From Longimicrobium sp. (GTDB lineage Bacteria; Gemmatimonadota; Gemmatimonadetes; Longimicrobiales; Longimicrobiaceae): DNA of 42,760 nt. This document shows positions 1 to 42,760 of the stretch, piece by piece; within the stretch, counting starts at the first letter, position 1; each line of letters begins with the position of its first letter. The notes below the pieces were generated by a model that was not told where the DNA came from, did not search any database, and was given only the letters and a program-made list of their open reading frames with translations. Made by a program: the position numbers and the translations under genes. Location of the stretch: NCBI GenBank assembly GCA_036377595.1, contig DASUYB010000169.1, positions 1 to 42,760 of the forward strand. The letters are read 5' to 3'.

Positions 1-203
1 GGCGCGGCAAGCGGCCGAAGGTGCGCGGCGTGGTGATGAACCCGGTGGACCACCCGCTGGGCGGCGGCGAGGGGCGCAGCTCCGGCGGCCGTCCCCCGGT
101 GAGCCCCTGGGGCAAGCCGGAAGGCGTGAAGACGCGCCACAGCAAGAAGGCGTCGAACAAGCTGATCGTGCGCGGCCGCAAGCGCGGCAAGGCCACGAAG
201 TAA
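1..203 (+). CDS. rplB: 50S ribosomal protein L2 (uL2), C-terminal fragment
   Basis: This is the last 66 or so residues of L2, cut by the window start; the frame is open from base 3 to the TAA at 201-203. L2 binds 23S rRNA domain IV and is needed for subunit association and peptidyl transfer. The hallmark loop MNPVDHP-GGGEGR is present, followed by the usual basic tail ending [10 protein letters not shown]. The His of VDHP, equivalent to the functionally important E. coli His229, is kept. The second loop residue, His231 in E. coli (VDHPH), is Leu here. It is followed by rpsS, as in the standard S10 operon, after a gap of 186 bases that holds a repeat-built hairpin. Confidence 0.96.
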
Positions 204-208
204 TACAG

Positions 209-285
209 CAGGTCCCAGGTCCCAAGTCCTAGGTCCTAAGTGGCTTTTCAGTTACTCAGGACTCAGGACTTAGGACTCAGGACTT
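209..285. repeat. Heptamer-unit inverted repeat (AAGTCCT class), copy 1
   Basis: Two arms of about 32 nt are built from the 7-nt unit AAGTCCT and its variants GAGTCCT and AGGTCCC. The left arm is at 210-241 and the right arm at 254-285, with a T-rich loop between them. The arms pair imperfectly but over their whole length, so the rplB-rpsS transcript would fold a long hairpin here. The same class recurs at 4580-4665 and 11547-11613. No T tract follows, so a simple terminator is unlikely. Confidence 0.88.
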
Positions 286-389
286 TCAGTTCGCGTCCAC
301 CACTGGCGGCCGACATCGCGGCCGCTCACGTGGACTCAGATCCGCGGGAGAATCGCAGGCCCGCGGGGAGACTAAGTGCGAGAGGAAGA

Positions 390-677
390 ATGCCAAGGAG
401 CCTGAAGAAGGGGCCGTTCGTAGAGGACAGCCTCAACAAGAAGATCCGGGCGATGAACGAGAAGGGCGAGAAGCGCGTGGTCAAGACCTGGTCGCGCAGC
501 TCCACCATCACCCCCGAGTTCGTCGGCCACACGCTGGCCGTGCACAACGGCAACAAGTTCATCCCCGTGTACCTCACCGAGCAGATGGTGGGGCACAAGC
601 TCGGCGAGTTCGCGCCCACGCGCACCTTCAAGGGGCACGGCGGCAAGCTCGTCGACAAGCGCGCCAAGGCGCGGTAA
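390..677 (+). CDS. rpsS: 30S ribosomal protein S19 (uS19)
   Basis: S19 sits in the 30S head, pairs with S13 and contacts the A-site finger and tRNA. The 95-residue protein has the family start [11 protein letters not shown] and the conserved core [19 protein letters not shown], with the usual length. The frame stays open about 150 bases upstream, but that part runs through the upstream repeat hairpin and has no S19 similarity. The ATG at 390 is preceded by AGAGGA at 381-386. The gap to rplV is 13 bases, so the two are cotranscribed. Confidence 0.97.
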
Positions 678-690
678 GGGGGATGACGAG

Positions 691-1041
691 ATGAAGGCAC
701 GTGCAATCGCCCGCAACGTCGGGATGAGCCCCCGCAAGATGCGGATGGTCCTGGACCTGATCCGCGGCCGGGGCGTGAACGAGGCGTACTCGATCCTCAA
801 GTTCTCGAAGAAGGCGGCCACCCGCCCCATCGAGAAGACCCTGCGCTCGGCCGTCGCGAACGCGACGCAGGCCGCGGACGCCTCCGGGCAGTTCGTGGAC
901 GTGGACGAGCTGGTGGTGCGCGAGGCGTACGCCAACGAGGGGCCGCGGCTGAAGCGGTTCTCGCCCCGCGCCATGGGGCGGGCCACGCCGATCATCAAGC
1001 GGACCACCGAGCTCACCATCGTCGTCGACCGCAAGGAGTAG
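691..1041 (+). CDS. rplV: 50S ribosomal protein L22 (uL22)
   Basis: L22 is an early assembly protein that contacts all 23S rRNA domains, and its long beta-hairpin lines the exit tunnel at the macrolide constriction. The 116-residue protein begins [18 protein letters not shown], matching the family N-terminus. The hairpin tip is at the segment [16 protein letters not shown] (about residues 88-103), where macrolide-resistance changes are found in other species; nothing abnormal is visible. A GGGGG tract 8 bases before the ATG acts as ribosome binding site. rpsC follows after 4 bases. Confidence 0.97.
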
Positions 1042-1045
1042 CCCG

Positions 1046-1708
1046 ATGGGACAGAAGACGCATCCGAAGGGCTTCCGCCTGGGCATCGTGGCGCCGTGGC
1101 GGAGCCGCTGGTACGCCGAGCGCGACTTCCCGGCCAAGCTCGTCGAGGACGAGAAGATCCGGAAGTACCTCAACCAGCGCCTGGGGCACGCCTCGATCAG
1201 CGACATCGAGATCGAGCGCAAGCCCGGCAAGACCATCGTCACCGTGCACACCGCCCGTCCGGGCGTGGTGATCGGCAAGGGCGGCGCCGAGGTCGACAAG
1301 CTCCGCGACGAGCTGGCCCGGCTGAGCCCCGGCAACGAGGTGGCCATCAACGTGGAGGAGGTCAAGCGCCCCGAGGTCGAGGCGCAGCTGGTGGCCGACT
1401 CCATCGCGCACCAGTTGGTGCAGCGCGTGAGCTTCCGCCGCGCCATGAAGCGCGCGGTGCAGAACGCCATGCGCGCCGGCGCCGAGGGGATCAAGGTGCA
1501 GGTGGCCGGCCGCCTGAACGGCGCCGAGATCGCCCGCACCGAGGGGTACAAGGAGGGGCGGATCCCGCTCCAGACCCTGCGCGCGGACATCGACTACGCC
1601 CAGTCCACCGCCCGTACGACCTACGGGACCATCGGGGTGAAGGTCTGGGTGTTCAAGGGCGAGGTCGTCGAGAACCGGCGCGGCCGCACCTACTCGACCG
1701 ACGCCTGA
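1046..1708 (+). CDS. rpsC: 30S ribosomal protein S3 (uS3)
   Basis: S3 lies at the mRNA entry channel and, with S4 and S5, forms the ribosomal helicase ring. The 220 residues comprise an N-terminal part starting [14 protein letters not shown], a KH domain with the loop [12 protein letters not shown] near residue 73, and the S3 C-terminal domain ending with [10 protein letters not shown]. The length is normal. AAGGAG at 1033-1038 is the ribosome binding site and overlaps the end of rplV, so translation is probably coupled. Confidence 0.97.
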
Positions 1709-1723
1709 GGGAGGAACTGACCG

Positions 1724-2185
1724 ATGCTCGCACCGAAGAGAGTCAAGTACCGCAAGCAGATGAAGGGCCGCATGCGCGGCGCTGCCACGCGGGGCAACTA
1801 CGTGGCGTTCGGCGACTGGGGGCTGCAGAGCCTGGAGCCCGGCTGGATCTCCAACCGCTCCATCGAGGCGGCCCGTATCGCCATGACGCGCCACATCAAG
1901 CGCGGCGGCAAGGTGTGGATCCGGATCTTCCCGGACAAGCCGATCACCAAGAAGCCGCTCGAGGTCCGCATGGGCAAGGGCAAGGGCAACCCGGAAGGCT
2001 GGGTCGCCGTCGTCCGCCCGGGCCGCATCATGTTCGAGCTCGAGGGGGTGGAGCCCGAGGTGGCCAAGCGCGCGCTGCAGCTGGCCGCGGCCAAGCTGAA
2101 GGTGAAGTGCAAGATCGTGGAGCGCGAGCGCCCCGAGGCCGCGGCCCCGGCGGCCGCCGCCGCCGAGCAGGGAGGTGAGGCGTGA
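1724..2185 (+). CDS. rplP: 50S ribosomal protein L16 (uL16)
   Basis: L16 organises the A-site tRNA region of the 50S subunit and is a late assembly protein. The start [19 protein letters not shown] and the core [14 protein letters not shown] are diagnostic. At 153 residues it is longer than the usual 135-140. The excess is a C-terminal Ala-rich tail (about residues 136-153) with no known function. The tail DNA contains GGAGGTGA, the ribosome binding site of rpmC, and the stop overlaps the rpmC GTG start in a GTGA arrangement. Confidence 0.97.
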
Positions 2186-2391
2186 ACGCCCCCGAGATCC
2201 GCGACATGACCGACGAGGAGATCACGGAGCGCATCGAGCAGCTCCAGGAGGAGCGCTTCCGGCTGCGCTTCCGCTCCGCCACGCAGCAGCTGGAGAACCC
2301 CATGCTGCTGCGCAACCTCCGCCGTGACATCGCGCGCCTGAAGACGGTGCAGCGCGAGCGCGAGACGCAGAACCAGGGAAGCCGCTCATGA
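2182..2391 (+). CDS. rpmC: 50S ribosomal protein L29 (uL29)
   Basis: L29 is a small two-helix protein next to L23 at the tunnel exit, where signal recognition particle and trigger factor dock. The 69-residue product shows the family pattern: an acidic first helix ([17 protein letters not shown]), then [28 protein letters not shown]. The GTG start at 2182 is chosen because GGAGGTGA at 2171-2178 is an almost perfect anti-16S match just upstream. It overlaps rplP and rpsQ by 4 bases at each end, which implies translational coupling. Confidence 0.95.
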
Positions 2392-2681
2392 GCAGCGCCG
2401 ACAACGCCGCGACCCACGAGAGCGCCGAAGAGCGCGGCCGTCGCAAGACCCGCGTCGGCACCGTGGTGTCGGACAAGATGAACAAGACCGTGGTGGTGCG
2501 CGTGGAGCGCCGCTACGCGCACCCGCTGTACGGCAAGCAGGTGACGCGCAGCAAGAAGTACCACGCCCACGACGAGAACAACGAGTACCACACCGGCGAC
2601 GTGGTGCGCATCACCGAGACCCGCCCGCTCAGCAAGCTGAAGCGCTGGCGCGTGTCCGAGCTGATCGAGCGCGCCCGCTGA
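2388..2681 (+). CDS. rpsQ: 30S ribosomal protein S17 (uS17)
   Basis: S17 is an OB-fold primary binder of the 16S rRNA 5' domain. The core starts at [25 protein letters not shown] (given here in part: residues 18-42) and continues with HPLYGK and the C-terminal [11 protein letters not shown]. At 97 residues it has about 15 extra polar residues at the N-terminus ([16 protein letters not shown]) compared with typical S17. The ATG overlaps the rpmC stop (ATGA). A 77-base GC-rich gap separates it from rplN. Confidence 0.96.
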
Positions 2682-2758
2682 CAACGGCGGCGACCCGGCC
2701 CGGGTGACGGTCCGATCCGTCTCCCGGGGCCCGGGCCCTGGATCTTAGGAGCAGACTC

Positions 2759-3127
2759 ATGCTGCAGCAGGAATCGATCGTCCGGATCGCGGACAACTCC
2801 GGCGCCAAGAAGGCGCTGGTCATCCGCGTGCTGGGCGGGAGCAAGCGCCGCTACGCCTCGGTGGGCGACCAGATCATCGTGGCGGTGAAGGACGCGCTTC
2901 CCGACGGGACCGTGAAGAAGGGCGACGTGGCCAAGGCGGTGGTGGTTCGCACCACCAAGGAGGTCCGGCGCAAGGACGGCAGCTACATCAAGTTCGACGA
3001 GAACGCCGCCGTCATCATCAACGACGCGGGCGAGCCCCGCGCCACGCGCATCTTCGGGCCGGTTGCCCGCGAGCTGCGCGACAAGCGCTACATGAAGATC
3101 GTGTCGCTGGCCCCGGAGGTGATCTGA
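2759..3127 (+). CDS. rplN: 50S ribosomal protein L14 (uL14)
   Basis: L14 forms intersubunit bridges with 16S helix 14 and is the docking site of the silencing factor RsfS. The 122-residue protein has the invariant start [20 protein letters not shown] and the C-terminal segment [22 protein letters not shown]. The length is exactly the family norm. AGGAG at 2747-2751 lies 7 bases before the ATG. The stop overlaps the rplX start by one base (TGATG). Confidence 0.98.
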
Positions 3128-3456
3128 TGGCCAAGATGAGCATCCGCCGGGGCGACCGGGTGAAGGTCATCTCCGGCAACTACAAGGACAGCGAGGGCAC
3201 CGTCCTGCGCGTGGACCGCGAGAAGAACCGCGTGGTGGTGCAGGGCGTGAACGTGCGCAAGCGTCACCGGAAGCCCTCGGCCACCAACCCCGAGGGGGGG
3301 ATCGTGGAGTTCGAGGCGCCGATCCATGCCAGCAACGTGATGCTGCTGGACCCCAAGTCGGGCGAGCCCACGCGGGTGCGCTCGGGGCAGGGGAAGGACG
3401 GCCAGCGCGAGCGGATCGCGGTCCGCAGCGGCCAGGCGATCCCGCGCGCGTCGTAA
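3127..3456 (+). CDS. rplX: 50S ribosomal protein L24 (uL24)
   Basis: L24 initiates 50S assembly by binding the 5' domain of 23S rRNA. The KOW motif is near the N-terminus (IRRGDRVKVISGNYKDSEG, about residues 5-23), followed by the conserved NVRKRHRKPS. The 109-residue length is normal. The ribosome binding site GGAGGTGATC at 3115-3124 is nearly full complementarity to 16S rRNA and lies inside the end of rplN, so L24 translation is coupled to L14. A pure heptamer array follows five bases after the stop. Confidence 0.97.
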   Translation: MAKMSIRRGDRVKVISGNYKDSEGTVLRVDREKNRVVVQGVNVRKRHRKPSATNPEGGIVEFEAPIHASNVMLLDPKSGEPTRVRSGQGKDGQRERIAVRSGQAIPRAS

Positions 3457-3460
3457 CGAC

Positions 3461-3516
3461 AGTGCCCAGTGCCCAGTGCCCAGTGCCCAGTGCCCAGTGC
3501 CCAGTGCCCAGTGCCC
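3461..3516. repeat. Perfect tandem array of 8 AGTGCCC heptamers
   Basis: Eight uninterrupted identical copies of the 7-nt unit AGTGCCC fill 3461-3516, directly after rplX. Unlike the related elements at 4275 and 8755, no opposite-strand arm follows, so this copy cannot form the long hairpin. It may be a single-arm or expanded form of the family. The remaining sequence up to rplE (3517-3635) shows no gene. Confidence 0.97.
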
Positions 3517-3635
3517 AGGTGAGCGTCGAGTGAACCGGGGCGGGGGTGCCGGGTATCAGGCCGATTCAAATCACAGCGTGACCGCCCCTCCGGATCGTTG
3601 ACGATCGCGCGGGGGATACGGAACGGAGACGAACG

Positions 3636-4268
3636 ATGGCGAAGAAGGACAAGGCGCAGGCGGCGGCCCCCGAGGCGCCGGCCGCCGAGGCGGGCCCGCG
3701 GATCAAGCCGCGGCTGCAGCGCTACTACGAGGAGACGGTGCGCGCGAAGCTGCAGGAGCAGTTCGGCTTCGCCACGCCCATGCAGGTGCCGCGGCTGGAG
3801 AAGATCACCATCAACGTGGGGCTGGGCGAGGCGCCCAAGAACCCCAAGCTGCTCGAGGGCGTGGTGGCCGAGGTCGGGCAGATCACCGGGCAGAAGCCGG
3901 TGATCACCAAGGCCAAGAAGGCCATCTCGAACTTCGCGCTGCGCGAGGGCTCGCCCGTGGGCGTGACGGTGACGCTGCGGCGCGACCGCATGTGGGAGTT
4001 CCTGGACCGGCTGGTCAACGTGGCCATGCCGCGCATCCGCGACTTCCGCGGGGTGCCCACGCGCTCGTTCGACGGCCGCGGGAACTACACCATGGGCGTG
4101 AAGGAGCAGCTCATCTTCCCCGAGATCGACTACGACAAGGTCGAGAAGGTCCACGGGATGGACATCTCCTTCGTGACCAGCACCACGAAGGACGACGAGG
4201 CGCTGGCGCTGCTGCGCGAGCTGGGCATGCCGTTCCGCGGCGAGTCGCCGGTTCTCGTGGCCGCGTAA
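3636..4268 (+). CDS. rplE: 50S ribosomal protein L5 (uL5)
   Basis: L5 binds 5S rRNA with L18 in the central protuberance and touches P-site tRNA. The core begins with [22 protein letters not shown] (residues 24-45, in part) and holds the family motifs [29 protein letters not shown] and FPEIDYDKV. The 210-residue protein is about 25-30 longer than most bacterial L5. The extra part is an N-terminal Lys/Ala/Pro-rich segment starting [20 protein letters not shown] lies upstream of the ATG. It is flanked by repeat elements on both sides. Confidence 0.97.
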
Positions 4269-4274
4269 GGGGAG

Positions 4275-4346
4275 AGTGCCCAGGTGCCCAGTGCCAAGTG
4301 CCCAGTAACTGAACCACTGGGCACTGGGCACTCGGCACTGGGCACT
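4275..4346. repeat. Heptamer-unit inverted repeat (AGTGCCC class), hairpin copy 1
   Basis: The left arm (4275-4306) and right arm (4316-4346) consist of AGTGCCC units and their reverse complement GGGCACT, separated by a 9-nt loop. Single-base changes (AGTGCCA, GGTGCCC, CTCGGCA) break perfect symmetry. The element begins seven bases after the rplE stop and would fold as a 31-bp hairpin in the spc transcript. No T tract follows. Confidence 0.93.
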
Positions 4347-4384
4347 AAGAGTCGGAAGTAGACACGCAACCAGGTACAGTCGAA

Positions 4385-4570
4385 ATGGCACGCAAGGCCC
4401 TGATCGAGAAGAGCAAGCGCAAGCCGAAGTTCAGCGTCCGGGCGCACAACCGCTGCAACCGCTGCGGCCGCCCGCGCGCCTTCCTGCGCAAGTTCGGGCT
4501 CTGCCGCGTCTGCTTCCGGCAGATGGCGCTGAACGGGGAGATCCCCGGGGTGCGCAAGGCGAGCTGGTAG
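4385..4570 (+). CDS. rpsN: 30S ribosomal protein S14, zinc-binding type (uS14)
   Basis: S14 is a late-assembling head protein near S3, S10 and S19. This is the short zinc form (rpsZ type): 61 residues with the ribbon C24-x2-C27 and C40-x2-C43, and the typical ending [11 protein letters not shown]. Zinc-form S14 is stable and common in Gram-positive and several other phyla; the non-zinc form is about 100 residues. The gene lies between two repeat hairpins, so its message is flanked by strong secondary structure. Its ribosome binding site is weak (AGGT). Confidence 0.97.
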
Positions 4571-4579
4571 GGGACCGAA

Positions 4580-4665
4580 AGTGCTAAGTCCCAAGTCCTA
4601 AGTCCTAAGTGAACTGCGCATCGGCGCACGTTCAACTCAGGACTTGGGACTCAGGACTTAGGACT
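4580..4665. repeat. Heptamer-unit inverted repeat (AAGTCCT class), copy 2
   Basis: The left arm (4580-4610) and right arm (4635-4665) are 31 nt each and made of AAGTCCT/GAGTCCC-type units. The 24-nt loop itself contains a smaller hairpin (TGCGC-ATCG-GCGCA). The element begins nine bases after the rpsN stop. The 74 bases from here to rpsH contain a TTGACA at 4675-4680 but no acceptable -10 partner. Confidence 0.93.
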
Positions 4666-4739
4666 CGCGGTTCGTTGACAATCACTCACTTCCTGAAAGT
4701 CCGGCGCTCGCTCGCCGGATACTCTAGGAGAGACCCAGC

Positions 4740-5132
4740 ATGGTGACGGATCCCATCGCCGACATGCTGACCCGCATCCGCAACGCCCAGATGGCGCGTC
4801 ATCGGAGGGTCGACATGCCGGTCAGCAAGCTGAAGGTGGAAGTGGCCCGCCTTCTCAAGGACAATCACTACATCCACGACTACAAGGTCCTGGACGACGG
4901 CAAGCACCCGGTGCTGCGCCTGTACCTGAAGTATTTCCAGGACAAGCCGGTGATCCGCGAGCTGCGCCGCGTGAGCAAGCCCGGCCTGCGCCAGTACGTG
5001 GGGGTCGACGAGATCCCGCGGGTGCGCAACGGCCTGGGGATGGCGCTGCTCAGCACCTCGCGCGGCGTGATGACCGACCGCGAGGCCCGCGCGGCCAAGG
5101 TGGGCGGCGAGCTGCTCGCCATCGTCTGGTAA
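4740..5132 (+). CDS. rpsH: 30S ribosomal protein S8 (uS8)
   Basis: S8 is a primary binder of the 16S central domain, and in E. coli it represses the spc operon by binding its own mRNA. The 130-residue protein starts [16 protein letters not shown] and ends with the RNA-binding signature [29 protein letters not shown] (in part), both family hallmarks. AGGAGAGA about 8 bases before the ATG is the ribosome binding site. Whether the autoregulatory site is conserved was not established. Confidence 0.98.
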
Positions 5133-5146
5133 GGAGGGACGATAAA

Positions 5147-5686
5147 ATGTCGCGCATCGGAAGAAAGCCCGTGGCGGTTCCCGCCGGGGTCGACATCACG
5201 CTCGACGGCAACACCGTCCGCGTGAAGGGCCCCAAGGGCGAGTTGCAGCGCACGCTGCACAAGGACGTGATCGTGCGCCGCGAGGACGGCGAGATCATCG
5301 TGGAGCGCCCCAGCGACCAGCCCGAGCACCGGGCCCTGCACGGCCTCAGCCGCACGCTGGTGGCCAACATGGTCGAGGGCGTGACCACCGGCTTCACCAA
5401 GACGCTCGAGATCGTGGGCGTGGGCTACCGCGCGGAGACGAAGCCCTTCGGGCTGACGCTGGCGCTGGGCTACTCGCACCCCATCGACTACAAGGCGCCC
5501 CCGGGGATCACCCTGCGGGCCGTCAATCCCACCACGGTCGAGGTCAGCGGGACCGACAAGGAAGTGGTGGGGCAGGTCGCGGCCGAGATCCGGTCGCTCC
5601 GTCCGCCCGAGCCGTACAAGGGGAAGGGCGTGAAGTACCAGGGCGAGGTGATCCGCCGCAAGGCGGGGAAGGCGGGCGGCAAGTAA
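5147..5686 (+). CDS. rplF: 50S ribosomal protein L6 (uL6)
   Basis: L6 sits at the base of the factor-binding stalk near the sarcin-ricin loop. It has two related alpha/beta domains. The product starts [15 protein letters not shown] and carries the C-terminal signature [23 protein letters not shown]. At 179 residues it is of standard length. AAGGAGGGA directly after the rpsH stop is a near-perfect ribosome binding site, so expression is strongly coupled to S8. Confidence 0.98.
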
Positions 5687-5739
5687 GCCGCCCCGCCCGC
5701 TACGGCTGATCATCGCATAGTCAACGAGGAAACGGAGAA

Positions 5740-6114
5740 ATGGCGAGAGCACGGATCCGGGCCAAGACGCGCGAGGACAAGCGCGTCCGCCGCCACCGCA
5801 GGGTGCGCGGCAAGGTCCACGGCACCGCGGAGCGCCCGCGCCTGGTCGTCCACCGCTCGATCAACCACCTGGAGGCCCAGGTGATCGACGACGTGGCCGG
5901 CCGCACCATCGTGGGGCTTTCGACGAACGCCCCCGACCTGCGCGGGAAGGAACAGAACAAGACCGACGCGAGCCGCGAGCTGGGCAAGGCCCTGGCCGAG
6001 AAGGCGAAGGCCGCCGGCGTCGAGCGGGTCGTCTTCGACCGCGGCGGCTACCTGTACCACGGCCGCGTGAAGGCCTTTGCCGAGGGTGCCCGCGAGGGCG
6101 GCCTCGACTTCTGA
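5740..6114 (+). CDS. rplR: 50S ribosomal protein L18 (uL18)
   Basis: L18 carries 5S rRNA into the central protuberance together with L5. The basic N-terminal region ([21 protein letters not shown]) is followed by [20 protein letters not shown] and the C-terminal [26 protein letters not shown] segment (in part). The length of 124 residues is normal. GGAGAA lies just upstream of the ATG, and rpsE follows after 13 bases. Confidence 0.97.
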
Positions 6115-6127
6115 GGAGACCAGATCA

Positions 6128-6784
6128 ATGCCTGAGAACAGAGGCGGAGGCGGCGGGCGCGGCGGCCGTGGCGGCGGGCGCGGGCGCGGCTTCGGCGGCC
6201 AGGGCGGCGACCAGGCCGGCGGCGGCGAGCGCGAAGGGCGCCGCGGCCGCGGCCGCGGCGAGGGCCGCGACGGCGGGCGCCGCGACGAGCGCCAGGGAAG
6301 CGACCTGAAGGAGAACGTGATCCACATCAACCGCGTGGCCAAGGTGGTGAAGGGCGGCCGGCGGTTCAGCTTCACCGCCCTCGTCGCCGTGGGCGACCAG
6401 GCGGGGAAGGTGGGGATCGGAACGGGGAAGGCCAACGAGGTGTCCGAGGCGGTGCGCAAGGCGCTGGAGCAGGCCCGCCGGGGGATGGTGCGCGTTCCCG
6501 TGCGCGAGGGCACCCTCCCGCACGACGTGATCGGCGAGAGCGGCGCCGGCCGCGTGCTGCTGCGCCCCGCGGCCCCGGGCACTGGCGTGATCGCCGGCGG
6601 CGCGGTGCGCGCGGTGCTGGAGTGCGTGGGCGTGCACGACATCCTCACCAAGTCGCTGGGGTCCAACAACCCCTTCAACATGGTGCTGGCCACCATGGAC
6701 GCGCTGAAGAACCTCACCACGCGCGAGCAGCTGGCCGCCGAGCGCGGCGTGCCGGTGGAGGCGCTGGGAGGTGCCCGTGGCTAA
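6128..6784 (+). CDS. rpsE: 30S ribosomal protein S5 (uS5) with Gly/Arg-rich N-terminal extension
   Basis: S5 lies at the mRNA entry site and affects decoding fidelity. The canonical S5 (double-stranded RNA-binding fold then S5 C-domain) starts near residue 58 with [21 protein letters not shown] and includes [18 protein letters not shown] and [10 protein letters not shown]. At 218 residues the protein exceeds the usual 165-175 length. The excess is residues 1-57, a low-complexity Gly/Arg tract with repeated RGG and GRG steps. The ATG at 6128 has AGGAGA upstream; a longer frame from 6077 overlaps rplR and has no ribosome binding site. Similar RG-rich tails are known in eukaryotic uS5, so the tail may bind RNA; that is inference. 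Confidence 0.95.
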
Positions 6785-6974
6785 GATCAGGATCACGCAG
6801 ACGAAGAGCGGCGTGGGCGCCCCCGAGAAGCATCGCAAGACGCTGCAGGCGCTCGGCCTCAAGCACCAGCGGTCGGTCGTGCAGGACGACAACGACGCGA
6901 TCCGCGGGATGGTCTTCCAGGTTCGCCACCTGGTGAAGGTGGAACCAATCGAAGGGCAGGTGGAGAATGGCTGA
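6777..6974 (+). CDS. rpmD: 50S ribosomal protein L30 (uL30)
   Basis: L30 is a small 23S-binding protein found in many but not all bacteria. The sequence [22 protein letters not shown] followed by [10 protein letters not shown] (shown in parts) is the family core. Two in-frame GTG codons compete at 6771 and 6777. GGGAGGTG spans 6766-6773, so only the GTG at 6777 has proper spacing. It also gives the standard N-terminus M-A-K-I-R and 65 residues. The gene overlaps the end of rpsE by 8 bases and rplO by 8 bases. Confidence 0.94.
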
Positions 6975-7422
6975 CCTGAGCAACCTGCGCCGCCCCGAGG
7001 GGTCGCACCGCGACACCAAGCGCCTGGGCCGCGGCCCCGGCTCGGGGCAGGGCAAGACGGCCGGGAAGGGGCACAAGGGCTCCAAGGCCCGCGCGGGCCA
7101 CAGCGGCCCCGGCGGCGGCAAGCCCCACTTCGAGGGCGGGCAGATGCCGCTGCACCGGCGGCTGCCCAAGCGGGGCTTCACCCCGCTCGACCGCACCGAG
7201 TACCAGGTGGTGAACCTCTGGCAGCTCGAGGCGCTGGCCGAGGGCGACGTGACGCCCGAGACGCTCAAGGCGCACGGGCTGATCGGCCACGCCGGGCGCC
7301 CGGTGAAGGTGCTGGGCACCGGCGACCTCACCCGCAAGGTGAACGTCTCGGCGCACCGCTTCAGCAAGTCGGCCCGCGAGAAGATCGAGGGCCAGGGCGG
7401 CACCGTGCAGGAGATCGGCTGA
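6967..7422 (+). CDS. rplO: 50S ribosomal protein L15 (uL15)
   Basis: L15 is a late-assembly 23S-binding protein with a long extended N-terminus. The segment LSNLRRPEGSHRDTKRLGRG is followed by GSGQGKTAGKGHKGSKAR and then the globular domain containing FEGGQMPLHRRLPKRGF. It has 151 residues, the usual size. The start overlaps rpmD and the stop lies one base before the secY ATG, so the three are translated as a coupled set. Confidence 0.97.
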   Translation: MADLSNLRRPEGSHRDTKRLGRGPGSGQGKTAGKGHKGSKARAGHSGPGGGKPHFEGGQMPLHRRLPKRGFTPLDRTEYQVVNLWQLEALAEGDVTPETLKAHGLIGHAGRPVKVLGTGDLTRKVNVSAHRFSKSAREKIEGQGGTVQEIG

Positions 7423-7423
7423 C

Positions 7424-8749
7424 ATGGCGAACCCCGTCGCGAACCTGTTCCGCATCCCGGAGCTGAAGGAGAAGATCCTCTTCACGCTCCTGGCCCTGTT
7501 CGCCTACCGGATCGGCGCCCACGTGACGGCGCCGTGGATCGACGTGGCGGCGCTGAAGGAGTATGCGGGGACCCTCGGCAACACCGCGTTCGGGATCTAC
7601 GACATGTTCGTGGGCGGGGGCTTCTCCAAGGCCACCGTCTTTGCCCTGGGCATCATGCCCTACATCTCGGCCAGCATCATGTTCCAGCTGCTGGCCACGG
7701 TGGTGCCCAGCATCGAGAAGATGCAGAAGGAGGGCGAGGAGGGGCGCAAGAAGCTCACGCAGTACACGCGCTACGCCACGGTGGTGGTGTCGATCTTCCA
7801 GGCCTACGGCTATGCCATGTTCCTGGAGACGCAGGTGCCGGGCGCGGTGGTCAACCCGGGGTGGGGCTTCCGGGTGATGATGATCCTCACGCTCACCACG
7901 GGCGCGGTGTTCATCATGTGGCTGGGCGAGCAGATCACCGAGCGCGGCATCGGCAACGGGATGAGCCTGCTGATCTTCTTCTCGATCCTCGAGGGGCTGG
8001 TCCCGGGGCTCTTCACCACCGGCCAGCAGGTGGCCAACGGCGACATCAAGCCCTTCGGCGTGGTGGTGCTGCTGGTGAGCATGGGCGCGGTGATCGCGGG
8101 GACGGTGGCGATCACCATGGCCATGCGGAAGATCCCGGTGCAGATCCCGCAGAAGGTGATGGGGCGCGGGCGCATCCGGCAGGGGCAGAAGAGCTTCATC
8201 CCGCTGCGCGTGAACATGGCGGGGGTGATGCCGATCATCTTCGCGCAGTCGATCATGATCCTGCCGGCCACGGTGGCCACCTTCGCCCGGAGCGACCGGA
8301 TGAAGGCGTTCGCCCAGTGGTTCGAGGTGTACTCGCTGCCGTACTACGTGGTGTTCACCCTGCTGATCATCTTCTTCACCTACTTCTACACCGCGATCAT
8401 CTACAACCCGGTGGACATCGCGGAGAACCTGAAGAAGCAGGGGGCGTTCGTGCCCGGGGTGAAGCCCGGCGCGCGCACCGCCGAGTACATCGACCGGGTG
8501 ATGAGCCGGATCTCGCTTCCCGGCGCCATCTTCCTGGCGATGATCGCCATCGTGCCCGCGGCGCTGGAGCGCGCCTTCGGCGTCACCTCCCTGAACCGCG
8601 TGCTCGGCGGCACCGGCCTGCTGATCGTGGTGGGCGTGGCGCTCGACACGGTGCAGCAGATGCAGCAGCACCTGCTGCTGCGGCGGTACGACGGCTTCAT
8701 GAAGAAGGGCCGCGTGAAGTTCCGCGGCCGGCAGCAGCGGTACATCTGA
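7424..8749 (+). CDS. secY: Protein translocase subunit SecY
   Basis: SecY is the channel of the Sec translocon in the inner membrane; it works with SecE, SecG and SecA. The 441-residue protein has the ten transmembrane segments expected, with motifs ALGIMPYISASIMFQLLA near residue 75 (second helix) and GNGMSLLIFFSI near residue 180. The basic C-terminal loop with RGRIRQGQKSFIPLRVNMAGVMPIIFA lies about residues 247-273 (in part). Family-typical ending: LLLRRYDGFMKKGR. The location after rplO is standard. A heptamer hairpin follows the stop. Confidence 0.98.
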   Translation: MANPVANLFRIPELKEKILFTLLALFAYRIGAHVTAPWIDVAALKEYAGTLGNTAFGIYDMFVGGGFSKATVFALGIMPYISASIMFQLLATVVPSIEKMQKEGEEGRKKLTQYTRYATVVVSIFQAYGYAMFLETQVPGAVVNPGWGFRVMMILTLTTGAVFIMWLGEQITERGIGNGMSLLIFFSILEGLVPGLFTTGQQVANGDIKPFGVVVLLVSMGAVIAGTVAITMAMRKIPVQIPQKVMGRGRIRQGQKSFIPLRVNMAGVMPIIFAQSIMILPATVATFARSDRMKAFAQWFEVYSLPYYVVFTLLIIFFTYFYTAIIYNPVDIAENLKKQGAFVPGVKPGARTAEYIDRVMSRISLPGAIFLAMIAIVPAALERAFGVTSLNRVLGGTGLLIVVGVALDTVQQMQQHLLLRRYDGFMKKGRVKFRGRQQRYI

Positions 8750-8754
8750 ACGAC

Positions 8755-8825
8755 AGTTCCCAGTGCCAAGTGCCCAGTGCCCAGTGACACCGTTCCTGGG
8801 CACTGGGCACTGGGCACTTGGCACT
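8755..8825. repeat. Heptamer-unit inverted repeat (AGTGCCC class), hairpin copy 2
   Basis: The left arm (8755-8786) and right arm (8796-8825) are about 30-32 nt, built of AGTGCCC/AGTGCCA units, with a 9-nt loop. The arms are closer to perfect complementarity than those at 4275. It lies between secY and adk, starting six bases after the stop. It supplies the apparent upstream extension of the adk frame, which should not be read as protein. Confidence 0.95.
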
Positions 8826-8843
8826 TCTGACCGAGAGATCGAC

Positions 8844-9476
8844 GTGGACCTGATCCTCCTCGGCGCCCCGGGAGCCGGCAAAGGCACCCAGGGCGCCCTG
8901 CTGTCCGAGAAGCTGGGCATCCCCAAGATCGCCACCGGCGACATGCTGCGCGACGCGGTGCGCGCCGGGACCGATCTCGGTCGCGAGGCGAAGACGTACA
9001 TGGACTCGGGCGAGCTGGTGCCCGACGCGGTGATCCTGGGGATGGTGCGCGAGCGGCTCTCCCAGCCCGACGCCGCCGACGGCGCCATCTTCGACGGCTA
9101 TCCGCGCAACGCCGCGCAGGCCGCCTCGCTCGACGAGATGCTGGCGGGGATCGGGCGGCGGATCGACGCCGTGGTCTACCTCGACGTGGACGACGACGAC
9201 ATCGTGCGCCGGATGAGCGGGCGGCGCACCGATCCCGAGACGGGGATGGTCTACCACGTGGAGCACAATCCGCCGCCGGCCGGGATCGCCGCGCGCTGCG
9301 TGATCCGCCCCGACGACGTGGAGGAGACGGTGCGCAACCGGCTGGAGGTCTATCGCCGCAGCACCGCGCCGCTGGTGGAGCACTACCGCGCGGCCGGCGT
9401 TCCCGTGCACACGGTGGACGGGGGACGGGCGATCGACGCGGTGCAGGACGACATCCTCGCGTTGCTCCGGCGGTGA
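8844..9476 (+). CDS. adk: Adenylate kinase
   Basis: Adenylate kinase interconverts ATP plus AMP with two ADP in the cytoplasm. The P-loop GAPGAGKGT is at residues 6-14, followed by the AMP-binding segment TGDMLRDAVR and the FDGYPRN motif. A LID region begins RRMSGRRTDPETGMVYH, and the closing R-x-DD-x-EETVRNR motif follows. The LID is slightly short and holds only one Cys, so it is not the zinc type. The GTG at 8844 gives M-D-L-I-L-L-G and 210 residues; the frame upstream of it is the repeat hairpin. The stop overlaps map (GTGA). Confidence 0.94.
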   Translation: MDLILLGAPGAGKGTQGALLSEKLGIPKIATGDMLRDAVRAGTDLGREAKTYMDSGELVPDAVILGMVRERLSQPDAADGAIFDGYPRNAAQAASLDEMLAGIGRRIDAVVYLDVDDDDIVRRMSGRRTDPETGMVYHVEHNPPPAGIAARCVIRPDDVEETVRNRLEVYRRSTAPLVEHYRAAGVPVHTVDGGRAIDAVQDDILALLRR

Positions 9477-10228
9477 TCCAGCTCTACCGCGCCGAGGAGA
9501 TCGACGCCATCGCGCGGGCCGGGCGCGTCCTGGCGGCGCTCTACCGGGTGATCCCCGAGCGGGTGAAGCCGGGCGCCACCACGGCCGAGCTCGACCGCTT
9601 CGCCGAGGACTTCATCCGCTCGCACGCGGGCGCCGAGCCGGCGTTCAAGGGGCTGTACGGCTTCCCGGCCACGCTCTGTACCAGCGTGAACCACGAGGTG
9701 GTGCACGGGATCCCCAACCACCGGCGCAGGCTGCAGGAAGGCGACATCCTGAGCGTGGACTGCGGGGTGAAGCTCGACGGCTTCTACGCCGACGCGGCCA
9801 ACACCTATCCCGTGGGCCAGGTCGCCCCGGACGTGGCGTCGCTGTTGGAGAAGACGGAAGCCGCGCTCCACCGCGGCATCGCCGAGGCGGCGCCGGGGCA
9901 TCGGCTGGGTGACGTGGGCGCGGCCATCCAGGAGGTGGCGGACGCGTCCGGCTACGGCGTGGTGCGCGACCTCGTGGGCCACGGCGTGGGCCGCAAGCCG
10001 CACGAGGACCCCCAGGTGCCCAACTACGGGAAGCGGGGGAAGGGACTCAAGCTGGTGGAGGGGATGGTCCTCGCGATCGAGCCCATGTTCAACCTGGGCG
10101 TGGAGCGGGTGAGCACCCTTCCCGACCGCTGGACGGTGGTGACGGTGGACCGCAAGGTCTCCGCCCACTTCGAGCACACGGTGGCGGTGACGGCCGACGG
10201 CCCGCGCATCCTCACCGACGGGAGCTGA
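9473..10228 (+). CDS. map: Methionine aminopeptidase, type I
   Basis: This enzyme removes the initiator methionine from nascent proteins. All five metal ligands are visible: D96 (SVDCG), D107 (FYADAA), H170 (VGHGVG), E203 (AIEP) and E234 (FEHT). The substrate-side His78 lies in NHEVVHGIP. The 251-residue length matches type I without an N-terminal extension. The GTG start overlaps the adk stop by 4 bases. In the standard order infA should follow, but the next 239 bases hold a hairpin and a promoter instead. Confidence 0.96.
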   Translation: MIQLYRAEEIDAIARAGRVLAALYRVIPERVKPGATTAELDRFAEDFIRSHAGAEPAFKGLYGFPATLCTSVNHEVVHGIPNHRRRLQEGDILSVDCGVKLDGFYADAANTYPVGQVAPDVASLLEKTEAALHRGIAEAAPGHRLGDVGAAIQEVADASGYGVVRDLVGHGVGRKPHEDPQVPNYGKRGKGLKLVEGMVLAIEPMFNLGVERVSTLPDRWTVVTVDRKVSAHFEHTVAVTADGPRILTDGS

Positions 10229-10241
10229 GGAACAGCAGGTC

Positions 10242-10312
10242 TCATGCAGAGTCAGCAGGGTCAGCGGAGAACTGCCACTGTTTTCTCTGCTGACTCTGCT
10301 GACTCTGCGTGA
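10242..10312. repeat. Inverted repeat with 9-nt units (GAGTCAGCA class)
   Basis: Two 30-nt arms (10242-10271 and 10283-10312) pair with only three mismatches around an 11-nt loop. Each arm contains direct copies with a period of about 9 nt (AGAGTCAGC). The arm length equals that of the heptamer hairpins although the unit differs. A second small perfect stem (TCCGGAT/ATCCGGA) follows at 10326-10343. The element lies where infA would be expected. Confidence 0.92.
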
Positions 10313-10401
10313 GTCAAATGTCTTTTCCGGATTCGTATCCGGAGTCGATTCGCGGTGAGCGGCGATCCCCGGCGTTTCGGTCGATGGAGACGCGTTCGGG
10401 G

Positions 10402-10430
10402 TTGCCAAATCGCGTTGATGTTGTTAAGTT
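10402..10430 (+). promoter_or_regulatory. Candidate sigma-70-type promoter for the rpmJ-rplQ operon
   Basis: TTGCCA at 10402-10407 and TAAGTT at 10425-10430 are separated by exactly 17 bases in an AT-richer stretch. The predicted start would lie about 30 bases before rpmJ. The same form (TTGnnn-17-TAnnnT) precedes four other transcription units in this window, which raises confidence in each. Confidence 0.55.
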
Positions 10431-10467
10431 TTCAGGCTTCGTTTTCCACGGAGATAGAGAGGCGACG

Positions 10468-10584
10468 ATGAAGGTCCGCGCGAGCGTGAAGCCGATCTGC
10501 GAGCATTGCAAAGTGGTGCGGCGCCGAGGGGTGATCCGCATCATCTGCAAGAAGAACCCGCGCCACAAGCAGCGCCAGGGTTGA
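10468..10584 (+). CDS. rpmJ: 50S ribosomal protein L36 (bL36), zinc form
   Basis: L36 is the smallest 50S protein and binds 23S rRNA near the factor-binding region. The 38 residues begin [19 protein letters not shown] and end [12 protein letters not shown]. The zinc ligands C11, C14, C27 and H33 are all present, so this is the zinc (C+) paralogue. The ATG at 10468 has GAGAGG upstream; the in-frame region before it includes the promoter and hairpin and is not coding. It is probably the first gene of a separately initiated alpha operon. Confidence 0.96.
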
Positions 10585-10622
10585 TCGGCGCCCACGACAA
10601 TCCAGGCTGAAGGAGAACACGG

Positions 10623-11003
<381 letters not shown>

Positions 11004-11007
11004 GATC

Positions 11008-11067
11008 CGTCCGCGGGAGATTCGTCTTCCGCGGACGAACCCTGGTCGGGGCGGCGCTCCCGCCCCG
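11008..11067. other. Two adjacent strong stem-loops in the rpsM-rpsK spacer
   Basis: The first stem is CGTCCGCGG (11008-11016) with CCGCGGACG (11029-11037), 9 perfect pairs and a 12-nt loop. The second is CGGGGCGG (11047-11054) with CCGCCCCG (11060-11067), 8 perfect pairs, extendable outward by two, with a 5-nt loop. Neither is followed by a T tract, so termination is not indicated. They could act on mRNA processing or translation of rpsK; that is inference. Confidence 0.7.
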
Positions 11068-11147
11068 ATGATCACGCCCGCCCGTCACGCGGCGGGAAGA
11101 AGGAACCGCACGCGCGGTAGGCCGCGCATCACACCACAGGAGCAGGA

Positions 11148-11540
11148 ATGGCCAAGCCGAAGGCAGCGGGGCGTCCCAAGACCAAGCGCCACGTGGACAG
11201 CGAGGGGGTCGCGCACATCAAGGCGACCTTCAACAACACGATCGTCACCATCTCCGACATGGCCGGCAACGGCGTCGTGTGGGGGAGCGCCGGCAAGGCC
11301 GGCTTCAAGGGCAGCAAGAAGAGCACGCCGTTCGCGGCCACGGTGGCCGCCGAGCAGGCCGCCCGCGAGGCGCTGGCGCTGGGGATGAAGCGCGTGCACG
11401 TGCGCGTGCAGGGCCCCGGCAGCGGCCGCGAGAGCGCGATCCAGGCGCTGGCCGCCGCGGGGCTGAACATCCGTTCGATCCGCGACGTCACGCCGATCCC
11501 GCACAACGGCTGCCGCCCGCCCAAGAAGCGGCGCGTGTGA
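11148..11540 (+). CDS. rpsK: 30S ribosomal protein S11 (uS11)
   Basis: S11 lies on the 30S platform near the Shine-Dalgarno helix and pairs with S18/S21. The core from [19 protein letters not shown] through [20 protein letters not shown] to [20 protein letters not shown] is fully typical. The 130-residue length is normal. AGGAGCAGG directly precedes the ATG. A heptamer hairpin begins seven bases after the stop. Confidence 0.97.
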
Positions 11541-11546
11541 CCGGAT

Positions 11547-11613
11547 AGTCCTGAGTCCCAAGTCCTAAGTCCTGAGTGGCTCACTCAGGACTTGGGACTT
11601 AGGACTTTGGACT
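11547..11613. repeat. Heptamer-unit inverted repeat (AAGTCCT class), copy 3
   Basis: The two 31-nt arms, at 11547-11577 and 11583-11613, are made of AGTCCTG/AGTCCCA/AGTCCTA units and flank a 5-nt loop (GGCTC). This is the most compact copy of the class and would form an almost continuous 31-bp stem between rpsK and rpsD. Confidence 0.95.
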
Positions 11614-11698
11614 TTGCAGTTCGAAGGCGTAAACCCTCGCGACCGTCGGGGGGACGAAGCCGAGCCAACATCATCTCACTGGGAGAGAACGGTCTACC

Positions 11699-12337
11699 AT
11701 GGCCCGTTACACCGGACCCGTCTGCAAGCTCTGCCGCCGCGAGGGGCAGAAGCTGTTCCTGAAGGGGATCAAGTGCTTTACCGAGAAGTGCCCGGTGGAG
11801 CGCCGTCCCTACGCCCCCGGCCAGCATGGCCAGAGCGGGGGCGGCCGCCGCAAGAAGGCCAGCGAGTACGCGCACCAGCTGCGTGAGAAGCAGAAGGTGA
11901 AGCGCATCTACGGCGTGGCCGAGAAGCCGTTCCGCAACCTGTTCGAGAAGGCCGCGCACCAGACCGGCGTGACGGGCGAGAACCTGCTCGTGGCGCTGGA
12001 GAGCCGGCTGGACAACGTGGTGTACCGCATGGGCTTCGGCGCCAGCCGCAAGGAGGCGCGCCAGCTCATCCGCCACGGGCACGTGCAGGTGAACGGCCGC
12101 AAGCTCGACGTGCCGAGCGCGCAGGTGCAGCCCGGCGACGAGGTGCGCATCGCCCCCAAGAGCAAGGACATCCTCCCGGTGGAGGCCGCCCTTGCCGCCC
12201 GGAGCCGCCCGACCGTGGTGTCGTGGCTGGCGGTGGACGAGGGGAGCCGCACCGGCCGGATGGTGACGCGCCCGTCGCGCGCCGACATCCCGCTGGCGGT
12301 GCAGGAGCAGCTCATCGTCGAGCTCTACAGCAAGTAA
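11699..12337 (+). CDS. rpsD: 30S ribosomal protein S4 (uS4), zinc form
   Basis: S4 initiates 16S 5'-domain assembly and guards the mRNA entry; in E. coli it represses the alpha operon. The N-terminal zinc site is intact with C9, C12, C26 and C31 (VCKLC and KCFTEKC). The S4 RNA-binding domain lies at about residues 97-160 with [33 protein letters not shown] (in part). It has 212 residues and ends QLIVELYSK. The closest purine-rich site is GGGAGA about 12 bases upstream of the ATG, which is rather distant. Confidence 0.97.
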
Positions 12338-12433
12338 CCAGGTGCCGGAGCGGGCCTTGGCGGCGGGCGCCTTTCACGGGCGGCCGCCGCTCGGGTCCTT
12401 TCCCGCATTCTTTCCTCACTATGGAGGGATAGA

Positions 12434-13516
12434 GTGGAACTCGATATCACCGGCCTGCAGATGCCGAACCTCCCCGAGCAGCCGCGCACGGGGCAGATCG
12501 TGCTGCGTCCGCTGGAGCGCGGCTTCGGGCACACGCTCGGCAACACCATGCGGCGCATCCTGCTGTCGAGCCTGCGCGGCGCGGCGGTGTGGGCGTTCCG
12601 CACCGACGGCGTGCTGCACGAGCACCAGACCATCGCGGGCGTGGTGGAGGACGTGCACCAGGTGATCCGCAACCTGAAGACGCTGGTGCTGCGGATGACC
12701 GAGGACGCCGACGAGGCGGTGCTGGAGCTGCGCGCGCGCCAGTCGGGCGCGGTGACGGCCCGCAACATCACCGCGCACCCGGCGGTCGAGGTGGTCAACC
12801 CCGATCACCACATCCTCACGCTGACCGAGGACCGCGACCTCCGCATCGAGCTGTACGTGAACAAGGGCCGCGGCTTCGTGCTGGCCGAGGCGCACCCGAT
12901 CCCGCGCGGGATGCCCGCCGACCTGGTGCGCGTGGACGCCGTGTACAACCCGGTGACCCGCGCCAACTTCGTGGTCGAGGACACGCGCGTGGGACAGCGC
13001 ACCGACTTCGACCGCCTCGTCCTCGAGGTGGAGACGAACGGGGCCATCGACGTGCGCAGCGCCGTGCAGTACGCGGCGCGGCTGGCCATCGAGCACCTAG
13101 CCTTCCTGGCCGGCGGCACCCCCGAGTGGCGCCAGGACCGGAGCTGGGGCGAGGGCGCCGGCCCGGGCGCGGCGGTTCCGGCTGGGCGCGCGCCCGTGCC
13201 CCCGCGGCTGCAGGAGCTGCTGAACCGGCCCATCGAAGACCTGACCGAGCTCTCGGTGCGCAGCCGCAACTCGCTGCAGAAGGAGAACATCCACACGGTG
13301 CGCGACCTGGTGCAGCGCACCGAGCAGCAGATGCTCTCCATCGACAACTTCGGCAAGAAGAGCCTGCAGGAGATCAGCGAGTTCCTGGCGGGCCACGGGC
13401 TCCGCTTCGGGCAGGAGCTGGAGCAGACGGACGACGGCACGCTGTACTGGGTGCTGCCCGAGAGCGACGGCGGGAACACCGACACCGCGGCCGCGCTGGC
13501 CGACGAGGAGCTGTGA
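12434..13516 (+). CDS. rpoA: DNA-directed RNA polymerase subunit alpha
   Basis: Alpha dimerises to nucleate core RNA polymerase, and its C-terminal domain contacts UP elements and activators. The N-terminal domain has the signature [20 protein letters not shown] (about residues 32-51) that binds beta. The C-terminal domain includes [21 protein letters not shown] and the helix-hairpin-helix [11 protein letters not shown] Gly/Ala/Pro-rich linker (about residues 238-258) separates them. At 360 residues it is longer than the E. coli protein (329), mainly through the linker and C-terminal tail. The GTG at 12434 has GGAGGG 5 bases upstream. Confidence 0.97.
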
Positions 13517-13517
13517 G

Positions 13518-13877
13518 ATGAGACACAACAACAAGGGCCGCGCGCTGGGGCGTACCAGCGAGCACAAGAGCGCGCTGATGCGCAACATGGCCACCAGCCT
13601 GTTCCGCCACGGCCGGATCGAGACCACCGAGGCCAAGGCCAAGGAGCTCCGTCCCTACGCCGAGAAGCTGATCACGCTGGCCAAGAAGGGCGACCTGCAC
13701 TCCAAGCGCCTTGCCGCGCGCGAGATCCAGGACCGCGACGTGCTGGTGCTGCTGTTCGACCAGATCGGCCCGCGCGTGGCCGAGCGGCCGGGCGGCTACA
13801 CCCGCATCCTGAAGACCGGCTTTCGCCAGGGCGACGGCGCCGAGACCGCGCTGATCGAGCTGGTCGACCGCGCCTGA
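13518..13877 (+). CDS. rplQ: 50S ribosomal protein L17 (bL17)
   Basis: L17 sits near the tunnel exit of the bacterial 50S subunit. The start [20 protein letters not shown], then [26 protein letters not shown] (in part) and the C-terminal [21 protein letters not shown], are diagnostic. It is 119 residues. The ATG follows the rpoA stop by one base, and GAGGAG inside rpoA serves as ribosome binding site. It is the last gene of the supercluster and is followed by a terminator. Confidence 0.97.
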
Positions 13878-13914
13878 TCTCCATCAGGCCGGATCTCCGG
13901 CAGATCGACAGAGG

Positions 13915-13950
13915 AAGACCCCGAGGCCTTCGCCGGCCGCGGGGTCTTTT
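13915..13950 (+). terminator. Rho-independent terminator of the ribosomal supercluster
   Basis: AAGACCCCG (13915-13923) pairs perfectly with CGGGGTCTT (13940-13948), with a GC-rich palindromic segment in the loop and a TTTT run at the end of the stem. It lies 38 bases after rplQ. On the other strand the stem is followed by CCTCTG, so it may also stop the minus-strand gene that ends at 13964, less efficiently. Confidence 0.9.
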
Positions 13951-13963
13951 CTGTTGCCGGGGT

Positions 13964-14581
13964 TCAGCCGAGCGATCGCTCGATGTCGTCGAGCGCCTCC
14001 TCGATCGGAATCACATCACCCGGATCCCGGCGATACGATTCGTGGCGGCGATGCAGCTCGGCAGCGAGGGTATATCGATCAGTTCCCGGCCGGGCCAGTT
14101 GCGTGACCATGATGTCGGGTGAAGAAGAATCGAGCATCCTGAGCGGGGTCCCGGCCAGCTCGAGCTCCGTTCGGTCCAGATCGAACCGGTCGAACGAGCC
14201 GGCGTCTTCGGCCCAGAACCAGGTTCCGTTCGCGAGGTCGTTCATCGTTCCCAGCACTCGCCGGTCGTTCGTGCGCGCGTAGTAGACGGGTTCGAGCGCC
14301 AGGGCCTGTTCGCGGATCCATTCCGGCGGAAGACCAAGTCGCTCGAGCAGGCGTGGCAGCCGCTCGCGGAAGCCCGGCAGCGTGGTGCGGACCGCCCGCC
14401 CGGGCACGAGAACGGTCAGCAGCGTATTCGCGCTGGAGTACATGACCACGGAGCGCCCCGCGAACGGCAGCGGAACCACGTTCGCGAACCATTCGCCGAG
14501 CGCGGCGTCCGACGTCGGCGGATCGGCGGCGAGCTGGAGACCACTGCCTTTCAGCAGCCGCTGGGTACACCGGAGGATCAT
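13964..14581 (-). CDS. DUF6933-like protein of unknown function
   Basis: The 205-residue protein begins MILRCTQRLLKG. It has an acidic-to-neutral body with LGEWFANVVPLPFAGRSVVM, an NTLLTVLVPGRAVRTTLP segment and RRVLGTMNDLANGTWFW. This pattern (CTQ-L near the start, GDWYAN-like, LV-VPGR, N-R-LG-MND) is what I recall of the DUF6933 family, a widespread uncharacterised bacterial family. No signal peptide or membrane helix is seen, so it is probably cytosolic. No catalytic motif is recognisable. It stands alone, convergent with rplQ. Confidence 0.75.
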   Translation of the reverse strand: MILRCTQRLLKGSGLQLAADPPTSDAALGEWFANVVPLPFAGRSVVMYSSANTLLTVLVPGRAVRTTLPGFRERLPRLLERLGLPPEWIREQALALEPVYYARTNDRRVLGTMNDLANGTWFWAEDAGSFDRFDLDRTELELAGTPLRMLDSSSPDIMVTQLARPGTDRYTLAAELHRRHESYRRDPGDVIPIEEALDDIERSLG

Positions 14582-14626
14582 TCGCCTGCGTGCGCGGGAG
14601 GCTTGTGAGAATCACCAGACACAAAT

Positions 14627-14691
14627 TCACACAAAGGCACCGGAGAGACCAGAGGCCGAATGCCTCCGATGCCGCCGGTGCCTCCGTGTGA
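14627..14691. repeat. Inverted repeat (TCACACnnAGGCACCGG class)
   Basis: TCACACAAAGGCACCGG at 14627-14643 pairs with CCGGTGCCTCCGTGTGA at 14675-14691 with two mismatches. The 31-nt spacer contains further GGCATTCGGCCT-like partial symmetry. It lies between two minus-strand genes and resembles the other gap hairpins in position, though the units are not clearly tandem. Confidence 0.75.
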
Positions 14692-14710
14692 CGTGTACGA
14701 GCGTCCGCCG

Positions 14711-15349
14711 CTATCGCAATTCCGTGGCGCGCTCGAGCTGCTCGGCCTGGCGGCGGAGGGAGGCGCTGACGCGGCCCACGAACCAGCGAGGGCCCGGCAT
14801 CCGCTCCGCCTGCTGGGCGAGCCGGCGGTAGTAGTCGGGGTGCTCGGGGCCGCGCAGCGCGGTCGTGTACGTCTGTCCGGCCGGGAACTCCAGCACCTGC
14901 TCGGCGCGGCGCAGCAGCTCCGCCGCGCGCTGCGCCACCTCGTCCGCGTCGCCCTCGAGCGTGATGCGGAGCACGCGCGGCAGGTGCGCGCCGGGGTTCT
15001 CCTCGACGAGGCATTCCGCGGCGCCGTTTGAGAGCGTGAGCGCGGCGACGGCGAAGTTCTCGTGCGACCACGCGGTGTCGGGGAGGGAGAACTGCACGCG
15101 GCGCCAGTCGTGCTCGCGCGCGGTGACGGCGAGCTGCAGGAAGCCCTCGCGGCCGTTGGCGTGGAAGACGAGCCGGCTCCCCGGGCCGAACCGGGCCAGG
15201 AAGCCGCTCACGCGCCGCTGCACGTCGCGGATGGTGGCGGCCGTCCGCTCGCGCTCGGCGCGGCGGTGCGCGACCCCGATGGCCACCGCCAGCGCGGTCA
15301 CGGCCGTGGCCGGGATCCCGAGGATACAGAGCAGGATGATGATCAGCAT
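14711..15349 (-). CDS. Membrane-anchored protein of unknown function
   Basis: I do not recognise a family. The 212-residue product opens with one hydrophobic helix (about residues 1-27, MLIIILLCILGIPATAVTAL), with no lipobox or clear cleavage site. A soluble part follows, with an Arg-rich linker (AHRRAERERTAATIRDVQRR) that looks helical. The middle contains beta-like segments (SRLVFHANGREGFLQLAV, WRRVQFSLPD). The C-terminal third is helical and charged. The topology suggests a cytoplasmic or periplasmic domain tethered to the inner membrane. It is oriented with the DUF6933-like gene but separated by 129 bases with a hairpin. Confidence 0.72.
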   Translation of the reverse strand: MLIIILLCILGIPATAVTALAVAIGVAHRRAERERTAATIRDVQRRVSGFLARFGPGSRLVFHANGREGFLQLAVTAREHDWRRVQFSLPDTAWSHENFAVAALTLSNGAAECLVEENPGAHLPRVLRITLEGDADEVAQRAAELLRRAEQVLEFPAGQTYTTALRGPEHPDYYRRLAQQAERMPGPRWFVGRVSASLRRQAEQLERATELR

Positions 15350-15472
15350 ACTGCGAACATAAGGTCGTTCATGCGCGGCGGCACCCGTGCCGCGAGCCGG
15401 TTGGTGACGAATACGGGAGCCGGGCCGCGCCTGTTTCGTTAATCTCGAAGTTCTTCGTCAATCGCCAGCTGC

Positions 15473-15501
15473 TTGAGCCGGGCCGCGGAGAATCGTAGCT
15501 T
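15473..15501 (+). promoter_or_regulatory. Candidate promoter for the amino-acid ABC transporter
   Basis: TTGAGC at 15473-15478 and TAGCTT at 15496-15501 are exactly 17 bases apart, about 135 bases before the start codon. The long leader (about 15508-15636) is GC-rich and shows no recognisable riboswitch. The 287-base divergent spacer shows no other feature. Confidence 0.45.
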
Positions 15502-15636
15502 GCACGCGCTCGCCGGCGGCCGCACCGCCGCCGCATCGCCCCGCCACTCCCGGCGACTCTCTCCCGCGCCGTCCGTGCATCTCCAACCGATTCCTGATCG
15601 CGGACCCCGCGTCCGCACGACCACGGTGCGTCCACG

Positions 15637-17112
15637 ATGATGCGCAAATCGCTTGCGCGAGCCACGCTGATCGCTGCGACGCTCGTCGCTGCTTCCGGGC
15701 CTGCGTCCGCGCAGCGGCCGGTGCTACGGTGGGGCGGCGACGCGGAGGGCGGCGCGCCGTTCGTGGAGGCGGACCCGGCGGACCCGTCGAAGGTGCGCGG
15801 GTTCGACGTGGAGATCGCGGAGATGATCGCGCGGGGGCTGGGGCGCGAGCCGCGGTTCGTGCAGGTGGCGTGGGCGTCGCTGGAGCAATCCGTCGAGCGC
15901 GGCGACTTCGACGTGGGGATGTCGGGGCTGGAGGACCGCCCCGAGCTGCGCGCCCGCCACGCCGTCTCCATCCCCTACTACGAGTTCCACGAGGTGCTGG
16001 CGGTGCGGGCGGGGGATCGGAACCGCTATCGCCGCCTCTCCGATCTGGCGGGAAAGCGGGTGGCCACGCTCGGGGCGACGATGGCGTACCAGATGCTTTT
16101 GGACGAGCAGCAGCGCTCCGGGCTGGTCCCCATCTCCTACGACGACGACGTGCACCCGTACAGCGACCTGGTGGCCGGGCGCGTGGACGCGGTGCTGCTG
16201 GACAACATCATCGCCGAGCGGTCGCTGCGGCGCACGGGCGGGTTCGTGATCCAGCCCGAGCCCGCCGCGACGGGGCACTACGTGGCCGTGTTCGCCCGCG
16301 CCAACGCCGCGCTGCGCGACTCGGCCGACGCGGTGCTGCGCGCGCGGATGGCGGACGGGTCGCTGGAGCGCACCTTCCGCCGCTGGGGCGTGTGGAGCGC
16401 CGCGCAGGGCGACTTCTTCCGCCGCGCGCTGGCAGAGGCGCCGCGCCCGGACACGGCTGCCGCGCCGGCCAGCGACCGCGCGCTGCGCACGTATCTCCCC
16501 GCGCTCGCGCGCGCCGCGGGGGTGACGCTGGTGCTCTCGTGCCTGGCGATGGCGCTGGCCGTCTCCGTCGGCATCCTCGTGGCCGCGGGACGGGTATACG
16601 GGCCGCCGGTCGTCCGCGCGCTGCTGACCATCTACGTGGAGGTGATGCGGGGGACGCCGGTGCTGCTGCAGCTCTTCGTCATCTACTACGGCTTGTCCGG
16701 TGTGATTCGGCTCCCCGCCTTCGCGGCGGCGGTGATCGGGCTGGGGCTGAACTACGCGGCGTACGAGTCGGAGATCTACCGCGCCGCGCTGGAAGCCATC
16801 CCCCGCGCGCAGCTGGAGGCGGGGCGGACTCTGGGACTCTCCGAAGCGCAGATCCTGCGGCTGGTGCGCGGCCCCCAGGCGCTGCGCCTCGCCCTGGCGC
16901 CGATGACCAACGACTTCGTGGCGCTGCTGAAGGACTCGTCGCTCGTCTCCGTGATCACCGTGGTGGAGCTGACCAAACAGACGGCCATCTACGCCACCAA
17001 CGTGGGGAGCTGGCTGGTGCCGGGGATCCTCTGCTCGGTGATCTACCTGGCCTTTTCGCTCCCGCTGTCGCGCTTCGCGCGGCGGCTGGAGCGGCGCTGG
17101 AGCCTGGCATGA
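15637..17112 (+). CDS. Amino-acid ABC transporter, fused substrate-binding protein and permease
   Basis: The 491-residue protein starts with a signal peptide (about residues 1-25, ending ASAQ). A type 3 extracellular solute-binding domain follows (about 26-265, with RGFDVEIAEMIARGLGREP and SGLEDRPELRARHAVSIPYY). The C-terminal part (about 285-491) is a HisM/GlnP-type permease with EVMRGTPVLLQLFVIYYGLS and the ATPase-contacting EAA loop EAIPRAQLEAGRTLGLSEAQ. Such fusions tether the receptor to the channel and occur in GlnPQ-type importers. Polar amino acids are the likely substrates; which one cannot be told. Two adjacent ATGs (15637, 15640) could start it. Confidence 0.92.
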   Translation: MMRKSLARATLIAATLVAASGPASAQRPVLRWGGDAEGGAPFVEADPADPSKVRGFDVEIAEMIARGLGREPRFVQVAWASLEQSVERGDFDVGMSGLEDRPELRARHAVSIPYYEFHEVLAVRAGDRNRYRRLSDLAGKRVATLGATMAYQMLLDEQQRSGLVPISYDDDVHPYSDLVAGRVDAVLLDNIIAERSLRRTGGFVIQPEPAATGHYVAVFARANAALRDSADAVLRARMADGSLERTFRRWGVWSAAQGDFFRRALAEAPRPDTAAAPASDRALRTYLPALARAAGVTLVLSCLAMALAVSVGILVAAGRVYGPPVVRALLTIYVEVMRGTPVLLQLFVIYYGLSGVIRLPAFAAAVIGLGLNYAAYESEIYRAALEAIPRAQLEAGRTLGLSEAQILRLVRGPQALRLALAPMTNDFVALLKDSSLVSVITVVELTKQTAIYATNVGSWLVPGILCSVIYLAFSLPLSRFARRLERRWSLA

Positions 17113-17855
17113 GCGCGGGGCTCGACGTCGCCGGGCTGCGCGTGGCGCGGCGGGAGAAGGAGATCCTCAAGGGCGTGGACCTGCGAGTGGCGCCGGGGGA
17201 GATCTGCGCGCTGATGGGCGCGTCGGGCGCGGGGAAGTCGACCGTGCTGCGCAGCGTGGCCGCGCTGCAGCCGTTCAGCGGCGGCCGCATCGTGGTGGGG
17301 GATTTCGAGCTGCACCCGGGCCCGGTCCCGCGCGAGTCGCGGCTGAAGGGGCTGCGCCGCAAGGTGGGGATGGTGTTCCAGGCGCACGCCCTGTTCGAAC
17401 ACCTGACCGCGCTGGAGAACGTGATGCTGGCGCCGGTGCACGCGCTGGGGTGGACCAGGCCGAAGGCGCGGGAGACGGCGACGGCGCTGCTGGAGGAGCT
17501 CGGCGTGGCGCACCGCGCGTCGGCCTACCCGCGCGAGCTGTCCGGCGGCGAGTCGCAGCGCGTGGCCATCGCCCGCGCGCTGGCGCCGGACCCGCTGATG
17601 CTGCTGATGGACGAGCCCACCGCGGCGCTCGACCCCGCCCGCCGCGGCGCGCTGGGCGAGACGCTGCGCGAGCTGGTCGGCCAGGGCCGCGGCCTCCTCG
17701 TCTCCACCCACGACGTCGACTTCGCCGAGGCGTTCGCCGACCGCGTGGTGGTCCTGTCGGATGGGGTGATGGTGGAGCAGGGAATTGCGCGGGAGGTGAT
17801 CACGAACCCGGCGCACGCCGCCACACGCGAGCTGCTGATGCATCCCGACGATTAG
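17109..17855 (+). CDS. Amino-acid ABC transporter ATP-binding protein
   Basis: This 248-residue ATPase powers the upstream fused receptor/permease. Walker A is GASGAGKST (residues 37-45), the ABC signature LSGGESQR starts at 144, Walker B is LMLLMDEP, and the switch His lies in STHD. The pattern MVFQAHALFEHLTALENVMLAPV (in part) is typical of the GlnQ/HisP group. The ATG overlaps the permease stop by 4 bases (ATGA), so stoichiometry is translationally coupled. No other transporter subunit is needed for a complete system. Confidence 0.94.
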   Translation: MSAGLDVAGLRVARREKEILKGVDLRVAPGEICALMGASGAGKSTVLRSVAALQPFSGGRIVVGDFELHPGPVPRESRLKGLRRKVGMVFQAHALFEHLTALENVMLAPVHALGWTRPKARETATALLEELGVAHRASAYPRELSGGESQRVAIARALAPDPLMLLMDEPTAALDPARRGALGETLRELVGQGRGLLVSTHDVDFAEAFADRVVVLSDGVMVEQGIAREVITNPAHAATRELLMHPDD

Positions 17856-17930
17856 GTGCTGCGCGGAAAAGAAGTCGATTCGCTCGCGGCCCTGGTCACG
17901 GCCGCCGCGGCGCGCCAGAGTCGAGGCTAA

Positions 17931-17971
17931 TGAGAAGCGGAGGAAGCCGCCCAGGCCTCCTCCGCTTCTCA
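17931..17971. terminator. Bidirectional terminator candidate between convergent genes
   Basis: TGAGAAGCGGAGGA (17931-17944) is perfectly complementary to TCCTCCGCTTCTCA (17958-17971), a 14-bp stem with a 13-nt loop. It lies between the ABC ATPase and the oppositely oriented M23 lipoprotein gene. Neither side has a long T run, so strength is uncertain, but position and stem suit a shared terminator. Confidence 0.65.
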
Positions 17972-17994
17972 CCATTTCCGCCGCTGCGACCCGA

Positions 17995-19401
17995 TCAGCG
18001 GAACGGGTGGATCAGCCCGCGTGTGCTCGGCGACAGAACCTCGCGCGGCACGGCGGGCGCGGCCACCGCGCGCGATGCCAAAGGGGAAGCCGGGCAGGCG
18101 ACGCCCCAGGAGAGCGCGTAGAGCCGGTGACCCGCGGCGTCGAGCAGGACGGCGCAGTCGGCGTTGTCGTTCCACGCGGGCGAGGTCCGCCCCCAGTAGA
18201 GTGAGGTCGACGAGTGCGTTCCGGCGCCGCTGTACACGCGCAGCGGCGCGCCGGCGGCCACCCGCGCGTCCGCGGGAAAGGTGAAGCGCTCGCCCGCGCC
18301 GTTCACCAGCGCGGCGCCGCCCAGGTCCGCCTCCGCCACGCCGGGGCCGGGGACGATCTCCACGAACTCGCCGTCGGGGTCCACGGCGTCGTTCGCGCCC
18401 ATGTAGCGGACGGCGGAGATGACCGCCGCCGCGCCGGGGAGCGCCGGCGGCGCCGGGCGGAACTCGCGGAACATCGCGGGCGCGGCACCCCACAGGTTCT
18501 CGCTGGGCAGCCCCGCCGTGTCGGCCGCCCACGGGTCGGGCGCGGCCGTGCGCCAGCCGTACGGATCGACCGCCACGCCGTGGCCGTCGGCCCGCGCGCG
18601 GAAGACGGAGAAGTGCAGGTGCGGCCCCGTGCTGCATCCCGAGCTGCCCGACAGCCCCAGCGGCTGCCCCGCCGCCACGCGGTCGCCCTCCTTCACGGCG
18701 ATGCGGCTGAAGTGGCCGTACTGCGTGTAGATCAGCGCGTGCGGCGCCAGGCCGTGGGCGATCACCACCCACCGACCCGACGTGGTCGCGTTCAGCAGAG
18801 GGCACCAGGCCGGCGCTTCGGTCCCCGCGAAGGTGACCACGCCGGGCGCGGCGGCCAGCACCGGCGTGCCCGCGGGAAGCCACCAGTCGTAGCCGTTGTG
18901 GCCGTCGATGTCGCCCAGCTTCTGCCCCCAGAAGCTGAGGACGAAGCCGTTCGCGGCCGCCGGGTCGAACTGCCGCGGGACGTCGTGGTCGAAGACGTTG
19001 GTGTTGGTGAACTCGCCCGCGAACGGCTGCCGCAGCTCGCCCGGCTGGAGGTCGGCGACGACCGTGACGGTGATACTGGACGCGGCGCCGCCGCCGGTCG
19101 CCGTCACCCGCGCCGTGCCCGGCGCGCGGCCGCTGACCTCGCCGGTGGCCGACACCCGCGCCACGGAGGTGTCGCTGCTGCTCCAGGCCACCCGCGCCGT
19201 CACCGGCAGGCCTCCGCGCGCCGCGCGCGCGGAAAGCTGCCCGCTCTCCAGCACGTGCAGCGTCAGCGTGCCCGGCGCCACGGCCAGCGTCAGGCCCACC
19301 GGGCGCGTTGGCTCGTCACCGCAGGCGGCCGCCGCGGCGAGCAGGAACGGGAGCGCGAGATGGCGAACGATCCGGCGTCGGGTCGAGATAACGATCTCCA
19401 T
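17995..19401 (-). CDS. Lipoprotein with Ig-like (BIG2), M23 peptidase and lamin-tail domains
   Basis: The 468-residue protein has a lipoprotein signal with lipobox LAAAAAC (Cys27). An Ig-like BIG2 domain follows (about 35-115: WSSSDTSVARVSATGEVSGRAPG). An M23 LytM-type domain (about 125-300) has metal ligands H168 and D172 (HNGYD), the YGHFS motif with H230, and H261/H263 (GPHLHF). All catalytic residues are present, so it may be an active peptidoglycan endopeptidase, though many LytM proteins act as regulators. The C-terminal part (about 335-440: DGEFVEIVPG and FTFPADARVAAGAPLRVY) resembles a lamin-tail domain. It should sit on the periplasmic face of the membrane or on the outer membrane. 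Confidence 0.88.
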   Translation of the reverse strand: MEIVISTRRRIVRHLALPFLLAAAAACGDEPTRPVGLTLAVAPGTLTLHVLESGQLSARAARGGLPVTARVAWSSSDTSVARVSATGEVSGRAPGTARVTATGGGAASSITVTVVADLQPGELRQPFAGEFTNTNVFDHDVPRQFDPAAANGFVLSFWGQKLGDIDGHNGYDWWLPAGTPVLAAAPGVVTFAGTEAPAWCPLLNATTSGRWVVIAHGLAPHALIYTQYGHFSRIAVKEGDRVAAGQPLGLSGSSGCSTGPHLHFSVFRARADGHGVAVDPYGWRTAAPDPWAADTAGLPSENLWGAAPAMFREFRPAPPALPGAAAVISAVRYMGANDAVDPDGEFVEIVPGPGVAEADLGGAALVNGAGERFTFPADARVAAGAPLRVYSGAGTHSSTSLYWGRTSPAWNDNADCAVLLDAAGHRLYALSWGVACPASPLASRAVAAPAVPREVLSPSTRGLIHPFR

Positions 19402-19609
19402 CCATGTTCACGGAAGATTTACGGCGGCGTGAGAATAATATGTTTACTGCCAGTGCGCACGTGACGGGCGGCAACGGTTTGTCGCGTCGGGGGAGTCCCC
19501 ACACGCGGGCACGCTCGGCTCGCGCATCGCGGGATCGCTCGCCAAGGGAGGGAGACCAGGAGAAGAGACGTGCCATGCGGGCTTTCGCCGCTGCGTTCCA
19601 GGACGCATA

Positions 19610-20383
19610 ATGAGCGGCACACCTTCTCCCTCGAACGCGACGCAGGCGATGCCAATCCAGACGGGCCAGATCATCGCGATGGGCGGCGGCGGCTTCACCA
19701 TGGAGCCCGACAACCCGCTGCTCGACCGCTACGTGCTGGCCGCGACGGGCAAGCGGTACCCGCGCGTCTGCTTCGTCCCCACCGCCGCGGGCGACGCGAT
19801 CGGGTACATCGAGCGCTTCTTCGACGCCTTCCCCGACGAGGTGTGCGAGCCGACGTACCTGTCGCTCTTCAGCCGCAAGATCGACGACCTGGCGGGGTTC
19901 CTCTCCGAGCAGGACCTCGTCTACGTGGGTGGCGGCAACACGGTGAACCTGCTGGCGGTGTGGCGCGCGCAGGGGCTGGACCGCGTGCTCCCCGAGGTGC
20001 TGGCGAGCGGGACGATCCTGTGCGGGGTGAGCGCGGGCGCGCTGTGCTGGTTCGAGCGGGGGATCACCGACAGCTACAGCCCCGATCTGAAGCCGCTGAC
20101 CAACGGCCTGGGCCTCCTTCCCGGCGCCTTCTGCCCGCACTACGACAGCGACCGGCGCCGCCCGCCGCTCTGGCCGGACTTCGTGGCCCGCTTCGGCGGC
20201 CCCGCGATCGCGGCGGAGGACGGCGTGGCGCTGCACTACCGCGACGGCCAGATCGTGCGCGCCGTGACCTCGCGGCCGGACGCGAAAGCCTACCGCTTCG
20301 AGCGGGGGGATGACGGCCAGGTGACACAGGAGACGATCACGCCGGTGTACCTGGGCAGCGCTGCCGCCGCGGCGACGGGGTGA
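19610..20383 (+). CDS. S51 family peptidase (peptidase E/cyanophycinase-like)
   Basis: The S51 family uses a Ser-His catalytic pair on a Rossmann-like fold and includes alpha-aspartyl dipeptidase and cyanophycinase. The 257-residue product carries the nucleophile elbow GVSAGA with Ser141, the VYVGGGN turn at 105-110 and a His in CPHYDS (H177), all expected of the family. No signal peptide is present, so it is cytosolic. The ATG at 19610 gives an unconserved N-terminus of about 18 residues; the Met at residue 14 (19649) is an alternative start. The gene stands alone, so substrate cannot be inferred from neighbours. Confidence 0.88.
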   Translation: MSGTPSPSNATQAMPIQTGQIIAMGGGGFTMEPDNPLLDRYVLAATGKRYPRVCFVPTAAGDAIGYIERFFDAFPDEVCEPTYLSLFSRKIDDLAGFLSEQDLVYVGGGNTVNLLAVWRAQGLDRVLPEVLASGTILCGVSAGALCWFERGITDSYSPDLKPLTNGLGLLPGAFCPHYDSDRRRPPLWPDFVARFGGPAIAAEDGVALHYRDGQIVRAVTSRPDAKAYRFERGDDGQVTQETITPVYLGSAAAAATG

Positions 20384-20430
20384 GGGGCGGGGTCGGAATC
20401 TGCGCGGGGGACGGAGGCCGGCGCGGCCGC

Positions 20431-20572
20431 CGGTCCCCCCCACCCCCGGCCCCTCCCCCACGAGGGGGGAGGGATGGGGGAGGGGAGACCTCAGCGCGGT
20501 GGGCAAATCCCATCTCCACGCTTGGTTCTCCCCCGCCCCTGCGCAGCGGGGGAGGGGGTCGGGGGGAGGGGG
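20431..20572. repeat. Two C-run/G-run hairpins with G-quadruplex motifs
   Basis: This fills much of the 331-base gap after the S51 peptidase gene. The first hairpin pairs the C-rich stretch 20434-20460 with the G-rich 20464-20485. The second pairs 20529-20539 with 20548-20558 around a TGCGCA core and continues into more G runs. On the plus strand, 20464-20485 and 20548-20572 each contain four runs of at least three G with loops of 1-2 nt, which fits G-quadruplex motifs. No coding potential is seen in this stretch. Confidence 0.85.
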
Positions 20573-20650
20573 CCGCCCGCGGCCGCGGAGATGCCTGTCG
20601 TCGAGGGGAAAAGCATCCCGCGATCGTAGACAGCAGGCGGACAACAGAAG

Positions 20651-20680
20651 CGGCCGCATCTCTCGCTGGAGATGCGGCCG
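20651..20680. terminator. Bidirectional terminator candidate, rpmB and S51 peptidase
   Basis: CGGCCGCATCTC (20651-20662) pairs perfectly with GAGATGCGGCCG (20669-20680) around a 6-nt loop. On the plus strand it is followed by TTTCGAAAA, and on the minus strand by CTTCTGTTGT. It lies 34 bases beyond the rpmB stop and would terminate rpmB transcription. Confidence 0.8.
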
Positions 20681-20714
20681 TTTCGAAAATCTGGTGCGGA
20701 AGCGCCGGACGGCT

Positions 20715-20906
20715 TCAGCCCGCCTTGCGGACCTTGCCGGCCGACAGGCAGCTCGTGCACACGCGCACACGCTTGTGCGTGCCGTTGTCGGTCACGATCC
20801 GCGCGGGCTGCAGGTTCGGACGCCACACACGCTTGGTCTTGTTGTTCGCGTGGCTGACGTTGTTCCCGCTGCGCGGCCCCTTTCCGCAGACCTCGCAGAA
20901 AGCCAT
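20715..20906 (-). CDS. rpmB: 50S ribosomal protein L28 (bL28), zinc form
   Basis: L28 is a small 50S protein near the E site. The 63 residues begin [20 protein letters not shown] and end [18 protein letters not shown]. Zinc ligands C4, C7, C50 and C53 make this the C+ form. The ATG at 20906 has AGGAGA upstream on the minus strand; the longer frame from 20951 is untranslated leader. It is a monocistronic gene with its own promoter and terminator and is not next to rpmG, with which it is often paired. Confidence 0.96.
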
Positions 20907-20953
20907 CGGAGTCTCCTGAATCTCTGAATTTCCGGGTATACAACAAGCCATGA

Positions 20954-22118
<1,165 letters not shown>

Positions 22119-22123
22119 GCGCC

Positions 22124-23074
22124 GTGCGCGTCCTGGTGACGGGGGCCGCGGGGTTCGCGGGGTGCCACCTGGCGCGCGCGCTCCTCGACGACGGCTGCGA
22201 GGTGTGGGGCACGCTGCAGGCCGGCCACGCGCCGCCGCCGTCGCTCTCCGCCGTGCGCTGGCTGCCGATGGAGCTCACCGCCGCCGACTCGATCGCGGCG
22301 GCGATGGACGAGGCGCGGCCGGAGCGCGTCTTCCACCTCGCGGCCCAGGCCTCCGTCGCCGACTCGTTCGCGGACCCGCTGGCCACGTGGGAGGTGAACG
22401 CGACCGGAACGCTGCGGCTCCTCCAGGCGCTCCCCGAGGGCGCGCGGATGCTCTTCATCAGCTCGGCCGAGGTCTACGGCGTCGTTCCCGAGGGCGAGCA
22501 GCCGATCCCGGAATCCCGTCCCCTCCATCCCACCAATCCCTACGCGGCGTCGAAGGCGGCGGCGGAGATGGCGGTGGCCGAGGCGGCGCGCGGACGCGGC
22601 GTTCAGGCCGTCATCACCCGCTCCTTCAGCCACACCGGCCCGGGACAGGACCACCGCTTCGCCCTCTCCGCATTCGCGCACCAGCTGGCGATGATCCACG
22701 CGGGGGCGGCCGAGCCGGTGCTGCGCGTGGGCAACCTGCAGGCGCGCCGCGACTACCTGGACGTGCGCGACGTGGTCCGCGCCTACCGCCTGCTGATCGA
22801 GCGCGGCGAGCCGGGGCGGGCGTACAACGTGGCGTCCGGCGTGGCCCGGTCGATGGTGGAGCTGGTGCAGGAGCTGGTGGAGATCAGCGGCACCGGCGCG
22901 CGGTTGGAGATCGATCCCGCCCGCGTGCGCCCCGTCGACGTCCCCCTCCTCTGCGGGAGCGCGGACGCGCTGCGGGCGCTGGGGTGGGCGCCGGAGATCC
23001 CCCTGCGGCGCACGCTGGCGGACCTGCTGGCGCACGAGGAGCGCGCCCTGGCCGCGCACGCGGAGGCGGCGTGA
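22124..23074 (+). CDS. SDR epimerase/reductase, probable GDP-4-keto-6-deoxy-D-mannose reductase
   Basis: The 316-residue extended SDR has TGAAGFAGCHLA (G7, G10, G13), SSAEVYG and the catalytic NPYAASK pair. Its position directly after gmd fits Rmd, which reduces the Gmd product to GDP-D-rhamnose, although a GDP-talose or other 4-reductase is possible. The segment TRSFSHTGPGQDHRF is typical of the Gmd/Rmd group. The GTG at 22124 gives the compact N-terminus M-R-V-L-V-T-G. Its stop overlaps the next start (GTGA), so a heme enzyme is translated from the same message. Confidence 0.85.
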   Translation: MRVLVTGAAGFAGCHLARALLDDGCEVWGTLQAGHAPPPSLSAVRWLPMELTAADSIAAAMDEARPERVFHLAAQASVADSFADPLATWEVNATGTLRLLQALPEGARMLFISSAEVYGVVPEGEQPIPESRPLHPTNPYAASKAAAEMAVAEAARGRGVQAVITRSFSHTGPGQDHRFALSAFAHQLAMIHAGAAEPVLRVGNLQARRDYLDVRDVVRAYRLLIERGEPGRAYNVASGVARSMVELVQELVEISGTGARLEIDPARVRPVDVPLLCGSADALRALGWAPEIPLRRTLADLLAHEERALAAHAEAA

Positions 23075-24582
23075 CGGGCACCGTCTACCTCGTGGGCGCC
23101 GGCCCCGGCGACCCCGGCCTCCTCACCGTCCGCGCCGCCGAGCTGCTGGAGCGCGCCGACGTCCTGGTCTACGACGCGCTCGCTTCTTCCGAGATCGTGG
23201 ACCGCGCGGTGAAGGCGGAGCGGATCTTCGCCGGTAAGCGCGGGGGGAAGAAGAACATTCTCTCCCAGGAGGAGATCAGCGCGCTCCTGGTCGATCTCGC
23301 GCGGAAGCACGAGACGGTGGTGCGGCTGAAGGGCGGCGACCCGTTCGTCTTCGGGCGCGGCGGCGAGGAGGCGCTGGAGCTGGCGCGCGCGGGGATTCCG
23401 TTCGAGGTCGTCCCCGGCGTCACCGCGGGCGTGGCCGGGCCGGCGTACGCGGGGATTCCCGTCACCCACCGCGGGCTGTCGACGAGCGTCACCCTCATCA
23501 CCGGTCACGAGGATCCCACGAAGGCGGAGACGGAGGTCGACTGGGAGTTCCTGGCGAAGGGGACGGGAACGCTCGTGTTCTACATGAGCGTCGGACGGAT
23601 GGAGGAGAACTTCGCCCACCTCGTCGCCGCCGGCCGCTCCGCCGACACCCCCGCGGCCGCGGTGGAGTGGGGAACGTATCCGCGGCAGCGCACGGTAACG
23701 GGTACGCTGGCCACGCTGCCGGAGATCGTCCGCGCGGCCAACCTCGGCGCGCCGTCGGTCGTGATCGTGGGCGACGTGGTCTCCCTGCGTGAAGATCTCG
23801 CGTGGTTCGACCGGCGGCCGCTCTCGGGGCGCCGCATCGTGGTCACACGCGCGCGCGCGCAGGCCAGCACCTTCGCTACCGCGCTGGAGGAGCTGGGCGC
23901 GGAGGTAGTGCAGCTGCCGGTGATCCGCATCACCCCGCCCGACGATCCCGCGCCGCTGCGCGAGGCGGCGGAAGGCGTCGCGACCTTCGACTGGCTCGTC
24001 TTCACCTCCGTCAACGGCGTGGAGCGCTTCTTCGCCGTGCTGGAGGAGACGGGGCGCGACGCGCGCGCGCTGGCCGGCGTCCGCGTCTGCGCCATCGGCC
24101 CGGCCACGGCCGAGGAGGTGGCACGCCACGGCGTCCGCGCGGACCTGGTCCCCGACGAGTTCGTCGCCGAGGCGGCCGTCGAGGCGCTCGCGGCGGAAGG
24201 CGTCGAGGGGAAGCGCATCCTCCTCCCGCGCGCGGAGATCGCGCGCTCCGTCCTTCCCGACGGGCTGCGCGCGCGCGGCGCCGAGGTCGTCGAGGTGACG
24301 GCGTACCGCACGGTGCAGGACGGCGCCGGCGCGGACGAGGTGCGGCGGCGGCTGGAGGCGGGGGAGATCGACCTGGTGACCTTCACCGCCAGCTCCACCG
24401 TGCGCAACTTCGCCGATCTCGTGGGCGCGGAGGTCGGCGCGGCGCGGGTGGCGTCCATCGGCCCGGTGACCTCGAAGACCGTGCGCGAGCTGGGGATGCG
24501 CGTGGACGTGGAGGCACGGGACTACACCATCCCGGGGCTGGTGGAGGCCATCCGGGGCTTCTACGCGGAGAGCGCCGGATGA
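23071..24582 (+). CDS. Uroporphyrinogen-III C-methyltransferase/uroporphyrinogen-III synthase fusion (CobA-HemD)
   Basis: The 503-residue protein joins two tetrapyrrole enzymes. Residues 1-240 or so are the SAM-dependent methyltransferase CobA, with VYLVGAGPGDPGLLT, YDALAS, VVRLKGGDPFVFGRG and GVTAGVAGPAYAGIPVTHRG (in part), making precorrin-2 for siroheme or cobalamin. Residues 250-500 are HemD, which closes hydroxymethylbilane to uroporphyrinogen III; it shows DWLVFTSVNGVERFF, AIGPATAEEVARHGV and the LVTFTASSTVRNFADLVG segment. Such fusions are known in clostridia and some other phyla. The GTG at 23071 overlaps the upstream reductase and the stop overlaps the Wzi-like gene. Confidence 0.93.
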   Translation: MTGTVYLVGAGPGDPGLLTVRAAELLERADVLVYDALASSEIVDRAVKAERIFAGKRGGKKNILSQEEISALLVDLARKHETVVRLKGGDPFVFGRGGEEALELARAGIPFEVVPGVTAGVAGPAYAGIPVTHRGLSTSVTLITGHEDPTKAETEVDWEFLAKGTGTLVFYMSVGRMEENFAHLVAAGRSADTPAAAVEWGTYPRQRTVTGTLATLPEIVRAANLGAPSVVIVGDVVSLREDLAWFDRRPLSGRRIVVTRARAQASTFATALEELGAEVVQLPVIRITPPDDPAPLREAAEGVATFDWLVFTSVNGVERFFAVLEETGRDARALAGVRVCAIGPATAEEVARHGVRADLVPDEFVAEAAVEALAAEGVEGKRILLPRAEIARSVLPDGLRARGAEVVEVTAYRTVQDGAGADEVRRRLEAGEIDLVTFTASSTVRNFADLVGAEVGAARVASIGPVTSKTVRELGMRVDVEARDYTIPGLVEAIRGFYAESAG

Positions 24583-26258
24583 GGCGGTGGAGCGGGGGGA
24601 TGATGGCGATCGTCGCGGTGTGCGTCTCCGTGCGTGCCGCGGCGCAGGACACCACGGCCGTCTCCACGGACACGATCGCGGTCTCCGTAGATACCATCGC
24701 CGTCTCAACGGACACGATTCCCTACCTCACCGACACCGTCGTCGCGGTCGACTCCGCGCGGGTCGCGATCCCCGCGGCGCCGGCGAATCCCGGCGACGTG
24801 GAGTGCGGCGGGGTGCCGGAGACCCGCTTCCACGCCTCGCCGCTGCTGCCCGAGGACCACTGGGCGGTGCGCGCGGCGTGGCGGGCCGAGGCGCTGGGGC
24901 TCACCCGCTTCCTTCCCGCGCAGCGCGCCGTTCCCCGCGCCGAGGTGGCCCGCGCGCTGTTCGAGGCGCAGGCGAACGCCGGGACACCGGCGCTGCAGGA
25001 CCTGGCCGAGGGGTGGATGGTGCGCTTCGTGGAGGAGTTCCCCGAGTACGCGGGCCCCGGCCGCACCCGCGGCGGCGTCACGCTCCTGGGCGGCGAGGCC
25101 GCAGTGGGATACGACCGCTGGACGGGACGGATCACGCCCGCCATCGGTTTCCTCTCCATCCGCCAGGACCCGCGGCCGCTCCCGGACGTCTCCGACGGGC
25201 GCGCGAGCCTCCTCGGCGGGGTGGCGATCCCCAACGCCAGCGCCAGTGCCGAGGGCGCGTGGCGCGGCGGCGAGGCGGTGCTGCGGCAGTGGGACGTGGC
25301 GGTGGGCGCCGGCGCCTTCCAGCTCTCCGTGGGCCGCGCGCCCGTCGGCTACGGCTGGGGGCGCACGGGGGGGCTCGTGTACGCCGACCCCGACCCGCTC
25401 CCGCGCGTGGAGCTGCGGACCACGCGGCCGTTCCGCCTCCCCGGCTTCCTGCGGCACGTGGGGCCGGTAACGCTGCAGACCTTCGCGGGGCCGGTGAACG
25501 ACGACGCGCGGCATCCCACCGGGCCCAACCTGTGGGGGATGCGCGCCGCCTTCCAGCCGCACCCGCGGCTCACCTTCGGCGCCAACCGCGGCGCCATCTT
25601 CGGCGGCGAGGACGACCCCATCACCGTCTCGAATCTGGCGAAGATGGTGCTGGGGGTGATCCGCAGCCGCTTCGAGAACCAGGTGATCTCGGTGGACGCG
25701 CGCTGGCGCCTTCCCACCGACCGCGTCCTCCCCGCGACCGCGTACATCGAGTGGGGAGCGGACGACGCCGCGGGCGCGCTGGACGAGACGCCGGCGCGGG
25801 TGATCGGCCTCTTCCTCCCCATCCTCCCCGGCGCCCCGCAGGCCGCGCTGGGGGTGGAGTACACGTACTTCAAGGCCGCGTGCTGCGGGCACGGCGCCTG
25901 GTACGTCAACAGCACCTTCCCGGGGAACTGGGCGGTGCGTGATCGTCCACTGGGGCATCCCCTCGGCGGCGAGGGCGCCGAGTACGCGGCCTACGCCCAG
26001 GCCGACCTGCTCGACGCGCGGTTGCGGATGGAGGGGCGCGCGTGGATCGCCGACCGCAGCGACCACTCCCTGCAGTCCCCCCGCTTCGGCGCGGGGAACC
26101 TGTTCACCCCGCAGCGCACCGGGCGCAGCACCGGCGGCCGGCTCGACACGGCGCTGCGCATCTTCCCGCGCGCGGAGCTGCGCGCCGGGTGGACGCTGGA
26201 AGACGGCGACGGGTGGCGCGAGCAGTCGCTGCGCGCCACGTTCGCCTGGCTGTTCTGA
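24579..26258 (+). CDS. Wzi-like capsule assembly outer-membrane protein
   Basis: The 559-residue protein has a signal peptide (about residues 1-23, ending AAA-Q) and then a short Thr/Asp-rich repeat tract. A helical segment (about 85-150, HWAVRAAWRAEALGLTRFLP) follows, then a long beta-strand-rich part ending in an aromatic residue (ATFAWLF), as in outer-membrane barrels. GYGWGRTGGLVYADPDPLPR and HPTGPNLWGMRAAFQPHPRLTFGANR (in part) resemble the capsule assembly Wzi family (PF14052), which anchors polysaccharide at the cell surface. Assignment is by pattern only. It overlaps the CobA-HemD gene by 4 bases and is followed by hemB after 21. Confidence 0.78.
   Translation: MRRWSGGMMAIVAVCVSVRAAAQDTTAVSTDTIAVSVDTIAVSTDTIPYLTDTVVAVDSARVAIPAAPANPGDVECGGVPETRFHASPLLPEDHWAVRAAWRAEALGLTRFLPAQRAVPRAEVARALFEAQANAGTPALQDLAEGWMVRFVEEFPEYAGPGRTRGGVTLLGGEAAVGYDRWTGRITPAIGFLSIRQDPRPLPDVSDGRASLLGGVAIPNASASAEGAWRGGEAVLRQWDVAVGAGAFQLSVGRAPVGYGWGRTGGLVYADPDPLPRVELRTTRPFRLPGFLRHVGPVTLQTFAGPVNDDARHPTGPNLWGMRAAFQPHPRLTFGANRGAIFGGEDDPITVSNLAKMVLGVIRSRFENQVISVDARWRLPTDRVLPATAYIEWGADDAAGALDETPARVIGLFLPILPGAPQAALGVEYTYFKAACCGHGAWYVNSTFPGNWAVRDRPLGHPLGGEGAEYAAYAQADLLDARLRMEGRAWIADRSDHSLQSPRFGAGNLFTPQRTGRSTGGRLDTALRIFPRAELRAGWTLEDGDGWREQSLRATFAWLF
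24657..24740 (+). repeat. 21-bp in-frame tandem repeat in the Wzi-like gene
   Basis: Four consecutive 21-bp units encode AVSTDTI, AVSVDTI, AVSTDTI and the degenerate PYLTDTV, just after the signal peptide. The third-position differences between units show it is not a very recent expansion. The tract would be an extended, surface-exposed linker. Confidence 0.85.
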
Positions 26259-26279
26259 ATCGAGACACAGCGTATCACC

Positions 26280-27269
26280 GTGAGCGATCTGCCGAAGTAT
26301 CCCGCCTACCGTCCCCGCCGCCTGCGCCGCAGCGAGCCGCTGCGCGCGCTGGTGCGCGAGACCACCGTGTCTCCGTCGGACCTGATCCTCCCCCTCTTCG
26401 CCGTCCCGGGGAGCGGGGTGCGCAAGCCCATCGGCTCGATGCCGGGGGTGGAGCAGACCTCGGTGGACGAGCTGCTGAAGGACGCGGAGGAGGCGCTGTC
26501 GCTGGGCATCGGCGGGGTGATCCTGTTCGGCATCCCCGCGCAGAAGGACGAGCGCGGGAGCGGCGCGTACGAGGACGACGGGATCGTGCAGTCCGCCGTA
26601 CGCGCGGTGAAACGCGAGATGCCCGGGCTGGTGGTGATGACCGACGTCTGCCTCTGCGAGTATACCAGCCACGGCCACTGCGGGGTGATCGTGGACGGCG
26701 ACGTGGACAACGACGCCACCGTTCCCCTCCTCGCGCGGACGGCGGTGACGCACGCCGCCGCGGGCGCGGACGTGGTGGCCCCCAGCGACATGATGGACGG
26801 GCGGGTGGGCGCGATCCGTGCCGCGCTCGACGAGGCGGGGCTGGGGCGGACGGCGATCCTCTCCTACGCCGCCAAGTACGCCAGCGCCTTCTACGGCCCC
26901 TTCCGCGAGGCGGCGGAGAGCGCCCCCGAGTTCGGCGACCGGCGCACCGCGCAGATGGACCCGGCGAACGCGGACGAGGCGCTGCGCGAGGTGCGGCTGG
27001 ACATCGCCGAGGGCGCCGACATGGTGATGGTGAAGCCCGCGCTGGCCTACCTCGACATCATCCGCCGGGTGAAGGACGAGACGGGATGGCCCGTGTGCGC
27101 CTACCACGTCTCGGGCGAGTACGCGATGATCGAGGCCGCCGCCCGGCTGGGGTGGATCGACGGCCCGCGCGCGCACGAGGAGGCGCTGACGTCGATCCGC
27201 CGCGCCGGCGCCGACCTGGTGATCTCGTACTGGGCACGGCAGCTGGCGCGCGCCCGGAGGGCCCGGTGA
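26280..27269 (+). CDS. hemB: Porphobilinogen synthase (delta-aminolevulinic acid dehydratase), zinc type
   Basis: HemB condenses two 5-aminolevulinate molecules into porphobilinogen in the cytoplasm. The Schiff-base lysine is K252 ([13 protein letters not shown]) and the second active-site lysine is K199 (SYAAKYAS). The active-site zinc Cys triad C124, C126 and C134 ([14 protein letters not shown]) is present, so this is a zinc enzyme. It has the normal length of 329 residues. The GTG at 26280 has no strong ribosome binding site. It is the second heme-pathway gene of this operon, with HemD encoded two genes upstream. Confidence 0.95.
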
Positions 27270-27405
27270 CGGTGGGCCCGTTCCGCTCGTCAGCGTGCGC
27301 GGGGTGGACACCGCCCCGCCACCGGCCCAATATTCGCATCCTGCACAGTGACGGCGCGGACGCGCGCCGTGCGGCCCGCCCGCGGACAACCCCGAACGAA
27401 CGCTG

Positions 27406-29286
27406 ATGCTCCCCCCGACGCTGCTGGTCCGGTTCCGCCGTCCCGTGATCGTCGCGCTGCACCTGGCGCTGGTGCCCCTGGGCTACTACGCGGCGTTCGC
27501 GCTGCGCTTCGACCTGGTGCCGCCCGCCGAGCAGACGCAGTACTTCTGGCAGACGGTGTGGATCGTGGCGGGGCTGCGCGTGGCCTGCCTGGCCGTGTTC
27601 GGGCTGTACCACGGCTTCTGGCGGCACGTGGGGATGCGCGACCTGCTGGCGCTGATCAAGGCGGTCACGCTCAGCTCGGGGCTCTTCCTTCTCCTCCTCT
27701 TCCTCACCCAGCGCGCCGAGGGGCTCCCCCGCGCGGTGCTGGCGCTGGACTGGATCATGGCCGTGCTGCTGCTGGGCGGCGTGCGCTTCGCCGCGCGCGG
27801 GGTGCGCGAGTGGCGCTGGCGCCCGCCGCCGGGGAAGCGCGCGCTGATCGTGGGCGCCGGCGCCGCCGCCGAGCGGCTGATCCGCGAGTGCCAGCGCAGC
27901 GACGCCGCCGACCTCTACCCCGTGGCGCTGGTGGACGACGACCCCGCCAAGCAGGGGATGCGCATCCACGGCGTCGCGGTGCAGGGGACCACGGCGGAGC
28001 TGGGGCGGCTGGCCGACAAGGAGCAGGTGGAGCTGCTGGTGATCGCCATCCCCTCGGCCAGCGGGCAGGAGATCCGCCGCATCGTGGACGACTGCCTGGA
28101 GACGGGGATCGAGTTCAAGATCGTTCCCTCCATGCGCGAGTTGCTGGACGGCCGCGCGCGCATGGGCCAGTTGCGCGCGGTGGAGATCGAGGACCTGCTG
28201 GGGCGCGACGAGGTGGATCTGGGGCTGGAGGGCCCGCGCCGCGACATCGAGGACCGCGTGGTGCTGGTCACCGGCGGCGCCGGGTCGATCGGCTCGGAGC
28301 TGGCGCGCCAGGTGGCGGGGCTGAACCCGCGCCGGCTGGTGCTGCTGGACCAGGCCGAGAGCGCGCTGTACTTCATCCACCTGGAGCTGCTGCGCAACCA
28401 CCCGGGGCTCGAGGTCACCGCCGTGGTGGGCGACGTGACCGACGCCGCGCGGGTCGAGCAGGTGATGCGCGAGCACCGGCCCCACTGCGTGTTCCACGCG
28501 GCCGCGTACAAGCACGTGCCGCTGATGGAGGCGCACCCGGTGGAGGCCGCGCGCAACAACGTCCTGGGCACCCTCCTGGTGGCCCAGGCGTCGGCGCGCG
28601 CCGGGGCCAGGAAGTTCGTGCTGATCTCCACCGACAAGGCGGTGTATCCCTCGAGCGTGATGGGCGCCACCAAGCGCGTGGCCGAGCTGATCGTGCTGGG
28701 GTGGCCAGAGCTGCGGCAGTCGTCCACCGACTTCCGCGCGGTGCGCTTCGGCAACGTGCTGGGCTCCGACGGCAGCGTGGTCCCCCTCTTCCGCCGGCAG
28801 CTGGCCGCGGGCGGGCCGCTGACCGTGACGCACCCCGACGTCACCCGCTACTTCATGACCATCCCCGAGGCCGTGCAGCTGGTGCTGCAGGCCGGGGCGC
28901 TTCCCGAGGCGCGCGGGCGCATCTGCCTGCTGGACATGGGCGAGCCGGTGAAGATCGTGGACCTGGCCGAGAACCTGATCCGCCTCTCGGGGCTCGAGCC
29001 GCACCGCGACGTGCAGATCCAGTTCACCGGGCTGCGGCCGGGCGAGAAGCTGCACGAGGAGCTGGTGGGCGGGCGCGAGGAGACCACGGCCACGGACATC
29101 GCCAAGGTGCGCATCGTGCGCACCGACGACCCCGCGCCCGAGGTGCTGACCCAAGGGCTCGACCGCCTGGCCGCCGCGGTGCAGATCGGCAGCCCCGACG
29201 ACGTGGTGGGCGCCGTCTGCGAGCTGGTGCCCGAGTGCGTGGCGCCGCTGCGCGAGCGCGGCGCGCGGGCCGCCCGGGTGCGCTGA
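27406..29286 (+). CDS. Membrane nucleotide-sugar 4,6-dehydratase (WbpM/PglF/CapD family)
   Basis: This 626-residue inner-membrane enzyme has four hydrophobic helices (about residues 12-128), a first nucleotide-binding fold (ALIVGAGAAAERLIREC near 146) and a catalytic SDR domain (LVTGGAGSIGSELARQ near 287). Family members make UDP-4-keto-6-deoxy-GlcNAc, precursor of bacillosamine, QuiNAc and FucNAc. The catalytic residues follow the membrane-type pattern T409-D410-K411 with M419 and K423 (M replaces the usual Tyr). The T-to-M spacing equals that of Campylobacter PglF. A weak promoter candidate (TGGACA at 27305) lies upstream, inside a 136-base spacer with a short CGGGG/CCCCG stem. Confidence 0.92.
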   Translation: MLPPTLLVRFRRPVIVALHLALVPLGYYAAFALRFDLVPPAEQTQYFWQTVWIVAGLRVACLAVFGLYHGFWRHVGMRDLLALIKAVTLSSGLFLLLLFLTQRAEGLPRAVLALDWIMAVLLLGGVRFAARGVREWRWRPPPGKRALIVGAGAAAERLIRECQRSDAADLYPVALVDDDPAKQGMRIHGVAVQGTTAELGRLADKEQVELLVIAIPSASGQEIRRIVDDCLETGIEFKIVPSMRELLDGRARMGQLRAVEIEDLLGRDEVDLGLEGPRRDIEDRVVLVTGGAGSIGSELARQVAGLNPRRLVLLDQAESALYFIHLELLRNHPGLEVTAVVGDVTDAARVEQVMREHRPHCVFHAAAYKHVPLMEAHPVEAARNNVLGTLLVAQASARAGARKFVLISTDKAVYPSSVMGATKRVAELIVLGWPELRQSSTDFRAVRFGNVLGSDGSVVPLFRRQLAAGGPLTVTHPDVTRYFMTIPEAVQLVLQAGALPEARGRICLLDMGEPVKIVDLAENLIRLSGLEPHRDVQIQFTGLRPGEKLHEELVGGREETTATDIAKVRIVRTDDPAPEVLTQGLDRLAAAVQIGSPDDVVGAVCELVPECVAPLRERGARAARVR

Positions 29287-29371
29287 GCGTCGGCCGGCGG
29301 CGCGAGGGGCCTTTCGCGGGACGGGCGATCCCCAGATGTTTACGACCGAAGGAGACGCCTCCTTCCGGGCG

Positions 29372-29383
29372 TTTTCCGGAAAA
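29372..29383. promoter_or_regulatory. Perfect 12-bp palindrome TTTTCCGGAAAA upstream of the second polysaccharide operon
   Basis: TTTTCCGGAAAA lies about 100 bases before the promoter at 29480, in a 294-base spacer that is otherwise GC-rich. A 7-bp stem (GAAGGAG/CTCCTTC, 29348-29365) lies just before it. The AT flanks and twofold symmetry suit a regulator site, but no match to a known operator is claimed. Confidence 0.4.
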
Positions 29384-29479
29384 GCGGAGAGGGGCCGGCC
29401 GCGCGCGGCCTCGTCCGGCGGCGGCCCGGTCACCGTGCGACCACGGTGCGGAAACGCCGCGAATGCGGGGCATGTCGTG

Positions 29480-29508
29480 TTGCCACAACGCGGTGTCCGG
29501 GTTAACAT
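29480..29508 (+). promoter_or_regulatory. Candidate promoter for the UDP-sugar/Wzx-Wzy operon
   Basis: TTGCCA (29480-29485) and TAACAT (29503-29508) are separated by exactly 17 bases, 72 bases before the dehydrogenase start. TAACAT matches four of six consensus -10 positions. The rest of the 29287-29580 spacer has no gene. Confidence 0.65.
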
Positions 29509-29580
29509 CAAGGCCGGTTCAGGGCCCGCGCGCCATCCGGCGGGCGGGCCGCCCTTCCAATACGTCATGCAGAGCAGAAG

Positions 29581-30972
29581 ATGAGCAATTCCGTCGCGGC
29601 CGGTGAGCAACTGCGCGCCCGCCTCGAGGACCGTTCGGCGGTGGTGGGGGTGGTGGGGCTCGGGTACGTGGGCCTTCCGCTGGCCGTGGAGATGGCCAAG
29701 AGCGGATATCGCACGCTGGGCTTCGACGTCAGCGAGCGGGTGGTGGAGGGGGTGAACCGCGGCGAAAGCCACGTGCAGGACGTCCCCGGCGAGCTGGTCA
29801 GCGCCTTCGTGGGCGAGGGGCTCCTGTCCGCCAGCGCCGACCTGTCGCGGCTGGCCGAGTGCGACGCGGTGTGCATCTGCGTGCCCACCCCGCTCAACAA
29901 GGTCAAGGACCCCGACCTTTCCGCCGTGGTCTCGGCCGCGCACGCGGTGATGCACGCGCTGCGGCCGGGGCAGCTGGTGGTGCTCGAGAGCACCACCTAT
30001 CCCGGCACCACCCGCGAGGTCGTGCTTCCCATCCTGGCCGAGTCGGGGCTCGCGGTGGGCGAGGACTTCTTCCTCTGCTTCAGCCCCGAGCGGGTGGACC
30101 CCGGCAACCCCGTCTGGCACACGCGCAACACCCCCAAGGTCATCGGCGGCGTCACCCCGGGGTGCCTGGAGGCGGGGACGGCGGTGTACGGGCGCGTGTT
30201 CGACACGCTGGTGCCGGTGGAGAGCGCCGAGGCGGCCGAGCTGGTGAAGGTGTACGAGAACACCTTCCGCATGATCAACATCGCCCTGGCCAACGAGCTG
30301 GCGCAGGTGTGCGAGAAGCTGGGCGTGGACGTGTGGGGGGTGATCGAGGCCGCCGACACCAAGCCCTTCGGCTTCATGAAGTTCACCCCCGGCCCCGGGC
30401 TGGGCGGCCACTGCATCCCGCTGGACCCGCACTACCTGTCGTGGAAGATGCGCACGCTGGCCTTCAAGACGCGGATGATCGAGCTGGCCAGCGAGATCAA
30501 CGCGGGGATGCCGGCGTTCGTGGTGGAGAAGGTGGCCGACGCGCTGAACCTGGAGTGCAAGGCGGTGAAGGGAAGCCGCGTGCTGATGCTGGGCGTGGCC
30601 TACAAGCGCGACATCGACGACCTGCGCGAGAGCCCGGCTCTGGAGATCATCCGGCTGCTGCAGGAGAAGGGCGCCAGCGTGTCGTACCACGACCCGTTCT
30701 GCCCCGAGATCCGCGACGACGGCCACACCGCCATCGCCGGGCTGCCGCTGCGCAGCGTGGAGCTAACCGACGCGGCGCTGCGCACCGCCGACGTGGTCGT
30801 CGTGGTGACCGACCACAGCACCACCGACTGGGAGCGCGTGGCCGAGCTGGCCACCCTGGTGGTCGACACCCGCGGCGCCATGCGCGCCACGGGCGGCCGC
30901 GCGCGGGTGATCGGCATCTCCGGCACCGTGCGCCGGGCCGACGCGCCCGACCTGGTGGCGGCCGCCCGTTGA
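29581..30972 (+). CDS. UDP-N-acetylglucosamine 6-dehydrogenase (WbpA-type)
   Basis: This NAD-dependent enzyme oxidises C6 of a UDP-HexNAc to the uronic acid. The 463-residue protein has the Rossmann motif [21 protein letters not shown] (in part) near residue 23. Family motifs [25 protein letters not shown] and [11 protein letters not shown] follow, and the catalytic Cys278 lies in [16 protein letters not shown]. The EST-TYPGTT and ERVDPGNP motifs favour the WbpA/UDP-GlcNAc group over UDP-glucose dehydrogenases. Neighbouring WecB and WbpP homologues mean the final product could be UDP-GlcNAcA, ManNAcA or GalNAcA. Confidence 0.92.
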
Positions 30973-30974
30973 GC

Positions 30975-32152
30975 ATGGACGCAAGCAGCAGGGTGGCCAT
31001 GCGGGTGATGGTGGTGGCGGGCGCGCGCCCCAACTTCATGAAGGTGGCGCCCGTGGTCGAGGCGCTGCGCCGCGCGGGGCACGCCGTGGTTCTGGTGCAC
31101 ACCGGCCAGCACTACGACGCGCGCATGTCCGACGCCTTCTTCGCCGACCTGGGGCTCTCCGAGCCCGACCACCACCTGGGCGCGGGGTCGGGAAGCCACG
31201 CGCAGCAGACCGCGCGGGTGATGGAGGCGTTCGAGCCGGTGCTGCTGGAGGAGCGCCCCGACTGGCTGGTGGTGGTCGGCGACGTGAACTCCACCCTCGC
31301 CTGCGCGCTCGTCGCCTCCAAGCTCCGCCACGAGCTGGGGTGCCGCATCGCCCACGTCGAGGCGGGGCTGCGCAGCGGCGACTGGCGGATGCCCGAGGAG
31401 GTCAACCGGGTGCTCACCGACCGCCTCTCCGACCTCCTGCTCACCCCCAGCCGCGACGCGCACCCCAACCTGCAGGCCGAGGGGATCGACCCCGCGCGCG
31501 TGGCGTTCGTGGGCAACGTGATGATCGACGCCCTCTTCGCCCAGCTTCCCGCCGCCCGCGAGCTCGACGTGGCCGCGCGGATGGGGCTCGAGCGCGGGCG
31601 CTACGCCGTGGCCACCCTCCATCGCCCATCGAACGTGGACGAGCCCGCGGCGCTCGGCGCGGTGCTGCGGGCGCTGCGCCGCGTGGCCGCGGAGATGCCG
31701 GTGGTCTTCCCCGTGCACCCGCGCACGCGCGCGCGGGCGGAGGAGTTCGGGCTGGGCGACCTGCTGGAGGCGCTGCGCGTGGAGGAGCCGCTCTCGTACC
31801 GGGAGATGGTGTCGCTGGTCGACGGCGCCGCCGTGGTGCTCACGGATTCCGGCGGGGTGCAGGAGGAGACCACCGCGCTGGGCGTCCCCTGCGTCACGCT
31901 GCGCGAGCAGACGGAGCGGCCGATCACGGTGACCGAGGGAACGAACCGCCTGGCGCCCTGGCCGCTGACCCCGGCCGGCGTCTACCGCGCGTTCGCGGAC
32001 GCGCTGGCCCGCGGCCGCTCGCCCCGCGTGCCGCGTCCGGACGGGTGGGACGGGAAGGCGGCCGAGCGCATCGTCGCCGAGCTGGAGCGGCGGGGCGCGT
32101 CCCCGACCGGGCGATCGACGTCCACCGAGGTGTTGACGGCGGGGGTGGCGCG

Positions 32153-32156
<4 letters not shown>
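30975..32156 (+). CDS. wecB: UDP-N-acetylglucosamine 2-epimerase (non-hydrolysing)
   Basis: WecB interconverts UDP-GlcNAc and UDP-ManNAc through a 2-acetamidoglucal intermediate. The 393-residue protein shows [21 protein letters not shown] (in part), [35 protein letters not shown], and [18 protein letters not shown], all hallmarks of the GT-B-like epimerase fold. The ATG at 30975 lies 2 bases after the upstream stop; the ATG at 30999 (M-R-V-M-V-V) fits the family N-terminus better and is a real alternative. The stop overlaps the next start (ATGA). Confidence 0.93.
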
Positions 32157-33202
<1,046 letters not shown>

Positions 33203-33215
33203 CCCGCGCCGCGCA

Positions 33216-34658
33216 GTGACCACCCTGGCCCTTGCCCCCGTGCCCGCCGCCCCGGCGGCCGCCCCCGTCCGCTCCGGCCGGCTGGGGCGGTATGCCGCGC
33301 TGCGCGGCTTCGCCTACCTGTGGACGCTGGCGTGCCTGGCCTGTGGCGCCGTGCCCGACCTGAGGCTGCTGTGCTCGGTGCTGGCGGCGGGCGGAATCGC
33401 GGCCGCCGTGGTGCTGCACGTGCGGCGCAGCCAGCTGGGCCTGCTGGCGCCGTTCACGGTGTTCATGGGAAGCGGGCTGATGTACATGGCGCCCATGGCC
33501 TTCACGCTGCTGGTGGGCGGCGTGCTGCTCCAGGATCGCGAGATCCGCCCCTACGCGCTGACCCGCGCCGCGTGGATCTGCGGCTGGGCGATGCTGGCCG
33601 CGTGGACGGGGTACGCGCTGGTGCGGTCGCACGCGCCCCCGGTGAAGCCCTTCTCCCGCTTCTTCAGCACCTGGCAGCCGACCGCCGCCAAGCTGGTGGC
33701 GTGGGGGCTGATCTTCATGGGCGGCGGGCTGCTGCTGTACCTGGTGGTGGCGGTCATCGGCCTGGGCACGCTGCTGCAGAGCACCTACGGCGGCCGCTAC
33801 GTGCTGCTGCGGGGGCTGGGCCCGCTGACGAGCGGGCTGTCGATGCTCACCATCGGCGGCGTGATCCTGTACGCCGACGACGTGCGCCGCGGCCGCACCC
33901 TGCTGAGCGTGGGGATGGTGGTCACGCTGGCGCTGCTCGTGCTGTGGACGGGGATCCTGGAGATGCGGGGCTCGCTGGTGCAGGCGGCGATGGCCTTCCT
34001 GGTGGTGCGCCACGTCTCGGGGCGACGCGTGCGGACCCTCACCTTCGCGGTGATCGTCGTGGCGCTGATGGGGGGAGGGATCGTGCTGTCGCTGGTGCGC
34101 GGCGGCGGCTCGCTGGCGCGGCTCCGCGAGGTGCCCGTGGCCGTGTACAATCCCGCCAACAACGAGTTCGGCTCGCCGCTGGGCACCGTCTCCGAGATCG
34201 TGGAGTTCATCCCCTCGCGCGTGGAGTACCGGCTGGGCTCCACCTACCTGATGGTGGCGGCCAACATGGTGCCCCTGGTGCTCTGGCCCGGGCGCCCCCT
34301 TGCCCCCAGCGAGTGGTACTCGGCCACCTTCTACCCGTCGTACTTCGAGAGCGGCGGCGGGTTCGCGTTCTCGCCCGTGGCCGAGGCGTACCTGAACTTC
34401 GGCTACGCGGGGGTGGTGCTGGTCTTCCTGCTGATCGGCGGCGCGGTGGCCGTGGTGGAGCGCAAGTTCGAGCTGTACGACGCGCTTCCCCCCTGGGTGG
34501 GGGTGAGCTACGCGCTGGTGGTGCCCTGGCTGGTGATCTTCTTCCGGCTCGACATGACCAGCTTCGTGAAGAGCTATCTCCTGCTGACGCTGATGCCCAT
34601 GCTGCTGGTGGCGCTGGTGGCCAAGCTGCTGGTGCGCATGGGCGCGAGGGGGCTGTGA
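33216..34658 (+). CDS. Polytopic membrane protein, probable Wzy-type polysaccharide polymerase
   Basis: The 480-residue protein is hydrophobic throughout, with roughly ten or more predicted helices and a long polar loop (about residues 305-385: YNPANNEFGSPLGTVSEIVE then WPGRPLAPSEWYSATFYPSYFESGGGFAFSP, in part) before the last helices. Large periplasmic loops are typical of O-antigen polymerases, whose sequences are poorly conserved. Its place between the sugar-nucleotide enzymes and a flippase supports Wzy. The GTG at 33216 lies after the upstream stop; a start at 33162 would overlap that gene by 41 bases. The assignment is inferred from topology and context. Confidence 0.75.
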   Translation: MTTLALAPVPAAPAAAPVRSGRLGRYAALRGFAYLWTLACLACGAVPDLRLLCSVLAAGGIAAAVVLHVRRSQLGLLAPFTVFMGSGLMYMAPMAFTLLVGGVLLQDREIRPYALTRAAWICGWAMLAAWTGYALVRSHAPPVKPFSRFFSTWQPTAAKLVAWGLIFMGGGLLLYLVVAVIGLGTLLQSTYGGRYVLLRGLGPLTSGLSMLTIGGVILYADDVRRGRTLLSVGMVVTLALLVLWTGILEMRGSLVQAAMAFLVVRHVSGRRVRTLTFAVIVVALMGGGIVLSLVRGGGSLARLREVPVAVYNPANNEFGSPLGTVSEIVEFIPSRVEYRLGSTYLMVAANMVPLVLWPGRPLAPSEWYSATFYPSYFESGGGFAFSPVAEAYLNFGYAGVVLVFLLIGGAVAVVERKFELYDALPPWVGVSYALVVPWLVIFFRLDMTSFVKSYLLLTLMPMLLVALVAKLLVRMGARGL

Positions 34659-35959
34659 GCGCCGTGGCCGACTCGACAGGCCCGGCCGGCGCGCCGCGCT
34701 ACGCGGTGCTGCGGCACGGCGCCGTGGTGCTGGCGGGCACGCTGCTGCTGGGCGCCGCCAAGGCCGCTGCGCTCTGGCTGCTGGCGCGGCGCCTGGGGCC
34801 GGCGGTGCAGGGCGGCTTCTCGCTGGCCATCGCGGGGATGGCGTTCGGCGCGGCGATCTTCGCGCTGGGGCTGGACTACGCGAACAGCTACGTGGCGGGG
34901 CGGAACCCCGCCCACGCGCCGGCCGTGGCGCGCAACTCCCTGGGCGTGTTCGCCGCCGCCGTGCTCGTGTCGCCTCTCTGGGTGCTGGGGTTCGTCGCCC
35001 TCTTCCCGCAGGCGGCGGGCGAGGGGCCGGGGCTCGCGACGCGGGTGGGGTTGCTCGCCGCGTGCACCGCGCTGATGTCGCTGCAGCTGATGCTGCAGGC
35101 GTACGCGCTGGGCACGCACCGCTATGCGCGGCTGATGGCGGCCAACCTGGCCACGGCGGCCGTGTGGCTCGCTGGCGCGCTCCTGGCCACCGCGGTCGGC
35201 TACGGCGCGGTGCTGGCCGCCTGGGGCGCGTCCCTGCTGGTGGCCGTTGCCGTTTTGCTGGGCCCCGACGCGGGCGCCGTGGCGCGCGTGGGGTGGGACC
35301 GGGGGGTGCTGCGCGAGCAGCTGGCCTACGGCGCGCGCACCATCCCCGGCACGCTGGCGCGCGCGCTGAACCTGCGGGCGGGGCTGTACCTGATCGCCCT
35401 CTACCTCTCGCCCACCGACGTGGGAGTCTACGGGGTGCTGCTGGCGGTGGCCGAGCTCTTCCTTTACCTCCCCAACGCGCTGGGGCAGGTGGTGCTGGCG
35501 CGTGCCGCGTCGCGCTCGCATTCGGCGGCCGACCAGCAGCTCGCGTACGGCATCGTGGCCGGGGTCGCGGCCATCGCCGCCCTGGTGGCGCTTTTCGCGG
35601 GGCGCTGGCTGCTGGGGACGGTGTTCGGGCCGGCGTACGCCGCGGGCGCGCCCGCCCTGGCCGCGCTCCTGCTGGCCGCGGGGGTGCACGCCATCGGCCT
35701 GTTGCGGCTGCACGACCTGATGGGGCGGGGCGATCCCTTCGCCGGCACGGTGGGGCAGCTGGCGGTCCTCGGCGTGAGCCTGGGTGGCGGGTGGCTGCTG
35801 ATCCCCCGCTACGGGCTGATGGGCGCGGCGGCCACGGCGCTCCTCGTCTACCTCGGGTTCACCCTGGTGCTCCTGCTGCGCCGGCCGCGCCACCTGGCCG
35901 CGCCCGCGCCGGTCCGTTCGCCGGCGGCCCTGCTGCACCCCGAACCGACCGAGCTCTGA
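34655..35959 (+). CDS. Lipopolysaccharide/polysaccharide flippase, Wzx/MATE-type
   Basis: The 434-residue protein has about 12 hydrophobic helices and the N-terminal pattern LLARRLGPAVQGGFSLAIA found in polysaccharide transport proteins. It also has ALYLSPTDVGVYGVLLAVAELFLYLPNALGQVVLARAAS (about 246-284, in part), a Wzx-like segment. Wzx flips lipid-linked repeat units to the periplasm for polymerisation by Wzy. The GTG at 34655 overlaps the polymerase stop (GTGA) and its own stop overlaps the amidotransferase ATG (TGATG), so all three are coupled. Confidence 0.88.
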   Translation: MSAVADSTGPAGAPRYAVLRHGAVVLAGTLLLGAAKAAALWLLARRLGPAVQGGFSLAIAGMAFGAAIFALGLDYANSYVAGRNPAHAPAVARNSLGVFAAAVLVSPLWVLGFVALFPQAAGEGPGLATRVGLLAACTALMSLQLMLQAYALGTHRYARLMAANLATAAVWLAGALLATAVGYGAVLAAWGASLLVAVAVLLGPDAGAVARVGWDRGVLREQLAYGARTIPGTLARALNLRAGLYLIALYLSPTDVGVYGVLLAVAELFLYLPNALGQVVLARAASRSHSAADQQLAYGIVAGVAAIAALVALFAGRWLLGTVFGPAYAAGAPALAALLLAAGVHAIGLLRLHDLMGRGDPFAGTVGQLAVLGVSLGGGWLLIPRYGLMGAAATALLVYLGFTLVLLLRRPRHLAAPAPVRSPAALLHPEPTEL

Positions 35960-37884
35960 TGTGCGGGATCTGCGGGACCGTCGACCTCACCCCCGGCGCC
36001 GTCTGCGACGCGGCGGCGCTGGGCGCCATGACGCGCTCCCTCGCCCACCGCGGGCCCGACGACGAGGGGACGTGGTGCGAGGGCGGTGTGGGGCTGGGGC
36101 AGGCGCGGCTCAGCATCATCGACCTCTCCTCCGCCGGCCACCAGCCGATGAGGAGCGGCGACGGCACGGCGGTGATGGCGTACAACGGCGAGGTCTACAA
36201 CTTCCCCGAACTGCGCCGCGAGCTGGAGGCGCTGGGTGCGCGCTTCCGCAGCCGGACCGACACCGAGGTGGTGCTGCAGGCCTGGCTGGCGTGGGGCCCC
36301 GCGGCCTTCTCGCGGCTGAACGGGATGTTCGCGCTGGCGCTGTACGACGGCCGGACGCGCCGCGTCGTCCTGGCGCGCGACCGCTTCGGCATCAAGCCGC
36401 TCTACTACGCGCGGCGGGGAACGGCGGTCGCCTTCGCGTCGGAGGTCAAGTCGCTGATCGCGGGGGGGATGGTCTCCCCCGACGTCGACCCCCAGGCGCT
36501 GCACGAGTACCTGTGGTACGGCAACGCGCTGGGCGAGCGCACCCTGTACGCCGGCGTGCGGCGGCTCCTCCCCGGCCACTGGATGGAGATCGGGGAGCGG
36601 GGGATTCGCATCGAAGCCTACTGGCGGCCGGAGGAGATCGCCCCCGTGGCCGACTCCGCCGGGGATGCGGCCGCGCGGGTGCTGGAGCTGCTGGACGCCT
36701 CGGTTCGCCGCCACCTGATCGCCGACGTGCCCGTGGGCGTGTTCCTGAGCGGGGGGATCGACTCGTCGGCCATCACCGCGCTGGCCAGCCGCCACGCGGG
36801 CCGGCTGGCGACGTACTCGGTGGGATTCGACTTCGCGGGCGGGGTGGACGAGCTGCCGCGGGCGAGGTCGGTCGCGAAGCGCTTCGGGACCGAGCACCAC
36901 GAGCTGCACCTGGCCGGCGGCGACCTGCCGGAGGTGATCCGCGCGCTGGTGCGCAGCCACGACGAGCCCTTCGCCGACGCGGCCAACCTCCCGCTGTACC
37001 TGCTGGCGCAGCGCGTGCGCAGCGAGGTGAAGGTGGTGCTGCAGGGCGACGGCGGCGACGAGATCTTCGCCGGCTACCGCCGCTACGCGGTGCTCTCGGC
37101 GGGCGCGGCATGGCGCGCGCTGGGGCCCGCGGCCGTGGCGCTCTCGCGCCTGGCGCCGCCCTCGCTCGCGGCGCGGGCCGCGCGGGCGCGCCGCTTTGCC
37201 CTGGCGGCCGGCGAGCGCGACGACGCCCTGCGGATGGCGCTCCTCCTCACGGCCGAGGATCCCGGGTCGGACCTCACCGCGCTGCTGTCGCCCGCGTGGC
37301 GGGCGCGGCTGCAGGGAACCGACCCGTTCGCCGCCTACCGCGCGGCCGACGCGCGTTTCGCCGGGCTCGATCCGGTGCAGCGGATGCTGTATACCGACAC
37401 CCAGGTCCTTCTCCCCTGCCAGTTCCTGGAGAAGGTCGACAAGTCGACCATGGCGCACGGGGTGGAGGTGCGCGTCCCCTTCCTCGACGCGGAGCTGGCG
37501 GAGTACGCGATGGGGCTTCCCGCGCGGCTGAAGGTGCGGCGCGGGGCCAAGAAGTGGATCCTGCGCCAGGCGCTGCGGGGCGTGGTTCCCGACTTCGTGC
37601 TCGACGCGCCCAAGACCGGCTTCGGCGTGCCCTTCGGCCACTGGCTGCGCACCTCGCTGGCGCCGTTCTTCGACGAGGTGCTGGGCGACCCCGCGGTGCA
37701 GCGCGCCGGGCTGTTCGAGCCCCGCGCGCTGGCCCGCCGCGTGGCCGAGCACCGCTCCGGCGCGCGCGACCACGGCTTCCTCCTCTGGAAGATCCTGCAC
37801 CTGGCGCTCTGGCAGCAGGAGTACCTGGCGGCGCCCGCGCGCGCGCCGCGCGAGCGGACCCCGGCCGGCCTGGCGGGCGGATGA
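35959..37884 (+). CDS. AsnB-type glutamine-dependent amidotransferase (asparagine synthase-like)
   Basis: The 641-residue protein has a class II glutaminase domain with nucleophile Cys2 (MCGICG), HRGPDDEG, and YNGEVYNF. The synthetase domain has the ATP pyrophosphate loop SGGIDSS (264-270) and QGDGGDEIFAGYRRY. Both halves are intact. Dedicated asparagine synthesis is possible, but its place inside a sugar-nucleotide/polymer operon suggests it amidates a sugar carboxylate, as proposed for WbpS in P. aeruginosa O-antigen loci. C-terminal PKTGFGVPFGHWLR is typical of the AsnB/exosortase-linked group. Confidence 0.93.
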   Translation: MCGICGTVDLTPGAVCDAAALGAMTRSLAHRGPDDEGTWCEGGVGLGQARLSIIDLSSAGHQPMRSGDGTAVMAYNGEVYNFPELRRELEALGARFRSRTDTEVVLQAWLAWGPAAFSRLNGMFALALYDGRTRRVVLARDRFGIKPLYYARRGTAVAFASEVKSLIAGGMVSPDVDPQALHEYLWYGNALGERTLYAGVRRLLPGHWMEIGERGIRIEAYWRPEEIAPVADSAGDAAARVLELLDASVRRHLIADVPVGVFLSGGIDSSAITALASRHAGRLATYSVGFDFAGGVDELPRARSVAKRFGTEHHELHLAGGDLPEVIRALVRSHDEPFADAANLPLYLLAQRVRSEVKVVLQGDGGDEIFAGYRRYAVLSAGAAWRALGPAAVALSRLAPPSLAARAARARRFALAAGERDDALRMALLLTAEDPGSDLTALLSPAWRARLQGTDPFAAYRAADARFAGLDPVQRMLYTDTQVLLPCQFLEKVDKSTMAHGVEVRVPFLDAELAEYAMGLPARLKVRRGAKKWILRQALRGVVPDFVLDAPKTGFGVPFGHWLRTSLAPFFDEVLGDPAVQRAGLFEPRALARRVAEHRSGARDHGFLLWKILHLALWQQEYLAAPARAPRERTPAGLAGG

Positions 37885-39056
37885 GCCGCCGCCGCGCGCG
37901 CGCGCGCATCCTGTTCGTGGGCTCGTTCCCGCCGCCGGAACGGCACGTGTTCGGCGGCAACGTCACCGCGTGCGCAGGGCTGATGGGCTCGGCGTTCGCC
38001 CGCGAGCTCGAGGTGCTCACCCTCGACTCCAGCGCCCGCACCGTGCCCGCGCCGCCGCTGCTGGCGCGCATCGGCTACGGGCTGGCCCGCTCGGTTCGGT
38101 TCGTGGCGTCGCTCGAGCGGTCGCGCCCCGACGCCGTGCTCCTCTTCTGCTCGGCGGGCGCCAGCTTCGCCGAGAAGGCGGCGTACGCGGCCTACGCGCG
38201 GCTGCGCGGCGTGCCGTCGATCCTGTCGATGCGCGACGGCGGGTTCATGGGGCAGTACCGGCGCTCGCGGCTGTTCCGGGCGCTCGCGCGGCGCCTGGTG
38301 GGCGCGCCGCGGATGCTCCTGTGCCAGGGCGCCACCTGGCAGCGCTACTTCGCGGAGACGTTCGCGCTCCCCGGCGAGCGGCTGCCGATCGTGGAGAACT
38401 GGGTCGCCTCGCCCGGGCTGCTGGCGCTGGCGGAGGATCGCGGTCGCCGCGCCGCCGCCGCGGGCGAGGTGAGCCTCCTCTTCGTCGGCCACGTCGAGCG
38501 CACCAAGGGGGTGTTCGAGCTCCTCGACACCGTCGCCTCCCTCGCCGCTTCGGCGCCGGGGGTGCGGCTGGTGATCGCGGGCGACGGGACCGCGCGCGCC
38601 GAGGCGGAGCGGCGCGCGGAAGAGCTGGGGATCGCGGACCGCGTGCGCTTCGCGGGATGGATCACCGGGCGGGAGAAGCTGGACGCCTTTGCGGCCGCCG
38701 ACGTGTTCGTCCTCCCCAGCCACTTCGAGGGCTTCCCCAACGTGGTGGTGGAGGCGATGGCGGCCGGCCTTCCCGTCGTCACCACGCCGGTGGGAAGCGT
38801 GGCGGACGTGATCGAGCCGGGGAAGAACGGCCTGCTCGTTCCGGTGGAGGACGCGAAGGCGCTGGCGGAGGCGATCTCCCGCCTCGCCAGCGACCCCGCG
38901 GAGCGGCGACGGATGGGCGCGGAGGGGCACCGCACCGCGCGGGCGCGCTTCGCCACCGAGGCGGCCGCCGAGCGGCTGGTGGCGCTGGTGCGCGAGGTCT
39001 GCGGCGGCGCTCCGCCGGCGCCCTTGGCCACCCGTCCAGGCGAAAATCCGGCGTGA
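37881..39056 (+). CDS. Glycosyltransferase family 4
   Basis: The 391-residue GT-B enzyme transfers sugars from nucleotide donors to lipid-linked acceptors on the cytoplasmic membrane face. The donor-site motif E-x7-E is present in EGFPNVVVEAMAAGLP, with FVGHVERTKGV and VIAGDGTARAEAE preceding it. The N-terminal domain has FVGSFPPPERHVFGGN, an acceptor-binding GGN loop. The specificity cannot be predicted. The ATG overlaps the amidotransferase stop by 4 bases; it is the last gene of the second operon. Confidence 0.92.
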   Translation: MSRRRARARILFVGSFPPPERHVFGGNVTACAGLMGSAFARELEVLTLDSSARTVPAPPLLARIGYGLARSVRFVASLERSRPDAVLLFCSAGASFAEKAAYAAYARLRGVPSILSMRDGGFMGQYRRSRLFRALARRLVGAPRMLLCQGATWQRYFAETFALPGERLPIVENWVASPGLLALAEDRGRRAAAAGEVSLLFVGHVERTKGVFELLDTVASLAASAPGVRLVIAGDGTARAEAERRAEELGIADRVRFAGWITGREKLDAFAAADVFVLPSHFEGFPNVVVEAMAAGLPVVTTPVGSVADVIEPGKNGLLVPVEDAKALAEAISRLASDPAERRRMGAEGHRTARARFATEAAAERLVALVREVCGGAPPAPLATRPGENPA

Positions 39057-39063
39057 TCTTCAC

Positions 39064-39093
39064 TTGCGTGGGGTTCACGCAACGGTTTACACT
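39064..39093 (+). promoter_or_regulatory. Candidate promoter for the third polysaccharide operon
   Basis: TTGCGT (39064-39069) and TACACT (39088-39093) are 18 bases apart, about 47 bases before the start at 39140. The predicted leader carries the perfect palindrome CCCCCGCGGGGG (39103-39114). The -35 begins 8 bases after the glycosyltransferase stop, so read-through from the second operon is also likely. Confidence 0.5.
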
Positions 39094-39139
39094 ATCGGGC
39101 TTCCCCCGCGGGGGCCTTTCTGACGATACGAGGAGCACG

Positions 39140-40150
39140 ATGCAGCAGGACTTTGGGGACGTGGTGGTCACCGGCGGCGCGGGCGCGATCGGCTCGCGCC
39201 TGGTGCGCCGCCTGCTGGACGACGGCGCGCGCACGGTGGTCGTGGTCGACGACCTTTCCTCCGGCTATCCCTGGCTCCTTCCCGACGATCCGCGCGTCCG
39301 CCTGGTGGTCGACGACGTCGTCGATCTCCCCGAGATGGAGCTGGGCGTCGAGACGCCGCATGTCTTCCATCTCGCGGCTTTCTTCGCCAACCAGAACAGC
39401 GTGGACCATCCCGACGAGGATCTCCACACCAACGGGCTGGGAACGCTGAACGTGCTGCGCTGGGCGGCCGACGCGGGCGCGCGCCGCGTGGTCTACGCGT
39501 CGGCCGGGTGCTCCATCGCCGGGCACGGGATCGACGCCCCCATCCGCGAGGACATGCCCGTGTCGCTGCACCTCGACACGCCGTACCAGATCACCAAGGC
39601 GCTGGGGGAGTTCTACTGCAACTACTTCCTCACCCGGGTCTCCTCGGTTCGCTGCCGCTTCTTCAACTCCTACGGCCCCGGCGAGGTCCCCGGCCGCTAC
39701 CGCAACGTCATCCCCAACTTCGTGTGGCGGGCGATGAACGGCGAGCCGCTGCCGATCACCGGGACGGGCGAGGAGACGCGCGACTTCATCTTCGTCGACG
39801 ACCTGGTGGACGGGCTGGTGCGCTGCGCGGTGACGCCCGCGGCGCACGGCGAGGCGGTGAACCTGGGCACCGGCGTGCAGACGCGGGTGATCGACATGGC
39901 CCAGGCCGTGCTCGAGCTGACCGGGTCGGACTCGGAGATCCAGTATCACCCGCGCCGCGCGTGGGACCACTCGCTCCGCCGCCAAGCCGACAACGGCAAG
40001 GCGCGCGACCTGCTGGGGCTCGATCCGCAGGTGCGGCTGCGCGAGGGGCTGGAGAAGACGGTGGCCTGGTTCCGCGAGAACCGCGAGCGCATCGCCGAGA
40101 TCGTCTCTCCCACGGGCGAGGTCCTGGAGACCGCGGGGGCCGCGCGATGA
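39140..40150 (+). CDS. NAD-dependent epimerase/dehydratase (extended SDR), substrate unknown
   Basis: The 336-residue protein has VVTGGAGAIGSRLVRRLLDDG and the catalytic pair in TPYQITKALGEFY, plus FFNSYGPGE and TGTGEETRDFIFVDDLVDGL, all typical of nucleotide-sugar SDRs such as GalE-like epimerases. The usual S-S-x-x-V-Y-G strand is replaced by YASAGCSIAGHG, so the catalytic Ser is probably the first or second of that segment and the Tyr-Gly turn is lost. AGGAG precedes the ATG. The stop overlaps the next start by 4 bases. Confidence 0.9.
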   Translation: MQQDFGDVVVTGGAGAIGSRLVRRLLDDGARTVVVVDDLSSGYPWLLPDDPRVRLVVDDVVDLPEMELGVETPHVFHLAAFFANQNSVDHPDEDLHTNGLGTLNVLRWAADAGARRVVYASAGCSIAGHGIDAPIREDMPVSLHLDTPYQITKALGEFYCNYFLTRVSSVRCRFFNSYGPGEVPGRYRNVIPNFVWRAMNGEPLPITGTGEETRDFIFVDDLVDGLVRCAVTPAAHGEAVNLGTGVQTRVIDMAQAVLELTGSDSEIQYHPRRAWDHSLRRQADNGKARDLLGLDPQVRLREGLEKTVAWFRENRERIAEIVSPTGEVLETAGAAR

Positions 40151-41166
40151 AGGTAGTGGTGACGGGCGGGGCCGGGTTCATCGGCTCGCACGTGGTGGAC
40201 GCGCTGGCGGGGCGGGGTGACGAGGTGATCGTGATCGACTCGCTGGACCCGGGGGTGCACCACGCGCCTCCGGGGTACCTGCGCGGCGACGTCGACTACT
40301 GCTTCGCCGACCTGCGCCACTGGCAGCCCGACGCGCGCTTCGACGGCGTCGACGCGGTGGTCCACCTGGCGGCCCTGGGCGGCGTGGGCCGCGCGGCCAA
40401 GGAGACGGAGAACGTGCTGACCGCCAACGCGGGGGGCACGGCCCGGCTGGTGGAGGCGATGAAGGGGTGGGAGGGGCTGCGGCGCGTGGTCCTGGCCGGA
40501 TCGTTCAGCGTCTACGGCTCCAACTACGGCTACCGGTGCCGGAACTGCGGCGCGCACCGCAACGCGGAGCGCAACGTGGCCGACCTGGAGGCGGGGCGCT
40601 TCGAGGTGCTGTGCGCCCGCTGCGGCGGCGAGACCGAGGTGCTGCCGGTGACCGAGGACACGCCGCCCAGCCCGCTGGAGTGGTACGGCGCGTCGAAGTA
40701 CATGCAGGAGCTGGCCTTCCGCGGCTTCGACACGGCGCCGGTGACCACGCTGCGCTTCTCCTCCGTCTACGGCACGCGGCTGCGGCTGGACGACGGCGAG
40801 GCCACCATCATCGCCAAGCTGGCGGGGTGGATCCGCGACGGCCACGCGCCCTCGCTGTTCGAGGACGGCCGGCAGATCCGCGACTGGGTGTACGTGGGCG
40901 ACATCGTCGACGCGGTGCTGGCGCTGCTGAACGGCGCCGACGCGCCGCCGGTGGTCAACGTCTGCTCGGGCGTGGGCACCACGCTCACCGAGGCGTGCAC
41001 GTACATCGCCGAGGCGGTGGAGTCGACCGTGACGCCCCGCGTGGTGGGCGGCTTCCGCCCCGGCGACATGCGCCACTGCCTGGGCGACCCCGCCACGCTG
41101 CGCGCGCTGCTGGGTCGCGACCCCGTGGCCTTCCGCGACGGCGCGGCGCTGGCCTTCGCCGCCTGA
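40147..41166 (+). CDS. NAD-dependent epimerase with an inserted zinc ribbon (SDR family)
   Basis: The 339-residue SDR has VVTGGAGFIGSHVVDAL, LAGSFSVYGS and the catalytic WYGASKY. Between the SVYG strand and the active-site Tyr lies an insert of about 50 residues (about 125-175) with two CxxC pairs (YRCRNCGAH and LCARCGGE), which should form a zinc knuckle. Comparable inserts occur in SDRs related to dTDP-L-rhamnose 4-epimerase (TllE/WbiB group), so a 6-deoxyhexose epimerase is a reasonable guess. No upstream ribosome binding site is clear; it overlaps the previous gene by 4 bases. Confidence 0.88.
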   Translation: MKVVVTGGAGFIGSHVVDALAGRGDEVIVIDSLDPGVHHAPPGYLRGDVDYCFADLRHWQPDARFDGVDAVVHLAALGGVGRAAKETENVLTANAGGTARLVEAMKGWEGLRRVVLAGSFSVYGSNYGYRCRNCGAHRNAERNVADLEAGRFEVLCARCGGETEVLPVTEDTPPSPLEWYGASKYMQELAFRGFDTAPVTTLRFSSVYGTRLRLDDGEATIIAKLAGWIRDGHAPSLFEDGRQIRDWVYVGDIVDAVLALLNGADAPPVVNVCSGVGTTLTEACTYIAEAVESTVTPRVVGGFRPGDMRHCLGDPATLRALLGRDPVAFRDGAALAFAA

Positions 41167-41201
41167 GCGCGGCCCTGAACTCAACCCGACGAGCCTGAAC
41201 C

Positions 41202-42760
41202 GTGTGCGGGATCCTGGTCACCAGCGGCGTCGAGCGCCCCTTCCACCACCGTAGCCTGCGCTCGCTGCGCAAGCGCGGGCCCGACGAGATCGGGTTCTGG
41301 GTGAACCCCGACGTGCAGATGGGGCACGCGCGCCTATCCATCATCGGCCTCGACGAGCGGGGCACCGAGCCGATGGAGAACGACACGCACGTGCTGGTCT
41401 ACAACGGCGAGATCTACAACTTCCAGGAGATCCGCCGCCGCCTGGAGGCCGAGGGCGTGCGCTGCAGCGGCGCCAACGACGCCGAGGTGCTGCTGCAGGC
41501 GTGGAGCCACTGGGGCCCGGCGGTGCTCACCGCGCTGGCCGGCTTCTGGGCCTTCGTGGTGTACGACAAGCGCAGGCGCACGCTGACCCTGGTGCGCGAC
41601 CAGTTCGGCATCAAGCCGATGTACTACCACGTGTCGCGCGACACCGTGTGCGCGTCGTCGCTGCTGCGCACCGTGCTCGAGGCGGCCGACGTGCCGCGCG
41701 ACCTGGACTGGGAGGCGCTCAGCGAGTACTGCCGCTACCAGTTCACCTTCGGCGACAAGACCTTCCTCAGGGGGATCAAGAAGGTCCTCCCCGGGCACTG
41801 GGTGGAGATCGACCTGGCCACCCGCCAGGTGACCAGCCGGCGCTACGAGGACATCCTGGCGCCCACGGAAGGCGAGCTGCACGCGCTGACCGATGCGTGG
41901 CTGGAGGAGACGCGCGCGCTGCTGGCCGAGTGCGTGCTCGACTCCACCATCTCCGACACCTCGTTCACCACCTTCTGCTCGGGCGGGATCGACTCGTCGC
42001 TGATCACCCGCCTGGCGCAGCCGGAGATCGCGTACCACTGCAACTTCTCCGACCCCGAGTGCAACGAGACCTTCTTCGCCCAGCAGGTGGTGGACGGGTC
42101 GGCCACGCGGCTGTTCACGGTGAACGCGCAGGAGGAGGACTTCAACCTGGTGCAGCGGCTGGCCGACATCGTCGGCGACTTCGACGAGCTGACCATCGGC
42201 TCGGTGATCCTGCCGCTGGACGACCTGCTGGCCCAGGTGAAGCGCCGCTACAAGGTGATTCTGACGGGGACGGGGGGCGACGAGTTGTTCGCCGGCTACG
42301 TGCGCTACCAGCTGGTGCTGGGCGACTGCTTCCAGGACAGCTACCGCGCGCTCTTCAACCGCGTGCGCCAGCTTCCCACCGCGGCCGACCGCTTCGAGGC
42401 CACGCACAGCAAGGGCGACGTGGCGCTCTACCGCTTCTACCAGCCCGTGGTGGAGCAGACCTTCCGCGCCGCGTTCGACGAGTGCCGGCTGGAAGGTGAC
42501 GACCTGGCGGCGATGCTGCGCTTCGACCGGCGCTACTTCCTGAGCGGGCTGCTGAACATCGACGACAAGATGTGCGGCCGCCACTCGCTGGAGAGCCGAC
42601 CGTCGTTCCTGCACCAGCGCCTCGTGCGCCATGTGCAGAAGCTCGACCCGCGCGCGATGCTGGGGAACGGCGACCTGAAGCCCGTCCTCCGCCGGCTGGC
42701 CGGGGGCACGCTGCCGCGCTCGGTGATCCACCGCACCGACAAGATGGGCTTCACCACGCC
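41202..42760 (+). CDS. Second AsnB-type amidotransferase, C-terminus beyond window
   Basis: The frame from the GTG at 41202 stays open to the window end (519 codons). It starts M-C-G-I-L-V, giving nucleophile Cys2, followed by KRGPDEIGFW and VYNGEIYNF (glutaminase domain). The synthetase domain contains CSGGIDSS (Ser260 starts the loop) and LTGTGGDELFAGYVRY. The last visible residues, DKMGFTTP, match the AsnB C-terminal region, so only a short part is missing. It is clearly diverged from the copy at 35959 and probably acts on a different sugar acid. GTG use and no strong ribosome binding site suggest modest translation. Confidence 0.92.
   Translation, partial: MCGILVTSGVERPFHHRSLRSLRKRGPDEIGFWVNPDVQMGHARLSIIGLDERGTEPMENDTHVLVYNGEIYNFQEIRRRLEAEGVRCSGANDAEVLLQAWSHWGPAVLTALAGFWAFVVYDKRRRTLTLVRDQFGIKPMYYHVSRDTVCASSLLRTVLEAADVPRDLDWEALSEYCRYQFTFGDKTFLRGIKKVLPGHWVEIDLATRQVTSRRYEDILAPTEGELHALTDAWLEETRALLAECVLDSTISDTSFTTFCSGGIDSSLITRLAQPEIAYHCNFSDPECNETFFAQQVVDGSATRLFTVNAQEEDFNLVQRLADIVGDFDELTIGSVILPLDDLLAQVKRRYKVILTGTGGDELFAGYVRYQLVLGDCFQDSYRALFNRVRQLPTAADRFEATHSKGDVALYRFYQPVVEQTFRAAFDECRLEGDDLAAMLRFDRRYFLSGLLNIDDKMCGRHSLESRPSFLHQRLVRHVQKLDPRAMLGNGDLKPVLRRLAGGTLPRSVIHRTDKMGFTT

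Follow-up and report, generated by a model that had tools for sequence, protein, structure and literature searches.

The gap between the ribosomal protein genes rplX and rplE of Longimicrobium sp. (genome G000) carries eight identical AGTGCCC units without an inverted partner, and the explanation favored here, with about even confidence, is that this array belongs, with only one arm, to a class of repeat elements anchored at stop codons. In this genus, every sampled genome has a small set of 7–9-nt words. Arrays of AGT words start directly behind stop codons in the sense orientation, and about half of them have an inverted second arm; paired arms, each roughly 25–32 nt long, give a hairpin behind the cistron. 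Such hairpins occur at nearly all of the ribosomal-operon gaps measured, the repeat unit changes at the same site between species, and at rplX–rplE the length difference between species is one-sided.

Coordinates refer to the window, i.e., the whole stretch of 42,760 nt that was analyzed, and are collected in Table 1. Pfam matches to L24 and L5 identify the flanking genes as rplX and rplE. The array, which is followed by AGG, is reported by Tandem Repeats Finder as 3460–3518 with period 7, 8.4 copies, and 100% matches, while other period-7 rows in the window have 73–95% matches, except for a 2.1-copy CCGCGCG row at 19214–19228. With up to two mismatches, AGTGCCCAGTGCCC has 19 matches in the window, while shuffles give 0.86 on average and 4 at most. 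No exact complement to the array of at least 5 nt was found in the next 110 nt. The sequence itself, the repeat search, and the complement search thus bear out the initial annotation, which had described a perfect eight-copy array lacking the partner arm.

Table 1. Positions in the window of the focal array, its neighbors, and the paired 7-mer elements.
Feature	Positions	Strand	Remarks
Focal array (AGTGCCC)x8	3461..3516	+	Sense orientation, second arm absent
rplX (L24)	3127..3456	+	Pfam PF17136; stop TAA 4 nt before focal array
rplE (L5)	3636..4268	+	Pfam PF00673, PF00281; starts 119 nt past focal array
G-rich stretch	3530..3559	+	Imperfect pairing with last focal copies; lines up with far-arm side of G009
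Leader-like stretch before rplE	3578..3628	+	Kept in genus; outside array, at far edge of slot
Paired 7-mer element behind rplB	209..284	+	AGTCCTA type
Paired 7-mer element behind rplE	4275..4346	+	AGTGCCC type; RNA fold z −5.9
Paired 7-mer element behind rpsN/rpsZ	4579..4666	+	AGTCCTA type
Paired 7-mer element behind secY	8754..8825	+	AGTGCCC type; RNA fold z −8.3
Paired 7-mer element behind rpsK	11547..11616	+	AGTCCTA type

In RNA folding, the last focal copies pair imperfectly with about 3530–3560, no better than shuffles do (z 0.63 and −0.34), and the first 120 nt behind the rplX stop fold with z −1.0. The G-rich stretch at this place is a possible remnant of a lost second arm, a candidate on sequence grounds rather than a proof. 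A backup-stop-codon function for the arrays was set aside because the words AGTGCCC and AGTGCGAA, as read, contain a stop in no frame.

Every other AGT-type element of the window has two arms and imperfect units. The claim that the focal array is the only member with one arm and identical units therefore stands inside the window, but not in the genome, where perfect lone arrays also lie behind pth (AGTGCTG x12) and alaS (AGTGCCC x4). A sixth paired element, built of the 9-nt word CAGCAGGGT / CTCTGCTGA, is found behind map at 10233–10308; this word family recurs across the genome with the flanks TCTCAC/GTGAGA. Separately, stretches before rpsS, rplE, rpsH, and rpsD (about 293–345, 3578–3628, 4690–4732, and 11627–11662, respectively) are kept in the genus and have the look of structured leaders, e.g., GGCGTAAACCCTCGCGACCGTCGGGGGGACGAAGCC before rpsD. 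These are possible ribosomal-protein leader RNAs; Rfam returned no family matches in window positions 1–13000.

The wider class was sampled in G000 (716 kb, or 10% of the draft genome, which totals 7.2 Mb in 208 contigs) and in its nearest relative, G003 (352 kb), for a total of 1.07 Mb. Since the G000 sample was drawn mostly from pattern-carrying contigs, with three contigs of ~1 kb (L161–L163) left out, its densities are biased upward; two short contigs of G003 were read as N. Gene calls came from a home-made codon model, and arrays lying at least half inside called genes were dropped; this removed 76 of 211 arrays in G000 and 32 of 108 in G003, of which 66 and 27, respectively, had period 9. 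Noncoding arrays of period 7 numbered 54 in G000 and 30 in G003 (0 and 2 after shuffling), those of period 8 numbered 22 and 36 (0 and 2), and those of period 9 numbered 21 and 4 (0 and 2), with the harmonic 14 also raised. Arms of inverted pairs made up 68/135 arrays in G000 and 32/76 in G003.

The 7-nt words include AGTGCCC, AGTCCTA, AGTCCTG, AGTCCCA, AGTGCTG, and GGGGACA, the 8-nt words AGTGCGNN, ACGCGGAG, and AGTACGNN, and the 9-nt words AGTCAGCAG, ACGGAGGNA, and CGCAGAGGN. In the AGT-type words, AGT is constant and the inner 4–5 letters are variable. Three distinct 9-mers have the TCTCAC/GTGAGA flanks in common. A different dispersed repeat, GTCATCCTGAGGCCGGCC...GCAGGCCGAAGGATCTAT, lies downstream of several stop-side arrays, including those behind pth and alaS (L198 and L208 in G000; L199 and L209 in G003).

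The pattern (AGTSCYN)3AGT has 416 forward and 327 reverse matches in G000, as compared with 11 and 1 for the reversed control. It occurs in nine of the ten genomes of the genus, with 20 to 1217 matches each; G007 is without it, yet has hairpins of other words. In a phylum sample of 395 genomes, 19 had matches, seven of them from the focal genus, and only G088 exceeded 100 outside the genus. G088 and G056, from distant genera of the same class (L234–L293 and L294–L313), use words of their own. In G088 the word is AGTCCCG, with arms reaching at least 24 perfect units among the matches listed, and 9 of 14 sampled array-bearing windows, which were partly chosen for their arrays, have an arm at −1 to 12 nt from a called stop. 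G056 has TGACTCC-type words (222 matches). Both have the reverse of the arm order seen in the focal genus. A replication-strand polarity was hinted at in G088 among the matches listed and was dropped, as a longer pattern listing and GC skew in twenty 20-kb windows gave no clear support. Among the best four named RplE relatives listed, from which own or near genomes may be excluded, three are Gemmatimonadetes MAGs (65–68% identity).

There are 118 AGT-type 7/8-mer arrays in the 1.07 Mb of G000 and G003 (AGT-type counts leave out period 9), and 107 AGT-type arrays lie in gaps that contain a stop. Of these 107, 57 lie −12 to +15 nt from the stop, with 56 in sense and one in antisense orientation, the latter holding both orientations. 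Random placement and orientation (2000 rounds) gave a mean of 8.6 such sense arrays and at most 20. Arrays are densest in co-directional gaps (7.9 per 10 kb), followed by convergent (3.7) and divergent gaps (1.5), and pairs start within 25 nt behind a stop in 24/34 cases in G000 and 13/16 in G003.

An array behind a stop does not need a hairpin, since sense arrays without a partner are no rarer than those with one. Thirty-six of the 118 arrays are unpaired and in sense to the upstream gene, and 32 of these start −10 to +15 nt from the stop; the corresponding figures for paired stop-side arrays are 29 and 26. The focal array is thus a typical unpaired stop-side array. The proposal that it reveals how such elements form or decay, by slippage in one arm or loss of the other, gains from the species comparison below, but it is no odd intermediate given 36 unpaired sense arrays against 29 paired ones.

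Behind pth, an array or pair exists in four of ten genomes (G000, G001, G006, and G008) and is lacking in six, and the twelve AGTGCTG units of G000 are in phase with the stop TGA. Behind alaS, the four AGTGCCC units of G000 correspond to ~3.5 AGTCCTG units in G003, while seven other genomes read are without an array (G008, with only a weak partial match, was left out). In G003, the alaS stop codon lies inside the first repeat unit (L209), so the array took over the gene end.

Relatives were also compared site by site in the ribosomal operon. An RplE match was obtained in eight of the ten genomes (all but G001 and G008), and 44 of the 48 gaps (eight species by six gaps) were readable and 43 foldable. 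A hairpin was called at z < −2 against 60 shuffles of the first 120 nt; the array labels come from a crude pattern that misses some degraded or G-rich arrays, e.g., G006 rpsZ–rpsH. Whatever the repeat unit, 40 of 43 gaps have a hairpin above shuffles, including 29 of 30 scored as array-bearing and 11 of the 13 others. The three without are rplX–rplE in G000 and G003 and rplE–rpsZ in G006, making the focal gap the only scored array-bearing gap without a hairpin. At rplX–rplE, G003 folds with z −1.2, near the value of G000, and the six other species range from −2.4 to −5.0. Loss of an arm is therefore likely.

Unit counts at this gap (stop-side plus far arm) are 8 + 0 in G000, 8 + 4 in G004, and 4 + 4 in G005. 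G006 has a pair of AGTSCTT-like words and G009 a short degraded pair, whereas G002, G003, and G007 are without an array, G007 having a plain hairpin. The close relatives G004 and G005 differ in what looks like the expansion of one arm. The comparison suggested in the initial annotation, of copy number and second arm among relatives, hence turned up differences in both, and an identical copy number with no arm in all relatives, the pattern of a fixed site, was not seen among the eight species. One-arm expansion and arm loss both find support in this variation. In G004 and G005, a TGAC tetramer flanks the element on each side, and in G002 a single TGAC is present without the element; this may reflect either a deletion across the short repeats or an insertion accompanied by duplication.

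Words are also exchanged at fixed sites. At rplB–rpsS, GGGAATA, GGGGAAT-like, and AGTGCCN/AGTCCTG words are found among the three closest species (G002, G004, and G005; terminal branches 0.006–0.010). At rpsZ–rpsH, a plain GC hairpin stands in G002, and its ends (CAGYGCC, GGCRCTG) agree with those of the repeat hairpin of G005; at secY–adk, GGGGACA-like words are found in G003 and AGTGCCC in G000. Elsewhere, G004 has inverted pairs of the 8-nt words ACACAGAG/CTCTGTGT and ACGCGGAG (L227–L230), and the word differs between G004 and G005 in one orthologous pair. Along ~60 kb of G004 contigs, two elements, neither of AGT type, could be mapped in G005, and four could not be placed, including a AGTGCGTG array at a contig end; no G005 array without a G004 partner was returned over this length.

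The arms themselves carry no sign of selection for pairing unit by unit. Paired arms have a common word family, with 22 of 80 units identical as compared with 9.0 when partners are swapped, but no common unit order, as shuffling within the arm gives 23.4 (or 23.0 against 25 observed when counted from inside); 26 of 50 pairs had sufficient clean units for this test. Mismatches between arms are of the A.C type in 53 cases and the G.U type in 44 (43 of 50 pairs could be oriented). Selection for RNA pairing through mirrored unit order or G.U wobbles thus left no signal, and none is visible at the level of units. In 13 of 46 pairs, the far arm exceeds the stop-side arm by >10 nt; the reverse holds in one. 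As to the T run that follows the GC hairpin of an intrinsic terminator, 7-mer pairs have 25% T in the 12 nt past the far arm, as compared with 17% (G000) and 16% (G003) in noncoding DNA.

Unpaired stop-side arms have no hidden partner: their longest complement has a mean length of 4.84 nt, and that of controls 4.44 nt (p 0.38, n = 32), as opposed to 12.3 against 4.0 nt for paired arms (n = 26). The notion that lone arrays are purer or longer as a class did not hold up, the differences from paired arms being not significant in purity (p 0.66) or length (p 0.26). Among all arms, 32/91 unpaired and 16/74 paired ones exceed 40 nt (p 0.06), and 18/91 and 8/74, respectively, are perfect; on the stop side alone, 16/36 unpaired and 2/29 paired arms exceed 40 nt.

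To account for these observations, we suggest that arrays grow and shrink by replication slippage, as the difference between G004 and G005 and the uniform copies would imply. In the G000/G003 lineage, the rplX–rplE hairpin would have decayed, and what was left of it, the stop-side arm, would have become uniform and expanded to eight copies, with the focal lone array probably losing the hairpin role. Where a hairpin persists, it may cap or insulate the upstream cistron rather than end transcription, either by protecting mRNA or as an obstacle to the terminating ribosome, as for E. coli REP hairpins; reports for E. coli describe ribosome stalling at REPs within 15 nt of the stop and mRNA protection by REP hairpins (PMC12306157, citing Liang, Rudd and Deutscher 2015). 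The position, the orientation, and hairpins that persist while their letters change all speak for a function just past the stop, and the simplest assumption is that it acts in mRNA. Several array hairpins sit within the ribosomal operon, and ordinary transcription termination so close to the stop appears less likely, because in E. coli almost complete repression has been described for a terminator placed several bp downstream of a gene (PMC4824070). The sense-at-stop rule together with hairpin persistence through letter replacement makes a stop-side role directly testable, and the focal gap provides a natural example of a lost hairpin with one long arm left.

The spread of words to hundreds of sites and the sense rule are left unaccounted for by a stop-anchored class shaped by slippage and decay. 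Among other explanations, the elements could be non-autonomous, of REP or MITE kind, and inserted behind stops by a transposase, the focal array being a truncated copy. Hundreds of copies per genome, the rplX–rplE element of G004 and G005, which G002 lacks and which is bounded by TGAC at either end, the flanks common to three different 9-mers, and Y1 transposase genes in 9/10 genomes of the genus are all compatible with this, as are arrays ~1.3 kb from one of the two Y1 genes of G000 (L188). On the other hand, AGT arrays were found at one of 12 Y1 loci (12 of 26 matches, 2.4–3.3 kb each), the loops between AGT arms differ among elements, and so do unit number and order among copies, such that insertion in this form seems unlikely. 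REP and REPIN elements have a conserved palindrome with copies flanking a Y1 gene, and what is found here is arrays of words with unmirrored unit order; a REP transposase as the spreader is unsupported by the loci viewed. Another reading, quite improbable, is that an unknown process writes words of 7–9 nt from a small dictionary common to the whole genome, in sense, onto stops and overwrites whole hairpin stems at the same site. If true, it would account for the exchange of AGTGCCN, GGGAATA, and GGGGAAT at rplB–rpsS among three very close species while the hairpin persists, and for the array that supplies the alaS stop in G003; the arrays would then not be passive microsatellites.

The strict sense orientation and stop position, the frequency of unpaired arrays, which is as high as that of paired ones, and the retention of AGT while the inner 4–5 letters vary would also suit a functional RNA (or DNA) site, e.g., for a protein reading AGT-N4 repeats, with the second arm optional. 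Relatives, however, have other words (GGGAATA, GGGGAAT) or no array at the same stop, and arm order is opposite in the distant genus G088, which leaves this reading rather improbable. The minus strand of the focal array, with eight G3 tracts and 4-nt loops, would permit a G-quadruplex of the GGGCACT strand such as has been proposed for Xanthomonas and Nostoc heptamers, and 11 of 24 AGTGCCC-type arrays are quadruplex-capable. In the sample of 165 7/8-mer arrays, though, only 23 are capable on either strand and 142 are without the motif, so that it is not a class feature and membership in a quadruplex-repeat family is not claimed. G3-free families (AGTCCTA, AGTCCTG, AGTGCTG, AGTGCGGA, and others) sit behind stops likewise, and several of them also center on 4–5 units. 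With most word families quadruplex-incapable in a single layout, a quadruplex was rejected as the general cause and is very improbable for the focal array. Finally, a draft in 208 contigs invites the suspicion that assembly dropped a second arm or misjudged the copy number, as repeats and hairpins are hard to assemble; the array spans just 59 nt, however, and at five other sites in the window the assembly resolved paired elements of similar size, making an artefact hardly credible.

A one-armed member of a stop-anchored class remains the preferred reading, and known systems provide several points of comparison. No description of such repeats in Gemmatimonadota was found in the literature searched, which did not extend to subscription papers, and the repeat letters themselves were met only in two unrelated papers. 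Tandem 7-nt words, as found here, also make up the STRR heptanucleotide repeats of heterocystous cyanobacteria. The sampled genomes have the features of heptameric repeats, i.e., a tandem 7-nt unit in noncoding DNA at many sites, and contain 8- and 9-nt units as well.

E. coli REP/BIME elements resemble the present class in having many hairpin copies within about 15 nt behind stops, but REPs are palindromes of conserved sequence (PMC12306157), whereas tandem word arrays are found here, and most Y1 loci (11 of the 12 viewed) are without AGT arrays. The TAACTGA repeats of Beggiatoaceae likewise form genome-wide intergenic heptamer arrays of 2–6 copies; they differ in lying mostly upstream of start codons in one orientation and in comprising a single word with one indirect repeat (PMC4679880).

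The closest known system is the heptamers of Rehm et al. 2015 (PMC4692102), which are GGGAATC in Xanthomonas and GGGGA(C/T)T in Nostoc; three heptanucleotides are mentioned for Calothrix. Like the repeats described here, they are noncoding 7-nt tandem words, with about four units preferred. They too form convergent pairs (70 and 75 in two Xanthomonas genomes), tend to lie close to the stop and on the coding strand, are seldom found between divergent genes, and vary in length from one relative to another; their role is left open in the discussion of that paper. Of those heptamers, 83% keep their position when two species are compared, and the single or pair type is usually preserved (PMC4692102), whereas type and unit often differ between species at the gaps compared here, and the word at one site may be replaced. 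The present repeats further differ in their 8/9-nt words, their many word families per genome, and the quadruplex incapability of most arrays. Heptamer repeats are widespread in bacteria, and this genus combines many word families with one layout.
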